Shown here in pieces: positions 1 to 64,000 of a DNA stretch of 64,000 nt (position 1 is its first letter; the number at the start of each line of letters is the position of its first letter). The stretch lies in the NCBI RefSeq assembly GCF_001634365.1, contig NZ_CP014579.1, positions 124,001 through 188,000 of the forward strand, written 5' to 3'. Position numbers and translations under genes: made by a program. Below the pieces are notes generated by a model. That model did no database searches, was not told where the DNA came from, and saw only the letters and a list, made by a program, of their open reading frames with translations. The stretch is from Paraburkholderia phytofirmans OLGA172 (lineage in GTDB: Bacteria > Pseudomonadota > Gammaproteobacteria > Burkholderiales > Burkholderiaceae).

Positions 1-392
1 AGCGTGAGCTAAACACTAGTCTCACTGCATTGCTCGAGCGCGTTGGCGATGTGTATCTACCCCAGCGGGATGGTTTGTTGGTGGAATCTCTGAGGGAGCA
101 GGGGGATCACGATGAAAAAGCCATATGTGAAGCCGTCTTCGCCAAGGATATCGAAGCCATCAGCGATGCGGATGTAATTGTCGCCGTTCTTGACGGACGA
201 GCATTGGACGAGGGCGTCTGCATTGAGCTTGGTTACGGCAAGGCACTTGGAGTGTTCATCGTCGGCTTCAAGAGCGACATAAGGACCGCTTTACCTTGGG
301 GGCACAATCCCATGGTGAGTGGTTGCGTCGATGTCTGGGTCTCCTCCAATCACGAGCTCAGTGAATGGATCGCGACCGCGTGTAAACCGTGA
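1..392 (+). CDS. Nucleoside 2-deoxyribosyltransferase-like protein, 3' part
   Basis: The frame is open from base 3, so the window cuts the gene's 5' end. The TTG at 30 is probably internal. The visible residues include LPQRDG, then an acidic stretch with DADVIVAVLDG and a short E-L-GYG segment (DEGVCIELGYGKALG). This is the pattern of the nucleoside 2-deoxyribosyltransferase superfamily, in which the LDG and E-GYA-type motifs form the nucleoside site. Known members swap bases on deoxyribose or hydrolyse N-glycosidic bonds. Here it lies beside a kinase-like gene on the other strand, so a role in nucleotide modification or salvage is possible. Substrate cannot be told. Confidence 0.7.
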   Translation, partial: RELNTSLTALLERVGDVYLPQRDGLLVESLREQGDHDEKAICEAVFAKDIEAISDADVIVAVLDGRALDEGVCIELGYGKALGVFIVGFKSDIRTALPWGHNPMVSGCVDVWVSSNHELSEWIATACKP

Positions 393-743
393 GATTAGGT
401 TCGCAAAGTCGACACGTGTAGGTGCGGGGCCGTCTCGTTTGAGTGCGACGGTAGAAAGGCTACTGCGCTTGGTGTAGACATGGAGGTTCCGGGAAAGGCG
501 ATCAACTCCCGATTGTCGAGCGCGGACTGGACTACATTTTCGAAGGGCCCAAGCCCTTTATTGACAGGGACCGGTGAGGCCGGGTTGTGTTTCCTGATCT
601 GATGCTCGGGGCGTTGACCGCCTCGGTGGACAACATGGGCTTACTTTTGCATTCATCGCGCTGACGAGCCCTTTGCTCAAGAGGATCAAAAGTCGAATTA
701 TTCTGCTCCGGTCATCTTGAGGCCTGATCGTGGATACTTAAAG
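393..743. other. Intergenic, nothing recognised
   Basis: About 350 bases between two convergent genes. I see no convincing coding frame, RNA gene or repeat. It must hold the 3' ends of both transcripts. Confidence 0.5.
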
Positions 744-1337
744 TCAGGGCGCACGCTGCAATTTTGCTGTTGTGAGCACGGCGGCCGCCAACACGTCCAT
801 GTCGACAGCGCTGTCGAGCAGATAGCAGGATTTCTCAAGCAACAATCCGTACTGCGTTGCCAGTGACACTTGTGTTTGTACGTGCATGGCAAGCTCAAAT
901 TCGGTTGGCAATGGGCGTCCAGCGGGATTGGTCCGGATCCGGTCGGCCAACACCTGAGGGCTCGCGTAAAGGCAGATAAAAGTGTCAGCGTCGAGACGCT
1001 TTAAGTTATTGACCGAAAACGGTGTTACCCGAAAACCGTATTCTTCCTTTGTGACGGGATGGCTATCAATGATGACATCGCGAGTTGGGCGACTCGCTTC
1101 TACCTCATTAATCAACCACTCATCGACTTCCGCGACGTCACCCCTTGTAACTACCAGCGCAGACTGCTTCCTTATGCCGTCTTCGGCGAACTGAAGGCCG
1201 TGTTTGCGTTCGATATAGTCGCGTAGTAACGTACTGTAGGACAGTACCCGCAAGTCAGGTACGAGTTGGGCGACGCGCTGGCACAGGGTCGATTTTCCGG
1301 TCGCGGGCGCACCAGTTAAATAGACGACTTTTCCCAT
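744..1337 (-). CDS. P-loop nucleotide kinase-like ATPase
   Basis: A 197-residue protein starting MGKVVYLTGAPATGKST. The Walker A motif GAPATGKST occupies residues 9-17, right at the N-terminus, and the total length fits small nucleotide kinases of the adenylate-kinase/AAA_33 type. I chose ATG 1337 rather than a longer frame from 1415 because the family starts just before the P-loop and GAGAG precedes this ATG. An IIDSHP segment may carry the second acidic motif. The gene upstream on the same strand (ending at 1436) ends about 100 bases before this start, so the two may be co-transcribed. Substrate is unknown. A nucleotide or a small metabolite is likeliest. Confidence 0.65.
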   Translation of the reverse strand: MGKVVYLTGAPATGKSTLCQRVAQLVPDLRVLSYSTLLRDYIERKHGLQFAEDGIRKQSALVVTRGDVAEVDEWLINEVEASRPTRDVIIDSHPVTKEEYGFRVTPFSVNNLKRLDADTFICLYASPQVLADRIRTNPAGRPLPTEFELAMHVQTQVSLATQYGLLLEKSCYLLDSAVDMDVLAAAVLTTAKLQRAP

Positions 1338-1435
1338 TTCGTCGCTCTCATTGCCTGACTGCTGCCTGTGGTGAACTTGCGCCTTGCAAATGTGCTGTCC
1401 ACGCACAAATGCCACGCCTTTCCTTCGGCCTTTGA

Positions 1436-2233
1436 CTAGGCGAAGGCCGCTGCATTGCGCATGGAATTGAAAAGCGAAGTCGAGCCGTCGTTCGTCTGAA
1501 AATCAAAAAGGTCGGGGGTAACTCCGACTGTGCGCGCAACAACGGGCTTGCTTCGGAGGCGCTTCACTAGGCGAACCCAGCCGTCAAAGTCGCCATCTCG
1601 CGACGCGGCGCCGACCTCCGCCACGTCCCGCCGCTTCAAGAGAGTGGGCTGTGCCAGTCTGACAAAATAAGGAGCCTCGAGTTCCGCTGCAAATGCGACG
1701 GGATAACTCTTGCCCGACGCAGGTTCGCCAGCCGGTGCGCAGGCGACAACTGCTGTGACTTGGGACGCACCCAGGCCCTTGCCTGTACCGACGTTCGTCA
1801 ACCGATAGGGATGGACCTCGAGCTCACTATCAGTTGCAAGCTCGTCAAGCGATGAGCAGACGAGTGCGTAATGGGATTGCTTGCGTTTGCCTGACGGCAG
1901 TCGCGCTCGGCTTGTCACGAACGTGTGGGCCGGAAGCGAGCGGACCTGGCCGTTGTTGTCGAGCCAGCCATTCCACAGGACGACCTCACCAGGTTCGACG
2001 TCAATTGCTTTGGGTTTGCTCGGCATCGGCGAAAAAATCGCCATGAGCGAACCGACGAGGTTGGCCGCCGTTTCCGGATTGTCACCAAGGGACTGTCCGA
2101 TTCCCCAAAGGAAGCGACCGCCTCCCAATCTGCGCTCCCATTCCTTTCGCAGAATGATCGTTGCCAAGGTCTCGCCAGACTCGGTGCCCATTTTGGTCCA
2201 GCAGAACGCGGGCGGTAGGTGTTTCAGTGTCAT
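1436..2233 (-). CDS. Uncharacterised WG-motif protein A
   Basis: A 265-residue protein of no family I can name. The ATG at 2233 is preceded by GGGGAAG, which favours it over the TTG at 2245. The N-terminal half has GRFLWGIGQSLG, then a region with HYALVCSSLDEL and YRLTNVG. The same arrangement (FWGYGG, then RYALVLDKLE) appears in the 190-aa protein at 4326-4898, so the two look like distant paralogues in one island. There is no signal peptide or membrane segment. It sits just upstream of the P-loop protein on the same strand. It may belong to the nucleotide-modification-associated domain families, but that is a guess. Confidence 0.6.
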   Translation of the reverse strand: MTLKHLPPAFCWTKMGTESGETLATIILRKEWERRLGGGRFLWGIGQSLGDNPETAANLVGSLMAIFSPMPSKPKAIDVEPGEVVLWNGWLDNNGQVRSLPAHTFVTSRARLPSGKRKQSHYALVCSSLDELATDSELEVHPYRLTNVGTGKGLGASQVTAVVACAPAGEPASGKSYPVAFAAELEAPYFVRLAQPTLLKRRDVAEVGAASRDGDFDGWVRLVKRLRSKPVVARTVGVTPDLFDFQTNDGSTSLFNSMRNAAAFA

Positions 2234-2304
2234 CGGCTTCCCCAAGATGGCGAAATCATAACAGATATGGTCGCCAATTCATTATGAGTTAATGTATAGG
2301 TATA

Positions 2305-2694
2305 ATGTATGAAATGGAAGATCTTGAACTCGACCTAAGGGTGCGCGAATTAATGAGCCGGCTCATGGCAGATCCGCGATCGGCCAATGAGATCGCGCGA
2401 TTGGCGGGAGTGAGCCAGCCGACTGTTTCGCGTTTCCGGTTGGTCAAAGGTCGGCGGATTCGGGGAAGCGCGTCATTCAATAAGCTATGCAGTTTCTATG
2501 GTGTACATGGCGAATCGCTGGGTCGCCGTGCCACCGCATACAATGAGCTGCTACGCGACGCTATCGTGGATGCTTGGGATGGTTCTGAGGAGCACGGACA
2601 GGCACTTCTTGTAGTAATAGAAGGGCTGAAGGGTCTGAAAGGCAAGCCTGACATGAACAGAGGAGGTGCACGTGGCCGTAGCCAAGCAGATTGA
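2305..2694 (+). CDS. Helix-turn-helix regulator
   Basis: A 129-residue protein with a helix-turn-helix at about residues 25-50 (ANEIARLAGVSQPTVSRFR), as in XRE/Cro-like DNA-binding proteins. Its 3' end overlaps the start of the ImmA/IrrE-type gene at 2672 by 23 bases, so the two are translated as a unit. XRE regulators cleaved by an ImmA-type partner are a common arrangement in phages, ICEs and toxin-antitoxin loci. Divergent from the WG-protein gene; the roughly 70-base gap should hold both promoters and is AT-rich (near 2280-2304). Confidence 0.7.
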   Translation: MYEMEDLELDLRVRELMSRLMADPRSANEIARLAGVSQPTVSRFRLVKGRRIRGSASFNKLCSFYGVHGESLGRRATAYNELLRDAIVDAWDGSEEHGQALLVVIEGLKGLKGKPDMNRGGARGRSQAD

Positions 2695-3694
2695 GAGGAT
2701 ATTCGGGTCGCTCGAAGCGGCTGGGTTCCCTCGTGCCTTCCAAAAAACGCTGCTGCCTGAGTGGGTGACCGCCGACGTACTTTCCGATGAAGCTGCTTCT
2801 TCGGAAGTCGCTGCAATCCTGGCTAAGCGACTTGGCTTGCGGGCCAGTCCGTTGTTCAATCAGGCGCCGAATGTAGAAAGCCTGCGACGACGCGATACCA
2901 AGTACAAACGCTCGATTCCTAGTCGTCACAAGAACCTCTTCGCTGCTACGTCCGTCGCTGCGAGCATCGCAGAGTCTATTTCTGCTGCTTGCGGGAGGCC
3001 TTTTGTGTCGCTGCCGGCGGATGCTGGTGAATTGCGCCGACATATACTGGAGTCTTTCAAGGGATACTGGGTGGGACTCAGGAATCTGTTGATGACCTGC
3101 TGGGCGTCAGGCATTCCAGTTGTTTACCTGGCCGAGTTGGGCAATGGTGTGTCCAAGATGGATGGGATGGTTGTTCACACCGCTGGTCGCCCCGTCATCG
3201 TGCTTTCAAAGGGCTCAGACCTTTGGGCCTGGCAACTTTTCATCCTCGCGCACGAGGTTGCGCATATTGCGCTGGGGCACGTTTGTCCCGATGAAATCCT
3301 CATCGATGAAGAGCTCGGCGTGGATTCGTACGCGTTGGAGGACGAGGACGACGAGGAACGCGCGGCCGATACGTTTGCAATTGAACTCCTCAATGGCCGA
3401 CGCGACGCAACCTATACCACGTCCGATGCAGCAGTCAATGGCGCGGAGCTCGCTGACGCCGCATTCACATTTGGGAAAAAAAACCGCATCGATCCCGGTC
3501 ACATTGCGCTGAACTACGCGCACAAGTCCGGAGACTGGAAGACGGGAGTCGCTGCGGCGAGGCGACTGCAGGGACAAAACCCGCCAGCTCAAGACGTAAT
3601 TAATCAGGCGATGTGGGAGAACATTCTTCCGGAAACGCTACCGGAGGACACTCTCGAGTTTTTGCGCAGGGTAACGGGCTCATTGGAAGACTGA
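2672..3694 (+). CDS. ImmA/IrrE family metallopeptidase
   Basis: A 340-residue protein with the zinc-protease motif HEVAHIALGH (HEVAH near residues 194-198). A downstream acidic stretch with DDEERAADTFA probably supplies the third ligand. I prefer GTG 2672 because AGGAGG at 2661-2666 lies five bases upstream; the GTG at 2666 would overlap that site. Family members cleave a partner HTH repressor in response to stress or phage, and the partner here is presumably the overlapping HTH protein upstream. The PIN-like gene starts five bases downstream, so the three genes form one operon. Confidence 0.8.
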   Translation: MAVAKQIERIFGSLEAAGFPRAFQKTLLPEWVTADVLSDEAASSEVAAILAKRLGLRASPLFNQAPNVESLRRRDTKYKRSIPSRHKNLFAATSVAASIAESISAACGRPFVSLPADAGELRRHILESFKGYWVGLRNLLMTCWASGIPVVYLAELGNGVSKMDGMVVHTAGRPVIVLSKGSDLWAWQLFILAHEVAHIALGHVCPDEILIDEELGVDSYALEDEDDEERAADTFAIELLNGRRDATYTTSDAAVNGAELADAAFTFGKKNRIDPGHIALNYAHKSGDWKTGVAAARRLQGQNPPAQDVINQAMWENILPETLPEDTLEFLRRVTGSLED

Positions 3695-3699
3695 ATTCC

Positions 3700-4329
3700 A
3701 TGCGCGTCCTGATAGATAACGATGCGTTGTTGAAGCTGGCGCGATACGATCTCTTGGCGCCTACGCTAGAAGTGCTGGGCGTTCAACCGCATGCTGTCGA
3801 GGTGCTTGTCGCCGCGCCGTACGTCTTGCTGCCGGGGAAGGAACGGCTTAAGCGGTGCAAAGATGAGGACAGTGCTCGACGTATTGAGGCGTTTCTTGGC
3901 GGCGTTGGTCGTATAGACGCTCAGACAGCTGACGCGGACCTGCTTGACACACTAACTGGTCAACCAAACATTGACGCGGGCGAAGCGTTGCTACTCGCTT
4001 CGGCGGCAACACACGTTGACACATTAATTGTCACGGGTGACAAGCGAGCCCTAGCGGCGCTTTGTACTGACGATTCGCTGGCGATTGTGCGAGACGCGCT
4101 CGATGGACGGGTCGTTACGCTTGAAATCCTGTTCGCCATGCTGTCGAGCAATGGGCTGAAAGCGGTGCAGGATAAGGTGCGGCTGAAGCCCGATGTCGAC
4201 AAAGCGCTAACGTACGCCTTTGGGGTATCTGCTCCAGCTGATCCACAGTCCGTCTTCGAGGCGTTGCGCTCATATATAGGTAGCCTGCGCGAGGCCACCG
4301 GCCAGCTGCTATATGCCCTGCCGCCTTAG
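3700..4329 (+). CDS. PIN-like ribonuclease domain protein
   Basis: A 209-residue protein beginning MRVLIDNDALLKLARYDLL. The first acidic residues (D6, D8), the central DAGEALLLASA and the later VTGDKRALAAL follow the spacing of acidic residues in PIN-fold RNases. Start ATG 3700 lies just after the ImmA stop (3694). PIN toxins usually have an antitoxin next to them; here the upstream HTH/ImmA pair may take that part. Catalytic residues look present but the family is diverse, so the fold call is moderate. Confidence 0.55.
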   Translation: MRVLIDNDALLKLARYDLLAPTLEVLGVQPHAVEVLVAAPYVLLPGKERLKRCKDEDSARRIEAFLGGVGRIDAQTADADLLDTLTGQPNIDAGEALLLASAATHVDTLIVTGDKRALAALCTDDSLAIVRDALDGRVVTLEILFAMLSSNGLKAVQDKVRLKPDVDKALTYAFGVSAPADPQSVFEALRSYIGSLREATGQLLYALPP

Positions 4330-4898
4330 TTCCTGACAATAACGGCGAAGGGAGCCTTCACCCTCGCGACTAGGCCAATATGCTTAATTATTCGCTCGTC
4401 GGGCGCAATAGGAACGTCGCGCGGAGCGTATAAGAAACACCCCTTATCCGACTGGCCGACCAGATACCGGTCTCCTTTCTTGCCGCGACTAGGTCCAACA
4501 CCCACTTCGAGTTCCCCAAGGTCGACATCAAATTCCTCCACCTCGAGCTTGTCCAGTACCAGCGCGTATCTGGAGCCTCGTACTTCGATTCCCTTTGGTA
4601 TGGGCTTCCAGTCCACACCATCATCGGAGTACTCCTTTGCAATCTCTGGCGGTGCGGCATGCTTAGAGTTCATCTTCTGCATTATGATTAGAACCTCATT
4701 ACCGGCCTGTTCGACCTGTTTTGCGAACGGTTGAACCATCGTTATAGGATGGCAAGTGCTGCCGCCGTATCCCCAAAAAATTGAGCCCGCCTCCTCATAT
4801 TCACGCTGCTTGCGCGAGACGATATCATCGATGGTCTCCCGGGCATGAAGCCCGACCTTCATGTAGATCAGCCCAGCTCCCTTCCTTGAGTCAAGCAT
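4326..4898 (-). CDS. Uncharacterised WG-motif protein B
   Basis: A 190-residue protein starting at ATG 4898, preceded by GGAGG at the right distance. It contains SIFWGYGGSTCHP (about residues 39-51) followed by RYALVLDKLE and a C-terminal KKGDRYLVG segment, paralleling protein A at 1436-2233. There is no signal or membrane segment. It overlaps the upstream Rossmann-enzyme gene by 8 bases, so they are a translationally coupled pair. Its last bases overlap the end of the PIN-like gene on the opposite strand. Function is unknown. Confidence 0.6.
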   Translation of the reverse strand: MLDSRKGAGLIYMKVGLHARETIDDIVSRKQREYEEAGSIFWGYGGSTCHPITMVQPFAKQVEQAGNEVLIIMQKMNSKHAAPPEIAKEYSDDGVDWKPIPKGIEVRGSRYALVLDKLEVEEFDVDLGELEVGVGPSRGKKGDRYLVGQSDKGCFLYAPRDVPIAPDERIIKHIGLVARVKAPFAVIVRN

Positions 4899-5727
4899 TC
4901 TTCACCTCCAGCGCATCAAGCAGATAGAGTTGTTCCGGCTCCTTGTCGGGATTTAGGCTGACGCGCTCGCGTATATACCGGTATCTCAACGGCGAGCTTT
5001 TCCCATAGAAGTTAGCGAGTCTTGCCGAAGTCAAAGGAAGCGACTCAGCGGCCATGCATGTTGAATCAATCCGTCGGAACAGGCATGAGCACGACCGAAG
5101 GTCTGGAGCGTCGTCCAGATGATATAGGTGAAGTTGCGGCAGCATCTCGGCAACGACATATCCGAGTTCGATCGCTCCAACTTGAGTATCGCGGAGGACC
5201 TCTTGTGTCCAAGGAAGGTCAGGATCATCCGCAATTACCACTATTGCCAGACTCCTGTCACGGGTGGCCTCGCTTCCTCGCTCAAAGAATGCCCGAACGC
5301 TCTGCCCTCCATTGCTAGCTCCCCACGGCGGATTTATGTGGAACCCGTCATAGGCGCCAAAATGCTTTGCAGGCAGTGGGTCTGCAACGTTGTAAAGTTC
5401 GGCGGAGATCTTGACTTTAGCTTGAAGCTTTTCGCCAAAGCGCTGGACCGAGTTCACGATCCTCTCATCGAAGTCCAGAAGTGTGATGGAGCTGGGACCG
5501 TAGCCAATCACGCCTTGCGCTTTCAGATGAGCGGCGGACAGCGCGATACCGTCGCCGTCGCCGACGAAGACAACGTCCTTTTCGTTGAACACGCGTGCGA
5601 CATACTCTGCTTGGATCACCATGTCGGCGACCTTCATGTATATCTGATCGAATTCCCGTAACGGAGGAGGGCGATTCTGAACCACGTCGGAAATGGCGTT
5701 AATGGCATTGCGCAAGTCAAATTCCAT
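4891..5727 (-). CDS. Rossmann-fold aminopropyl/methyltransferase-like enzyme (BpsA-like)
   Basis: A 278-residue protein with a nucleotide-binding glycine loop FVGDGDGIALS (about residues 54-64), an acidic DFDER at the end of the second strand (85-89) and INPPWG (131-136) where methyltransferases carry an (N/D)PP[YW] active-site motif. The VGDGDG...DFDER...NPPWG order resembles N4-bis(aminopropyl)spermidine synthase (BpsA), whose substrate is a polyamine. NPPW also fits amino-methyltransferases. A good GGGAG site precedes ATG 5727. It is coupled by overlap to the WG protein B. Whether it acts on a polyamine, a nucleotide or nucleic acid cannot be told. Confidence 0.6.
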   Translation of the reverse strand: MEFDLRNAINAISDVVQNRPPPLREFDQIYMKVADMVIQAEYVARVFNEKDVVFVGDGDGIALSAAHLKAQGVIGYGPSSITLLDFDERIVNSVQRFGEKLQAKVKISAELYNVADPLPAKHFGAYDGFHINPPWGASNGGQSVRAFFERGSEATRDRSLAIVVIADDPDLPWTQEVLRDTQVGAIELGYVVAEMLPQLHLYHLDDAPDLRSCSCLFRRIDSTCMAAESLPLTSARLANFYGKSSPLRYRYIRERVSLNPDKEPEQLYLLDALEVKNA

Positions 5728-6158
5728 CGAAGCTCCCGGTGATCCGGCGCGACTGCTACAAATCCCGGTGTCGCGGCGGACTTGTTATTGTCTTAGCCAC
5801 AATCGATACGGTTCTGGCCGGTCCGATGCGGCGGAACTCAGTTTAAATCAAATCAGACCATACTACGGTTGAAATCGCACGCCGTCCTTATATCGATCGA
5901 ATGCCCCAGGCGGCATCGCGGCCCGACGAGGCTACGACTCTAACCAATCCGAGGATCAGCAGTTTCGTCGGGCGGCTATGGGAAGGCGTGGCATCCGTCA
6001 AACAGATGATCAACGGGATCTTGGGACTGCAAGGCGGACGATTAGGTCGCGGTTAGCAAGCGTTGTCTGTCGTTGCAGCAGATAATTCTGCTTGGGCGCA
6101 ACAGCGTTATAGCGGGGCCACTCGGGTTCCAGCGCGGACGTGCGTTGCACCGGAACTA
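5728..6158. other. Intergenic, nothing recognised
   Basis: About 430 bases between two minus-strand genes with no frame I can defend and no clear repeat. The promoter of the 5727-4326 pair must lie at its left end. Confidence 0.45.
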
Positions 6159-6722
6159 TCATTCGTTCAGAGCTGCGACGAATTCTTTCGTGGCTGCCTT
6201 GGTAATCCACTTGAGCACATCACCGTTCTTAATCGGACCATGGTGCTGCGTCGTAAATCGCAGTAACCGGGCGCAGTATTCAATAGCGAACGGATGATTG
6301 GACTTGGTGACTTCCCGGAACCTGTCGCAGTCGTCGGTTCCTGCGACCTCAATGGTTAGACTTCGAAGTGATACGTCGAAATTCATTGAGTTACCTGAGA
6401 CCTGGAAGGCGCCAGCCTCCATGGTGCAAGGCTTGTTCGAATCGGGATTTTTTGTGTCCACGCCTTCATTCCAATTCCACGAGCTCTCAAAGCCAGCCAG
6501 TACACGCAGGACTTCGAGCATCACGGCCTTTCGATAGGTCAAGTCGCCCGGCGGGTAGGGGCCGAGCTCGCCGACGACATAAGAGTAGATTTCGTGGGTT
6601 GGTCGGGGCTGGAATATTTCATTGGGTGCTGACTTACCCCAACTGACGAGCTCGTCCAGAAAGTCTGTCGGCGCCACCCCTCGGTTGTACACCGGGACCT
6701 TGCATGCTAAGAACGGAGACAT
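6159..6722 (-). CDS. Lysozyme/transglycosylase-like protein
   Basis: A 187-residue protein. The segment GFESSWNWNEGVD, followed 15-20 residues later by EAGAFQVS, resembles the catalytic Glu and the G-(L/A)-FQ-(I/V)-S motif of lysozyme-like muramidases and lytic transglycosylases. ATG 6722 has AAGGGG upstream. No classical signal peptide is visible, so export, if it occurs, would need a holin-like or other route. The region also holds two further peptidoglycan-acting candidates (10795 and 12647). The fold assignment rests on two short motifs only. Confidence 0.45.
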   Translation of the reverse strand: MSPFLACKVPVYNRGVAPTDFLDELVSWGKSAPNEIFQPRPTHEIYSYVVGELGPYPPGDLTYRKAVMLEVLRVLAGFESSWNWNEGVDTKNPDSNKPCTMEAGAFQVSGNSMNFDVSLRSLTIEVAGTDDCDRFREVTKSNHPFAIEYCARLLRFTTQHHGPIKNGDVLKWITKAATKEFVAALNE

Positions 6723-7680
6723 GGCATATCCCCTTACGTAACAGAAATGCTGTTCGAGAGCGCATTGGAAGCGCAGTCACCTCCCGGAAACGAAGGCGTA
6801 GCTTAATATCTTTACCGTAAGACCAGTACGGCTGCGTCGATATGCAGCAAGCTAATGCTAGGTACTACCGGGAAAGATTACAAATAGAAATCGGAGAAGA
6901 TAACTTGGATTGCCTGCGAGGCGCTTACGGTGGTGGCTCGTCAGTATCAAGATTCGCTCGGTTCAGCGCCGCTCGTTTCCGCTGCTGTTGATACGGAAAA
7001 GCCCTAGTCGACAGCAAACGAGCAGCGAAACGAGGTGGTCTACGACGCACGTCAATATTTCTTGTTTGTCCGAAAATGCGTGCTAATGTACAAGCACGAC
7101 CGCATCATAGGCATTGCGATTGCCGAGAGCGACGCAACTGGACACATTGGCCGCTCTATCGGATGCCTGCTGTTTGTTGACTCATGTATTTGGCTAGCTG
7201 TCCCCAGTCCGCCGCATCAGAATTGCTCCTATTTGTTCTATCCAGCGTCCGTTTCGCCCGCTAGCGTGCATAAGACGCGCGTGACAAGAACCTAACCTGT
7301 TGTTGTACCGCAGTGAATTCTGTTACGCGACCTCGCGCAGAACGACGCGGTAGCTTCTCGTGTGATCGGCGGTTTCTACGAATCGCACGACGCGAAGTAC
7401 CGGTTGGACTCTAGTAGTTTGAGAAGCCTGTTTTTAGCTTCAAGCCGCGTTTGCCTTGGGCCGATTGAGGATGGGAACAGGTTTGCTTATCGCGAGACCT
7501 TTTAAGTGAACTGTTAGGTCTAGTCCGCTTGCCCCGGCGACGTGCAACTTAGTTAGTTTGTGGTTCGAATTCTGCCAGAGCTCTGGCAGAAACGCTGATT
7601 GTGACCTGGAGAAGTTTCGTGGTGCCAGACGTACAGCGAAGTAATGCCCAAGAATAGCGCAAAGCGATGAGGGGAGCCCT
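6723..7680. other. Long intergenic region before the exported-protein cluster
   Basis: About 960 bases without a convincing gene. A short plus-strand frame at 7035-7295 shows no family features. The one structured element is a perfect 22-base palindrome at 7570-7591, listed separately. Confidence 0.5.
7570..7591. promoter_or_regulatory. Perfect 22-bp palindrome, candidate operator
   Basis: Two 11-base arms read TTCTGCCAGAG / CTCTGGCAGAA with no spacer. It lies about 90 bases upstream of the lipoprotein start at 7681. No T-run follows, so it is not a typical intrinsic terminator. A dimeric repressor site for the downstream operon is the likeliest role. Confidence 0.45.
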
Positions 7681-9207
7681 ATGAAAATGCGCGCATGGTG
7701 CGTCGTACTGTCCTGTGGATTGTTATCTGGCTGTGCATCACAGGCTTTTTGGGGCTACACGGATACCGGTTGCGCATCGCCACAGTCGAACGACGCCAAA
7801 TACCGGCTGCGAACGGATAACGCGACGGAGCAGATGAAGGGTATCTTTGCCACTGCTTCGGTCAGGAGCATGGATGACAAGACGCTGGCGTCGACCGTAT
7901 TGACATATATCAACAGCTCCGATTCGCAGTCGTCACTTGGCGCTGATTACGGAAAGGGGGCCGCCCCTGTTTCTCTTGATGACATTCAGATAGGTCGCAG
8001 TCTGATGTCGGGATCCACATCGGGCGAGGTTACGACAGGGTTCATCAGTTCTAGCCCAGACACTGCGGTTCGTGTCATGGCAGCTTTGCGCAACGCATTC
8101 GGAGCTAGCGCTGCCGATTGCGCGAGTATGGAGCTCACTCCCCTAGCAACCGCCAAAGCGCGAGCGGATGATGCGAGCGCATTTGTGATTGAGATCGGAC
8201 AACGGCAGGTTGGCTTCCAGGAAGCGGTCAAATCCAACGGAGAGCAGCAGATTGATTTGGGAAAATTTTCGGTATCTGACAAGAAGCTAGTCCGGGAAGC
8301 TATGCGATTGCATTCAACCGGAGCTTTCTGCGCCATGGCACAGGACAGGGCGGGAAAGATGGCCAGATTTCTGGTCAAGGGTGACAAAGGCAGTGCCGAC
8401 AGCGAAAAGCCGATATTCAATGCCGCCAGGTTCCTTATCGCGTATGAGACCGCGTACTTTCGGAACGGACACGTTGTCGCTGTGTCAGTTGACACTCAGG
8501 CGGCGGCCACAAAGATAGTAAGTGAACTGCCAAAGGATATTCAAACGGAGCTAGGCGCCGGCAAAGCGACCCTGACGACCTCCATCGCTTCGAAATTGCA
8601 GGAAATCTGCCAAACGAAGCCAGCGGATGCAAAATCCGCGTGCCTTGTGACAGGCTCTTTGGGGGCTACAAGCTTTGTTTCCAGGTCCGGTCAATCCGTC
8701 CAGTTCTCAGGTGTGACAGTTTCGGTAGGTGAGAAAGGCGAGTTGAAACCAAACTTCGAATATCCGAAAGTAGCGACATTCGCCCCGCAGATTGTGAAGG
8801 TCTTTGTTGAAGCGGTCTTTGACGGAGCGGGGCCGACTGTGCCTGCTGTCGCGACGTCTACGGCCTGCACGCAGCACCTCTATTCTGGCTCCGATTGTCT
8901 TGCTGGCGACTCCGCACATGCGCTGCCCGACAGCGGGAAGCCACCAACGACCATGGCTATTGTTGACCGTATCGATACCGACGCTGCGTCAGCGGATGCA
9001 TTCGCTACATCTATGACGGGCCTAGCCATCAGAGGCGCAAATATCGCTGCATTGAACAACGAGGCAGTCGCTGACTCGATTGCGGCTTTCGCCGGCGTAA
9101 CCATGCGCAAAACCGTTGAAAAAATTGAGTGGATTCGTGCAAATTCCCCAGAGTCCGGCGGAGTGTGCTCGAGCAGGAGCCTGCTCGCGACAGACACGCA
9201 CGATTAG
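7681..9207 (+). CDS. Putative lipoprotein, unknown function
   Basis: A 508-residue protein with a lipoprotein signal (MKMRAWCVVLSCGLLSGC; lipobox LLSGC, Cys at about 18), so it is expected to be lipid-anchored in the periplasm or outer membrane. ATG 7681 follows GAGGGGAGCC. I recognise no domain in the body; it is rich in Ala/Ser and short polar repeats with several Cys. It is the first gene of a probable operon with the trypsin-like protease (9308) and the CHAP-type protein (10795). Confidence 0.7.
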   Translation: MKMRAWCVVLSCGLLSGCASQAFWGYTDTGCASPQSNDAKYRLRTDNATEQMKGIFATASVRSMDDKTLASTVLTYINSSDSQSSLGADYGKGAAPVSLDDIQIGRSLMSGSTSGEVTTGFISSSPDTAVRVMAALRNAFGASAADCASMELTPLATAKARADDASAFVIEIGQRQVGFQEAVKSNGEQQIDLGKFSVSDKKLVREAMRLHSTGAFCAMAQDRAGKMARFLVKGDKGSADSEKPIFNAARFLIAYETAYFRNGHVVAVSVDTQAAATKIVSELPKDIQTELGAGKATLTTSIASKLQEICQTKPADAKSACLVTGSLGATSFVSRSGQSVQFSGVTVSVGEKGELKPNFEYPKVATFAPQIVKVFVEAVFDGAGPTVPAVATSTACTQHLYSGSDCLAGDSAHALPDSGKPPTTMAIVDRIDTDAASADAFATSMTGLAIRGANIAALNNEAVADSIAAFAGVTMRKTVEKIEWIRANSPESGGVCSSRSLLATDTHD

Positions 9208-9307
9208 CTAGCTTGTATGGTCGGAGCCGCTAATTGGTCATGTGGCGGATCCCGGGCGACAGAATGGCGTCCTCGTTGTCGTCCGAACGGTTCGAGAGGG
9301 CACGCGT

Positions 9308-10783
9308 ATGCTAGCTCGTAGATATCTGCAAATTACTTTTGTTGCCCTGCTTGGCAATGCGGTATTTGTAATGCCTGCCTTTGGGCAGACGGACATTGCC
9401 GTCCGCGACAAATCTTCGGTTCTTCGCATAACCTGCTCATGGGACCAAGGCGAGAAGGTAAGTATGGGAACGGGAATCGTTGTGAGCGACTCGGGCCTCG
9501 TACTCACCGCTGCGCATGTGATTCCCGATATCCCGGCCAGCGATCCTCTGCTTTGCTATGGGTATCCCGGAGGCTTTAACGATTCGGCATTCAAGCTCAT
9601 CCGTACGTCGAACGTTGATCGAAGTGCAACCGTCGACATCGGATACCTGCAGGCCGAAAATCCGGTCGGCTTAAAGAAGCTAGGCCTGGATTCGAGCTCT
9701 CCGGTAGAGACCCAAACCGACATCATCATTGCTGGTAGCAGGCGGGACTCCCAGGTCGCTTACTACCACGGAGTCGTGGCAACAGCGCCGCAGTTGAATA
9801 AAGTCGTCGATACGGATATCGACATCTGGCCGGGATTTAGCGGCGGCCCCGTCTATCTTAAAACGACGAGACAAGTAGTCGGCTTTGTGCACTCGGGCGT
9901 TCCCAACTCGGAATTCAAGGAGAAGAACGGGCTGTCCGGTGAGGAGATGGGGCACGCACGAGTTATCTTGTTCAGTTCTGTGGCTGTCAAGCTAAAGAGT
10001 GTCATTGCTGCGAGTGAAAAGTTTCATGCCTCTCCGTCTGAGACCAATCTTCGTCTGACACTGCTATCCATGACGTGGGGGGCGGCGGCACCGTCGTCAA
10101 ACTCGCCGCAAGCGTTGGACTTCAGTGATGTTACGGATCCGGCCGCAAAAGCGTTGATCTCGCAAGATGTGCGGTTTGATGTTGACGTCAAGGCGGGTGC
10201 TTCAAAGGTAAACAATAAAGTGGGGGTCTTGTACAAAACATGGTTCGACACTTCGAAGACGTCGTCGGAGGGGGAACATAAGTACGTGGGGGTTGAAGGT
10301 CCGAAGTCGCCTGACTTGTACTACTACGTGACAACCCAGGATAGTCCCAAGAAGACAAAAACGGGCAAGGGATTCGACTGGTATTCGCAAACTGCCGCGC
10401 CGGTCTGGGGTGAGAACTTTGACTGGAATTCGGTCATTGCAGGGGCGACCGCGCTTGCAGCTCCCGCGCCCAGCGTGAGTTGGGCCAAGCCCGCCTCGCT
10501 TCCCCGTCATCTCAGCCAGGTGGAGGTTGGATATTCGATTACGTTGGGGCACGTCGGCAACACTCCGTTGCCCGTGAAAGTCTTTGCTGCAGAGCCCGGA
10601 TACAAAATAACGGACTTTCACATTGTTTCTAGCGCGGCAAACGGGATAGTGGCGAATGTACCCGTACTTAGCGAAGATGCAAAAGTTGTAACCCAGACAT
10701 ACAAAGCCTCCTCGCCTGCAACCAATGGAGGTCCTGCCGCATTCTTTGGGACACTTATCACGATTCAAAAACCAATCGAGTAA
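9308..10783 (+). CDS. Exported trypsin-like (S1/S46-type) serine protease
   Basis: A 491-residue protein. An N-terminal signal peptide ends near MPAFGQ. The triad is visible: His in LTAAHV (H70), Asp in TVDIGYLQ (D110) and Ser in PGFSGGPV (S178), as in chymotrypsin-fold proteases of the DegP/S1 type. No PDZ domain is evident. The C-terminal half (about 260-491) is a beta-rich region of unknown function, perhaps a substrate- or surface-binding domain. Start ATG 9308 was chosen because the hydrophobic signal follows directly; upstream residues from 9242 are not signal-like. Twelve bases separate it from the next gene. Confidence 0.8.
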   Translation: MLARRYLQITFVALLGNAVFVMPAFGQTDIAVRDKSSVLRITCSWDQGEKVSMGTGIVVSDSGLVLTAAHVIPDIPASDPLLCYGYPGGFNDSAFKLIRTSNVDRSATVDIGYLQAENPVGLKKLGLDSSSPVETQTDIIIAGSRRDSQVAYYHGVVATAPQLNKVVDTDIDIWPGFSGGPVYLKTTRQVVGFVHSGVPNSEFKEKNGLSGEEMGHARVILFSSVAVKLKSVIAASEKFHASPSETNLRLTLLSMTWGAAAPSSNSPQALDFSDVTDPAAKALISQDVRFDVDVKAGASKVNNKVGVLYKTWFDTSKTSSEGEHKYVGVEGPKSPDLYYYVTTQDSPKKTKTGKGFDWYSQTAAPVWGENFDWNSVIAGATALAAPAPSVSWAKPASLPRHLSQVEVGYSITLGHVGNTPLPVKVFAAEPGYKITDFHIVSSAANGIVANVPVLSEDAKVVTQTYKASSPATNGGPAAFFGTLITIQKPIE

Positions 10784-10794
10784 AGGGAAGACCT

Positions 10795-11502
10795 GTGAAC
10801 CGACGCAATTTTTTTGGGCAGTCTGCTGCAGTCTCTATTTCGCTTGCGATGACGCCACTAGCGTTTGGAGTGGAGCAGGCCGATCCAGTTTTTTCTGGCG
10901 ATATCGACTACAGCGATACAGGGGACTCCTTACCTCATGACATCCCTTTTGGTACAAATCCGGCGCTGGATGAGGAGGAGAAGCTTGCTCGTCAGATTCT
11001 TGATGCAGCGCCCACAACGGGTTCACTTCAGGATATCGAATATTATTTCATGAATCTCACCGTGCGGAACAAAGACGGTGAGCTCTACAATTCGCAGTGG
11101 AAGAATCGATGGAATCCCGTCATCGTTCAGTTCTTCCGGTCGACCGCTAGCACAGCACATAACGACCTCGTCCCGTGGTGCGCAGCGTTTCAGAACTGGT
11201 GTCTCGATAGATTGGGCTTTAAGGGTACAAATAGCGCATCATCAGGATCATTCCGAACATATGGGCTGCAGGTAACAGATCCGAAACCGGGTGACTTCGT
11301 TGTCTTTCGCGACAAGGATCCTGACGCCGCTAGGCAGGGGCACGGTCACATCGCGCTGTTTCTATATCGAGATGGTGACCGAGTGTTTGTGCTCGGTGGG
11401 AATCAGCATGCCGGCAAGCACTTCACCTCCGTGAATGTATCTCACTTTCCCCTTGTTGGTTATATGCCGATAGACGGCTATCGCCGCCCAGTGAAGAAGT
11501 GA
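10795..11502 (+). CDS. Exported CHAP/NlpC-like amidase (TIGR02594-type)
   Basis: A 235-residue protein starting at GTG 10795 after AAGGGAAG. The leader MNRRNFFGQSAAVSISLAM resembles a Tat-type signal, though only one twin-Arg is present. The catalytic core shows the Cys of PWCAAFQNWCLDRLG and the His of GHGHIALFL, the pattern of CHAP/TIGR02594 cysteine peptidases that cut peptidoglycan cross-links or stem peptides. It is the third gene of the run starting at 7681. The association of a wall hydrolase with a serine protease suggests action in the periplasm or on a competitor's envelope. Confidence 0.7.
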   Translation: MNRRNFFGQSAAVSISLAMTPLAFGVEQADPVFSGDIDYSDTGDSLPHDIPFGTNPALDEEEKLARQILDAAPTTGSLQDIEYYFMNLTVRNKDGELYNSQWKNRWNPVIVQFFRSTASTAHNDLVPWCAAFQNWCLDRLGFKGTNSASSGSFRTYGLQVTDPKPGDFVVFRDKDPDAARQGHGHIALFLYRDGDRVFVLGGNQHAGKHFTSVNVSHFPLVGYMPIDGYRRPVKK

Positions 11503-11702
11503 ACTCGTCGCCTGGACCCCTGGGCCAAGTTGAGATCAGTCTGCGAGGCAAACCGTGTCCACAAGGCTCTGCAGTTGACAGGTACTGGATGTCGCCATGA
11601 ACAGATTTCTTGCGACGTCAGGACTTGCCGACTTGGTGAAGCTTTCCCGGAGCCGATTTTGGGTTGGGTGGAGCGAAAATGGGGACCTGCTACCGGAGCG
11701 GA

Positions 11703-12647
11703 TTAATCACACTTTTCGCCCAATGCGGCGAGCTTGTCACAAAGAGCCCCTCCCCACCGCGCGAGGTCGAAGTTGCGTGGGTCATCGTGACCGTCGGGGA
11801 TGCCGCGATCAATGGCAACGTGATATGCGGGAACCAGCCACCGTTTTGCACGTACACTAGCGTCGATGTATGCCAACGCGAGGCGATCATATTGCGCGTC
11901 GGTGAACCCGGGCGTCTGGGCAATCCGGTCATTTCGACAATTGCCCTTTGCGTTCAGTGGCCCCTCGCTAGGACGCAAGTCAACCGTCCGTAATTGAACG
12001 TTCTCCACATGCAGGAAGATGCCACGAGTGCGGTCGCCAACAAAACTCTCTAGTTTGGTCGCTCTCCATGGTGTCGAAAAGTCACGTCCTTGCGGCTGGA
12101 TAGACTTGCCGTCACGGGTGATGAATAGATGAGCGTCCCCGCTGTCTTCCCACCGTTCCTTGCGATTCCAGGTGGCGGAAGAGGAGTCGGATTCAGAAAA
12201 TTGTTGAGTACGTGTGCATACGTTGATGCTTGTGTCGTGAATGACGAAGTATCGCGCTTCGGGGTGATCGTTCGCTGACGAATGGGAGACAGGCTTGTCG
12301 AGCTGGCCGCCGACTTCGTCTTCGCCTATTCCCTTGCCGTGTAAATAAGAACGAAATCGCTCGGTGTTTAGCGTAAATTTCCGAGTCATCAGCGACTCGA
12401 AGGGAGGCGGCAGCGAGGATCCTCTGCGCGGCGCTTGCCGGTCGTTACCCGCAGGCTGTAAAAGGCATTTCGCCTGTTCGAGTCGCGTGCCCGAGAATTC
12501 AAGAGTCGCGGAGTCGAATGCACAGTCCGTAGTAGCTGCTCCGGCTGTGGACACGGCGACAGTCGCTAGAATCGGTGGAACTAAACACCGAATCATTCTA
12601 AACGGATTCAGACCTCTGCCGGCGTACGGTTGTCCAAAGCTAGGCAT
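11703..12647 (-). CDS. Exported N-acetylmuramoyl-L-alanine amidase-like protein
   Basis: A 314-residue protein. RYFVIHDTS (first zinc-ligand His), HLFITRDGKS, a central FLHVEN and the C-terminal LVPAYHVAIDRG and DGHDDPRNFDL follow the order of the Amidase_2/PGRP fold. ATG 12647 has a strong GGAG site (GTGAGGAGCTCAG) and leads into a signal with a longer n-region; an internal ATG at 12596 would start directly at the hydrophobic core. It is convergent with the plus-strand CHAP-type gene and lies downstream of the subtilase on the same strand. Likely acts on peptidoglycan in the periplasm. Confidence 0.65.
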   Translation of the reverse strand: MPSFGQPYAGRGLNPFRMIRCLVPPILATVAVSTAGAATTDCAFDSATLEFSGTRLEQAKCLLQPAGNDRQAPRRGSSLPPPFESLMTRKFTLNTERFRSYLHGKGIGEDEVGGQLDKPVSHSSANDHPEARYFVIHDTSINVCTRTQQFSESDSSSATWNRKERWEDSGDAHLFITRDGKSIQPQGRDFSTPWRATKLESFVGDRTRGIFLHVENVQLRTVDLRPSEGPLNAKGNCRNDRIAQTPGFTDAQYDRLALAYIDASVRAKRWLVPAYHVAIDRGIPDGHDDPRNFDLARWGGALCDKLAALGEKCD

Positions 12648-13098
12648 CTGAGCTCCTCACCTGGTTGTTGTAAGTTTCTCAAATATGTATGACCAAAAAC
12701 TCGTCGTTGCGATTTTTTAAGCGATCTCTATTTGCGATGAAACACATTTCGACTTGCGAGCACTGGCTTGGGCCATGGTGATTTGACGCCGACCAGTGGA
12801 TGTTTGATAACGAAATATCCGAACGTCGGGGCCCACCAGTCCGATTTTCAATCTACTGACCTGCTGGAAGCCGAGGACACAATCCAAATGAGAACGAGAT
12901 CGATCAGACGGCTACAATGAGAGGAGGATGCGACCGAGTTCAATGCGCCCCCTTGTTCAATTCGGATATCCACCGCACATCGTTGGCGGCGGCGAGGTGG
13001 GGCAGACCTTTTGGAGGCAAAGCGCGACATATAGACGTGGAAGCCGTGTAGTCGAAGAGGGAATGAGGCGCCGCCAGGTTTTGCAGAGTGTCGATGGG
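12648..13098. other. Intergenic region, nothing recognised
   Basis: About 450 bases between two minus-strand genes. Several short plus frames exist but none is convincing. The amidase promoter should lie at its left end. Confidence 0.45.
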
Positions 13099-14856
13099 CT
13101 AACCTCCTTTAAGCGGATGGCTATCGAGATACTTTCTCAACTCGACTGATATGTTCTCTTTTTTCAGAGCAGCGATGAAAGTACTCCTTGCGTCAAGCTG
13201 ATTCGCAAGGGTCGAAACCTCTGGCTGGTCATCGGTGTACTTCGCCAATTCGGGCGATTGTAACGATACCTGTAAGGCCTCAAGTTCACGCATCTGGTCA
13301 ATTGCAGACAAACTCGAGTGCTCATTCAACCCAAACAAAATTCTCCAAAACGGAAAACTCACCTGCGCCGGCTCTTCTACTTTGAATGGTCCCTTAGCGG
13401 AGTGCTTCATTGCGACGTCGGCCCTGAGAAGTCCATTGCCGAAGTAGGTGCGACTCGTTTTCGCACCGGCCTTTGCGACGTCAGCAGATTCAAAAATTGC
13501 CTTCATGCTTGCCTCTACTCTTGTCGGACCCGGAGCTATATGTTCTTGAACAGCGTGGGACTGAAGCCAAAGTGCGAATGCCGCAGCGACTTGAGGAGTC
13601 GCTGCTGACGTACCAGCTCCGTCAAGGTCATATTCATGCTCTGTCCCCCACTTGGCCCACGGAATATTAGGCGTATAAGCTGCAACAGCTTTCTGCATCA
13701 CTGAGGCTGGTCCGTAATTTCCTTCCATGGAACCATCGGCTCCCGGCGGACTTAAGTAGGGCGTGTAATCAGCCATTGCACCTGAAACGGTGACCACCCT
13801 AGAAAAACGGCTCGGATAGACAGTAAAGTGAGTCGGAAAGTTGGAAAAATTGTTGCCGGCTGCGGCAACGATTACGATCCCTTTCGAGTAGGCCTTATTT
13901 ACTGCGGATGCCCATTTGCGCGAGGGTAGTCCGCCCATACTGATTGATACGACGTCGCAAAATTGCTCCGTTCCGGCACCTGGTAGAGTTGCCGCATAGT
14001 CTATGCCCTGCGCCATCTCCTTCGTCCAAAAGTGCACGACCGAGTCAGAGATTCTGACGGGAACAATGAGCGCGTCTGGAGCCCCACCAAGGTCCCCTTG
14101 AAAATGATCGGAATTCTCAGAGGCAAGCACCTTTCCACCCGCAAGAATGCCAATCGTTCCAGTGCCATGCATAGGATTTTTGATCAACGCGGTGGAGGTG
14201 CCAGGATCGGTAGCGTTGTCGATTCCGACCTTGTCCCCGTCAAAGAAATTACGCTGAAGCTTGGTTTGCAATTGACGCGGCGTGCTGCTGTGTTGTGGCC
14301 AAATCCCGGTGTCCAGAATTGTTATCCTTGGAATGCACCCCCCCTTCTTTATTTGAGTCCTGGCGGTAGCAAGCCCTGAGTAAGCGTCTTCCAGGTGCCA
14401 CGCGAACCGGTTGCCATTTGGCCACGGAGGCGGCAACGGACCTACTGCCTGCACGGAGGTTGGTGCCTTACTCTCGACATTTGGCTCAATATAAACGTCA
14501 TTCGCTCCGGATGATGTTGACGCAATTCCCGGTCCCCGCGCAGTCTCGGCGGCCGTATATGCATCATCCCAAGGATTGGTGTCCGCAGTGGGAGGCAATT
14601 TCGGTACGGCGATGAGCCATCTCCCTTGCTCGCCGTTGCTTAAGATCTCGGCTTCCGACGCTGGCGACAGGGGTTTTATGTCGTATGTACTCGCTAATGA
14701 ATCAAGTCCCTGAGCGCTGGCGATCGCAGGACCCTTTTGTTTCACGAAAATGAGCAATTCATGCCGCCGGATGGAGTCGGTGTCAGCATTTTGGGCCCAA
14801 CCAGATACTGGAGAGAAGCTGATAGTGACGAGCAGCACCACGGTACGCTTGTTCAT
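13099..14856 (-). CDS. Exported subtilisin-like serine protease (S8)
   Basis: A 585-residue protein with a signal peptide (MNKRTVVLLVTISFSPVSGWA). The subtilase triad is intact: Asp in TILDTGIW (D182), His in MHGTGTIGILAG (H230), Ser in GAGTSAATPQ (S417), plus the oxyanion Asn in AAAGNN. Residues 30-140 look like a propeptide region. ATG 14856 has GGAGAC upstream, better than 14889. The C-terminal 120 residues extend past the protease domain with no recognised fold. It is the second endopeptidase in this exported cluster, on the strand opposite to the trypsin-like one. Confidence 0.85.
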   Translation of the reverse strand: MNKRTVVLLVTISFSPVSGWAQNADTDSIRRHELLIFVKQKGPAIASAQGLDSLASTYDIKPLSPASEAEILSNGEQGRWLIAVPKLPPTADTNPWDDAYTAAETARGPGIASTSSGANDVYIEPNVESKAPTSVQAVGPLPPPWPNGNRFAWHLEDAYSGLATARTQIKKGGCIPRITILDTGIWPQHSSTPRQLQTKLQRNFFDGDKVGIDNATDPGTSTALIKNPMHGTGTIGILAGGKVLASENSDHFQGDLGGAPDALIVPVRISDSVVHFWTKEMAQGIDYAATLPGAGTEQFCDVVSISMGGLPSRKWASAVNKAYSKGIVIVAAAGNNFSNFPTHFTVYPSRFSRVVTVSGAMADYTPYLSPPGADGSMEGNYGPASVMQKAVAAYTPNIPWAKWGTEHEYDLDGAGTSAATPQVAAAFALWLQSHAVQEHIAPGPTRVEASMKAIFESADVAKAGAKTSRTYFGNGLLRADVAMKHSAKGPFKVEEPAQVSFPFWRILFGLNEHSSLSAIDQMRELEALQVSLQSPELAKYTDDQPEVSTLANQLDARSTFIAALKKENISVELRKYLDSHPLKGG

Positions 14857-15792
14857 CCGATGTCTCCATTTAGTAACAATGGACTGCATAAAGCGGAACC
14901 CAGATTGAAAATAGCAACTGTGGACGCCGCATTAATATGCATGCGCCTATGTAAAAGAAGCAGCGGAAATCGGGATGGCATGGCGAATATCTGTCGATAC
15001 TCGCATTGGACGACTAAATAAGGTCAAAAACGCACGAGGCGTAACGTGTCTTCCTTCAAAGCATGACTCATTCATTTCACTGTCGTCAATCGGATTTTGT
15101 GAAATTGCGAGCTACATGATACGGTTCCAGGGAAATCGATAGTAGGGTCTATGCCGCTTATCGTGGGTTCCGATGCCGAGTGATCTCAGCAGAAAGACGG
15201 AGGAGGTCAGATGTGATTCCAGTGGTCCGGTCAGAATTGAGAGGCACTATCGAACACCGGTCCCTGCACGTGTATGGCGTGAGCTTTACTTTCATGAACC
15301 ATTGGAGAGAGGCGCGCCGACGATCAGCTGTCGGGGTGACTGCGCGGCTTGCGGCGTTAATGACGATCAACGAATCATGACGGCGGCAGGCTTCGTGCTA
15401 GAAATACGTAAATATAGTCAGCTAGCGAGAACGTCAGAAGATTGTCGTTGGATGGGACCTTCCCGCGTGTTGCGACGGTTGTTTGAGAGCATCCTGCGCT
15501 GATTAATCTGCTCAGAAATTCGCTTAAAGTGAGCCGATTCTAAATGTCTGAGCCGAGTTGCTTCAAGGTATTGGCAGTCGAGTGGATGAAGGCCATGTCG
15601 ATGAGAGTTGTTGAAGGGGCCGGCTAGTACCGGCGAAACGCTACGACGATGGGCGAGTTCGGACCATCCTTGACCCAGTCCCTGACCGGTGCTTCAATCG
15701 TTTTGCTCGCAACAAACAGATGTCGCCTACTGGTTCGCGAGGCCGGATGTTGAAAGCAGGCGGCGGTCTAACGGGTCGTTCAGCTAATAGGT
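14857..15792. other. Long intergenic region
   Basis: About 930 bases separate the subtilase from the truncated NTPase. Short frames around 15158-15502 on both strands overlap one another and carry no motif. I see no repeat or RNA structure that I would defend. Confidence 0.4.
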
Positions 15793-16809
15793 ATGGGGAT
15801 GCCAATCGATTTGCCAGTTTGGGTGAAGGCCGGGGTCGGCTGGGCGTGGCCAAAAGTAAAGCAATGGGGTGTCGACTGGTTCACCCGGGCTGGCGTGAGC
15901 CGGAAGTCGATGGATGGTGGAGATCTTGCCGGCGAGGGCAGTCTTCCGTACCTCGTCAAGATGGAGTTGGAAAGACTCGCATCAGACCCCTTGGCTTTAC
16001 CGCAGATTCGGTCGGAAGCGTTTAGAAGCTGGATTACCTCGCTCGCCAATCTCGACCTGTTTGTCTCCGTTCTTGTCGCGAAAGCCGGCGGCAGGGATGA
16101 TGTGGCGGCAAACGCCTACGCTTCGCTCGCAGATAAATTTCAGGAGGCGGTGGGCGAGACTTCAAAGCTCGCCACAGGCTGGATTAACGTCACTATTTCC
16201 TACATACACGGGCAGCTGAACGCTACCGATGCAGGGCGAAGCGCGCTGCAAATTGCTTTGGGTTACCGGAATACGGCCCAACTGGATCGCATCGAAAGCC
16301 TGGTGATGCCGCCGTCTGCAGAGGACGTGATTGCCAAAGCGAGGAAGGTTGCCACGGGGTTGCTAGTAGCTGGCCGCCGAAGTTGGAAGATGCCTCGGTC
16401 CGTTGCACCGTTGACACTAGAGGAGCACAAGTCGAATGCGGGCGGTGAATCCCAACGGATCACGATTGCTGAGCTGGCTTCGGCCATCGATGACGGCAGA
16501 AATCTAATTCTGTTCGGTTCGGGTGGAATCGGAAAGACGACCTACCTGCTCGAGCTATGTGGGCTATGTTTGACTGCCGGGGGCCGGATACCGTTGTTCA
16601 TTGATGCTGCCGTCTGGGCACGTAGCAACGCATCCGTTCTGGATTATATAGTCGGTTCGCCCGCAGCGCAGGTCAATCAGGCAACGGCAGCGGAGCTTGC
16701 AGATCGACGAATTGAGCACGGCGACCTCGAATGTGTCACAACGGCGACAACACGCCATATGTTCGGTCGCCGCGCTTCCGTCTTTGCGGCGCGAACCCTT
16801 GCACGTTAG
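15793..16809 (+). pseudogene. Truncated NACHT/STAND NTPase
   Basis: The frame encodes 338 residues. A helical N-terminal region of about 235 residues is followed by a Walker A loop LFGSGGIGKTTYLLEL (about 241-256) of the NACHT/STAND type, then PLFIDAAVW. STAND proteins need a few hundred more residues (Walker B, winged helix, sensor repeats), but the frame degenerates after about 16735 and stops at 16809. The gene thus looks 3'-truncated by a deletion that brought it next to the operon starting at 16885. Such NTPases act as cytoplasmic sensors in defence. The fragment is not expected to work alone. Confidence 0.6.
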
Positions 16810-16884
16810 AGTTCTTTTTTGGACGATTGATTGTTGGAGGGATTCAAACTACGCTGAGGCGGACGACTAGCGCGGAGAGCCGCC

Positions 16885-17535
16885 ATGTTTTCTTCGCAAT
16901 ATGCTGCGAGGTTCAGATTACTGGCGTGCTATCTATGTTTGGCCGGGATGATTATGCCTCGAGTACGGGCGGAAGGTAGTCCCCCCAAAGAACCCGCTTC
17001 CGCGCCGCATGCCGATTTGCTGACCTTTCTCCTGGAAAAGGCGAGCGCGATGGTCGGAGCTCACCCAACTCGCTACAGCAATCACATTTCACGCGGCTTG
17101 GCGTTGCATGAAACAGTCGTTCGAATAACGGACGAAAAGATAGATTTAAGTTCCGTGTTGGGTAATGTATCGGACCCGACTTATTACCTCCGATGGCAAC
17201 CGTTGGCGATATCCGACCGGAGCGCCGAAGGTGATCCCGTCGGACCGATTCCTTACGCAAGGACTCCATCAACACCTGCCTGGGGCTCATCCGACGGACT
17301 CAGGCCGGGACTATACGAAGTATCGTTGGTACGACGAGACGATGATACGTATCGGCTAGCCGGCGCTGCCACCGCTTGGGTACTTATCTGTGACGCGAGG
17401 ACGTTCAAGGCGGACAGTGCGGCCTTTCGCGATGCGCAGCGTAAATTGGAAGCGCGGACGTCTATCGATCCGACGGAGGAGAAAACGCTCCTGCGCGCTA
17501 TGCTCGATCTGTTGGCGAAGCAGGGTAATAAGTAA
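16885..17535 (+). CDS. Exported protein of unknown function, CHASE2-CHAT operon
   Basis: A 216-residue protein with an N-terminal hydrophobic signal (about 10-27) after ATG 16885. It has YYLRWQPLAISD and GLYEVSLVRRDD, giving a beta-rich core, and a charged helical C-terminus. I do not recognise the family. The next gene begins 32 bases downstream, so it heads an operon with the CHASE2 and TPR-CHAT proteins. An extracytoplasmic place fits its partners. It might be a ligand-binding or scaffold subunit; that is inference. Confidence 0.65.
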   Translation: MFSSQYAARFRLLACYLCLAGMIMPRVRAEGSPPKEPASAPHADLLTFLLEKASAMVGAHPTRYSNHISRGLALHETVVRITDEKIDLSSVLGNVSDPTYYLRWQPLAISDRSAEGDPVGPIPYARTPSTPAWGSSDGLRPGLYEVSLVRRDDDTYRLAGAATAWVLICDARTFKADSAAFRDAQRKLEARTSIDPTEEKTLLRAMLDLLAKQGNK

Positions 17536-17567
17536 AACCTAACCTACCACTGACCGGTGTCGTTGCG

Positions 17568-18752
17568 ATGCGCTACCACTTCAAGCGATTGGCTACGCAA
17601 TTGAAGCCCAGGAGGGGATGGCGCGGGATGGCTGCCAATCTGGTGGTCTGCTATGCCTTCGTTGTGTTACTGGGTCAGCACAATGTCTGGGAGGTCAGAG
17701 ACTTTGTGTTCGATCTCCAGGCGCAACTTTTCCATGCCTTGCCCGTAGGGTCGAGGCAAGTGACCATCGTGAGTATCGAGCAGGACGACTATAAGCAGAT
17801 TTTTCACGATCAGAGTCCCCTCAATGATCAAAAATTACGGAAACTCATTGAGAAGATTCTCGAGGGAAATCCGGCTGCGCTCGGGGTGGACATCCAGACC
17901 GCCGATCCGCAGTTTCAGTCGTTGGATAATTTACCCGACCTGAATAAGGTTGTATGGGCACGGGCATCAATCTCGAAGTCCGAAGACCGCATTGACCCGG
18001 GCGACGTCCTTGGCGATAGCCCGGCAACACTGATTTCCGGCGTCGCCGTGTTTCCTGACGATTCGGAGGATTCGGCAACCCGTCGGTATCAGCGGCGGGT
18101 CAATACAACCAGAGGAGCTGAAGATACCTTTGCGTGGGCCATTGCCAAGCAGTCATGGAAAGAGTCTTCAAAGGGAAGCGTGACGTCCCCTAACGATGAC
18201 TTCGTCGTCAGGGACGTTCGTTACACGGACTTCCCGCCGCGCCCTGAGCATACCGCGTCACAGGTCATCGCTCCTGGGTTTGGCTGGAACGGGTCAATAG
18301 ACGGAAAGATTGTTTTGCTCGGTGGTCGCTACGACGCGGCCGACAAACACAAAACGCCTTACGCCGGAGAGATGGATGGCGTTGACGTTTTGGCGAACGC
18401 TATCGAGACCGAGATTAACCATCGCTCGCAGGCAAGCGTTACCCGGCTTCAGCTATTTTTTCTGGCCATTTCGCAAGTGCTTGTACTCAATTGGCTGTTT
18501 TCCTGGAAGTCGTTCGGGCTAGCCTTGACCATCAGTCTCATCTTCGTGCTGGACGCTGTCCCCTTGTTCTATCTGTCAGGATCATTCCAGCTATGGCCGT
18601 ATAGTGCACTCCTCACCATATTAGTGATCATGGAAGAGGGTGTGGTCCATTTCAATCATAAAGTCAATGAGATGATGCGTAAGTATTTCGCCCGGAAAGA
18701 TCCGACATCAGAAGGAGAGGGGGACAAAGAGGCCGACACCCCCCACAAGTAA
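17568..18752 (+). CDS. CHASE2 sensor membrane protein
   Basis: A 394-residue protein. One membrane segment lies at about residues 24-40, then a long outside domain with QVTIVSIEQDDY, GVDIQ and, near its end, IDGKIVLLGGRYDAADKHKTP and MDGVDVLANAI: the hallmarks of the CHASE2 extracytoplasmic sensor domain. Three membrane segments follow (about 290-370), then a short charged tail. CHASE2 usually feeds a cyclase or kinase; here no output domain is fused, so the signal may pass to the TPR-CHAT protein encoded 48 bases downstream. Confidence 0.8.
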   Translation: MRYHFKRLATQLKPRRGWRGMAANLVVCYAFVVLLGQHNVWEVRDFVFDLQAQLFHALPVGSRQVTIVSIEQDDYKQIFHDQSPLNDQKLRKLIEKILEGNPAALGVDIQTADPQFQSLDNLPDLNKVVWARASISKSEDRIDPGDVLGDSPATLISGVAVFPDDSEDSATRRYQRRVNTTRGAEDTFAWAIAKQSWKESSKGSVTSPNDDFVVRDVRYTDFPPRPEHTASQVIAPGFGWNGSIDGKIVLLGGRYDAADKHKTPYAGEMDGVDVLANAIETEINHRSQASVTRLQLFFLAISQVLVLNWLFSWKSFGLALTISLIFVLDAVPLFYLSGSFQLWPYSALLTILVIMEEGVVHFNHKVNEMMRKYFARKDPTSEGEGDKEADTPHK

Positions 18753-18800
18753 AGAACCAACCTGATTGCCAACATTGGTGCTTCTAGCCTGGAGCGCATT

Positions 18801-21800
18801 ATGACGAAGCGGTTAAGTTCTCTTATGGATAGGACACGCTTATACATGCGAAACCATGCCGGAGTCTTCTTGCCGGCCGGCGCCCGCGCACTTATGACCG
18901 TCTTCGCTCTGGCTTGGACTGGCGTGGTGAACGGACAGTGGGGGCAGCAGGTACCCTATGCGCCCGGCGCAAGCGGGCAGTTCCGCACGGCTGGTAGCCA
19001 GGATCCTCGTTTGGTTGAGGCCAACCAGCTCAATCAGCAAATGGAAAGTCTGTACCGCGAGGGGCGGTTTCAGGAAGCATTGCCTATCGCTCAGAAAATC
19101 CTGACGCTTCGGGAGAGCGTTCTCGGGGACCTTAACCCGAATGTCGCAGCGGCCCAAAACAGTCTGGCAATCCTCTACGATGAACTCGGGCAATATTCCG
19201 AGGCCGAGCGTCTTTACCAGCACGCCTTGGCAACGTACGAGAAAACTACCAGTCCTCAAAACCCGTCTTACGCAACCGCCCTTAACAATCTCGCCAATCT
19301 TTACCAGGCCACAGGTGAATACGCGAAGGCGGAGCCGTTGTACAAGCGTGCACTCTCAATCTACGAAACAGGTACGGAAAAAAATCTGCCAAATATAGGC
19401 AAAGCGTTGGGAAATCTAGGGTTACTGTACAACGTACAAGGGCGATACAAAGAGGCGGAGCCGTTGCTTGTTCGCGCGTTGGAGACCTACGAGAAGGCAT
19501 TAAGCCTCACTGACCCGCTGGTGGGAACGGCTCTGAACAATCTGGCATCCCTTTACCAAGAGGAAGGCGATTACGCTAAGGCGCAACCACTGTTTGAGCG
19601 CTCCTTGGCGATCTTCCAGACAACGCAAGATCCTGAGAGTCCTATCTTAGCCAAAGCGCTAAACAATCTTGGGCTGATCTATACGTATGAGGGGCGCAAT
19701 GAAGAGGCAGAGCAGTTGCTCATGCGTTCGCTTGCGATTCGAGAGAAGACGCTTGGTCCGGATCATACGGATGTCGCCCAAACACTGAGCAACCTTGCGG
19801 CGCTCTATGAGTCTCGCGGCCTTTACGCGAAGGCCGAACCGTTGTACGCGAGGGCCGTCGCGATTTATGAAAGGACTCTCGGACCTAACCATCCAGAATT
19901 AGCTACGGCGCTCACCAATCTGGCAGCGCTCTATGAAGACGAAGGACGGTACGCAAAGGCAGAGCCTCTCTGTAAGCGAGCCTTAACAATTTATGTAAGT
20001 AACTTCGGCCCTGACCATCCGGAGGTTGCCGACGTCCTGGACAGGCTGGGGCAGCTTGCTATGGATCAGGGGCGGTATGCCGAGGCAGAGCCGCTGCTGC
20101 AGCGCTCCCTCGCAATTCGAGAGAAAGTTCCCGGGCAAGTAAATGGCGGTGTAGCAACATCGCTCAACAGTCTGGCCGGACTCTATCAGCATGAAGGCAG
20201 ATACACAGCTGCAGAGCCGCTTTACCAACGCGCTCTGGCGATTTACGAGCGGAGTATCGGGCCAGAGAATCCAGAGGTCGCCCGCTCGATGAACAACCTT
20301 GCGGGACTCTATGTAGACGAAGGTCGATATCCGGAAGCGGAGCAGTGGTACAAACGCGCGCTAACGATGCAGGAGAAACTGTCAACTCCTGCGCATCCGG
20401 ATGTCGCTGCATCACTCGACAATCTTGCAACGCTTTACACAATTGAGGGGCAGTACACGACGGCCGAGCCCTTGTCTCAACGTGCTCTCGCGATTCGAGA
20501 GAAAGTCTTGGGCCCCGATCATCCAGACGTCGCCAATTCGCTTAACAATCTGGCAAGTCTTTATCTAAATGAAGGTCGGTTTGCAGAGGCGGAGCCGCTG
20601 TATCGTCGTGCTCTTGCGATCAAAGAGGCAACGGCAGGTCCAGAGAGTCCAGAGGTCGCCACTGCGCTCAGTAATCTGGCTATGGTTCAAGTCGAAGACG
20701 CGCCGGCAAAGGAGATGTTTCAGCGAGCCCTCGCGATCGAGGAAAAAACCTTGGGCCCAGAGCATCCGCTTGTTGCTGCATCGCTCGACAATATTGCATC
20801 GCTATACATGATTCAGGAGCAGTACGCTCAGGCGCAACCCCTGCTTCAGCGGGCGCTGGAAATTCGCGAGAAATCCTTGGGCCCCGAGCATCCAGAAGTA
20901 GCTAACTCGTTGTACAAACTCGGTCTGCTGGATCAAGAATTGGGCTTGTACGCGGCGTCCGTGCCGCTGTACCAGAGGGCCTTGGCAATTCGCGAGAAAG
21001 TCCTGGGTTCTGAGGATGAAAGCGTGGCGCTAACCCTGCAGAATCTTGCGCTGCTTCATTGGTCGCTTAATGATGTCCGGGGGGCGATAGGACTTGCAAC
21101 TCGTTCGGCTGACATCGAGGAACATATCCTGGCTATCCAACTTACCGTCGGATCAGAGCGAGAGAAGCTTGAGTATTTGCGAACAATCTCGAACAGCTTA
21201 AACGTCAGTGTTGACCTCCACTTGCACGGTTCGCCTAGCGATCCCAAGGCGGCCGAACTGGCGCTGACCACGATCCTGCGCCGTAAGGGCCGCGCTCTCG
21301 ACGCTGCGAGCAATCAGATTGCTGTTGTACGCCGGCATCTCTCGCCCGCCGACGCGGCTTTGCTGGACGAGCTGGCGGCCCAGCGTAGCGAGCTGGCTAA
21401 GCTGACGGCAAAGGGGCCGGACTCAAGTGACACCTCGTATTATCGTTCAGAAATATCGAGCATCAGTGCGAAGGCCGACGATCTTGAGCAAAAGATAGCC
21501 GCACGTAGTTCCAGCTTAGCCGCGCTGGTGCAACAAGTGACGGTAGATCGGGTCCGCAAGGTTATACCTGCCAATGCCGCACTGATCGAATTTGTTGCTT
21601 ATTTTCCATTTGATCCCAAGGCTGCACGTAGCGAAAGATGGGGCGCACGACGCTACGCAGCTTACGTGCTGACGAAAAATGGCGATATCCGATCGGCTGA
21701 CCTTGGCGACGCGAAGGCAATTGATCGGGAAATCGGCGATTTTGGAGAAGCGCTGTCCAACCCTGAGCAATTCGACGAGACGCACACGAAGCGTTTGGCG

Positions 21801-22787
21801 CGGGCGTTGGACGAGAACGTGATGTCTCCAGTTAGACCACTGCTCGGAAACGCCACGCAGCTACTAATTGCCCCGGACGGCGCGCTGAACCTGGTTCCGT
21901 TCGCAGCCCTCGTCGACGAGCGGAACCATTATTTGGTTGAGCAATATTCCATAACGTATCTTACTAGCGGACGTGACCTGTTGCGGATGCAAAATGATGC
22001 GCCCAGTCGTAGCGCTCCGGTGATCATCGCGAACCCAGCCTTCACTTTCGATGTTATCAAAACAGTTGCTTCTGTGCACGCGACTGGAAGCTCTTCTGCA
22101 GCAAGATCTGGTTATCCCCGGATGCATTGGGACCCGCTGCCGGGAACCGCACAGGAAGCTGCAGCGGTGAAAGCATTGATGCCACAGGCGCAGCTTCTTG
22201 AGGGGCAATACGCCACTGTAACTGCCCTTGAGAAGGTTGCCGGTCCGGAGATTTTGCACATTGCGACCCATGGGTTCTTCTTGCCTGATCAACCGCCTGT
22301 GCCGCCGTCAATCGGACCGGATGTGAAGAAGTCCAGAGAATCGCTAGTAGAAAATCCTCTATTGCGTTCAGGTTTGGTCTTCGCTGGAGCGAACTCCCGA
22401 AATGGTGGTGAAGGGCAGGACGGGATTCTGACGGGACTTGAGGCTACGGGCCTGGATCTCTCGGGTACCAAGCTCGTCGTTCTTTCAGCGTGTGAAACCG
22501 GGCTAGGGCAAGTGAGGAGCGGCGACGGAGTGTATGGCCTGCGTCGCTCCCTCGTCTTGGCTGGAGCGGAAAGTCAGCTGGTGAGCTTATGGCAGGTTGA
22601 CGACAAGGCGACTCGAGATTTGATGGTGGCGTTTTACAAGCGTCTGCTAGCGGGAGCGGGCCGTGGCGATGCACTGAGGCAGGTTCAGTTGGATATGCTG
22701 ACACATCCTGAACTACGGCACCCGTACTACTGGGCCGGTTTCGTCCCGCTTGGTGACTGGAGAAATCTGAAGGACGAGCCGCTGTAA
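18801..22787 (+). CDS. TPR-CHAT caspase-like protease, apparently exported
   Basis: A 1328-residue protein. About 17 tetratricopeptide repeats of 42 residues (consensus LAxLYxxxGRYAEAEPLYxR) run from about 60 to 780, then a linker and a C-terminal CHAT domain (about 1000-1320). The catalytic His lies in LHIATHGFF (H1157) and the Cys in VLSACETGLG (C1231), so the caspase-like site is intact; the GDGVYGLRRSL and AGA segments are also present. The N-terminus has a basic stretch followed by MTVFALAWTGVVNG, which reads as a signal or membrane segment, unusual for a conflict protease. Substrate unknown; candidates are its neighbours. Confidence 0.85.
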   Translation: MTKRLSSLMDRTRLYMRNHAGVFLPAGARALMTVFALAWTGVVNGQWGQQVPYAPGASGQFRTAGSQDPRLVEANQLNQQMESLYREGRFQEALPIAQKILTLRESVLGDLNPNVAAAQNSLAILYDELGQYSEAERLYQHALATYEKTTSPQNPSYATALNNLANLYQATGEYAKAEPLYKRALSIYETGTEKNLPNIGKALGNLGLLYNVQGRYKEAEPLLVRALETYEKALSLTDPLVGTALNNLASLYQEEGDYAKAQPLFERSLAIFQTTQDPESPILAKALNNLGLIYTYEGRNEEAEQLLMRSLAIREKTLGPDHTDVAQTLSNLAALYESRGLYAKAEPLYARAVAIYERTLGPNHPELATALTNLAALYEDEGRYAKAEPLCKRALTIYVSNFGPDHPEVADVLDRLGQLAMDQGRYAEAEPLLQRSLAIREKVPGQVNGGVATSLNSLAGLYQHEGRYTAAEPLYQRALAIYERSIGPENPEVARSMNNLAGLYVDEGRYPEAEQWYKRALTMQEKLSTPAHPDVAASLDNLATLYTIEGQYTTAEPLSQRALAIREKVLGPDHPDVANSLNNLASLYLNEGRFAEAEPLYRRALAIKEATAGPESPEVATALSNLAMVQVEDAPAKEMFQRALAIEEKTLGPEHPLVAASLDNIASLYMIQEQYAQAQPLLQRALEIREKSLGPEHPEVANSLYKLGLLDQELGLYAASVPLYQRALAIREKVLGSEDESVALTLQNLALLHWSLNDVRGAIGLATRSADIEEHILAIQLTVGSEREKLEYLRTISNSLNVSVDLHLHGSPSDPKAAELALTTILRRKGRALDAASNQIAVVRRHLSPADAALLDELAAQRSELAKLTAKGPDSSDTSYYRSEISSISAKADDLEQKIAARSSSLAALVQQVTVDRVRKVIPANAALIEFVAYFPFDPKAARSERWGARRYAAYVLTKNGDIRSADLGDAKAIDREIGDFGEALSNPEQFDETHTKRLARALDENVMSPVRPLLGNATQLLIAPDGALNLVPFAALVDERNHYLVEQYSITYLTSGRDLLRMQNDAPSRSAPVIIANPAFTFDVIKTVASVHATGSSSAARSGYPRMHWDPLPGTAQEAAAVKALMPQAQLLEGQYATVTALEKVAGPEILHIATHGFFLPDQPPVPPSIGPDVKKSRESLVENPLLRSGLVFAGANSRNGGEGQDGILTGLEATGLDLSGTKLVVLSACETGLGQVRSGDGVYGLRRSLVLAGAESQLVSLWQVDDKATRDLMVAFYKRLLAGAGRGDALRQVQLDMLTHPELRHPYYWAGFVPLGDWRNLKDEPL

Positions 22788-23017
22788 AGGCGGGTCGTTG
22801 ACTTTCACCGAACTCTGACATTAACAAGCAGATTTTCCGTGGAGCGAAAAACCACTGGTTACGTACGTTCCGCCATATCAACAAACTTAGGACACTGTTT
22901 GAACTGTCAGTCTAGTTCGAACCGAACGACGGCGAGGTGCCGCACATCTTCGCTCGGTTGCCCGCTAACACAGTCGCCGCTGATGTCGTTGAGACGCTGC
23001 CTTCAGAGCAAATTGCG

Positions 23018-25381
23018 CTACTCGTCAGTCTGCTGAGTCGCCAGCGCGGCCATGCTAGTGAAGTGACCCGGATCGCAATAATGTATGAAATCTAGCACTT
23101 CACTCAAGACGGCGGGGGTCTCCGCCAGGAGCGACAGGTCATGCTCCGGCTGGGCAACCTGGTCGAAGTGCGAGTAGGTGTGCAGGAATCGCAGGATTCT
23201 TGTTTTTTTATTGGGATCGTATTCAATGCCCTGCAGCTTTTGATACAGCTCACCGACCTTGTCCGGTACCCGGAACGCGAGAAACGACTCGAGCAGCCGT
23301 CGCGCGATGTTGGGCATCGCGTAGTAAGCCTCGATGCTCAGAGTTGAAGCCTTATTTGCCTCCTCGTGTACCCGTTTAAAGAGGTAGTGATATTCGGACT
23401 CATATTTGTGAAGAAACGGGTCGAGTTCGGACAGCCGTGCGGTTCGTTGCCCATCGATGAACTCACTGGTTAGCATGTAAAATCGTGCTGGACGCGGCCG
23501 GGCCTCGGTTTCCTTTTTGTTTTGCCCCTCGAGGTTGTAGTACCAGTTGCGAACCTGGCGGAAGAAGGTGAAGTTGTGCGTCAGCACGAACAGCTGGCCG
23601 GCCGTGTGGGTGCGTTCCTTCATGAAACCAAACGCGCTGAAGAGAGAATTGGCGTCTAGGCTCGAAACAGGGTCGTCGATAACGACAACGCCATTGGTGA
23701 GATCAAAATCAGCCCCCTTGAGCGATTTTAGGAAATGGAGGAAGGCGATTGCAGTGCGTTCGCCGTCGCTCAGATGGGCTGCTGGCTGGCCACCTCTGGT
23801 AATCCGATACCCGTTCTGTTCGACGTGGAAACGTAACTCGTCGCGCCCAAGATATGACGCGACTTCCACGTTGAGTTCATCTGCCGGCCGCCTATGTTGC
23901 CGGATCTCGCGCTCCAGCTGAGCTATCTCCTTAGTGAGCTTGTCCGCACTTTCACGCTCCTTCGTCGCTTTTTCTCCTGCATCCTCAACCTGCGTGGACT
24001 TCTCCCGCCAGCCTGGGAGTGCCCGGACCAGTTCGTTCTGCGCCAGTGCGGCGCGAGCCTCCTTCATCTTGGCGTCGAAGGTGTCTGTATGCGAGTTATG
24101 GCGCTGAATAATCTCCGCGAGCTTGTCGAAAGAGGTCTTGCCAATCACTGCGCTGAAAACAGCGACGCCGGCCATCGCAGCCTGGAAGAATTTCTCGACT
24201 TTCCCGACAGGGTAGTCGGCGCTACCATCGCCTGTCATGAAGCGGGAAAGCTCGAGACGCTTAAAAGGATCCTCGCGTTTCGCTTTTAACCCGCGCAACA
24301 AGACTTCAAGCGAGAGTCGCAAAGTGGATGCGCTCTGGCTTAAGGAGTCCCTTGCGGTTTGATATTCGTCGCGAAGCTCGGAGTAGAGTGCCTCTTTCGG
24401 CGGGACCTGCAACCGATCTCTGAACTCACAGGCCGCTTCGACCTCGATAATCAAACTGTCGAGGTCTGACTGGAATCGCTTGAATTCATCGTTGAAGTGT
24501 GCTTCAAGCTGCGCGATCCGCGCTGGTGGAAACGGCTGGTCGCAGAACAGGCAAGTGCCTGACTGCTGAAGTTCGGTGTGGAGGTACAACCCGGAATTGA
24601 CCCACCGGGAAACGGCGGGGTTTTCGACGAGTTCAGCAATTGTCGCAGAAACGAGCGAGCGCTCAAGCATCGTCTGGGAACGTGTTGTCAGATCGGCAAA
24701 ATCCGGGAAGCGAATCGAAGGATCGGACACCTTGTCCATCGCCTTTCCTTCCTTGGTAGCGAGATATTGCTTCCTCTGCTTGTCCGTCAAAGGCTGGGGG
24801 GACGGCGCCGAGTCGGCGAGCTTCTTGATGGCTGTCTTGAAATTCGCAGCATTGTAGTTGTTGTAGATTCCGCCGCCTGAGACAGTCAACAGGTTCTTGA
24901 TCCCCTTCGACTCTTCGGCGGAAAATGACTCCATGGCTGCACCAGCCTCGGCTTTCGCGCGATTGAAGCGGGATTCCTTTTCGACGTGAACTGCCTGCTG
25001 CTTTTTTAACTCCTCGATGAGCTTTTGCTTCTCGACACTATCTTCTCCCAAGTAGAACACCGGGGGAAACTGTTGCCCTCCGACTTCGAATACGTTCCGG
25101 TCGACTGTGTCGCGATTGAACACGCGTACCGGCGGCATTGCCGCTTTGGCAAAATCCGCGCCAGCCACACGCGTCTGGTCGATTTGGATTTCGACATCGC
25201 CGTCGGTGAGCGAAGTCCTGGTCTGCAAATGCCTGAAGATGTTCGAGATCGAAGTCTTACCTGTGCCGTTCCATCCATAAATCATGTTAAATCGGCTAAA
25301 GTCTGGCAGACTCGTCGCGGGCCAGGCGAAGTCGCGGAAGATCCGATAGTTCTTTGCCTTCCGTATGCGTGTGATTCTCAT
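23018..25381 (-). CDS. RloC/PrrC-like ATPase with zinc-hook motif, possible anticodon nuclease
   Basis: A 787-residue protein. Walker A is YGWNGTGKTS (about 35-44). A central coiled region holds CLFCDQPFP (277-285), like the CxxC zinc hook of RloC and Rad50. An ABC signature-like LSDGERTA and Walker B VVVIDDPVSSLD follow. The C-terminus has RRLLE (R-x3-E) and, 40 residues on, TYSH, matching the order Arg, Glu, His of the PrrC/RloC tRNA anticodon-nuclease site. PrrC and RloC cut tRNA after phage damage. I took ATG 25381 because the longer frame to 25513 lacks any conserved start. Activity is inferred from spacing of motifs only. Confidence 0.6.
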   Translation of the reverse strand: MRITRIRKAKNYRIFRDFAWPATSLPDFSRFNMIYGWNGTGKTSISNIFRHLQTRTSLTDGDVEIQIDQTRVAGADFAKAAMPPVRVFNRDTVDRNVFEVGGQQFPPVFYLGEDSVEKQKLIEELKKQQAVHVEKESRFNRAKAEAGAAMESFSAEESKGIKNLLTVSGGGIYNNYNAANFKTAIKKLADSAPSPQPLTDKQRKQYLATKEGKAMDKVSDPSIRFPDFADLTTRSQTMLERSLVSATIAELVENPAVSRWVNSGLYLHTELQQSGTCLFCDQPFPPARIAQLEAHFNDEFKRFQSDLDSLIIEVEAACEFRDRLQVPPKEALYSELRDEYQTARDSLSQSASTLRLSLEVLLRGLKAKREDPFKRLELSRFMTGDGSADYPVGKVEKFFQAAMAGVAVFSAVIGKTSFDKLAEIIQRHNSHTDTFDAKMKEARAALAQNELVRALPGWREKSTQVEDAGEKATKERESADKLTKEIAQLEREIRQHRRPADELNVEVASYLGRDELRFHVEQNGYRITRGGQPAAHLSDGERTAIAFLHFLKSLKGADFDLTNGVVVIDDPVSSLDANSLFSAFGFMKERTHTAGQLFVLTHNFTFFRQVRNWYYNLEGQNKKETEARPRPARFYMLTSEFIDGQRTARLSELDPFLHKYESEYHYLFKRVHEEANKASTLSIEAYYAMPNIARRLLESFLAFRVPDKVGELYQKLQGIEYDPNKKTRILRFLHTYSHFDQVAQPEHDLSLLAETPAVLSEVLDFIHYCDPGHFTSMAALATQQTDE

Positions 25382-25670
25382 TGTGTTTTTCAACCTTCGG
25401 GATGTCGTTGCGACCACGTCGTGCAAGTGATAAATGGTGCGGGAATCCTCATGGCGGGCTGGCCGATTCACTCCAACTCGCTCCGAGCAGTCTAGCGGAT
25501 TTCGTGTCAGCATTCTCCGAACCGAAACTGGATTGAATTTTTAAGCATCTGCCGCCGCTATTTGTTCTGTACATGGCTACGCGACAGCGTCTATCGTTCT
25601 CAAAAGACTAACGCTAAGCGATATGTGCGTGGCATAGTGCGATCATTCTCTTAACCACGCGGAGTTCAAT

Positions 25671-26483
25671 ATGGCAACGCTAGAACAAATTCAGAATCGA
25701 TTGAAAAAGCTGCAGGCGCAGGCTGATGCGTTGATCGCCAAGAAGGCACAGTCGGTAGTCGACCAGATTCGTGAGTTGATGTTGAAGCACGGTCTCACGA
25801 TCGCAGACATCGAAACAAATGTGAAGGCTCGCCGTGAAGCGAAGACTTCGGTTGATCGCAAGGCTGCTGTTAAAACCAAGGGCGCGAAAGCTGCTGATGT
25901 GCCGAAGTATCTCGACCGGAAAACCGGTGCGACCTGGACCGGCCGTGGACGCGCGCCCGCCTGGATCGCGAGCGCCAGGGACCGTACCAAGTTCCTTGCC
26001 GATGTTAGGGTTGAAGCAGTCTCTGCAACAGATGAGAAATCGACGGTCGTTGCAAATGGCGTTGTACGCACCGGACAGCCTAAGGGTACGCAGCCAGCGA
26101 TGTACGTCGACCGAAAGACGGGCGCCACCTGGAGCGGACGCGGACGCGCGCCGTCTTGGTTGGCTGCTGCAAAGGATCGCACGAAGTTTCTGATCGATCC
26201 GGTTGTCGATGTCAAAGGAATTGTGTCGAAGGAAGAGGTCGCTCCAACGGCGATCCAAAAAGGCGCCGTCGGAGCGAAGAAGGTTGCAAGGAAGAAATTA
26301 GCTACGGCAAAGAAAGCTGTCATTAAAGAGGTGTCGACTACGAAGATGGAGGCTACCTCCAGAGTCAAGAGGGTTGCGGCCAAAAAGGCCAGCGACCGGA
26401 AAAGCGCTGGAGCTAGGGCGCCTGCAGTGGACGCTGGCTCTGATGTCGTGGCCGAGTCGCCGGCCGAGCAGCTAGCAGCGTAA
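25671..26483 (+). CDS. H-NS-like protein with duplicated DNA-binding motif and basic tail
   Basis: A 270-residue protein, over twice the usual H-NS length of about 100-135. Residues 1-55 are the helical oligomerisation region. Two copies of the DNA-binding domain follow, with TGATWTGRGRAP (about 86-97) and TGATWSGRGRAP (about 150-161), each ending in a similar DRTKFL segment. Residues 200-250 are Lys/Ala-rich (KKVARKK, RVAAKKAS), as in histone H1-like tails. GGAG precedes ATG 25671. H-NS proteins bind AT-rich DNA and silence foreign genes. This one lies between an RloC-like gene and a reverse transcriptase, and might control the island. Confidence 0.85.
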   Translation: MATLEQIQNRLKKLQAQADALIAKKAQSVVDQIRELMLKHGLTIADIETNVKARREAKTSVDRKAAVKTKGAKAADVPKYLDRKTGATWTGRGRAPAWIASARDRTKFLADVRVEAVSATDEKSTVVANGVVRTGQPKGTQPAMYVDRKTGATWSGRGRAPSWLAAAKDRTKFLIDPVVDVKGIVSKEEVAPTAIQKGAVGAKKVARKKLATAKKAVIKEVSTTKMEATSRVKRVAAKKASDRKSAGARAPAVDAGSDVVAESPAEQLAA

Positions 26484-26682
26484 GTTGATGGTCGTGCAAT
26501 ACCGCGATCCCAGTGCAACTATGGCGTCTGCACTGCACGGGTCACAGGAGCTGGCTTTCATCTTTGATCTCTCTGCGAGGCAGTTCCATAGTTAGGTGCG
26601 AGGCGTTCAAGTCTGTCAGCCATACGGTTGAACGGTTCGTGGAAAATTTATGCGGCTGAATTTTTCTGCTGCGGAGGTCGGA

Positions 26683-26901
26683 ATGTTTGTTGAAGAAGAA
26701 TTCAAACTGAATAATGGTGAGAAACTCGTCAATCATCGCTCACGCGTCGCGGGATTCATGCAAAACGAAGATATCGACGAGTACGACGTCATTGACGCAA
26801 GCGGGGAGACGATCGCATCAGTTAAGATAACGGTGCATACTGATGTCAAGGCTCCGTTCAAAACTACGAGAACTGTTCAGCGCAAAGATCGGGTGCGCTA
26901 G
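26683..26901 (+). CDS. Small protein upstream of the reverse transcriptase
   Basis: A 72-residue protein starting at ATG 26683 after GGAGG (26671-26676 region). It is acidic-to-neutral and contains EYDVIDASGETIASVKITVHT. No signal or membrane segment. I do not recognise the family. It ends 56 bases before the RT start on the same strand, so it could be co-transcribed and act as a regulator or accessory protein. Confidence 0.6.
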   Translation: MFVEEEFKLNNGEKLVNHRSRVAGFMQNEDIDEYDVIDASGETIASVKITVHTDVKAPFKTTRTVQRKDRVR

Positions 26902-26957
26902 TAGAACCCGACCGTTCGAGCGCCTCGTCTTTTCCAGTAACTGGATGATCGTCCAAA

Positions 26958-28598
26958 ATGCCTGACGTTACATTGGAACATTTCGAGCGCGCCGGCGCCG
27001 ATATAGGAGCTCACGGCGACAACGACACGTTGCCGTTCGATATAGACACGCGCTTTGTTGAGCAGCGCCATGCGGAACTTGCCGGAATGGCGTTTTCCTT
27101 GTATCAGGAGTTGCAATGCGACACTGTCAAGAACAGCGCACGGAAACTCGCGGAGCTCAGCGTTTTCAATGAGCGTCTTTTGGCCCCCACTGGGCCCGCT
27201 GGATTCCGGATATCCACGAAGATCCATCCGTTCTGGACCGTCTATTTCAATGGTCTCGGCATCGCGATTGCAGACGCGCTCGAAGACCAACGCGACCTGT
27301 GTGCAAGGTCATACCGGTTCCTGCGTGACGGTGGGGATGAACTGTTCAACAGGAATTTTTCATGGCGAGCGTTTCGTGAAGCCACTGTCGCAGAGGCAAA
27401 CAGTATTGCGGGCGGGGCGATTGTTGCGCAAACGGATATCTCGAGCTTTTATGAGCACATTTCGCATCATCACGTCCAGAATTCACTGAACGACCTTTTT
27501 CCTGATGGACGGATAGGCAACCAGATAACTGCGTTGCTCGGAAAGTTCTCGGCGGGGCGTTCGTTCGGATTGCCTGTAGGCGGTCAGGCTTCCCGCGTGC
27601 TTGCGGAGCTCTTTCTCGACTCCGTTGACCAAAAGATGACGGTCGGCGGGTTCCGATGGTTTCGATACGTCGATGACTATGTACTCGTCGCGGATTCCTA
27701 TCCGGATGCGTACCGTGCGCTTGCGGCACTTTCGTATGCTCTAGCCGACTACGGCATCACGCTGAACAAGACGAAAACGGTGTTGCTGACGTCGAAACAC
27801 TACGTCGACTATGTTGCAGCGCAGCTTGGCAGCGACGGAGATGATGCGGCCCGGTTGCGGGCAATCGACCTGTATTTCGATCCATATTCGGATGCAGGGG
27901 CGGAAGACTATGAGTCACTCAAGCAGACTGTCGAGGGTCTGCAAGTGCAGGCAATCCTGGAAAGGGAGCTTGAAAAGTCTCTACCCGACAATTTTCTGGT
28001 CGTACAAGTTAGCAGGACGCTGAAGTTGCAGCCGCCCACAGCGGCGTTGCAACTTGTCAGGACGCTCCTTAGCCCTGACAACCTTCATGCGTTCCGCGCC
28101 TCATGGTCGACAATCATGCGGGGGATCGCAGGCCTTCGCGCTACCCTCGCGTTCAAGGATATCTTTCCGCAAATAGATCACATGCTGGACGCAGTGCCCG
28201 AGCATTCATCTCATCTGCTGCAGGCGGAAGCCAGCGTGTTGCACTATATACGGACGCTACACATGGAGCGAACGTCAAAGCGAGCAACGTTTGTCCAACG
28301 CGTGTATGACATCACGCGCTCGGAGACCGTGAAGCGGGCTTGCATCGAGTGTTGGCGCAGGTGGAAGGACCGGGCCGCTTTCACGGCGCTTCGGAACAAC
28401 TGGTCGAGCATGAGCCCAGAGTGCCAGCGTCTGGTGTGGCTCGCGGCTGCATCGTTTGGTGATCAGGGGGAGGGGTTCCGGCGCCAGGTTGAACCCAGTC
28501 TGAAGCGCGCTTGGCAACTCGGCATCGAGAGGCAAAATAGCCCGGCCTTCGCTCTGCTTTACCAAGGTTGGTGCGATGACGCTGAAGCTACTGCATGA
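26958..28598 (+). CDS. Reverse transcriptase (defence-type, unassigned group)
   Basis: A 546-residue protein with the reverse-transcriptase motifs in order: motif A VAQTDISSFYEHI (D160), motif B GLPVGGQASRVLAE (about 204-217), motif C FRYVDDYVL (YVDD at 237-240), motif D GITLNKTK. A helical C-terminal domain of about 250 residues follows, with no recognised maturase domain, so it is not a group II intron protein. The 3' end overlaps the nuclease-like gene by 23 bases. This stand-alone, paired arrangement is typical of the unknown-group (UG/DRT) defence RTs. I cannot say which group. Confidence 0.85.
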   Translation: MPDVTLEHFERAGADIGAHGDNDTLPFDIDTRFVEQRHAELAGMAFSLYQELQCDTVKNSARKLAELSVFNERLLAPTGPAGFRISTKIHPFWTVYFNGLGIAIADALEDQRDLCARSYRFLRDGGDELFNRNFSWRAFREATVAEANSIAGGAIVAQTDISSFYEHISHHHVQNSLNDLFPDGRIGNQITALLGKFSAGRSFGLPVGGQASRVLAELFLDSVDQKMTVGGFRWFRYVDDYVLVADSYPDAYRALAALSYALADYGITLNKTKTVLLTSKHYVDYVAAQLGSDGDDAARLRAIDLYFDPYSDAGAEDYESLKQTVEGLQVQAILERELEKSLPDNFLVVQVSRTLKLQPPTAALQLVRTLLSPDNLHAFRASWSTIMRGIAGLRATLAFKDIFPQIDHMLDAVPEHSSHLLQAEASVLHYIRTLHMERTSKRATFVQRVYDITRSETVKRACIECWRRWKDRAAFTALRNNWSSMSPECQRLVWLAAASFGDQGEGFRRQVEPSLKRAWQLGIERQNSPAFALLYQGWCDDAEATA

Positions 28599-29310
28599 TC
28601 CCCGGACGGTTGCCCGTGACGTCCCGGGGCTCTTCGATGTTGTCTTCCCGCAACTGACGCCGGGCGTCGTCGCGTATTTCAACCGCACGCGCAAAGCTGC
28701 CGATGTCAATCCGGTCGCAACCAGCCTGATTGCGCAAAGCAAGCTACAAAAGGCCATGCTGTTTGAACTCGGTTCGACAGTGGGGGAAATGCTGCTGGAG
28801 GGCAGGCCTATAGACTGGGACGAGTGTCGACGCGTTTCAGTCGCGCGCCAACGACGATACTTCGACGCCGATATTCCTGAAGGGATAAGCGACCTCGACA
28901 GAAGCGTCGCGGAGAAAGTTGGGCACAACATCGCGTCGATAGTTTCCAGTATGGCCGCGACACGTGGTCGAAATGTGACGGTTGCTCCGCAGATACCAGG
29001 CCTGCACTGGATTTCCTCCGGGCGCGGCGATTTCGCCGCTGGTCCTGCCCTTATCGAAGTCAAGTGCACGAACAAGAATTTTTCGTCCGCCGATTATCGC
29101 CAGATTGTGATGTACTGGCTGCTCGGATATGCGGCTTCCATTGAGAATCGTGGGCAGGAATGGCCGGAGGGCGTTCTGCTTAATCCTCGATTGGCACAGT
29201 ACGTAGTGTTTGACTTCGACGAACTCATACACGTCATCGGAGCTGGGCGCACGAAGGTCGAGATCCTCCAGGTATTCGCTTCGATGGTCGGTGACCGAGG
29301 TCTGCGATAG
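28576..29310 (+). CDS. PD-(D/E)XK nuclease-like protein, RT partner
   Basis: A 244-residue protein. The core RGDFAAGPALIEVKCTNKNF has the D-x8-E-x-K spacing (D152, E161, K163) of restriction-endonuclease-fold nucleases, followed by DYRQIVMYWLLG, a helix that often carries the next conserved Gln/Arg. The start ATG 28576 lies inside the RT gene (23-base overlap), which implies translational coupling and equal amounts. Together with the RT it may cut DNA or a cDNA product in phage defence. Not a named system to my knowledge. Confidence 0.7.
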   Translation: MTLKLLHDPRTVARDVPGLFDVVFPQLTPGVVAYFNRTRKAADVNPVATSLIAQSKLQKAMLFELGSTVGEMLLEGRPIDWDECRRVSVARQRRYFDADIPEGISDLDRSVAEKVGHNIASIVSSMAATRGRNVTVAPQIPGLHWISSGRGDFAAGPALIEVKCTNKNFSSADYRQIVMYWLLGYAASIENRGQEWPEGVLLNPRLAQYVVFDFDELIHVIGAGRTKVEILQVFASMVGDRGLR

Positions 29311-29488
29311 CTGCGCGGCGCAAGTTGGCTTGCCAACGCGTTCCGCCGGGCTCGCTTCAGGAAAATTGAGGTGTCAGCGTCAGTCTGACGCAGCCAAGCG
29401 CCGCACATCGCTGTCAGTCACGGTCGTCATGCACCGCTTACTTGGGTGACGGGCTCCCGTGAACTGATGTATTTCTAGACGCTTGGAC
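29311..29488. other. Spacer between RT-nuclease pair and interrupted ORF
   Basis: About 180 bases with no gene I can support. Confidence 0.4.
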
Positions 29489-29585
29489 ATGTCGTTCATC
29501 ATCTGCGTAACGTCGGTCCAGAACTGTACGGCGGGCGGCCTGCCGATGTTGTTCCAACACTATTTGCGCCGATGGCTTGAAGACG
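29489..29585 (+). pseudogene. 5' part of a small ORF split by IS66-1
   Basis: From ATG 29489 the frame runs MSFIICVTSVQNCTAGG... to the target duplication at 29578-29585 and continues in the same frame at 42468-42673 when the IS66 is removed. The joined product is about 100 residues and Cys-rich (CPGCIQTSRGCETFN). The pattern is faintly reminiscent of the C-terminus of DUF1998 proteins, but this is too weak to name. No good ribosome site is seen, so the 5' end may itself be lost. Confidence 0.45.
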
Positions 29586-29654
29586 GTAACCGTCCGACCA
29601 CGACCGTTCTTGACAGCATGTTGATGTCGGACAGTTGAGCGCAGCGCGTTGAGT

Positions 29655-29792
29655 TCAGGCGACGTCGTGGTGAAGCTGATCGGCAACGACCCATGGCAAC
29701 AGTTCGTCGACGCGATTGACGGGATGCTCGGCGATGCGAGCGATGACGTGGCGCAGGTAGGCCTCGGGATCAAGGCCGTTCAGTTTGGCGGT
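29655..29792 (-). pseudogene. tnpC: tnpC (IS66-1), 3' fragment
   Basis: Minus-strand translation gives [19 protein letters not shown], then [13 protein letters not shown] to a stop at 29655, the standard end of IS66 TnpC (DDE transposase). The match begins right after the RIT-1 junction. The rest of the gene resumes at 36729 and runs to 38191. The three bases GGT (29790-29792; ACC on the gene strand) also occur at 36729-36731, which suggests a 3-base target duplication by RIT-1. Confidence 0.85.
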
Positions 29793-29819
29793 TCATGCCG
29801 AATCCCGCGCTATGCCGAA
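29793..29819 (+). repeat. RIT-1 left terminal inverted repeat
   Basis: Begins TCATGCCGAATCCCG and contains the sub-unit CTATGCCGAA. It matches the minus strand of 36673-36699 at 26 of 27 positions. A second related half-site (TTCGGCATAGTC) lies inside at about 29863-29876. Confidence 0.85.
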
Positions 29820-29915
29820 GCAGTTCGTATCATTCACTCCTGGTCATGCGATGCGGTTTGCGCATTCGGCATAGTCTGAGGCTCTCTCCTGTCATTTTGG
29901 CGGGAAGGAGTAGAC

Positions 29916-31157
29916 ATGACCATCGAAGCGTATTACGACAGTCCCAAGATGCTTAAACGGCTTCACGAAGGGCCGTTGGGAGTTCATATCGATCTGTTCG
30001 CAGCGCGGCTGCTGCGAGAGGGACATTGTCGACAAGGAGCATGGCGCAATCTTCGCGTGGCTTGCGACTTCAGTCACTGGCTCGCACGCAAACGGCTTGA
30101 GCTTGACGACATCAACGAGCAATCGATAGAAGAGTATCAGGAGTTCCGTCGCCGATATCGATGTCCATTTCTCAGTGATCGTCCTGCATTGATCAGACTG
30201 CTCGGTCTGCTTCGAGAGATCGATGCAATTCCTGCCAAGCCACCTTTCGCACTGGACGAGCTCGAACAGGTTGTGCAGGATTTTGACCGATATCTGATCC
30301 AGGAGCGCGGATTGGCGCGCGTGTCTGCCGTTCGCCATGTCCCTTTCGCTCGGCAGTTTCTGCGGGAGCATTGCCTGTCTGGCTATCCGCAAATCACCAG
30401 CCTGACTGGTTCGGACGTCATGACATTCATCGAACGTCATGCAAGAGACCACAGTCCGCAATCCGCGAAACATATGTGCTCGGCCATTCGCGCGTTCATG
30501 CGATTTCTGCAATACCGAGGTTACATTGCCGCCGATCTTGCGAGCTGCGTACCAGGTGTGAGAGCGTGGCAGCTCACATCGCTTCCTGCCTATCTGCTGC
30601 CCGACCAGGTTCAAACCGTGCTCAACGGCTGTGACCGGCATACTCCCGTCGGACGCAGAGACTACGCGATCTTGTTGTTGCTTGCTCGCCTTGGACTGCG
30701 AGCAAATGAGATTGCGTTGCTGACGCTCGATGATATTGACTGGCGTATTGGCCAACTCGCCGTTCACGGCAAGGGAAGGCGACGAGCTGAGCTACCGTTG
30801 CCGGCGGAGGTTGGCGCCGCAATGGTGGACTACCTAAAGCACGGGCGGCCGCAATCCGGGAGCCGACGCGTGTTTCTCCGGCACCTGGCTCCGCACATAG
30901 GGTTTGCATCGTCGGCGGCGGTTTCCATGATCGCCACGATGGCGCTCACACGCGCGGGAATCGATAATGTTTCGCACAAGGGCGCACATCTCTTCCGGCA
31001 TAGCCTCGCGACTCAGTTGCTCCGAGCCGGTGCGTCATTGACACAGATCGGTCAAGTTCTCCGTCATCAGGATCATGACACGACCCGAATCTATGCGAAG
31101 GTCGATATCGCCTCGCTGCGCACGCTTGGCCTGCCATGGCCGGGAGGTGTGCGATGA
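29916..31157 (+). CDS. ritA: Tyrosine recombinase RitA of RIT-1
   Basis: A 413-residue site-specific recombinase. The catalytic Arg is in LGLRANEIALL, the HxxR box is HLFRHSLATQL, and the nucleophile Tyr lies in HDTTRIYAKVD. The N-terminal 200 residues are the core-binding SAM-like domain. ATG 29916 follows GGAAGGAG. The stop overlaps the next start as ATGA (31154-31157), so the trio is one operon. All catalytic residues look intact. Confidence 0.9.
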   Translation: MTIEAYYDSPKMLKRLHEGPLGVHIDLFAARLLREGHCRQGAWRNLRVACDFSHWLARKRLELDDINEQSIEEYQEFRRRYRCPFLSDRPALIRLLGLLREIDAIPAKPPFALDELEQVVQDFDRYLIQERGLARVSAVRHVPFARQFLREHCLSGYPQITSLTGSDVMTFIERHARDHSPQSAKHMCSAIRAFMRFLQYRGYIAADLASCVPGVRAWQLTSLPAYLLPDQVQTVLNGCDRHTPVGRRDYAILLLLARLGLRANEIALLTLDDIDWRIGQLAVHGKGRRRAELPLPAEVGAAMVDYLKHGRPQSGSRRVFLRHLAPHIGFASSAAVSMIATMALTRAGIDNVSHKGAHLFRHSLATQLLRAGASLTQIGQVLRHQDHDTTRIYAKVDIASLRTLGLPWPGGVR

Positions 31158-32080
31158 ACACTCTCTCGCAAGCGCTTCGGCAGTACGTGCTCATGCGTCG
31201 TGGTTTTGGGTTCAAGTTTGAGAACCAGGAGAGGCGGCTAACGAGCTTTGTCCGTTTTATGGATGGCCGCGCCGCTACCATTATCACGCACAAGCTCGCT
31301 CTTGAGTGGGCAATGCTGCCTATAGACGGGCGCGCGTCCTGGGCGTTACGCTTAACGGACGTGCGCGGATTTGCACGCTATCGGCGCATTGCGGAAATCA
31401 GGACGGAAGTGCCACCGTTGGGCATTCTTGTTGGTCCCTCACGCCCGAGACCCTATCTCTACACCGACGTAGAGATACAGAAGTTGTTGACGGCTGCGTT
31501 AGAACTTCCTCCGGCAGATGGCTTGCGTCGGTGGACGTATCACTGTCTGTTCGGACTGCTGGCCGTGACTGGACTGAGGATCGGTGAAGTACTTAACCTG
31601 CGACGAGAAGACGTTGATCTGGAAGACGGCGTTATCACGATCCGCGACACCAAGTTCGGTAAGTCACGCCTTGTCCCGGTCCACCACACAACCAGAGCCG
31701 TATTGGCGCACTATGCGCAACGACGAGACGCGCACATCTGGCCGCCGCACAGTCCATACTTTTTCATCGCTGAGCAAGGTGGCAAACTGTTGCACCAATA
31801 CGTTCATCCGGTATTTTTGAAGCTTTCACGGCGAACGGGGCTTCGAAGCCCCGATGCCCATTCCGGTCCTCGTCTGCATGACTTCCGGCATCGCTTCGCA
31901 GTTCAGACGCTGCTCACCTGGTATCGATCGGGTCAAAGCGTCGAATCATGGTTGCCCGTGCTGTCCACGTATCTGGGGCACACCTGTGTGCGCGACACGT
32001 ACTGGTATCTGTCGGCGTGTCCCGAATTGATGGGGCTCGCCGCGCGAAGGCTCGACGTGCGCTGGGGAGCCCCATCATGA
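31154..32080 (+). CDS. ritB: Tyrosine recombinase RitB of RIT-1
   Basis: A 308-residue recombinase from ATG 31154 (GGGAGG upstream, ATGA overlap with ritA). Motifs: Arg in TGLRIGEVLNLRR, HDFRHRFAVQ, and Tyr in VRDTYWYLSACPEL. The nearest visible relative is RitB of RIT-2 on the opposite strand (TGLRISEALNLRR, DTYWYLTG). It overlaps ritC by the same ATGA arrangement at 32077-32080. It acts with RitA and RitC on the element's ends; the division of labour among the three is not known. Confidence 0.9.
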   Translation: MNTLSQALRQYVLMRRGFGFKFENQERRLTSFVRFMDGRAATIITHKLALEWAMLPIDGRASWALRLTDVRGFARYRRIAEIRTEVPPLGILVGPSRPRPYLYTDVEIQKLLTAALELPPADGLRRWTYHCLFGLLAVTGLRIGEVLNLRREDVDLEDGVITIRDTKFGKSRLVPVHHTTRAVLAHYAQRRDAHIWPPHSPYFFIAEQGGKLLHQYVHPVFLKLSRRTGLRSPDAHSGPRLHDFRHRFAVQTLLTWYRSGQSVESWLPVLSTYLGHTCVRDTYWYLSACPELMGLAARRLDVRWGAPS

Positions 32081-32642
32081 GACCAACCCACATCTTGCCT
32101 GCGTTGATCGAACGCTTCTTCACAGAGCGATTGATGCGGCAACGCCACGTCAGCCCACACACTATCGCATCGTATCGAGACACGTTTCGTCTATTGTTCA
32201 AGTTCGCACAAGTCTGCCTGCGTAAGCCCCCATCCAGTCTCGACCTGTGCGATCTTGACGCGCCGCTGATTGCCGCGTTTCTCGAGGATCTGGAGACGCA
32301 GCGATCAGTCAGCGTACGGACACGCAACCTTCGTCTAACCGCGATTCGGTCCTTCTTCCGCTTCACCGCATTCGAGGAGCCTGCATACGCCGCCCACATC
32401 CAGCGCGTGCTCGCGATACCTACCAAGCGATACGATAAGCAACTCGTTCAGTTTCTGACACGCACCGAGATCGAAGCGCTTCTTGTTGCTCCTGATAGAA
32501 CAACGTGGCTTGGACGTCGGGACTATGCTCTGCTATTGCTCGCGATTCAGACGGGGTTGAGACTCTCCGAATTGACAGGGCTCGATCGTGATTCGGTGCA
32601 ATTGGGTTGCGGCGCACACGTTCGCTGCCTTGGCAAGGGGCG
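32077..32642 (+). pseudogene. ritC: ritC of RIT-1, 5' part, split by RIT-2
   Basis: Starts at ATG 32077 inside the ritB stop. It encodes about 188 residues: a SAM-like N-domain and the first catalytic Arg (TGLRLSELTGL), then is cut at VRCLGKGR by RIT-2 and runs on into foreign sequence to a stop at 32748. The rest, with the HxxR and Tyr boxes, is at 36149-36586. Joining 32642 to the bases after 36150 gives GKGRKERC, which matches GKGRKQRT of the other ritC. Confidence 0.85.
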
Positions 32643-32643
32643 C

Positions 32644-32679
32644 AACTATGACGATCTCGGGAATATGCGCAGTTCCGCG
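32644..32679 (+). repeat. RIT-2 left terminal inverted repeat
   Basis: Begins AACTATGACGATCTCGGG and pairs with the minus strand of 36088-36123, 34 of 36 positions. It contains the sub-unit TATGCGCAG, repeated further inside the element near 32741. Confidence 0.85.
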
Positions 32680-32748
32680 CCACAGACGCCAATTCGTTCT
32701 TCTGCGATGGGCTGTGGATGGCGGATCCGTGGTGTGAACTGCGCATAA

Positions 32749-33765
32749 TTACAAGCTTTCCAGGAACTGCATCAAGCGATCGGGCGGTCGATATCGCGCG
32801 ATTCTGCTGTGAGGCGGTTGCAAAGTATTGAGCGCACGCTCCTTCATCGCGAGGTCGGCCTCGACGTACATGTGAGTAGTCGCTGGGCTTTCGTGTCCAA
32901 GCCACAGTGCAATGACACTCAGGTCAACGCCCGATTGCAGCAGATGAGTCCCAGTCGAGTGCCGGATGACATGCGGTGAAATGGGATGGCTTGATAGTTG
33001 AGGGCATTGCCTGGTGGCTGTCCGCGCTGCGAGTTTGAGCCGATCCGTAACGTTGGATCGCGTCATCGGGTTCCCCGAGCGATTCGGAAACAGAATCTGA
33101 TCAGGCGATGACCGGATCCGCGGCAACCAGCTTCTGATTTGGCTCGCGGTTGAGCGCCACAACGGTACGGTGCGCTGTTTCCGGCCTTTGCCGTGGATAT
33201 GTGCACAGGGCGCCTTATCCAGAACGACGTCACCCACCCGCAGACCGATCAGTTCGGAAACGCGTGCGCCAGTATTGTATAGCGTTGCAAACAGTACCCG
33301 GTCCCGCTGCCCGCACCAGGTGTTGGGGTCGGGTGCGGCGAGTAGTGCCTCGATCTCGTCACGCGACAGGTGGCCGATGAGCGGCCTGTCGAAGCGCTTC
33401 ATTGGGATAGCTAGAGTGCTTTGGATAACAGCCAGCGAAGAAATATCCTTGAGGGCTGCGTACTTCAGAAATGAACGGATGGCAACAAGCCGCGAATTCC
33501 GGGTGCGCGCGCAATTATGCCGGTTGTCCTCCAGATGACGAAGGAAGGTCAGCACCAGATCCACGTTGACGTCTGCTAACGCCAGCTCGACAGGCGACTT
33601 ATGCAGACGCGCCTGAGCAAACTGAAGGAATAGTCGAAAGGTATCCCGATAACTGGCTATCGTCTGCGGGCTGACTGCCCGTTGTTGCATTAGCCGCTCA
33701 ACGAAGAATTGCTGTAGCAGCGCGGCGAAGTTCGACGACGAACAATGGCTTTGCCTTTTAGACAT
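32749..33765 (-). CDS. ritC: Tyrosine recombinase RitC of RIT-2
   Basis: A 338-residue recombinase from ATG 33765, preceded by AGAAGGAG. Motifs: Arg in TGARVSELIGLRVG, SPHVIRHSTGTHLL (HxxR), LWLGHESPATTHMYVE (His and Tyr). It matches the split ritC of RIT-1 along its length. It overlaps the ritB stop by 8 bases. Last gene of the RIT-2 trio, followed by the left terminal repeat only 70 bases on. Confidence 0.9.
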   Translation of the reverse strand: MSKRQSHCSSSNFAALLQQFFVERLMQQRAVSPQTIASYRDTFRLFLQFAQARLHKSPVELALADVNVDLVLTFLRHLEDNRHNCARTRNSRLVAIRSFLKYAALKDISSLAVIQSTLAIPMKRFDRPLIGHLSRDEIEALLAAPDPNTWCGQRDRVLFATLYNTGARVSELIGLRVGDVVLDKAPCAHIHGKGRKQRTVPLWRSTASQIRSWLPRIRSSPDQILFPNRSGNPMTRSNVTDRLKLAARTATRQCPQLSSHPISPHVIRHSTGTHLLQSGVDLSVIALWLGHESPATTHMYVEADLAMKERALNTLQPPHSRIARYRPPDRLMQFLESL

Positions 33766-34705
33766 GACAGACTCCTTCTGTAAAGTGCTCGAAGCGCTGA
33801 GCCGCAATTGCCATCAGTTCCGGGATGCCCGTTAGATACCAGTAGGTGTCGGTCACCTTGGCATGCCCTACGTAAGTCGAAAGCATGATCATTGCGTTGT
33901 CGACGTCCACCCCTTGCTGGTACCAGAGCAACACCCTTCGGCAGATAAACGAGTGCCTCAGATCGTGGATGCGTGGAGCCGGATGATCACCACGGGCGAC
34001 CCATCCCAACTGCGAACGCAAGGAACTGAAGACCTCCTCAACGGTACTGATCTTCATGCTGCTTCCGTGCACGATGAAGAAGTGATCGCTTAGCGTGATG
34101 GGCCAATCGCGATCCCGCAGCTCTACATAGTGTGCAAGTGCTCGCACGACCGTTTGATGAAGTGGAACGACGCGGGACTTACGATACTTCGTTACCCGAA
34201 TCATCAGCAGGCCTTGATCGAGGTCGACGTCTGCGCGCCTCAGGTTAAGCGCCTCAGAAATCCGCAGTCCGGTGGCCGCGATCAGCCCGAACAGGGTTGA
34301 GTAGGTCACGGGCCGCAGTTTCTCCTTCGAGGGCAACGTCGAAGCAGCGGCCAGCAGTTCCCGGATCTCCTCATCGGCATAGATGTGCGGTGTCAAACGG
34401 CGATGGGCTCGGCCGAAAAGATAAAGCGGAGGAACTTCGGTGGCAGGGTCAAATTGCTGGAGATACCTTGCGAACGGGCGAACGATCTCAATCCGACGCG
34501 CCCAGGTAAAGGGCACCTGACTTGATGCAGATCGAGCCCAGGACGCTGCCAGTTTTACGGTGAGCGGCCCCTGGTGGCCGATCCGGTCGGCAAAGCAGGC
34601 AAAATCAAGAAGCCGGCGTCCCGTACACCGCAGGTCAAAACCAAGGCGGCGTCTTGACGCAAGGTAGTCCTCGGCGAGCGATAGCATTCTCACTGAACGT
34701 TTCAT
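33758..34705 (-). CDS. ritB: Tyrosine recombinase RitB of RIT-2
   Basis: A 315-residue recombinase. Motifs: Arg in TGLRISEALNLRRADV, RIHDLRHSFICRR, Tyr in VTDTYWYLTGIPEL. The start at 34705 overlaps the stop of ritA as ATGA (34702-34705). Same order, spacing and orientation within the trio as in RIT-1, but diverged, so RIT-2 is a related element and not a recent copy. Confidence 0.9.
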   Translation of the reverse strand: MKRSVRMLSLAEDYLASRRRLGFDLRCTGRRLLDFACFADRIGHQGPLTVKLAASWARSASSQVPFTWARRIEIVRPFARYLQQFDPATEVPPLYLFGRAHRRLTPHIYADEEIRELLAAASTLPSKEKLRPVTYSTLFGLIAATGLRISEALNLRRADVDLDQGLLMIRVTKYRKSRVVPLHQTVVRALAHYVELRDRDWPITLSDHFFIVHGSSMKISTVEEVFSSLRSQLGWVARGDHPAPRIHDLRHSFICRRVLLWYQQGVDVDNAMIMLSTYVGHAKVTDTYWYLTGIPELMAIAAQRFEHFTEGVCHV

Positions 34706-35961
34706 GATTCGCTCCCCGGCCAGGGCAGCGCGACCTTGGCAAGGCTCCTGATATCGACCGTGGTGTAAATCGCGGTAGTATCGAGGCTGCGGTGTCGAAG
34801 GATATCGGCGATTTCCTTCATAGGGACTCCAGCGTTAATCAGCCGACTGCCTACGCTGTGCCGCAATACATGGGTTCCCCTGCAGCGTGGATCGCTGCCG
34901 CATCGCGCATGAGCGGCACGGACGGTATTGCGAACGACGCTCGAGCCGACGGGTTCGGTAAGTGGAGCGCGATGCCGCAGAAATACCGCCCGGCTATCGG
35001 AGACCGGGCGCCCGTCAGTCAGGTATTGAGCAATTGCGCGCCCGGTCCGGGGCGGCAACGGAAGCACATCTGTTCGCCGCGCCTTGCCTGCTGATAACCG
35101 CAACGTCCCGTCGTGCCAGTTCAGGTCGTCCAGCTGTAGCGAAGCGACTTCGCCGGCGCGTAGTCCCAGGTCGACCATACACCGGGCCATTGCGTAGTCT
35201 CTGCGGCCGATCGCGGATTTGCGATCGAATGCGTTAAGAAACCGTTCCAGCTCCGCCTCACATAGCGAGTCTGGTAACGATGCGAACCGCCACTGGGCGA
35301 TTTGTGGAATCGCGGCAATAAGGCACCGGACGTGATCTCCGTGCATTCCTCGGAAATGCAAGTAGCTCCGTAGTGCACTCCCAAGGACTTTGCCGGTGCT
35401 CGGCTTGCATCCTTCGAGGTGGCTGACTACAAATCGATGAACATGTTCCGGTTTGACCTGTGCCATAGTGATTCTCGATGCACCGAATCGCTCCGACAGG
35501 AACGTCCGTACGATGCGTGTACGCAACCTTCTCGTAGATGCGGCCAGCCCGCAGACCTGGTCAAGGTGTGCGTCAAATTCCCTGATCTCCTCCCGTATCA
35601 GACGGGGTGTGAAGTCGGGCTGATGGCGTATGTCCGCCCTCTGGCGCAGCACGACAAGCAGATGCTTTAAGGCCGACCCGACATGGTTCCTGCTTCTTGG
35701 CGTGCGCAATGGGCAGTCGCACTGAGGCAGGTGTTCATCCAGAAAATAGCGGATCAGCGCTTCGTCAATCTGACTGAGTTTGATGCGTCGCTTGCGCAGC
35801 CAATAAGCAAAGTGCGCGACGCAGCACAAATACTTACGGACGCTCCACGACGAATATCCGCGCCCAATCAAATACGTCGAATAGGCTTGATAGCTGGGTT
35901 TGAGCACGCCGTCCGTCAACCATGCCCGGGTCCGCTGCGGTAACGCGAAGTCGCTGTTCAT
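34702..35961 (-). CDS. ritA: Tyrosine recombinase RitA of RIT-2
   Basis: A 419-residue recombinase from ATG 35961 (AGGAGG upstream at spacing six). Motifs: Arg in LGLRAGEVASLQLDD, GTHVLRHSVGSRL, Tyr in DTTAIYTTVD. First gene of the trio. The region between its start and the right terminal repeat (about 125 bases) should carry the promoter. Confidence 0.9.
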   Translation of the reverse strand: MNSDFALPQRTRAWLTDGVLKPSYQAYSTYLIGRGYSSWSVRKYLCCVAHFAYWLRKRRIKLSQIDEALIRYFLDEHLPQCDCPLRTPRSRNHVGSALKHLLVVLRQRADIRHQPDFTPRLIREEIREFDAHLDQVCGLAASTRRLRTRIVRTFLSERFGASRITMAQVKPEHVHRFVVSHLEGCKPSTGKVLGSALRSYLHFRGMHGDHVRCLIAAIPQIAQWRFASLPDSLCEAELERFLNAFDRKSAIGRRDYAMARCMVDLGLRAGEVASLQLDDLNWHDGTLRLSAGKARRTDVLPLPPRTGRAIAQYLTDGRPVSDSRAVFLRHRAPLTEPVGSSVVRNTVRAAHARCGSDPRCRGTHVLRHSVGSRLINAGVPMKEIADILRHRSLDTTAIYTTVDIRSLAKVALPWPGSES

Positions 35962-36087
35962 GATACCCCTCCTCAAAAAGCCGAACTTGTCGACCTGCCT
36001 CCTGAGGAAAGCACTTTTATTATGCGCAGTCCACTACCGGTACCCGTGACCAAACACCCTTTACAAGGCGCCAAACGGACGTCCCTG

Positions 36088-36123
36088 CGCGGAGCTGCGC
36101 ATATTCCCGAGTTCGTCATAGTT
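36088..36123 (-). repeat. RIT-2 right terminal inverted repeat
   Basis: Minus-strand copy of the left repeat (32644-32679) with two mismatches in 36. Lies between the ritA promoter region and the outer palindrome. Confidence 0.85.
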
Positions 36124-36127
36124 CCGT

Positions 36128-36147
36128 TCATGCAAATATTTGCATGA
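36128..36147. repeat. Perfect palindrome at the RIT-2 right junction
   Basis: Reads TCATGCAAATATTTGCATGA, identical to its reverse complement. It is outside the terminal repeat and just inside the junction with ritC of RIT-1. It could be part of the element's end, a coupling sequence carried over from an earlier site, or a hairpin used in recombination. Confidence 0.8.
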
Positions 36148-36148
36148 T

Positions 36149-36586
36149 CGGAAAGAACGATGCACGCCATTGACAACGCATACCATCGCCACGCTCAAAG
36201 CCTGGCTGCAAGAGCCCCCGCGCAACGGCGCGCACGCGTTATTCCCTAATATAAGTGGTGGTCGGCTCAGCTCTGACTCTGTGCAACATCTTCTGGGCAA
36301 GTATGTATCCACCGCGAGTGCCTGCTGCTCGTCCTTGAAACGTAAGCGAATCACGCCACACGTCCTCAGGCACAGCGCTGCAATGGAACTACTTCATGCC
36401 GGCGTCGACTGCTCCGTCATTGCATTGTGGTTAGGACACGAATCGGTCGAAACCACTCAGGTCTATTTGCACGCTCATTTAGCCCTCAAGGAAGCCGCGC
36501 TGGCTAAAGTCAAGTCTTCGAACGGTAAACCATTGGGTCGATACCGTGCAGGCGATAAACTACTTGAGTTCCTAACCGCGTTGTGA
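36149..36586 (+). pseudogene. ritC: ritC of RIT-1, 3' part
   Basis: Resumes at [11 protein letters not shown] and holds the remaining catalytic boxes: [17 protein letters not shown] (HxxR), [17 protein letters not shown] (His, Tyr) and a C-terminal LLEFLTAL, which parallels LMQFLESL of the intact RitC. The short ATG at 36160 is not the true start. Together with 32077-32642 it would give about 330 residues. Confidence 0.85.
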
Positions 36587-36672
36587 AGAGTCCGACTATG
36601 CCGAGCGCGACCGATGTATGATCGGCAGCGAGGTCGCTTTTGCGGTGCCCAAATCGCCATCAGCATCAGCCG

Positions 36673-36699
36673 TTCGGCATAGCACGGGATTCGGCATGA
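36673..36699 (-). repeat. RIT-1 right terminal inverted repeat
   Basis: Minus strand begins TCATGCCGAATCCCG, one mismatch from the left copy at 29793-29819. An additional inverted half-site (GACTATGCCGA) sits inside at about 36592-36603. Confidence 0.85.
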
Positions 36700-36703
36700 A
36701 CAG

Positions 36704-36727
36704 CCCTATGCCGCATCCGGCATAGGG
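36704..36727. repeat. Palindrome at the RIT-1 right junction
   Basis: Ten-base arms CCCTATGCCG and CGGCATAGGG around the loop CATC. It lies between the terminal repeat and the IS66 tnpC sequence, as in RIT-2. The arms contain the TATGCCG sub-unit of the terminal repeat, which suggests a recombinase-binding role. Confidence 0.8.
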
Positions 36728-36728
36728 T

Positions 36729-38191
36729 GGTACCGACCAGGGTGTAGATTGCGGCCCCGCGTTCGCCGCCGCTGTCGGAACCGAAGTGCAGGAAGTTTTT
36801 CCGGCCGAGAGCGACGGCACGTAAAGCGCGTTCGGCTGCGTTATTGTCGATTTCCACGGCGCCGTCATCGACGTACAGTGTGAGCGCCGCCCACTGATTC
36901 AACGCGTAGTTGATGGCTTTGGCGGTATCGCCTTTCTGCGACACCGTACCCAATGTCGAGCGCAGCCAGATCTCGAACGCATCGAGTAGCGGACGCGCCT
37001 GCTCCTGCCTGACACGTCTTCGTTCGTCTGGAGGCTGCCGCGAATCGCAGCCTCGATTGCGTACAGTTCGCCGATCCGGCGCAACGCTTCAGTGTTGACC
37101 TCGTTCCTGCGTGCGACGAACAGATCGTGGAATTTACGGCGCGCGTGCGCCATGCATGCAGCCTCGCGCACATCACCACCTTCATAGATCGCGTTGTACC
37201 CAGCGAACGCGTCGGCCTGCAACGTTCCGCTGAAGTCCTTCAGATGGGCCTGCGGATATTCACCAGCCCTTGTGGGACTGTATGCGAACCAGACCGCCGG
37301 CGCGTCCTTCGAGCCGGCTGGCCGGTCATCCCGAACGTATGTCCAAAGACGTGCGGTACGGGTCTTGCCGTTCCCGGGCTCGAGCACAGGTACGGGCGTG
37401 TCATCCGCGTGGATCTTCGAGGCGGCCATCACGTACCGGCGAACGACCTCTACCAGTGGTCGGAGCAACGCACTGCACTGGCCGACCCAGTCCGCGAGTG
37501 TCGAACGGCTGAGCTGCACACCGTCGCGCGCGTAAATCACTGACTGTCGATACAGGGGAAGGTGGTCACAGAATTTGGCGACCAGGACATGCGCGAGCAA
37601 TCCCGGACCCGGCATACCGCGATCGATTGGCCGGCTGGGCGCAGCCGCCTGCGCGATGCAGTCGCAACACGTACAGGCCTTCTTGGGTCGGCGGTGACGA
37701 AGCACTCGCCAATGCCCCGGTACATAGTCGAGTTGCTCGGAAACGTCCTCGCCGAGTTCGCCAAGCGTGCCGCCGCATTGCGGACAGCACGCGTCGTCGG
37801 GCTGATGTACAACGTCTTCGCGCGGCAGATGTTCCGGAAGTGGCCTACGTCCTGTCGGCTTGCCGGTTTCTGGACGGGGCCTTGTCGGTGCGTCGATCGT
37901 CGCCGCGCTGTCGTCGGCCTGCAGATCTTCGAGACGCAATTCCAGCTGTTCGATCTGGCGATCAATCTTCTCCGACTTGCGCCCGAACTGCATGCGCTGG
38001 AGTTTCGCGATCCACAGCTTCAGGTGCTCGATCTCGAGCGCCCGGTCGGAGAGTGTCTTCCGGAGCGCCGTTACAGTGTCGCGCAGATCCGTGAGCTCGC
38101 CTTCGTGTTCACGTAACGCCGCCTCACGCGCGATCAAGAGAGCCTTCAAGGCCTCGATATCGTCCGGAAGCGTAGCGTCGCTGGATGCCAT
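36729..38191 (-). pseudogene. tnpC: tnpC (IS66-1), 5' part with frameshift
   Basis: From ATG 38191 it encodes the IS66 transposase N-terminus (helical region, [13 protein letters not shown]), the zinc-finger part (CCPQCGG) and the first catalytic region ([21 protein letters not shown]). The frame breaks at about 37040, just after AAIRGSLQ; the sequence continues in another frame as [17 protein letters not shown] and EIDNNAAERALR to IYTLVGT at the RIT-1 junction. The shift means the gene had probably decayed besides being split. Its end is at 29655-29792. Confidence 0.85.
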
Positions 38192-38242
38192 GCAGGCAGT
38201 TTACGCGCGTGCATTGCGCTACGGCCGCGTTGTCACATACGT

Positions 38243-38386
38243 TTACAAAGCGCTGCAGGGGCGCGCTGCATCAACTGGCTGTCGCCAGTCGAATCCTTCG
38301 AGCAGAAGTGCGAGTTGAGCGCTGGTCAGCGAAACGACCCCGCCGTCGGCACGGGGCCACGCAAAGCGCCCACGCTCCAGGCGTTT
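38243..38386 (-). pseudogene. tnpB: tnpB (IS66-1), 3' fragment
   Basis: Minus-strand translation gives RLERGRFAWPRADGG and then LTSAQLALLLEGFDWRQP to a stop at 38243-38245, the typical C-terminus of IS66 TnpB (Orf2). The gene's start lies at 41970, beyond the serine-recombinase element. Dinucleotide TT at 38385-38386 is repeated at 41765-41766. Confidence 0.85.
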
Positions 38387-38700
38387 GTAACATACCTCGA
38401 AATGCAGGCTCTGGGGCTGCCACAGAACATCTTGTCCGCATCACTCACCCGTTCCATCCGTTCAGCGGACAGCAACTTCTTTGTGTAGGCGAGCGCTATA
38501 ACCGGTCTGGTCGACGCCTCCTGCTGCGCATCGACGACAGGAGTTATTGCTCCGTTCCTCCGAAGTGGACCGATATGAGCGAGCCTGATCCCGAGATGTC
38601 CATGGGACGAGAGCGCGCGTTGTTCACGGTCAACGACTTGATGGAGCTTGCGCTACTCGTGAGACGCCTTTCGTACAGGCGTGCCGGGAGCGGTATTTAA
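38387..38700 (+). CDS. DUF5372-like protein, start unclear
   Basis: The segment LVRITHPFHPFSGQQLLCV followed by SVPPKWTDM and FTVNDLMELALLVRRL matches what I recall of DUF5372, a small protein usually coded next to IS-like serine recombinases. No ATG, GTG or TTG lies in frame between the element's edge and this segment, and the frame is open back through the tnpB fragment (to 38185). It may use a rare start, be translated by read-through, or be 5'-truncated. Role in transposition unknown. Confidence 0.55.
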
Positions 38701-38860
38701 CCGTAAAGGGATTTTTGCCGCACATGTAAGGTAATTAACGCCGCTGAATTCCAGGATACGTCTCAACACGTGGAGATATGACAGCCTTTTTTGGTGTTAA
38801 AAACCGAACACAATCTAGCTTGACAAAGCGTGTTTCGCGGCATAATTTAATTACATTGAG

Positions 38861-39346
38861 ATGCAACCATTTGGAGTGAATGTGCCGCCCAATGAACGCA
38901 AGCGCTCGAAGACGGATGTCCTCGCGGAGGACGGTACGCTGAATCCAACGCCGTCGAACGTTCTCGATGCCAAGTTCCAAGAGGGTGGATTCTTCGATCC
39001 CCATGACGCTGTGCAGGTCAAGTATGAGATGTTGCGTCGCGTTTCTGTTGAGAAGGCCTCCATAACGCAGATCTCCGACGAATATGGTGTTTCGCGGCCA
39101 ACCTTCTATCAGGCGCGGGCGGACTTCGAGCAAGGAGGAATCGCAGGGCTGGTTCCGAGGAAACGAGGGCCGCACGGTCCGCACAAGATCCAGGGCGAGG
39201 TGTTGGCGTTCCTCAAGTTACAACACACGCCCGGAGAGCCACTTCGGGCGCGTGAACTGGCAAAGCTGGTTCGCAAAGAATTTGGTCTGGATGTACACCC
39301 GAGAACGATCGAGCGAGCGTTCGGTGTAAAAAAAACGGTGGAATAA
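38861..39346 (+). CDS. Helix-turn-helix protein of the serine-recombinase element
   Basis: A 161-residue protein with an HTH at about residues 65-90 (ITQISDEYGVSRPTFYQARA), then GLVPRKRGPHGPH, as in transposase-type helix-turn-helix (HTH_28-like) domains, and a second winged part (LRARELAKLVRKEFG...RTIERAF). It resembles the N-terminal DNA-binding half of IS481/IS3-like transposases without a catalytic domain. A probable DNA-binding helper or regulator of the recombinase. Confidence 0.7.
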   Translation: MQPFGVNVPPNERKRSKTDVLAEDGTLNPTPSNVLDAKFQEGGFFDPHDAVQVKYEMLRRVSVEKASITQISDEYGVSRPTFYQARADFEQGGIAGLVPRKRGPHGPHKIQGEVLAFLKLQHTPGEPLRARELAKLVRKEFGLDVHPRTIERAFGVKKTVE

Positions 39347-39402
39347 CGGGATGCTGTGCCTGGCCGTCGGCAGTTTCGTCGCCGATCGTCGCGCAATACG
39401 AG

Positions 39403-39639
39403 GTGATGCGTTCCGCCGCTCTTGGCGAGGCGTTGCCCGCAGAAGCCCGGCGCGGACTCAGCGTCTTTCTTGCTCGCGGTATGTGGGTGTGGGCACGCAT
39501 GATGGTTCCAGGGCACGCACCGCTCGAACCAATCATTACCCGGTCATCGCCGAACGCTCAGCCCATCATCGAGCGCCAAAGCTTTATCTACGTACTCGCA
39601 GGCATGGCTGTGACGGTCAATGAGCGGAGAACACGATGA
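39403..39639 (+). CDS. Small protein upstream of the serine recombinase
   Basis: A 78-residue protein (GTG 39400 or ATG 39403). It has RGLSVFLARGMWVWARMM and IERQSFIYVLAGMAV, and overlaps the recombinase start by four bases (ATGA, 39636-39639), which supports its reality. Family not recognised. Frame is open somewhat further upstream without a standard start. Confidence 0.6.
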   Translation: MMRSAALGEALPAEARRGLSVFLARGMWVWARMMVPGHAPLEPIITRSSPNAQPIIERQSFIYVLAGMAVTVNERRTR

Positions 39640-41729
39640 ACGCGTCCCTTAAAGTTCAGCCTCACCACCTCGAACGGAGCGCTTACCTCTACGTCCGGCA
39701 GTCGTCGATGCGGCAAGTCCTCGAGAACGTCGAAAGCACAAAGCGGCAATATGCCCTGCGTGGACGCGCCACGGCGCTCGGCTGGCGCGACGAGCAGATC
39801 GTCACTATCGATAGCGACCAGGGGGAGTCTGGAGCATCGGCGTCCTGGCGGGAGGGGTTTCAACGATTGGTCACTGACGTGGGCATGGGCCGCGCAGGCA
39901 TCGTCATGGGCCTGGAGGTGTCACGCCTGGCCCGAAACAATGCTGACTGGCATCGGCTCCTGGAAATCTGCGCGCTCGCTGATACGCTGATTCTCGACGA
40001 AGACGGGATATACGATCCAGCAAGCTTCAATGACCGGCTCCTGCTTGGGCTCAAGGGAACAATGAGTGAAGCCGAGCTCCATGTTCTTAAAGCGCGACTA
40101 CGAGGGGGAATTCTGAACAAGGTCAATCGAGGTGAGTATCGGTGCCTGCTACCGACCGGCTTCGTGTACGACGACCTTGGTAACGTAGTGCTTGACCCAG
40201 ATTCCCAGGTCAGAGAGACCATCACATACTTCTTTGAGACGTTCTTGCGAGTCGGCTCTGCCACCCAGACAGTCAAGGTCTTCAAGAAGGAAGGCCTCCT
40301 GTTTCCGTCCCGTATGCGCAACGCGAAGTTCTTGGTCTTCCAGCACCTCACCGCGTCGACGGCACTTCGGATGCTAAACAATCCGCGCTACGCCGGTGCT
40401 TACGCCTACGGCCGACGGCATTATCGAAGACTTGCTGACGGACGGAAAGTGCCGAGAAAGCGTGATCGCAATGACTGGCTTGCCTGTATCCCGGACGCAC
40501 ATCCTGGATACATTACGTGGGAGCAATTCCAGCAGAACCTTACGGTTCTGGAGACGAATGGTCGCGGGTACAAAGTTGCGCGATCGTCGCCACCACGCGA
40601 GGGAGCTGCTCTACTGCAGGGCCGCGCCGTCTGCGGACGTTGTGGCCGGTATCTCCGGCTTCGGTACGCGACGCGACGCGGACGACAGGAAGCCTGGTAT
40701 GTCTGCGACCGAGCACAAGGCGCTCATGGAGAACCTACGTGCCAGTCGATTGCCGGAGCACCGATCGATGAAGCAGTTGGTGCACTGGTCGTCGCATCGA
40801 TGACTCCGGCGGCGGTTGAGTTGGCGTGTGAGATTCGCAGGGAGATCGAAGCCCGCCACGATGAAGCCGACCGGTTACGTCTGCGCGCAATCGAACGCGC
40901 CCAGTTCGACGCAGATCTTGCACAACGGCGGTTCATGCTGGTCGACCCGAACAACCGGCTGGTTGCCGACACCCTCGAGCAGGAATGGAACGATAAGTTG
41001 CGCACATTGGCCGATGCGAAGGAACAAAGGGAGCGTAGCCAGCAGCAGGAACGTCTCATACTCGACGATGCGATCCGCGACCGGCTCATAGCAATGACGG
41101 GGGACTTCAAAACACTTTGGCGTGATCCATCGCTGGCGAATCGAGAGCGGAAGCGGCTGCTAGCCTACATCGTCGAGGACGTCACACTGGTCAAACTTCC
41201 AGACGAAGGGACAACAAAGATTCACGTTCGCTTCAAGGCCGGCAAGACTGAAACGCTCACGGCGCAGAATCCCAAAACATCTGCACAACAGGTCAAAACC
41301 CAGCCAGAGGTCCTGGAGCTCATCGACAAGCTTCTCGATGACCATACGTGCTCTCAGATTGCGCGGCTCCTTAATGATCGGGGTATCCGCCCCGGCGGTT
41401 GTGTCCGTCCAGGTAAGAGCAACATTCGGTTCGACGCACTGCGCGTCTCATACATCGCACAGCGAAACGGACTTCGATCCCGCCGCGATAGGTTGCGGGA
41501 ACGAGGCATGTTGACGAAGGAGGAAGCTGCGAGCCGCCTTGGAATTCACGTTGCAACGCTCATCAGGTGGGTCGAATACGGCCTCGTCAAACGACACGCC
41601 TATAACGATTATGCGTTTCTCTATGAAGTCCCGGATTCCGACCCGCCAACAAAGCACAGCAGCCGATGGGATCGACTCACTGACCGCGCGAAAGTGGCGC
41701 GATCGAGCGTAGCCTCTAAAACCCTCTGA
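39636..41729 (+). CDS. Large serine recombinase
   Basis: A 697-residue protein. The resolvase domain (about 1-150) has YLYVRQSSMRQ with the nucleophile Ser (23 or 24), then LEVSRLARNNADWHRLLE. The recombinase domain (about 165-275) and a zinc ribbon (CGRCGRYLRLR, then YVCDRA...TCQS) follow, then a coiled region and a C-terminal excisionase/MerR-like HTH (LTKEEAASRLGIHVATLIRW). This extra HTH is a sign of the transposon-borne group. Catalytic residues appear complete. It is the likely cause of the element's insertion in tnpB. Confidence 0.9.
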   Translation: MNASLKVQPHHLERSAYLYVRQSSMRQVLENVESTKRQYALRGRATALGWRDEQIVTIDSDQGESGASASWREGFQRLVTDVGMGRAGIVMGLEVSRLARNNADWHRLLEICALADTLILDEDGIYDPASFNDRLLLGLKGTMSEAELHVLKARLRGGILNKVNRGEYRCLLPTGFVYDDLGNVVLDPDSQVRETITYFFETFLRVGSATQTVKVFKKEGLLFPSRMRNAKFLVFQHLTASTALRMLNNPRYAGAYAYGRRHYRRLADGRKVPRKRDRNDWLACIPDAHPGYITWEQFQQNLTVLETNGRGYKVARSSPPREGAALLQGRAVCGRCGRYLRLRYATRRGRQEAWYVCDRAQGAHGEPTCQSIAGAPIDEAVGALVVASMTPAAVELACEIRREIEARHDEADRLRLRAIERAQFDADLAQRRFMLVDPNNRLVADTLEQEWNDKLRTLADAKEQRERSQQQERLILDDAIRDRLIAMTGDFKTLWRDPSLANRERKRLLAYIVEDVTLVKLPDEGTTKIHVRFKAGKTETLTAQNPKTSAQQVKTQPEVLELIDKLLDDHTCSQIARLLNDRGIRPGGCVRPGKSNIRFDALRVSYIAQRNGLRSRRDRLRERGMLTKEEAASRLGIHVATLIRWVEYGLVKRHAYNDYAFLYEVPDSDPPTKHSSRWDRLTDRAKVARSSVASKTL

Positions 41730-41764
41730 TCCGCGAATAGGAGTTGCAGTATGAGTCCAGCTAG

Positions 41765-41970
41765 TTGGCGAACAGGCATAGGCCGCCGTCGCGCCAGTAC
41801 AGGCATTTGATGAGGTCGCCACGTTTGCCCCTGAACACGAATATGTGGCCAGAGAATGGATCCTTCGCCAGCACGGTCTGCACCTTCGCGGCCAGTCCGT
41901 CGAAGCCGCAGCGCATATCCGTAAATCCGGCGGCAACCCAGACTCGCGTGTTTGCGAGCGGACCAATCAT
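41765..41970 (-). pseudogene. tnpB: tnpB (IS66-1), 5' fragment
   Basis: ATG 41970 overlaps the tnpA stop as ATGA, the usual IS66 layout. It encodes [19 protein letters not shown], then [21 protein letters not shown] up to the junction with the serine element. TnpB is needed for IS66 transposition. The rest is at 38243-38386. Confidence 0.85.
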
Positions 41971-42368
41971 CGGACCAGGCACTGGATCACCACGCGAAGT
42001 GTGTCGGGATCGACGCTCCCTTCAACGAGTACCTCGCCTCGTGACAGCTGGATTCGGATCGTGCCGGGCGCCTGTGCCGAAGGCGTCGGTGCAGCCGGTT
42101 CGGCCGCGCCGCTGCCGTTGTCGCTGGCCTCATTCACGGTGACCGGCAGTAAGGCACATTCGCGAGCGTTCACGCCAAGGCGTCCATCCAGATACTGCTT
42201 GCGCCAGTCGAACAACTGATTCGCGTTCACCTCGTGACTGCGTGCAATCTCCGCCACCGAACGTCCACTGGATAACGTCTCTTCGACGATCTGGCGTTTC
42301 TCGTCCACGGTGCGCCGACGATACTTCCGGGCGCCTTTGACTTCGGTGAATTCAGTCACTGTGTCCAT
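41967..42368 (-). CDS. tnpA: tnpA of IS66-1
   Basis: A 133-residue IS66 Orf1 protein: a helix-turn-helix ([19 protein letters not shown]) at about residues 23-45 with [19 protein letters not shown], then a Pro/Ala linker and the C-terminal [18 protein letters not shown]. It is intact, unlike tnpB and tnpC. A hairpin overlaps its start (42358-42388). Confidence 0.85.
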
Positions 42369-42388
42369 GATTCCTTTGTGGACACAGT
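42358..42388. promoter_or_regulatory. Hairpin over the IS66-1 tnpA start
   Basis: Arms ACTGTGTCCA (42358-42367) and TGGACACAGT (42379-42388) enclose 11 bases. The start codon is in the left arm. IS66-2 has a hairpin with the same GTGTCCA/TGGACAC core in front of its tnpA, so it may control translation or bind TnpA. Confidence 0.6.
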
Positions 42389-42459
42389 CACATTTGTGCC
42401 CCCGGAAAGCATGGCTTCGCCTTCATCAGGCGTCTATACGGTCAGGGTCGGACGGTTAC

Positions 42460-42673
42460 TGAAGACGCGTCTATGTTTGGTTTCAACTGTGCGTTTGACC
42501 CTATCTGCAGCGACGTGGGCGGTGCGTGCCCCGGCTGCATCCAGACTTCGCGCGGCTGTGAAACGTTCAACGTGGTGTCTCTCGGGCGTAACTACGCGGA
42601 GGGCAGGCCGATCAGCATCACAACCTTTGGGATAACGGCAGGCTACTGGGCCCGTACATCGACTTCAGCTTGA
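42460..42673 (+). pseudogene. 3' part of the small ORF split by IS66-1
   Basis: Continues the 29489-29585 frame from 42468 without a stop: ASMFGFNCAFDP, then CPGCIQTSRGCETFN, to a stop at 42671-42673. Six Cys in 68 residues suggest a small metal-binding tail. The matching frame across a 12.9-kb insertion is good evidence that it was coding. Confidence 0.5.
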
Positions 42674-42793
42674 AGAGCTCAAAAATTGGTCCACGACACT
42701 CGCTGGAGAAACGCGCGTGCAACTGGTGTTTTCTCCTCCACGGTGCCGCGAGCAAGGCGAAGGACGCAAAGACACGTGCCACCAGTAGATTAA

Positions 42794-43072
42794 CTATGCA
42801 AATTCAATCTGAGTTTGCCTAGGATCCGCACTATCCGACTTGGTCGATCCCGAACGTTTTACTAGTGTGCCGCGCTTTTCAGTTTTGGCTTCGCGTTTCG
42901 ATCTGGCCGCGCTCCCATGGGACTGTCCGAACACTTCAACCGGCGAAAAGCCAAAGGCCGCAATGGTCGCCCGCACATCTTCGAGCGCCGGCCCATATTC
43001 GTTGCGCTTCGTTTCCTCGATCCTACGAACTAGTTCCTCGAGCTGCTTCGATAGCTCGCTGTACTGCGACAT
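42794..43072 (-). CDS. H-NS-like protein lacking the DNA-binding domain
   Basis: A 92-residue protein from ATG 43072, with AAGGAGCA upstream. Residues 1-55 (MSQYSELSKQLEELVRR ... GFSPVEVFG) match the N-terminal oligomerisation domain of Burkholderia H-NS proteins. The C-terminus should carry a TGATW-GRGRAP motif, but instead there is a Lys/Ser-rich tail (RSKREAKTEKRG). It could bind and poison or tune full-length H-NS, as truncated H-NST proteins do in enterobacteria, or be a decayed gene. Confidence 0.7.
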   Translation of the reverse strand: MSQYSELSKQLEELVRRIEETKRNEYGPALEDVRATIAAFGFSPVEVFGQSHGSAARSKREAKTEKRGTLVKRSGSTKSDSADPRQTQIEFA

Positions 43073-43893
43073 GCGCTGCTCCTTAACGTGACAAGGTAGT
43101 TTACCGCGAAACTTTTTCATCCGGAGGACGCAGATCGAGCTTCGGGAATGGTGAGGAATTCCTGGATGGTGAGCGTTTCCAGGAGGCAAAGAGCCGTGGA
43201 GAGGTGCTCCACCCTTCGCAAAGGTGAGGACTTCCAGGAGAGCGAATGGTTGATGGAAAGGTGAGTGTTTTCGGCGCATCAAGATCACCCGAAGGAGTCG
43301 CGCGGTACGCGGCAGGCAGATTGCTAGCAGGTGAAGGTTGCAGATGGAGAATAATCACCCTCCGGGTGAGGCGATTATTGCGATGCGGCATACAGACGGT
43401 CTCGCGGTGAATACCCGCATTCACTAAGGCGGGTTCTCGCCGGTGAGCAGTTTTCATGAACAGGCCTCACCAGGCAAATAGCTCAGCTTTGAGTGAGATT
43501 TTCCAGGATGGTGAGTGCAAGGAGGACCGACTCTTTCACCCGTCGCGTCGCCTAGCGTTTGAAAGTCGCGTTAGGGGGCGATGGCCTTGATGCAGGGAGC
43601 CCTCGACCGTACGTTGGCTCGGCGTAGGCGATTCGGCCAGATCTGATTTGAAGGTTTAAGGGGCGTCACCCACCGTAAAAGCTAGACGCGAAGATGCATC
43701 GGGGTCCGCAATCGGATATCGGCCTTGCTCATTTCCTCCATCGCGCCGATAACGGCGCCCCCCGCGTTGTTGACCACAGAGATTCGGCTCTGAATCAAAG
43801 AGTGATTGCGATATTTCAGAATGTGAAGCCGGTGAAGGGGGCAAAATCCTGACTGAGAGGGCCGCGAAAATATGGCATATAACCGATTGTGGC
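43073..43893. other. Non-coding stretch with a GGTGAG repeat field
   Basis: No convincing gene between the H-NS-like gene and the small gene at 43894. At 43150-43530 the hexamer GGTGAG occurs about seven times, often near TTCCAGGA. See the repeat entry. Confidence 0.5.
43150..43525 (+). repeat. Cluster of GGTGAG repeats
   Basis: GGTGAG is found near 43151, 43165, 43223, 43261, 43365, 43443 and 43511, plus a GAGTGAG and a reversed CCTCACC at about 43467. Several copies are joined to TTCCAGGA. Expected chance number in 400 bases is about 0.1 for a hexamer. Spacing is irregular, so it is not a simple tandem array. Confidence 0.5.
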
Positions 43894-44190
43894 TCAACTG
43901 TTCCCTGCTCCTCGCTGGGCAAGTGCCTCCAAGATGGAATTCGTTAACTCGAGCAGCGAGGCGTGATAGTCGGCAGACAGCGGGACGTCATCCATCATCG
44001 CCATTGAGTCCTCGACGCCCGCCCGAAATGATTTTCGGATCTCTGCGCTTTGCGCTTGCGTAAGGTGCAGAAACGTTGCGTCCAGGAACTTACCCAAGAC
44101 CATGGCGCGTGCGGAAAGGACTGCCGCAGCTTTGGTGTGTTTGGCAATAAGTGCGCTCATCGAATCGAGCAACTCAGTTGTCTTGTCCAA
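43894..44190 (-). CDS. Small helical protein after the chemoreceptor
   Basis: A 98-residue helical protein, no signal or membrane segment (MDKTTELLDSMSALIAKHTK...). It starts 13 bases after the chemoreceptor stop on the same strand and is probably in its operon. Family not recognised; a role in chemoreceptor signalling is a guess from position. Confidence 0.6.
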   Translation of the reverse strand: MDKTTELLDSMSALIAKHTKAAAVLSARAMVLGKFLDATFLHLTQAQSAEIRKSFRAGVEDSMAMMDDVPLSADYHASLLELTNSILEALAQRGAGNS

Positions 44191-44202
44191 TTTCCGCCTC
44201 GC

Positions 44203-45927
44203 TCAGAAGGCTTGCCAGTCGGAATCTGCGGCTTCGACGGCGGCGATGTTTCCGCCGCTAACGTTCGGCCGCCCGGTCTTCGTTCTCGCCGGCGCCGTTC
44301 GGGGCTGCAATAGAGGCTTTGCGACCGGGGGGACGGTTCCGCCTCGTCGCGCCGGCACATGAGAGCCAGCATGTTCCGCTTCACTGACTTTGAACACCGA
44401 AACCACGTCTTTGAGATTGTTCGCCTGCTGTTCCAGCGACTGCGACGCGGCAGCAGCCTGTTCGACCAGCGCCGCATTTTGCTGCGTTACTTCGTCCATC
44501 TGGTTGACTGCAACGGCAATCTGCTCAACGCCGTTCTTTTGTTCCCCTGACGCAGCAGCAATTTCGCCGACGATATCGGAAACCTGCTTGATGGCCTGCT
44601 TCACATGGCCCATGGTGGTGCCCACATCCACCGCCTGTCGGGCGCCGTCATGGATTGTCGCAACCGATGATTCAATCAGATTCTTGATCTCTTTTGCTGC
44701 GGCAGATGACCTTTGAGCCAGGCTGCGAACCTCGCTTGCGACGACTGCGAATCCTCGACCTTGCTCGCCCGCCCGGGCCGCCTCCACGGCCGCGTTGAGG
44801 GCAAGGATGTTAGTCTGGAACGCGATGCCTTCAATTACTCCCGTAATTTCAGAAATTTTTCCGGAGCTATCGCTCATCATCTCGATGGTCTTAACCATCG
44901 CTTGAACTGCCTCGTTCCCTGAATCGGTCATGTCTGTGGCGCTAGTCGCAAGCGTATTGGCGTGGCGAGCGTTGTCGGCGTTCTGTTTTACTGTCTCCGT
45001 CAGTTGCGTCATGCTCGATGCAGTTTGCTCGAGCGAGGCGGCCTGCTCTTCGGTGCGAGCGGACAAATCGGTGTTGCCGCTGGCGATCTCTTGCGAGGCG
45101 ATGGAGACGGCGCCCGCAGATTGTCGGACCGACGCAATCACTTCCGCCACTCGGGCCAGCAGCTCATTAAACGCTGTAGCTGTATGGCCGATTTCGTCCA
45201 TACGGTGTACTGGGGCTTTGCGTGTAAGGTCGAGGGTTTCCTTCGATTCTTCCAGAGCAGACCGAATGCCGGTGAGGCTTTGTCGAATTCCGCGCTGTAG
45301 CAGAACGGCCATGGTCCCCGAGAGCAATGCGGCGAGCGATATGACGGTGACCAAAGTCCAAAATGATCTGGTATAAGAAGCCGCATTGTCAGCACGTAAG
45401 TCTGCGCCTGCTTTGGCTTTAAACGCAGCATGCGTTTCAAGCGATGTCTGCAGGGCTATGCTTGCAGTGCGTAGAGATCCACCTTCCTCCTGCATCGCCA
45501 ATGCCTCTTGGGTATTGTTCGCCTCGCACACTTCTATGAATTTGCGCTGTGCTTCCGCAAATGCCACGAGGTTTGTCTTGTCTAGTTCGAGAAGTTTTCT
45601 GTCGGCTTCGTCAGCGATGCCATTCTCTTCATACTGACCTAGAACTCGTCTGATTTTTTCGTTGTTCGACGACATTTGCTGCTCGGTCTCAGCTCTTATG
45701 GACGGATCCGTGTGTGTCAGGTAGCGGTAGGCCCGGATGCGACTTGAGAAGACTAGCTCATCGCCGGTGGTCAGATCTGCGATGGTCCGTGTGACATTGT
45801 CCTGAAAATATTCGAATCTGTGCTGCGCGCCGCTGAGTTGCCAGGTCCCATAAGACCCGATAAAAACCATGGACAGCACCGCTATTGCCAATGTAATCGC
45901 GATGCGTTTAGAGATTGTTATGTTCAT
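44203..45927 (-). CDS. Methyl-accepting chemotaxis protein (Tar-like)
   Basis: A 574-residue inner-membrane receptor. Membrane segments lie at about 8-28 and 190-212, with a four-helix-bundle periplasmic sensor between them, a HAMP domain, and a signalling domain with the hairpin tip [31 protein letters not shown]. The C-terminus ends DSDWQAF, similar to the NWETF-type pentapeptide that tethers CheR/CheB. It should bind CheA/CheW and control swimming. The ligand cannot be told. Confidence 0.9.
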
Positions 45928-46904
45928 GTTGTACCACTCGCTAGGTGTGTGGTCAGGCGAACCTCCAACCGGAGAAAAGCGTAACGAAGTACCTTGGGAG
46001 GCGTGACACCTCTATCCTTCGGTTGGAGAAAAAAACCTGGTCAAAAAACCTCTGTTGACCTTCCTCGTCCAGGGTGCTGAGCACGGCGGCCGTCTTTACA
46101 TCAATAAGTCTCGAGCGCCGGCGGACCATACTGTCCTTCGTGAGAGTTAGTGCGTTTCGGCCTCGCCCGATTTCCGTCACGTTCACAATGCTTTGGTGGG
46201 CGGGTGGCCCGCATGATCCCGTACGGCGGCATTTCTGCGCCGGAGACGCGTCGCAAATCGCTTCGTTAGAAAGAGGGTAGTACGCAGGGAAAGCCTGACA
46301 ACGTTCGTGCGAGATGCCGTGCGTCGGTTTGACGCCGGGATGCCGAGTGTCGATGTCGTCGCAGCGGGGCCTCTGCTGCTTGTCCCATATTTGGTTGACT
46401 GAACGGCAATGCGGAAGCGATTGATCGGCGCGGGCAATGCAAGCGACACATCGTCGATGAAGACGCGTCTAACTTGGCGGGAACTACGAAAGGTGCGGTT
46501 TCTCCGGGCCTTTGGAGAGCGCGTCAAGTCCCGCAAACGTGGCGGGATTGATACCTGCTTCGCAGCAAAGCAAAACTTCCGCGTGCAACTCGATGCGTAC
46601 GCCCGGCTCGGACGAAGCGATTCTGTCATCAGAGGATAAGCAGATTCTCCTCTCTCGCAAGCTTGTGGCTTTGAAAGAACAGTTGAATCAATCTTATCTT
46701 TGCGAATCCATATGATCCATCAATCCGAATTTATGTTCGTGTACAACTGCTACTAATTTGTGCCGCCTTGATGCGTCAACAAATCCATGCAAGCATCTCG
46801 ACTTGTTCAGAATTGACGTGAGTGCGACTGTGCGCCGATGGGTACGCACCCGCCTGCCATACGAAGGCAGTTGTCGGGCAGGGCATCCGAAATGCGCTGG
46901 CTAG
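45928..46904. other. Long region without a supported gene
   Basis: Nearly 1 kb. Overlapping short frames on both strands (46183-46629 minus, 46512-46715 plus) carry no recognised motif. A 14-base stretch TGAAGACGCGTCTA near 46454 also occurs at the original IS66-1 target. The region looks like decayed DNA. Confidence 0.4.
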
Positions 46905-47161
46905 AAGCTTGTTGAACGCTCCCGACACAGGGGACAGTCGGGGCGATGTATGTAGCAGAGAAGGTCCGCAATGCTGCCTACGACCTCGGCATTGAGCATG
47001 CGCAAAGCCATCGCGGGCGTGTGACAGCGAGTATCGGTATGGTTACCTCGCGAAATCGAACCTTTGAGGAAAGTACTGCTCTGCTTGATATGGCCGACTC
47101 AACGCTATACAGGGCGAAGTCGGCGGGTCGCAACAGAGTTTGTGAAGCAGAGCGCGTGTAG
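46905..47161 (+). pseudogene. Diguanylate cyclase (GGDEF) C-terminal remnant
   Basis: The plus strand encodes MYVAEKVRNAAYDLGIE and VTASIGMVTSRN, then LLDMADSTLYRAKSAGRNR to a stop at 47161. This is the last third of a GGDEF domain; the GG(D/E)EF catalytic loop is missing. A residue run NAPDTGDS in another frame just upstream (about 46917-46940) suggests a frameshift as well. No active enzyme is expected. Confidence 0.7.
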
Positions 47162-47380
47162 CTCATCCTCCGGATTGGTTAAGGCGCCATAATCCTGTTT
47201 GACGGGTCATTGTCGCCTCGCCGTACTGGTTTTCCGACTGCAACGCTGTTGGGCGAGCTACGCAGGAGGCGACGACATTGCCATTGGCGGCTACCGCGCG
47301 GTCCCGGCCACTAGGCCGAGGCGCGAGCATATAGCCATTCGCACCCCCCACCCGTATTGAAAACACACTTCAAGGTAACG

Positions 47381-48751
47381 ATGGAAACCTGCTACTTTTG
47401 CGATAAGCCCTTCGACGGCGTCAAGGTGAAACGTCATGATGAGCACATCATCCCCAACGCAATCGGAGGCAAGCTCAAGTCATCGGAGTTTTTATGCGAA
47501 TGCTGCGGCGGAAAGCTATCCGTTTCAATCGATTCATCATTCAATGAGCATCTACAGGTCTTTTCGGTTTTGCACGGGGTCTCGCGTGACAGAGGTGAGT
47601 CGAAGAAGGCTGCCGTAGAGGTGATCTCCCGCGTCACGCCAATGGGCGGTAAGAAATCGGTGACTTTCTCATTGAATAGCGATTTCACCATCACACCAGA
47701 CCGTCCCATCTATTTTGTCGACGAGGACGAGCGACTGGCTACAATCTGCTGCTCAATTCATAAGCAGGCGCAGACCTTCATGCAAAACGCGGAAATCGGA
47801 AAACTACGCGATGACGGGTACAGGGTCGTTGTCGCAAGTGATATGGCGCAATTTGTTGTCCAATCGGCATTGAGGGTCGACCTCGAAAGCATCGAAGTAT
47901 TGCGGGGGCTGGCGAAGATTGCCATTGAATACGCGCTGCATTGCGGGGTTTCTATCAAGGACCTTGTCGACTTCAGAGACCGGTTTATCAAGTCGTGCGA
48001 TGACACGGAGTTGCTCGGAGCGGTCACGCAATATTATCCGACAACCGACGAGGAAAAGCTTTATGAGACGGGTAAATACCATCACGAGGATTGGTATCCC
48101 AATCACCAGCTCTTCCTGTTTTCAAGGGGAAGAGACCTCTATTGCTACGTAGAGTTGTTCGGCGCAATCCAGAAATACGTTCACCTGTCGTCCACGTATT
48201 CTGGAAATCCAGGTGTCGAGAAGTACTTGCAAAAGATAACTAGCTGGAATTTCGATCCCGCAGCCTGGCAAGGTGGGCCGAAAGACCTCCATATTATGGC
48301 TGGCCAGCTTGACGTACCTTTCGAGGGCCGAACGCTGGAACAAGTTAAGAAGGAGGTGCTTCACATGGCACAGAGCCGGCCTTACGAATTGGATTCAGAT
48401 GCTCAGTTGGAAAAGGTCGAGGCGCTGGTACACACGCTGATTACCTACGCGATCTCCGACATTAAGGGCTTCGACGCAGTGGATGAGATGTTGCGAAAAG
48501 CTGCCGAAGCGAAATCTGGCTTGGGGTTCATGTTGGTGGATCGTCTAAAGCAAGATCGATTGCACGCCATGAAGTGGATCCACAAGGACTTTTCGTCGTT
48601 CCGTATCCGGTCGGGGGCCGATTCATGCCCAGCAGTCGCAGCGACCATGTCGCCGGAGAACCTTCAGCACTATGCAGCCTTCAGGCTGTATGAGACGCTA
48701 TGCAGCATCGGTCGAGAGAATCAGATCGATTTTCTTTTGGAAAATTCGTGA
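47381..48751 (+). CDS. HNH endonuclease-like protein
   Basis: A 456-residue protein with an N-terminal CYFCDKPFD and HDEHIIPNAIGGKLKSSEFLC-type layout, i.e. the HNH_5 pattern: CxxC, then DEHIIP with the catalytic His, and a second CxCC. The rest (about 60-456) is mixed helical and unrecognised, perhaps a target-recognition or regulatory region. ATG 47381 has AAGG five bases upstream; a TTG at 47357 is less likely. A single gene with no clear operon. A defence or homing role is possible. Confidence 0.6.
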   Translation: METCYFCDKPFDGVKVKRHDEHIIPNAIGGKLKSSEFLCECCGGKLSVSIDSSFNEHLQVFSVLHGVSRDRGESKKAAVEVISRVTPMGGKKSVTFSLNSDFTITPDRPIYFVDEDERLATICCSIHKQAQTFMQNAEIGKLRDDGYRVVVASDMAQFVVQSALRVDLESIEVLRGLAKIAIEYALHCGVSIKDLVDFRDRFIKSCDDTELLGAVTQYYPTTDEEKLYETGKYHHEDWYPNHQLFLFSRGRDLYCYVELFGAIQKYVHLSSTYSGNPGVEKYLQKITSWNFDPAAWQGGPKDLHIMAGQLDVPFEGRTLEQVKKEVLHMAQSRPYELDSDAQLEKVEALVHTLITYAISDIKGFDAVDEMLRKAAEAKSGLGFMLVDRLKQDRLHAMKWIHKDFSSFRIRSGADSCPAVAATMSPENLQHYAAFRLYETLCSIGRENQIDFLLENS

Positions 48752-48896
48752 CTCATGCGTCGGTTGGGCGCCGGCGTATGCTTGCGGCGATAATGAAGCG
48801 CACGCTCCAGCACGGGTACCCGTCTAGCAGCAGCGAGAAACGGAGGCCTACGTTGCCAGAGCGTCCTGGCGGATCCGACTCGCAGCGAAACTAGCG

Positions 48897-49127
48897 TCAG
48901 CACGCTCTTTTTGGCTCAATGTCATCACCGTGCGCGGCACCAAGGTCCAGGATACGGGAGATGTCCCGTGCGAAATCCTCTGCGCTTGAAATCCACTCCG
49001 GCGAGCCTACCCGGCTGTCGGACGGATTTCGCTTGCCCTGTGCCCTTCGGATTGCGGCGAGACTTTGAGACAGGGCCTGGGCCTCGAGGTAAAGAGGATG
49101 TCCCGTTCCAAATGTAGTGTTTGTCAT
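48897..49127 (-). CDS. Small hypothetical protein
   Basis: A 76-residue acidic protein, with LYLEAQALSQSLAAIRRAQG and ISSAEDFARDISRILDLG, predicted helical. No signal and only a weak ribosome site before ATG 49127. Codon use looks like a real gene, but the family is unknown. Confidence 0.4.
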   Translation of the reverse strand: MTNTTFGTGHPLYLEAQALSQSLAAIRRAQGKRNPSDSRVGSPEWISSAEDFARDISRILDLGAAHGDDIEPKRAC

Positions 49128-49897
49128 TTCTCTGATGTCGGCGATTGTCGGGAAAACTTTAGGGAAAAAAATGCCTACGAAAATGGGTGTTTTGCATCTT
49201 AAATTTACACGCTGAGGTGTCCACTCATCTTCGCGTTGGGGCTTCCAGCGATTCGCTCACCAGTGTCGCAGGTCTGGCACTTGTCCCAATCGAGCGCGCG
49301 CTAGGTGAGCCAACGATGGAACCGGTCATCCGCGCCCATTCAGTCCGCTGCCTTGCGTCTACGAGCGGAACAATCTGTTCCCGTTGCCCTATCTATTCGA
49401 CGGACATAGGACTGCATACGATTCTCTTGGGTGGCGCGCATGCACGGGATATGGCAATGCTTGCAACTAAAACCTGCCAGGTGACTATAAATGTCGCGTG
49501 AGTCCGTGACGCTTCCACGGCGAATCGGTGGGAACCTTCGGTGCGACGCAGCTTGTGGTTGGGCCCACGCTTCCATTGATGTGGCTTATAGCGCTGCATA
49601 AGCCAGGGAGCGTCGACTTCCCCTCTGCTGTAAGCGACAATCGGTTGCACCAAAAGAGGACGATTGTCGAGCAGGGTGAACCTGGCATTGTCGACACAAC
49701 GCGTGAAGGTCTAGTGGTTTGTCGGCTTGCGACCTGCGCGGTACGCTTTTAGCCTGAAGTGACCACCTGCGAGTCTGGATTGAAAAACTAGGGACACTCG
49801 AAGCGACCATTGCCTATGCAGATGGTAATGCCAAGCGCGAAGCGAAACGAGCCGTTCACACCCTCTTGAGCCTCAGCACAATAGTCAGGACATAAGT
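49128..49897. other. Region without a supported gene
   Basis: About 770 bases. A minus-strand frame at 49393-49653 is open (contains VDAPWLMQRYKPHQWKRG) but has no start site or motif I can support. It may be a remnant of a larger gene. Confidence 0.35.
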
Positions 49898-50773
49898 ATG
49901 AACCCTTATCCGGAAACGACGATGTGGGCCGGCAACGTGCGGCGTCTTTCATTTGCGCAGCAAATCGAAGCGACGGTTGCAGCTGGGTTTGACACGCTCA
50001 CAGTGACTCCCCTGCAATACACGCAGGCCCTAGCCGCAGGTATGTCGAGCGCAGACCTTTTGGCAATGGCGTCGGATTCGGGCATAAAACTGACACAGTT
50101 GGACCCGCTGGCTCGATGGTCGGAGAGATGGCAACCACAAAACATTGATCCGGCTATCTTTTCTATCGGGTACTTTGCTTTCGCAGTCGAGGATTTTCTC
50201 AGCATCGCACGCGCTTTGCGGCTTGAGTCGATTACTGCCATATCGATAGCTCCTCCCGAAGTAACCTCGGTTGAGCAACTCACCGAGGACTTCGCAAGGC
50301 TCTGCGATTTGGCAGCCGACGACGGTATTCGCTGCGACCTCGAGTTCATTCCCCTCGATTGGAGTATTCCAGACCTCGATACCGCTTGGAGGATCGTGCG
50401 GGACGCCGATAGGTCCAATAGCGGGATTGCATTCGATGTGTGGCACTTTTGCAGAAGTGGATCGTCTCTCGAGACGCTTCGAACGATTCCTGGAAACAAA
50501 ATCTCGTACGTGCAATTGTGCGATGGTAGCGCGCGCGTGCCCGCGCACCGTTCGCTCTTCCAGGATTGTCTCGAGGATAGGAGACTTCCTGGAGAAGGCG
50601 ATCTGCCAGTCCATGACATCCTTGCCGTATTAAAAGATATCAATGGTCTGAGCCGGGTCGGGCCTGAGATCTTTTCGCGGAAGTTCGATTCAATGTCTGC
50701 GAAAGATATTGGTCGTGCATGCGGTCAGTCTTTGGCGACGACACTCGAGCAGTTGGGAGTTACTCGCGGCTAA
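49898..50773 (+). CDS. Sugar phosphate isomerase/epimerase-like TIM-barrel protein
   Basis: A 291-residue protein of the xylose-isomerase-like AP-endonuclease-2 TIM-barrel family: LEFIPLDW (metal-ligand Glu), AFDVWHFCRSG (Asp and His) and VQLCDGSAR (Asp) fall at the usual strand ends, and a late EIFSRKF gives the last Glu. Members act on sugars such as myo-inosose or hydroxypyruvate. Cytoplasmic; the substrate is unclear. It precedes a MarR gene by 230 bases in the same direction. Confidence 0.75.
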   Translation: MNPYPETTMWAGNVRRLSFAQQIEATVAAGFDTLTVTPLQYTQALAAGMSSADLLAMASDSGIKLTQLDPLARWSERWQPQNIDPAIFSIGYFAFAVEDFLSIARALRLESITAISIAPPEVTSVEQLTEDFARLCDLAADDGIRCDLEFIPLDWSIPDLDTAWRIVRDADRSNSGIAFDVWHFCRSGSSLETLRTIPGNKISYVQLCDGSARVPAHRSLFQDCLEDRRLPGEGDLPVHDILAVLKDINGLSRVGPEIFSRKFDSMSAKDIGRACGQSLATTLEQLGVTRG

Positions 50774-51000
50774 CACACCACAAATACCGCACCCTTTGTT
50801 CCGGGCCAGCACCAAAAATATAGAGAAGCCTGCTGTGCTTTACGCAAAATGGGCGATAAGTTTGCATAGAATCATGCATTGTGGAATGAACAAAGTCAGG
50901 GACATCGGGCGATTCTCCCTGGTAACTGTTTTGACCGTACTCCTGGGCTGGGTGCCTCCACCTTGCGCTGAGTCGCGTCGATCGGGCGAGGAATAAGCTA

Positions 51001-51543
51001 ATGGTTAGGCCCCGTTTTGCCGCAACCGATTCGGCTCATGACACTGCGAAGTCGGCGTGTAGTTCGGAGGGCGAGGAGTTGCCAGCGATCGCCGACGATT
51101 CGGGCAGAACCGTTCCATGGATGACCCGAACGCTGCATCGACTCTATGACATCGAAGCGCGAAAAATTTTCGGCCCGGAAAATTTGCCCATCGCCCATTG
51201 GTACTACTTGCGGGTGCTGGCTCAGCGCGGCGAACTGAATCAGCTCGAACTAAGCAAACGAGTGGGAATCGCGTCGACAACTGCTGTACCCGCTCTGGAC
51301 AGCATGGAAAAGCGCGGCTTGCTCAAGAGGACTCGCGATCCTATGGACCGGCGTAAGTATTACGTCAGCCTCACTGACGATGGCAGGCGTTTGGTCGATA
51401 AATTGATGCCGGAAATTATCCGCATTGTGTCCGACTCGTTTGACGGGGTGAAACCTGACGACATGCTCACCTTCTGGGGTGTTTTGCATCGGATCGCGCA
51501 TAACCTCACGGGGAAGTCTGACGAGGATACGATTGTGGACTAG
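51001..51543 (+). CDS. MarR-family transcriptional regulator
   Basis: A 180-residue protein with a winged helix at about 70-135: ELNQLELSKRVGIASTTAVPALDSMEKRGLLKR and the wing DPMDRRKYYVSLT. The first 40 residues are an extra charged extension. ATG 51001 has GAGGAA upstream. MarR dimers repress nearby genes and respond to aromatic or phenolic ligands; the candidate target is the TIM-barrel gene upstream. Confidence 0.85.
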   Translation: MVRPRFAATDSAHDTAKSACSSEGEELPAIADDSGRTVPWMTRTLHRLYDIEARKIFGPENLPIAHWYYLRVLAQRGELNQLELSKRVGIASTTAVPALDSMEKRGLLKRTRDPMDRRKYYVSLTDDGRRLVDKLMPEIIRIVSDSFDGVKPDDMLTFWGVLHRIAHNLTGKSDEDTIVD

Positions 51544-51812
51544 CTCGCTCGGGCGCCTGTCGGTCTTTGCCCGTAAATGACTCGGCATAGAAGACCATGG
51601 GTCCATCGAAAGTGCAAGTACACCGGTCAGGAGGCGAACATGGGAAGGCAGCGGGGCTGCTGAATAGCTACCCGACGCTAAGGTATCCGTCAGATGTCGG
51701 ACAGGCGGCTGTGACTCAGAACCAGCCTACGTACTGGCATCCGTTCATGCATCGGTCAGAATACTGCGCCGCTTGCGATGCATTGCACGTTCCGCCCCGC
51801 CGCCGCACGTCC

Positions 51813-51969
51813 TCATTCGTCAGCTTTACCGAGACCACTCCAAACGACCTTGACGGCCCTGCGGAAGGCATTCAATCGCGAAGCATCATCCTCACTCCAG
51901 CGAAGAAAAATAACCAGGCCTTGGCAACTGGACATGATCAACGCACCTCGCAATTCGCGTTCTTCCATC
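51813..51969 (-). pseudogene. TetR-family regulator, 3' part, split by IS66-2
   Basis: When IS66-2 and one target copy are removed, the minus-strand frame of the 5' part continues here as MEERELRGALIMSSCQGLV, then FRRAVKVVWSGLG to a stop at 51813. It supplies the end of the TetR ligand-binding domain. Confidence 0.8.
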
Positions 51970-52020
51970 GTAAGCGATCCATCTTCGGCGTCTACCAACT
52001 GACGCTCTGAGCGAGGAGCA

Positions 52021-52053
52021 TAGGTGTCCACCTAACATTGAGGTGGACACCTA
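52021..52053. promoter_or_regulatory. Hairpin in front of the IS66-2 tnpA
   Basis: Thirteen-base arms TAGGTGTCCACCT and AGGTGGACACCTA around AACATTG. The tnpA ATG at 52053 touches the right arm. It shares its core with the hairpin at the IS66-1 tnpA start. Confidence 0.65.
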
Positions 52054-52561
52054 TGGCTGACAATAATCCTGAGTTGAGAGTCGTGTTCCAGAGCCGCGAT
52101 GGGCGCAGGCGCTACGACGAAAAAGGAAAGCGCGCGCTCATCGAGGCAGCCTTGCAGCCCGGCGTATCCGTTGCCCGTGTTGCGCAGGAGCACGGCTTAA
52201 CGCAAATCTGCTGCGCAAGTGGATCACCAAGTACCTGATGGCGCGCGAGAAGGCACTCACGCAGGCGCCGCAGGATAGCGGCGCCGACGAACCGCATGGA
52301 CTGAGTGCTGGGCAAGTCATCGACAGTGTACCGGTTGAGATTGTCAATTCGCAGAGGCACCCGGTGACAGAGCAACCTCCCGGCGCCTTTGTGCCGGTCA
52401 TGCCGGCGCCGTTGCCAATGGCACCAGCGTTGGCGATGACGCTCTCGTTACACGTGCGCCTGTCCAACGGCGTTGAGTTCGACCTCGGCAAGGCAAGCAT
52501 TGATGAGTTGACCACCGTCGTACAGATGCTGGGGAGGCTGCCATGTTCCGGTTCGACGTAA
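52053..52561 (+). pseudogene. tnpA: tnpA of IS66-2, frameshifted
   Basis: Starts MADNNPELRVVFQSRDGRRR with an HTH (GVSVARVAQEHGL). The frame breaks at about 52198 by loss of one base, where NANLLRKWITKY should follow, and continues in another frame from MAREKALTQ at 52238. The C-terminus VRLSNGVEFDLGKASIDEL is typical of IS66 Orf1. Confidence 0.8.
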
Positions 52562-52898
52562 GCCTGAAAGTTTACCTCCACCGCGATCCGGTTGATTTCC
52601 GCTACGGCATGAACAGTCTCTCGATCCTCGTCGAGCAGGCCAATGCGACTCAATCCAATGGACTCCTCTCTTTACATCTTCGGGAACCGGCGTCGCGACC
52701 GCATCAAGATCCTCGGCCTGGGATGGCAGCGGGTTCTGGCTTATGACGAAGCGACTTGAGGCAGAGCACTTCATCTGGCCCGGCAACAAGACCGAAGTCG
52801 TGACCTTGACAACCGATCTGCTGCACGCGCTGCTCGACGGCGACGACATTACCACCATCCATCGCCATCCAAGGCGGGAATATCTGCGCGTGAGCTGA
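52543..52898 (+). pseudogene. tnpB: tnpB of IS66-2, frameshifted
   Basis: Begins MFRFDVSLKVYLHRDPVDFR, the IS66 Orf2 start, and overlaps tnpA. An extra base near 52640 shifts the frame; other frames then give SSLYIFGNRRRDRIKILG and EAEHFIWPGNKTEVV to a stop at 52896-52898. Confidence 0.8.
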
Positions 52899-52929
52899 AC
52901 GCGCGTCAGGCATGCTGGTCTAACCCGGC

Positions 52930-54528
52930 ATGCCTGCCCAGATCACGATCTCCGCCGACGAACTCAATGCGTTACTCGCCATGCGGGAGGCGTACGCCAC
53001 CCCTGGAGCGCGCGCATGAAGAAACCCGCAGCATGCTGCGTCTGATGACTGCGGAGCGCGACCTGGCCGAGGAACGGCTGCGTGCTTACCGGCGTGATCT
53101 GTTTGGGAGCAAAGAGGCGAAGCACGGGACTCCGAACAGTTTGGATTGGTTCAACGAGGCCGAAGCGCTTGGTGCGAATGCGACACCTGCCCAGGAAGAG
53201 ACTCCCGGGACGAAGGTCGCGGAGCACACACGCAAAAAACGTGGTCACCGCAAGCCGCTTGATCCCAATCTGCCCCGTGAGATTCGCCGGCACGAACTTC
53301 CGGAAGCCGAGCGTTTCTGCAGCAACGACGGCCATGCGCTGGTGGAGTTCGGCGTTGAAATCAGCGAGCAGCTCGACGTGATTCCGGAACAGGTCCGCGT
53401 GATCCAGCATCAGCGGGTCAAGTATGCCTGCCCGTGCTGTGATCTGGGCATCAAGGTCACGCCGGCGCCGCTGCGCATCATCCCCGGGGGTTACTGACCG
53501 AATCGGCACTCGCGTGGATCGCGGCCGGCAAATACCAGTTCGGTATGCCGCTGTACCGCCAGGCTGGACTGCTGCGTCGCTTCGGCGGTGATATCTCATC
53601 CAACACGATCGCATCCAACACGATCGCAGCCAGCATGGTTCGCGTCGGCCTGGCGGCCCAACCAGTGATCAACCTGATGCGCGACGCGCTGCTTGATGCC
53701 GAGGTGATCCTGTGCGATGAGACGACCTTCCAGGTGCTCAAGGAGAAAGGACGAAAGCCACAGACGAAGAGCTATCTGTGGTCACAGATGACGGGCACGG
53801 GAATCCCGATCCGTTGCTTTACCTATACGCCGGGGCGTGGTGCGAAACTGGCCGACAAGTTGTTCACAGGTGTGCGGGAGGGCGCAGTACTGATGACAGA
53901 TGGCTACGAGCCATACAACGGTATCGCCGAGCGATACAAGCTTGTGCATCTTGGCTGTGTTGTTCACGCGCGCCGTTACTTCGTCAAAGCAGAAGAAAAC
54001 GTCCCCAAGGCTGCACGTACGCCAGATCTGCTCGCAACACGCTTCATCAAGCTGTTTGGCAAGTTGTTTGCCGCCGAGGCACGCAGTCAAACGTGGAGTG
54101 CTGACCGGCGTCTGCGCCTACGGCAGCGCTATAGTGCCCACGTACTCGCGGTCATCAAGGATCTCATGATCAAGCAGTCTCCTGGCGTGCTGCCGCAGAG
54201 TCTGCTTGGCAAGGCGCTGACATATCTGCGTGAGCAGTGGCCGAAGCTGGTTCGTTACATCGAAAACGGTGACTGGCCAATCTCAAACAACGCCTGTGAA
54301 AATTCCATTCGCCCCTTCTGCCTGGGACGCCGTGGCTGGCTCTTCTCGGATACCGTTGACGGCGCTAACGCGAGCGCCAATCTGTATTCTCTTGTTGAAA
54401 CGGCGAAAGCCAATGGTATCGATCCGTACCGCTATCTGACCTGGCTGTTTGAACGGCTCCCCCTGGCAAAGACCGTTGATGATTACGACGCCTTGATGCC
54501 CTGGAAAATGCCACTCTCCCTGCGCTGA
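52930..54528 (+). pseudogene. tnpC: tnpC of IS66-2, frameshifted
   Basis: From ATG 52930 (MPAQITISADELNALLAM) the DDE transposase is broken at about 52995 and at about 53490 (after APLRIIP). The final open part, 53545-54528, has the catalytic regions ILCDETTFQV, DGYEPYNGI and NNACENSIRPF. A 15-base tandem duplication at about 53599-53628 adds five residues (SNTIA). No full transposase is made. Confidence 0.85.
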
Positions 54529-54602
54529 TCCGCCGCCAAATCTACTTCACAAACACCACGCTCGTCCACTACTCAGAGGGACGGCGCTAATGGATCGCTT
54601 AC

Positions 54603-55107
54603 CTTCCATCGACAGCTGCGGATTGATTTCACCGACGAGCTGTGCGAAAAGCCCGGTGAACTGCTTTTGTACATCCACAACGACATCGCGCGCGAACGAT
54701 TCGTGCAGCGCCAAGCCCCAACTTTCGACTACACCTGCTGATAATCCAGGTTTGACAAAGTCTGCGAATGCATCGTCGATGATTGAGTCGAGCCGTGCCT
54801 GCGGGGAGCGATTCCTGTTTTCGGCGAACTTTCGAAAGCGTTCGAAGTACCGTTTTGCAATCTCCGCGATTGTGGCGCGCAACAGCGCTTCACGAGTCGA
54901 AAAATAGTGCTGTAGCGTGCTCAGACGAATGCCTGCATCGTTGGCCACCCGGTTGATCGTGTATCCCGCGTAACCCACTGCAACCAGCACATCAATCGAA
55001 ACATCGATGATCTCGGGCACCCGGCTTTCCCGATTGCCGCGACGCCTGACAGACGCTGCGGTCTGCGGATCAAATATCGCTGTGGAACTGAGGGTCAGTT
55101 TCTTCAC
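54603..55107 (-). pseudogene. TetR-family regulator, 5' part, split by IS66-2
   Basis: Begins at GTG 55107 (GGAG just upstream; another GTG at 55113). The HTH is RVANDAGIRLSTLQHYFSTR (about 50-70). The ligand domain runs to NPQLSMEG where the IS66-2 target begins; the frame then picks up IS sequence. The gene is whole only when rejoined with 51813-51969 (about 220 residues). Two operator-like palindromes lie between it and the divergent small gene at 55516. Confidence 0.85.
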
Positions 55108-55314
55108 TTGCACTCCGTTTTGAGGCGCTGACTGTCTCGCTGTTCAGCATAAAGTTGGCGTCCGGCGGCGGCCGTGGGGGCGCGCTTACGCGGTGGCGCA
55201 ACAATCAAGGTTGCAATTCTGCGTCTGCCGGACATCCCGCTGACAGCTGGGCGGGTGCTGCGGCGGCATCCGGATGTATGTAGCGTAATAGGTTGACCGG
55301 ACGATATAAAGTAT

Positions 55315-55328
55315 AGGTTGCGTAACCT
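55315..55328. promoter_or_regulatory. Candidate TetR operator 1
   Basis: AGGTTGCGTAACCT, five-base arms around four bases, same half-sites as operator 2. It lies nearer the TetR start. A third half-site (TAGGTTGACC) is at about 55289. Confidence 0.6.
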
Positions 55329-55422
55329 GTTTTTCATAGCCATTCGTGTCGGAAATGGATGATGTAAAAGGGTTTTACCGGCTATATCGTTTACCCTATA
55401 TCTTCAAATTAGATGGTTGACT

Positions 55423-55442
55423 TATAGGTTGTCTAACCTATA
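55423..55442. promoter_or_regulatory. Candidate TetR operator 2
   Basis: TATAGGTTGTCTAACCTATA, a 20-base perfect inverted repeat with eight-base arms. AT-rich DNA around it (55330-55470) fits promoters for the divergent genes. The TetR gene is now split, so the site may be without its repressor. Confidence 0.65.
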
Positions 55443-55515
55443 TTTACTGATAGGCAATCGATGAAACGTTGCGATGTGGCGGGAAATCGTGGCACCGCAG
55501 TCAGAGGAGAGCGAG

Positions 55516-55764
55516 ATGGGTTCCGGTGAGAAGTGCTTGCGGCGGCTGGTCGGTAAGTGGTTTGGCCCTTCTGGGATGATGACCATACGTGTAGTCGAGT
55601 TCAGCCGCACACCAACGGATCGAAGGCGCTACGTGCGCATCGGCGAGGCGCGGATTGATGGAACTTTGACCATCGTGTTCTTCCGTCACGATGACGGTTC
55701 GTGGAACGTGTTTCCCGCAAAGAGGAGCACGCCGGCGATGCACGCTTACCAGCTTGCGGCGTAA
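55516..55764 (+). CDS. Small protein, family also at 62525
   Basis: An 82-residue protein from ATG 55516 after AGAGGAGAGCGAG. It contains LVGKWFGPSGMMTIRVVEFS, YVRIGEA and FFRHDDGSWNVFP. The protein at 62525-62773 has the same order (VEKWLSPSSTM, RYVCVEA, FFLHDDGKWRVFP), so they are paralogues. Unknown function; no signal. The candidate TetR operators lie upstream. Confidence 0.7.
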   Translation: MGSGEKCLRRLVGKWFGPSGMMTIRVVEFSRTPTDRRRYVRIGEARIDGTLTIVFFRHDDGSWNVFPAKRSTPAMHAYQLAA

Positions 55765-55802
55765 GCGATGGGGCGATAGGCAGGTGATCTGAGGAGAAAG
55801 CT

Positions 55803-55994
55803 ATGAACATCCTGAAACTGGCGGGGGATGCTGGAATGCTCGTCGTACTGGACGGCAGAATCGGTTGCACCGAGTACCGAAGCGTCCATGGGACCCTCGA
55901 TGCATTTCACCGTTTTGTTCAGGCGTTGGAATCGGCATTGACGAATGTTGAAGAGTCCGATGGGTCTCAGTGTCAGTCCAACGTGCGCGCATAG
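55803..55994 (+). CDS. Small hypothetical protein downstream
   Basis: A 63-residue protein from ATG 55803, with a strong AGGAG site (CTGAGGAGAAAGCT). It follows the 55516 gene by 38 bases in the same direction. MNILKLAGDAGMLVVLDGRIG, then helices. Family unknown. Confidence 0.55.
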   Translation: MNILKLAGDAGMLVVLDGRIGCTEYRSVHGTLDAFHRFVQALESALTNVEESDGSQCQSNVRA

Positions 55995-56207
55995 CGTTGA
56001 CGGCATCTTCCAGAGCAGGGTGAGGCGGCCGCAAATCTCATGGCCGCTTCAGACGGAAGACGCGCCCGAATTGACGCTCGATTCTTCGTCCGCCCCGGGG
56101 AAGCCGGTAACCGGTGCGGGCGTCGAATGCCGCTGTAGTATCCGTATCAACCGCGCTTCGCAGATCGATGCAAAGCCAGAGGCATAGATGACGCGTGCAC
56201 CGAATTG

Positions 56208-57416
56208 CTATCGAGCGGTCGCGGGCCGTGCATCGGGCTTTTCGCGGACGATTACGCCGTACCAACCCAGGCCGCGATAGCTCTCATAGCCGGGTGTTAC
56301 CGCAAACGAGACCATGCGCCCGTCTAGAGCCTGGTAAAAGCCACTCTTCTTACCGTTAGTCTCGATTTTGAGATGTTCACCTAGCGTGGCTTTGTCATCT
56401 GATGTTGCGATGACTCGGAAGGCCGAATCGACGATCATGCAGCGGGTTCGTTTCCATTCTTCGTCGGTCAGGCGCACTCCCTTCACTATTGAGGAGGCTT
56501 GCGGTCCCCAGTCGAAGAATATTAGCAACGCTCCCAGTGCATGACCGTTCGCATCTCCATTCGCTCGAATTGCCGTTGCATAGGTCGCGACCGGGGCACC
56601 CCTTAACATGGCCAGTGCCTCGACGTCTGCTGCGACGTAGTCGTCGCCATTTCGTGTTTTCATGGCGGACTTAAAGCTAGCCATCTCTGCGACGCTCTTG
56701 CCTACTACTCCGTATGTATCTGGGCGACCGTTGGCCACCACGGTGCCTTTCGCATCTACGATCCATAGATCCCGATAAACGGTATAGCTACCGAGAATTA
56801 CCGAGAGTCTTTGCGACGCATAGCGCTGAACTGATGCCTCCGGATTCGCAACGCAATCGACGATCGCCGAGTCCGTTGCCCACCAGCGGACATCACACGA
56901 GCGTTCGTATAGGTTACGGTCAATGACGTCAATCATATTCAACGCAAGATCCGCGTATCGCTGACCTTCGTGCGAGCGAAGTCGCTCAATCATGCTATCT
57001 CCAAGGTCGGTCAACTTGGACAGCGACCCCGCCAACTCCTTGTTCAATATTCCAGTTATTTCGGAGATGCGGTTGGAGACATGCTTCACCTGATTGGCGA
57101 CTACCGCGAATCCCTTGCCCGCATCGCCCGCACGCGCCGCTTCAATCAATGCGTTGAGGGCCAGGAAGGTCGTTTCCCGGTTGATGTCGTTAATGTCCGA
57201 TATCTTGCCAATGGCAAGCTTTTTCACTTGATATGTGAGATCAACTATCTCTTGTGGATCCGACATGGATGCCCCGTCTAGGTTGCTTGTGCCTGCGAAT
57301 AAGTAAGCTTTGATCCGGACGGCAGGCCCCGTCACCTTGGTGACCAACACGCAAAGGTCCTCAGGTGGCGCAACGATGGTGGAGAGCCAATTGTCTACGG
57401 ACCAACTCAACGTCAT
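56208..57416 (-). CDS. Soluble chemoreceptor-like protein, signalling part first
   Basis: A 402-residue protein without membrane segments. Residues 70-125 hold an MCP signalling-tip sequence (TTFLALNALIEAARAGDAGKGFAVVANQVK). The C-terminal half (about 200-395) is a Cache/PAS-like sensor: LWIVDAKGTVVANG, YAAD-type strands and GYESYRGLGWYGVIVRE. Typical receptors have the sensor first, so the order is reversed. ATG 57416 is used; 57266 (MSDPQEIV) is possible. It may signal in the cytoplasm through CheA/CheW. Confidence 0.75.
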   Translation of the reverse strand: MTLSWSVDNWLSTIVAPPEDLCVLVTKVTGPAVRIKAYLFAGTSNLDGASMSDPQEIVDLTYQVKKLAIGKISDINDINRETTFLALNALIEAARAGDAGKGFAVVANQVKHVSNRISEITGILNKELAGSLSKLTDLGDSMIERLRSHEGQRYADLALNMIDVIDRNLYERSCDVRWWATDSAIVDCVANPEASVQRYASQRLSVILGSYTVYRDLWIVDAKGTVVANGRPDTYGVVGKSVAEMASFKSAMKTRNGDDYVAADVEALAMLRGAPVATYATAIRANGDANGHALGALLIFFDWGPQASSIVKGVRLTDEEWKRTRCMIVDSAFRVIATSDDKATLGEHLKIETNGKKSGFYQALDGRMVSFAVTPGYESYRGLGWYGVIVREKPDARPATAR

Positions 57417-58183
57417 GGCCTCAAAATTCGTTCATGCCGGTCGGATTTCTGCCGTACGGCGAAAACACGTGGGGCGTGCGTTCCGAACCAGACTGTCTGT
57501 GCGAGCTCGCGACATACGTCTAGCAGCTGCAGGCCCAACGCGGACATATGAAAAAATGTGCCGGAGTAATTCATATCAGCAGACGTATGCGTATTGTATC
57601 AGCGGCATTTGGCCTACAACGCGAAATGTCAAAATTCCCGGAAAAAACAACGCTGAATGCCGTGCGCAGAGAATGGGGCCACCCGACAGCGGCTGCATTG
57701 CGCTTGAAATTTCCTGGTGTTCAACGCATGTCGGAGCCAGCAGATACTTGACGAAGGTGGTCACGAGGCGAGCCCTTCCTAAGAACACCGAACGTAGAAC
57801 AAGTTCTCGTTGCGACTATCACCCCATAGACGCAACGAACATTCTCAAGCGCGCACTCTATTGGTTCGGCGGTGCGAAGTTGGCTTGCTCATGGTGCAAC
57901 TTAACTAGGCAAGTATCGATATGCATTCCAAACGTGTCGGAGGAGAAATGACACGGCGAGGAATTCAATTTGTTGAATCTCCCAGATGGTCTGGCAGCGC
58001 TTCCTGGCCCGATGAGACGAGTGTATTCGCGTCGCCTGGGTCCGTGATTGAAAACGCAAACCATACATTTTCGATGTTTGTTGCTGCTTGATTGGCATGA
58101 CAGTTGCTCTATGTGCCCCGGCTCAGTCAATGCAAGGCCGACAAGCACGTCGGCTCAGAAGTCAGCAATCAAGAGGAGATCTC
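57417..58183. other. Intergenic region before glnK
   Basis: About 770 bases. The overlapping plus frames in 57310-57951 have no motif. The right end holds a sigma-54 promoter (58092-58108); a GGTGCA half-site near 57890 could be part of an NtrC site. Confidence 0.5.
58092..58108 (+). promoter_or_regulatory. Sigma-54 promoter of glnK-amtB
   Basis: TTGGCATGACAGTTGCT matches the -24/-12 pattern TGGCA(C)G-N4-TTGC with the required ten bases between GG (58094-58095) and GC (58106-58107). It lies about 75 bases upstream of the glnK start. Nitrogen-limited expression by NtrC is expected. Confidence 0.75.
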
Positions 58184-58522
58184 ATGAAACTAATTACCGC
58201 GATCATCAAGCCGTTCAAGCTGGAAGACGCTCGCGCTGCTTTGTCGGCTGCTGGTGTCTCCGGAATTACGGTGACGGAAGTTAAAGGATTTGGCCGTCAG
58301 AAAGGGCACACAGAGTTGTATCGCGGAGCTGAATACGTCGTCGATTTCTTGCCGAAGGTGAAGATCGAGGTTGCGGTCTCGGACGACATCGCCGACGAGG
58401 CAATCGAGGCGCTCGAACGGGCGGCACGCACCAGCAAGATCGGCGACGGCAAGATCTTCGTGACGTCAATTGAGCAGGTGATCCGGATTCGTACCGGAGA
58501 AACCGACGCTGCAGCGTTGTAA
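58184..58522 (+). CDS. glnK: PII signal protein GlnK
   Basis: A 112-residue PII protein. The T-loop GHTELYRGAEYVVDF carries Tyr51, which GlnD uridylylates. It senses 2-oxoglutarate and ATP/ADP and gates the ammonium channel coded downstream (42 bases). ATG 58184 has AAGAGGAG upstream; the longer frame from 58088 is not PII sequence. Could also be called glnB-type, but linkage to amtB favours glnK. Confidence 0.92.
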   Translation: MKLITAIIKPFKLEDARAALSAAGVSGITVTEVKGFGRQKGHTELYRGAEYVVDFLPKVKIEVAVSDDIADEAIEALERAARTSKIGDGKIFVTSIEQVIRIRTGETDAAAL

Positions 58523-58564
58523 GACTAAAGATAGAAACACAAATAGCGATAAGAGGAACCAAAG

Positions 58565-60016
58565 ATGCGTAAATTATTGATGTCCCTTCTAATGGCCGGA
58601 TCGCTGCTCGCGGGCGGTGTCAGCGTTGCCGTCGCCGATGACGCCTCAGCCCCTGCGGCCGTCTCAGCAGCCGCACCGGCCGCCGATGCTGCGCCGGGAA
58701 CGGCGGTAAGTGCTTCTGCTCCCGCAACAGCTTCTGTGGCGGCATCTGATGCTGCCGCGCCGGCAGCCCCGACAGCGCCGTTCTCGGTCGATTCGTCGAA
58801 GATCAATTCGGGCGACACCGCTTGGATGCTGACTTCCGCTGCGCTCGTGCTGTTCATGACGATTCCGGGTCTGGCGCTGTTCTACGGCGGTATGGTGCGC
58901 AAGAAGAACGTGCTTGCCACGCTGATGCAGAGCTTCGCGATCACCTGCGTCGTCACGATTGTTTGGACAGTCATAGGCTATAGCTTGGCATTCACCCCCG
59001 GCGGTTCGTTCATTGGTGGCTTCTCGCGAATCCTCATGATGGGCATGAACTACATCAAGGGCGACAAGGCCACGACGCTGACCGTCAGCCATCTGGCTCC
59101 GACGATTCCGGAGTCAGTTTTCTTCGTCTATCAGATGACGTTCGCGATCATTACCCCGGCACTCATCACGGGCGCATTTGCCGACCGTATGAAGTTCTCG
59201 GCGATGCTGGTGTTCATGACGCTGTGGTCAATCATCGTCTACTCGCCGATTGCTCACATGGTCTGGGAACCTACCGGCTGGCTCGCTAGCGCGGGTATCC
59301 TCGACTTCGCCGGCGGCACGGTGGTACACATCAATGCCGGCGTTGCTGGGCTTGTCTGTTGTCTGATGCTCGGCAAACGGGTTGGTTATGGCGATGAAGC
59401 AATGCCGCCGCACAATCTGATCCTCACGTTGATTGGTGGCGCCATGTTGTGGGTAGGCTGGTTCGGCTTCAACGCGGGTTCGGCAGTGGCGGCAGACGGT
59501 CGCGCCGGCTTTGCGATGTTCGCAACCCAAGTGGCGACTGCTGCAGCCGCACTCGCGTGGATGTTCGCTGAATGGGCGACCAAGGGTAAGCCGTCGGTAC
59601 TCGGTATCGTGTCGGGCGCTGTGGCAGGTCTGGTGGCGATTACACCGGCTTCGGGCTTCGTCGGTACGGCAGGTTCGCTGGTGATTGGTATTGTGGCTGG
59701 CGTGGTTTGTTTCTGGTCGGCAACGTGGCTTAAGCACAAGCTCGGCTACGACGATTCGCTCGACGCGTTTGGCGTGCACTGCGTCGGCGGTATCGTGGGC
59801 GCGCTCCTGACCGGTGTGTTCGCGGTCAAGGACATCGGCGGCGCGGACGGCAGCGTCATCCTGCAAGCCAAGGGCGTGCTGACAACGTTGATTTACAGCG
59901 GCGCCGTTAGCTTCGTCTTGCTAAAGGTCATCGACATGGTGATGGGTATCCGTGTGACCGAAGACGAAGAACGCGAAGGTTTGGATGTGGTGCTCCACGG
60001 CGAAGCTGTCGAGTGA
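58565..60016 (+). CDS. amtB: Ammonium channel AmtB
   Basis: A 483-residue inner-membrane protein with a signal peptide, an Ala/Pro-rich periplasmic stretch (about 25-75) and eleven membrane segments. Typical motifs are present: GLALFYGGMVRKKNVL, FNAGSAVAADGRAG and FGVHCVGGIVGALLTGVF (pore His of the twin-His pair). The C-terminus GLDVVLHGE is the GlnK-binding tail. It forms an operon with glnK. Confidence 0.93.
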   Translation: MRKLLMSLLMAGSLLAGGVSVAVADDASAPAAVSAAAPAADAAPGTAVSASAPATASVAASDAAAPAAPTAPFSVDSSKINSGDTAWMLTSAALVLFMTIPGLALFYGGMVRKKNVLATLMQSFAITCVVTIVWTVIGYSLAFTPGGSFIGGFSRILMMGMNYIKGDKATTLTVSHLAPTIPESVFFVYQMTFAIITPALITGAFADRMKFSAMLVFMTLWSIIVYSPIAHMVWEPTGWLASAGILDFAGGTVVHINAGVAGLVCCLMLGKRVGYGDEAMPPHNLILTLIGGAMLWVGWFGFNAGSAVAADGRAGFAMFATQVATAAAALAWMFAEWATKGKPSVLGIVSGAVAGLVAITPASGFVGTAGSLVIGIVAGVVCFWSATWLKHKLGYDDSLDAFGVHCVGGIVGALLTGVFAVKDIGGADGSVILQAKGVLTTLIYSGAVSFVLLKVIDMVMGIRVTEDEEREGLDVVLHGEAVE

Positions 60017-60209
60017 CAGCCTCGTAGCGTCCAGAAAGAAAGTAATTGATGTAGGCGATGGGCGGTCCTTAAGTCGGACAGGCTTCAAAGATGGTCCATC
60101 GCCATTCCTACGCAGAAGCACTTTTTCGAGTCCGAACACTTTCGCGCGGAAAGTGATTGGGTGTTGCAGAGGTGGCTAGTTCGAATTGCTCTACGCGCGG
60201 ATGAGCTCT

Positions 60210-60509
60210 CTACGGCAGCGGCGCAAGCATAATGGTCAGCACTTCGCCCAACGTAGCAATTGCAATGGCTAAATAGACCGGATTGGTACTGAGAAACTTG
60301 TGCAGATCAACTTCGGACTTGAACCTAAGCCAGACACCGAAAAATCCCAACGACAGTATCAAACCGGCGACGAGGCTGGATCCTAGCAGGATCTCCAGCC
60401 ACTTCTCATGACCCGATGCGTTCGCATTCCACGAGAATGCCGCCAGACAAATGAGCTGACAGCTCAACGTCGTCAATACTCCAGGATGATACTGACGGAA
60501 TTTGTACAT
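60210..60509 (-). CDS. Small membrane protein
   Basis: A 99-residue protein with about three hydrophobic segments (VLTTLSCQLICLAAF, LLGSSLVAGLILSLGFFG, PVYLAIAIATLGEVLTIML). No family recognised and only a weak ribosome site. Its reality rests on the hydrophobic periodicity. Confidence 0.5.
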   Translation of the reverse strand: MYKFRQYHPGVLTTLSCQLICLAAFSWNANASGHEKWLEILLGSSLVAGLILSLGFFGVWLRFKSEVDLHKFLSTNPVYLAIAIATLGEVLTIMLAPLP

Positions 60510-60853
60510 GGATGAACGCGACCCCTGTGACGTTTGTCCGCATGGTTTTCGAACCGACCCGACGCCCCTGCTCGAGTCGTCACTAGCGGACTTTCCGCAC
60601 TCACTCGATGTTACGGCGTTTTCCGACCGAACTTGTCAATCTGCACGCATGGGCGATTTTTCGCTTGAAATCGACAGGCGAATTGAGAGGGAAATCTTGC
60701 TGCTTTTTTATGCTTACGTGGCTAACTATACCAGCCCGAAACGCTTACGTGAGCCTATCGTTTTTCGACGCGCTTAACTTGCAGCTTTGAGGCAACGCAC
60801 CGGAATCGGCGTGAAGCCGGACAACATTCCGACGTGCGCGGCGGATTAACTCT
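60510..60853. other. Intergenic region
   Basis: About 340 bases. A plus frame at 60502-60777 shows no motif and I do not support it. Confidence 0.4.
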
Positions 60854-62134
60854 TCAGGCTGCAACACTATCTCGCTGCGCTGCCCGCTGCCAATCGATAT
60901 CCGCGCACAGGATTTTCAGCTCACCGCGAATAACTGCGGCAATTGAAAGAGTGACGCAAAAGTGCGCGCCATTGATTGAAAGATAGGGCTTGGTAATCTG
61001 GACCACCCCCGGATGTTCGACCGCGTTCTTAAAATATGGCCGCCGTTCCCAGCATGCTCCGCGTGGGTCAATCAAACCGAGCGATGGGCCGGGTGAGGAC
61101 GCGCCCGAACCGTTCGCGCTTACGTCGCCGCCTATCTGTTCGCCTTGGGCGTTCAGTATGAAACACCGTACCGCTCCGTCGAGTAGCAAAAGGTCCTTGC
61201 AGGTAGACGAAATTTCTGCGCCTTCATTAGAACGGTCGGCTGCCGATTGAAGCGCGGTTGCGTAGGCTGCCAGCAGGACGGCCTGCTCGTTGCTTTTTTC
61301 CTCAGCGTGCTTTCGATAAGACTGCCAAAGGTTGTCTATCACCATTCGGGATTCGGTTCTGTCCACGCCGCCCGGTGCCGGACGGGCGAAAAAGAATCCT
61401 TGTGCGAAGTCTGCATCGCACTCCATCGCGAGGAGCGCCTCCTGAAGCGTCTCCACGCCTTCGACTAATACCAACGCGCCAGCTTCATGAAGAAGGGATA
61501 TCAATCTAGGAAGTAGGCGTGCAACGTGTGCGAATCGAGCCGCCTGCTCTATCACCCTGCGGTCCAACTTGACAATGTCGGGCTGAAGTTGCCAAACCCG
61601 ATCGATATTTGAGTGACCGGCTCCAAAATCGTCTAGAGCGATCAGGAAACCCCTTTGTCGAAAGGACGCAATGCCTTCAATCAGCCTCTGCAAATTGCCA
61701 TTTGGTGTCTCAAGCACTTCGAGAACAATGCGCTCAGGCGGCAGGTGAAGATGTCTCAGGCTATCTTCAACCAGATGACGGTAAGTATCGGAGACGATAA
61801 ACCCGTCAGGGCGAGTGTTGAGGAAAAGCCATTCGTGGGCTGTCGCGACCCGCGTGAAGTTTGACGCGTGCATCAACTGAACGCCGCGTTCAAGGTTATT
61901 CCAACGACCAATGGAGGAGGAGCGTTCGAATACCTCCAGCGGAGACACGATATTGCCGGAACCGTCGCGCGCGCGGAGAAGAGCCTCATACCCGATCGAT
62001 CGGCGGTGAGAAAGGCTGAAAATAGGTTGGAAAGCGCTTGTGAGTGTTAACTCGCCGAAATGTGCGAAGGAGTGGTCCGAGGATTTGCAACCCCCAGGAA
62101 ATTCCAGCAGATTGGTAGATGTCAATTTGATCAT
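60854..62134 (-). CDS. EAL-domain c-di-GMP phosphodiesterase with C-terminal sensor
   Basis: A 426-residue soluble protein. The EAL domain (about 30-270) has all key residues: GYEALLRA, FLNTRP, LEVLET, LDDFGAGHS, VKLDRR, VEGVET, AQGFFFARP, so it should hydrolyse c-di-GMP to pGpG. The C-terminal part (about 290-420: RCFILNAQGEQIGGDV, RRPYFKNA, ITKPYLSINGAHFCVT) resembles a Cache-like sensor, as seen in some YkuI-type proteins. No membrane segment, so it likely senses a cytoplasmic ligand. Confidence 0.85.
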   Translation of the reverse strand: MIKLTSTNLLEFPGGCKSSDHSFAHFGELTLTSAFQPIFSLSHRRSIGYEALLRARDGSGNIVSPLEVFERSSSIGRWNNLERGVQLMHASNFTRVATAHEWLFLNTRPDGFIVSDTYRHLVEDSLRHLHLPPERIVLEVLETPNGNLQRLIEGIASFRQRGFLIALDDFGAGHSNIDRVWQLQPDIVKLDRRVIEQAARFAHVARLLPRLISLLHEAGALVLVEGVETLQEALLAMECDADFAQGFFFARPAPGGVDRTESRMVIDNLWQSYRKHAEEKSNEQAVLLAAYATALQSAADRSNEGAEISSTCKDLLLLDGAVRCFILNAQGEQIGGDVSANGSGASSPGPSLGLIDPRGACWERRPYFKNAVEHPGVVQITKPYLSINGAHFCVTLSIAAVIRGELKILCADIDWQRAAQRDSVAA

Positions 62135-62524
62135 CTCTGTAGCGACGTCTCACGCAGAGCAGTTATGCGCGGCGCCGGAGTAATGAGCCCTTCTTTGCGC
62201 GAGCAATTTCCTAAACTCGCCGGTAGAGAGGTCTTGTCGTCGGATGCAAAGAGCGGCTGGTCTGGCCGTCCATGTGTTGAAAAAATACCAAACAAAAAAG
62301 CAGGACCATGATTCGCGTAAGTGCTCGCTACGCCTTCATTCTTCGATAATGATGCAGTGGTCTAAAGCGTCCTGGCCAGCAGCCCTCGGCGTGGCATTTT
62401 CATAGTACCCGACTTTTCTTCAAATCAAAAATCAACTAGTTTTTCATCTACGAGAAATGCGCCAGGGTTGACTCCTTGTCTGAAGAACTTTTGTCGCAAC
62501 CTTATGCATAACCCAAAACCGAAG
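62135..62524. other. Intergenic region
   Basis: About 390 bases between two minus-strand genes. No gene, repeat or terminator that I can support. Confidence 0.4.
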
Positions 62525-62773
62525 TTAGCGACTAACTGACGACACGCCCATGGCTGGCCGCGCAACGTCTGGCGGAAATACGCGCCACTTGCCGTCGTCG
62601 TGGAGGAAGAAATATAGCGCTAATGGACCTGTGGGGCGCAGCGCCTCTACGCAAACATAGCGCAAGCGGTTCGACGACATGCGACCGAATCGCGCCACTC
62701 GAGCTGGCATTGTCGAAGAGGGGGATAGCCATTTTTCGACCATCAAACGCAATGAGTTATTCATCGTGTACAT
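62525..62773 (-). CDS. Small protein, paralogue of 55516
   Basis: An 82-residue protein from ATG 62773 with GGTGGAG upstream; the GTG at 62785 is a possible longer start. It contains VEKWLSPSSTMPARVARFGR and FFLHDDGKWRVFPPD, like the 55516 protein. Function unknown; two copies 7 kb apart suggest a regulated or expanding family. Confidence 0.65.
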   Translation of the reverse strand: MYTMNNSLRLMVEKWLSPSSTMPARVARFGRMSSNRLRYVCVEALRPTGPLALYFFLHDDGKWRVFPPDVARPAMGVSSVSR

Positions 62774-63022
62774 CAGATTCTCCACCTTATTCCTTTAAAA
62801 ACGACCCGTCGCGGTCCATCATTCGTTGCGACAAGTCGTGCTTTGAGGAACTTGGGTGGTTCCCTTCATGCATTCTGTATGGTGCAGCGCTATGACGCGA
62901 CTCTTCTGGTCCGGTTCGAATCGCTGACGGGAAAGCGAATCGCGGTCGATATGCAGCGCCACGTCTGAGGACTGCGGCGCTGGCGACGGAGTATAAAAAA
63001 AGCGATCCGGCAATCGATGGAG

Positions 63023-63955
63023 TTAGCGGATCCTTCCCTCAGTACGCAGCTGTTTGCCGATTCTTGCAATTCCAGCTTCGCCGCTGCTGAGGGCTTCCTT
63101 CGATGTGTGTACGGAGTAGTAGCCCAACACGAGATCATGCGGATGCGGTATGGCTGACGCAACGATGAAATCAACGTCATCCTCCGCGACAAACTCCAGC
63201 GGCTCCTCTGATGCGGTAAACGCGGCAAACTCGTTTCGAAGGCGCGTGCCGGAGGCGACGAGAGTGCCGTTGTTGACGTGTGCCCAAGCGACGGTGTGCC
63301 CGACTGGTGGCTTGTAGGACCACTGTTGTCCTGCATACAAGCGGACATGCAGCAGGTTTATGCCCGGCGGAGCGCCTATTTCACTGCGGCTATCGCCGTA
63401 TTGTCCCAGCACAATACGTGCGGGCCCGACATTCGGAACGCCTTCTGCCGGCAGGTATTGGCTGCAAGGTGGGCCATTTTCGAGGTTGTGGGGCAAGGCC
63501 ACCCAAATCTGATAGCCCCTAAATCGCTCCCGCCCGCTAGGGCCCCCTTCGTGCCAGACACCGTTGCCCGCGCTCATCCATTCGACACTACCGGCGGAAA
63601 GCGTCCCTGATGCCCCCGTCGTGTCTTCATATCGCAAATTTCCCGATAGAAGCACAGTAATTGTCGCGATGCCCGAATGGGGGTGAATCGGAAACAGCGA
63701 GTCGTCGTTGGGCACTATGTCGAAATAGTCCAGGAACACGAATGGCTTGATGAGTGCGCCAATGTCCGACGGGCTGACAATCCGCGTAACAGGACCGTGT
63801 CGACGTCCTGTTGTGCGTGTCACAACGTTACGCGATACCGACGTGGGTGTATCGACGTTCAACTCGCCTCTTGAGATAGCCCGCTCGGCGGCCGAGCGCG
63901 TCATTTGGGAAGGGGTAACGGGTGCCTCTAGGACGTCGTTCGCAGGATGTTCCAT
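63023..63955 (-). CDS. Pirin family protein
   Basis: A 310-residue bicupin. The metal-site motif HPHSGIATITVLLSG and the later WMSAGNGVWHEGG are typical of pirins, and a C-terminal cupin half (GTLVASGTRLRNEF) follows. Known bacterial members have quercetin dioxygenase activity or act in redox sensing. ATG 63955 (MEHPAND) is chosen over the TTG at 63988. A single gene at the window's edge. Confidence 0.9.
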   Translation of the reverse strand: MEHPANDVLEAPVTPSQMTRSAAERAISRGELNVDTPTSVSRNVVTRTTGRRHGPVTRIVSPSDIGALIKPFVFLDYFDIVPNDDSLFPIHPHSGIATITVLLSGNLRYEDTTGASGTLSAGSVEWMSAGNGVWHEGGPSGRERFRGYQIWVALPHNLENGPPCSQYLPAEGVPNVGPARIVLGQYGDSRSEIGAPPGINLLHVRLYAGQQWSYKPPVGHTVAWAHVNNGTLVASGTRLRNEFAAFTASEEPLEFVAEDDVDFIVASAIPHPHDLVLGYYSVHTSKEALSSGEAGIARIGKQLRTEGRIR

Positions 63956-64000
63956 GGATAATTCGTTCGGAAGATGGTATCGGCCCAAGGATAGACGCTT

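Follow-up and report, generated by a model that had tools for sequence, protein, structure and literature searches.

The window analysed here, a stretch of 64,000 nucleotides from the soil bacterium Paraburkholderia phytofirmans OLGA172, contains a reverse transcriptase (RT) gene (26958-28598, + strand) followed by a nuclease gene (28576-29310, + strand). This pair is almost certainly a DRT8 antiphage operon, and it is an ordinary, intact member of a known family. The analysis establishes the family, the gene pair, the intact catalytic residues, the predicted folds and the lack of any sign of a noncoding RNA (ncRNA). The best explanation of its action, to which we assign a probability of roughly 0.4, is that DRT8 is an untemplated DNA polymerase whose own RecB-type nuclease restrains the product until a phage disables that nuclease. 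The first-pass annotation of this DNA took the RT to be stand-alone and of defence type, with a nuclease as its partner, which agrees with the present results, where that partner is conserved; its view of the pairing as undescribed and its inclusion of a preceding 72-residue protein do not.

Identity and predicted structures of the DRT8 pair

The PADLOC search assigns the RT to Drt8 (E 1.8e-144), with residues 5-540 of the protein aligned to positions 3-490 of the 493-position profile, and the nuclease to RTasPDDEXK (E 1.2e-70); the second-best model for the RT is RT_UG22 (E 6.6e-31). The two proteins cover nearly the full length of both DRT8 models, and the pair, which sits in a proteobacterial subclade, shows no difference that would place it outside the family. 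On the Drt8 model, the RT of locus L085, which is 33% identical to that of the window, scores 544 bits versus 481 bits for the window's RT. We take DRT8 to be UG7 in the UG scheme. The pair was already named DRT8 in PADLOC-DB 2.0.0 (2023), which rules out an undescribed system: the RT belongs to an established group, and this same nuclease is the partner found in that group.

A single RT domain, RVT_1 (E 5.3e-15), is identified by Pfam, which finds no maturase domain, and NCBIfam yields no match above cut-off. The RT does not have the features of a group II intron enzyme, as the maturase domain is lacking and TIGR04416 scores 62.9 bits where its cut-off is 300. The sole retron model among the NCBIfam matches listed gives 27.9 bits (cut-off 235), and the NCBIfam Drt4 model gives 64 bits (cut-off 450). 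In the literature, DRT8 is described with a PD-(D/E)XK domain in a passage of a 2025 paper (PMC12596737). A 2026 commentary, in the passage concerned, treats DRT8 as antiphage at the family level with its mechanism not established (PMC13213688), and part of a 2026 review places DRT8, DRT1 and DRT5 together as three protective DRT types with the mechanism unresolved (PMC13314766). The open-licence PMC literature, which includes neither the main survey of UG/Abi enzymes nor the paper on DRT4, yielded no published DRT8 mechanism.

The RT is a protein of 546 residues with an ATG start and carries the YVDD catalytic motif at residues 237-240 (27666-27677, + strand). In the AF2 model (mean pLDDT 84.2), an RT domain of approximately residues 1-300 is followed by a low-confidence linker (residues 305-316) and a C-domain of approximately residues 315-546, in which helices extend over 315-545, all encoded within 26958-28598 (+ strand). 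The earlier description of an RT with YVDD, a helical C-domain and no maturase is therefore confirmed, the C-domain by predicted structure. In the alignment of 65 RTs, D160, D239, D240 and K273 are invariant, and Y237 is tyrosine in 62 and phenylalanine in three. The tyrosines at positions 119, 165, 310 and 318 are likewise invariant (65/65) and, on the basis of the alignment, are candidates only for priming residues; Y310 is located in the low-confidence linker and Y318 beside it, behind the RT domain of the model.

The RT model has full-length VIA matches to DRT6, DRT4, AbiK, Abi-P2 and UG15, whereas the matches to DRT2 and DRT9 are confined to the RT domain. In the predicted structure a helical repeat (alphaRep) domain comes after the RT domain, which is the arrangement of Class 1, and the window's RT is accordingly modelled as Class 1-like. 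An RT with a helical repeat domain is common to DRT8 and AbiK, Abi-P2 and AbiA, but the DRT8 RT is 10-17% identical to these enzymes over the aligned part, and we know of no nuclease partner for them. Template-independent synthesis is stated for the AbiK/Abi-P2/AbiA class, with AbiK as the example, in a passage of PMC13174585. DRT4/UG15 and DRT6 resemble DRT8, which shows no sign of an ncRNA, in their RT, helical C-domain and full-length fold match; they are described in part of PMC13213688 as single-gene systems, whereas DRT8 has its own nuclease.

The nuclease, a protein of 244 residues with an ATG start, is predicted to belong to the RecB/MGME1/Cas4 fold group, and the best Foldseek match of its model is the Cas4-family ACE1 (E 3e-4). 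Its catalytic stretch, D152, E161xK163 and Q176xxxY180, is encoded at 29029-29115 (+ strand). D152, E161, K163, D173, Q176 and Y180 are invariant in all 66 aligned nucleases and are retained in the L085 nuclease, which is 25% identical to that of the window; D152 and K163 had been correctly singled out at the first reading. The predicted fold and the D...ExK...QxxxY arrangement, which are those of RecB-type enzymes, are common to the DRT8 nuclease and MGME1, Cas4, AddAB and Dna2, but comparison of its sequence with Pfam and PDB returned nothing relevant. In Cas4 nucleases, an Fe-S cluster is bound by four conserved cysteines. Four conserved cysteines are not found in the DRT8 nuclease: C164 is the sole cysteine in the A2 list of invariant residues, where C84 is nearly invariant, and C164 is cysteine in 42 of the 66 members of the wider nuclease set.

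The 3' end of the RT gene and the 5' end of the nuclease gene share the 23 nt at 28576-28598 (+ strand), as first noted. The word "fused" used at that time is too strong, since the genes overlap and, in a search for natural RT-nuclease fusions, none of 1251 candidates reached E 1e-10. The 72-residue reading from 26683 falls within an 83-residue ORF at 26650-26901. It has no family match in PADLOC, Pfam or NCBIfam, and a search of the ORFs of 76 loci recovered only the window's own copy, which rules it out as a component of the system.

Several other genes of the window were characterized. Upstream of the DRT8 unit, 25671-26483 (+ strand) encodes a 270-residue H-NS-family protein with two stretches matching the C-terminal H-NS domain, and 23018-25513 (- strand) encodes an 831-residue ATPase that matches Pfam AAA_13 and PDC-S06, a candidate defence family of PADLOC (E 6.7e-292). 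At 13099-22787, a subtilase gene on the - strand lies beside a + strand run encoding a CHASE2 protein and a 1328-residue TPR-CHAT protein; these genes may form a protease-based signalling module. The interval 29916-35976 holds two three-gene sets of opposite orientation, placed end to end, which encode proteins of 413, 314 and 266 residues (+ strand) and of 424, 315 and 352 residues (- strand). The five genes scanned, all but that of the 266-residue protein, encode tyrosine recombinases; the first members are 34% identical to each other and the second members 43%, and the sets resemble two "recombinase in trio" elements. Among 102 flanking ORFs from 26 hand-picked loci, taken without a matched control, scattered PADLOC matches and four integrases are found; the matches, in the 25 of 60 families listed, include a type I REase, AbiP2, LmuB, IetA and others, with one ORF each.

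Conservation and limits of the RT-nuclease pairing

DRT8 is present as one copy in its own genome, in which the Drt2 model gives nine below-cut-off matches that represent several other RT genes. At a threshold of E 1e-60, and with the window's own genome included in each count, the RT is matched in 6 of the 144 genomes sampled from the genus, 4 of the 399 from the order and 1 of the 369 from the class. The scan of GTDB contigs yielded 73 loci, and IMG/VR one viral contig carrying both genes. On four plasmids there is a match with an E of 1e-40 or below, which in three covers at least 80% of the RT, and the phage collection has no match at E 1e-5. In the Pseudomonas syringae complex, 14% of DRT8 is prophage-encoded according to part of a survey (PMC13182921).

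Because the RT by itself was used to find the loci (either gene retrieved the single viral contig), the partner count is without bias toward the nuclease. The 84 rows examined, minus five whose RT genes are identical to others and L081, which lies inside L067, represent 78 distinct loci, where L045 and L072, each with one part of an RT in the same metagenome-assembled genome (MAG), may be a single locus. The nuclease is located behind the RT in 71 of the 78; of the remaining seven, six reach a contig end or break off close to one, which prevents a judgement, and in L067 the RT is cut short. When gene starts are chosen by closeness to the profile, the two genes overlap by 4-23 nt in 70 of the 71 nuclease-carrying loci (11 nt in 36, 23 in 10, 4 in eight, 14 in seven, 8 in four, 20 and 13 in two each, and 17 in one); in the remaining locus, L025, both genes are broken and the overlap is not measurable. 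The same gene order with this overlap in 70/71 loci indicates a pairing beyond chance. The distances between RTs and between nucleases have a correlation of 0.94 over 62 loci, a value reached in none of 2000 permutations, and even the divergent L085 pair retains an overlap of 4 nt.

In the genus sample, the RT-bearing genomes are the nuclease-bearing ones except for G010, which has a truncated RT and no nuclease, and G064, which has a nuclease with a stop and no RT match at 1e-60. In the order, the nuclease search missed G222, whose divergent nuclease exists (L085), and gave one extra match, G381, which at E 9e-4 is too weak to count. Two plasmid copies outside the 78 loci agree: L110 has both genes, and in L111 the nuclease is whole but the RT before it is missing its front half and has an IS3 gene adjoining. 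On L110, a Rhizobium plasmid, the annotation of the region 881-9620 places a VapC toxin-antitoxin pair and an ABC-three-component system next to the DRT8 pair.

In the phylum sample, 4 of 339 genomes, one of them the window's, match the Drt8 profile at E 1e-90 or better. For the other three RTs, Drt8 is also the best PADLOC model, and no nuclease is detectable by profile within the 14-15 kb read. The same profile detects no nuclease near the plasmid RTs L113 and L114; it includes the divergent L085 nuclease, and a still more divergent one could escape it. With at least five RTs lacking a profile-detectable nuclease nearby, the idea that the nuclease characterizes all members of the Drt8 profile is rejected. 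Judged from these sequences, the PADLOC Drt8 profile extends beyond the clade that bears the nuclease, and the partner is not universal within it. A DUF87/HerA-like ATPase gene lies directly upstream of a nuclease-less Drt8-type RT in L113 (4561-8584, an Aminobacter plasmid) and L116 (4008-7861), possibly another DRT8 arrangement. On the Caballeronia plasmid L114, gene sizes and order suggest a recombinase trio similar to those of the window (11353-14494), 2.8 kb from the nuclease-less Drt8-type RT.

In a 30-row tree, the nuclease-bearing L085 groups with five nuclease-less RTs (97/83), although long branches are flagged and a DRT2 row falls inside the window's clade on a branch of length 10. 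A single origin of the nuclease-bearing RTs is unsupported by this grouping. On the L085 branch, a loss of the nuclease may be as possible as two gains, and the long branches make either unsure.

Damaged copies are found for both genes. The nuclease is damaged and the RT open in L051 and L073 (in-frame stops) and in L034 (short), of which L073 and L034 are MAGs in which sequencing error is possible; the RT is damaged and the nuclease kept in L055, L062 and L111, and both are broken in L025 and L056. This lack of asymmetry between RT and nuclease speaks against a strict toxin-antidote dependence.

Search for an associated ncRNA

A structured RNA near the RT, the search for which was suggested in the first-pass annotation, was looked for in the coding-strand 400-nt flanks, in the two genes and among Rfam families, with negative results. 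Rfam gives no match in the window at gathering score and none at E <=1 in 25500-30000, for retron msr-msd RNA as for other families. At E 1e-8, the window and the P. hospita plasmid copy match solely from 26952 to 29290. Among testable pairs of de-duplicated loci, which share sequences and hence are not independent, upstream blocks of at least 100 nt are present in 0/29 pairs at 70-75% RT DNA identity, 0/17 at 75-80%, 3/15 at 80-92% and 4/4 above 92%; the corresponding downstream values are 0/28, 0/16, 3/11 and 4/4. Shared stretches shorter than 100 nt are found upstream in 3/29 and 3/17 pairs in the two lower ranges, or 6/46, and downstream in 1/28 and 0/16, or 1/44. The upstream-sharing pairs at 80-92% are L010/L057, L036/L065 and L033/L037. 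Since 12 of the 15 pairs in this range have no such block, and the non-sharing pairs at 85-90% include L003/L004 and L003/L041, we read the upstream blocks above 80% identity as recent common flanks.

The DRT2 ncRNA is expected just upstream of the RT. For comparison, the single control pair of E. coli DRT2 alleles, with 74.1% RT identity, has a common block of 307 nt at 82.4% in that position. Within the DRT8 genes, synonymous conservation in the RT peaks at the 3' end that overlaps the nuclease (ratio 1.27; mean 1.01, sd 0.04). Minor rises are observed at RT residues 1 and 21-26 (1.10-1.13) and at nuclease residues 57-61 and 85-98 (1.09-1.14; mean 1.02, sd 0.045). An upstream, downstream or embedded ncRNA is thus unsupported by Rfam, the flank pairs and synonymous conservation. 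A shared block of at least 100 nt, as expected of a conserved ncRNA beside the RT in Class 2 systems (DRT2, DRT9, DRT10), is absent from all 46 upstream and 44 downstream pairs at 70-80%. Judging by its sequences, DRT8 appears to consist of just two genes, and nothing points to a conserved ncRNA.

Possible roles of the nuclease

Control of the RT product by an on-board nuclease is the plainest reading, because a RecB-fold nuclease is encoded beside the RT by an overlapping gene and because DRT3, DRT9 and DRT4 offer parallels. In the passages concerned, host ExoI is stated to remove the DNA that DRT9 makes as long as phage gp58 does not shield it (PMC12483538), RecBCD to remove the DRT3 product until lambda Gam sets off the defence, with a DRT3 plasmid that could not be maintained in recBCD mutants (PMC13174585), and phage ORF55 to protect the DRT4 product against host exonucleases (PMC13314766). 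DRT3 and DRT9 would resemble DRT8 as polymerases whose DNA product a nuclease keeps in check; they differ in relying on a housekeeping host nuclease and an ncRNA, whereas the putative restrainer of DRT8 is in the operon.

From these parallels we infer how DNA synthesis, priming, silencing and triggering may proceed in DRT8. The RT would make DNA without a nucleic-acid template, like AbiK, DRT4 and DRT6; it would probably act as an oligomer, perhaps primed on one of its own tyrosines. The overlap of the genes presumably couples the translation of RT and nuclease, and as long as a cell is uninfected the nuclease would trim or destroy what the RT makes. If a phage factor shields DNA ends or blocks RecB-type nucleases, the product would build up and growth would stop, resulting in abortive infection. 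Whereas the host nucleases RecBCD and ExoI restrain DRT3 and DRT9, DRT8 would bring its own. It is rather doubtful that DRT8 is a polymerase-eraser pair in the full sense, with the overlapping genes made in step, the nuclease replacing the host restrainers and anti-RecB phage proteins such as lambda Gam as the trigger, so that a phage's attack on the host nuclease would itself provoke the defence. The loci with a damaged nuclease and an open RT, the reverse cases and the nuclease-less Drt8-type RTs count against on-board silencing.

A close rival, nearly as likely, is that the nuclease is the effector: the RT would sense infection, and its DNA product or the synthesis itself would activate the nuclease to degrade phage or host DNA. 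The invariant catalytic residues of the nuclease, its tight pairing and co-inheritance with the RT and the symmetry of the damaged copies are consistent with this role, as are the DUF87 HerA-like ATPase genes that adjoin other Drt8-type RTs (L113 and L116) and the mention of Cap17 with DRT8 in a passage of PMC10952713, both of which are expected of swappable effectors. However, the predicted fold places the enzyme with RecB-type nucleases, which act on ends, and for DRT9 and DRT4 the toxic agent is the synthesized DNA, which nucleases restrain, with DRT3 similar, as stated in parts of PMC12483538, PMC13314766 and PMC13174585.

It is unlikely that the nuclease instead matures the product, trimming or releasing protein-linked DNA in one complex in which both activities are needed. 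The gene overlap, the co-inheritance and the end-acting relatives of the nuclease would fit such a role, as would the candidate primers Y310 and Y318 in and beside the linker, but the wider Drt8 profile contains nuclease-less RTs. An RNA template too variable or too distant to detect, as in a Class 2-like system, is very improbable: the ncRNA tests covered the regions given above with one DRT2 pair as the control, and short upstream stretches are shared in 6/46 pairs, but that DRT2 pair shows its block plainly at equal divergence and the RT model matches ncRNA-free Class 1 enzymes over the full length.

The comparative data narrow the choices for DRT8 through its apparent two-gene unit, the lack of any sign of an ncRNA, the Class 1-like RT and the RecB-fold nuclease; these four points, together with the finding that some members of the Drt8 profile show no such partner, are what the present analysis adds. 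If the nuclease of DRT8 is an on-board silencer, the control of DRT products by host nucleases would become a general rule, in which the controlling nuclease is sometimes borne by the operon.
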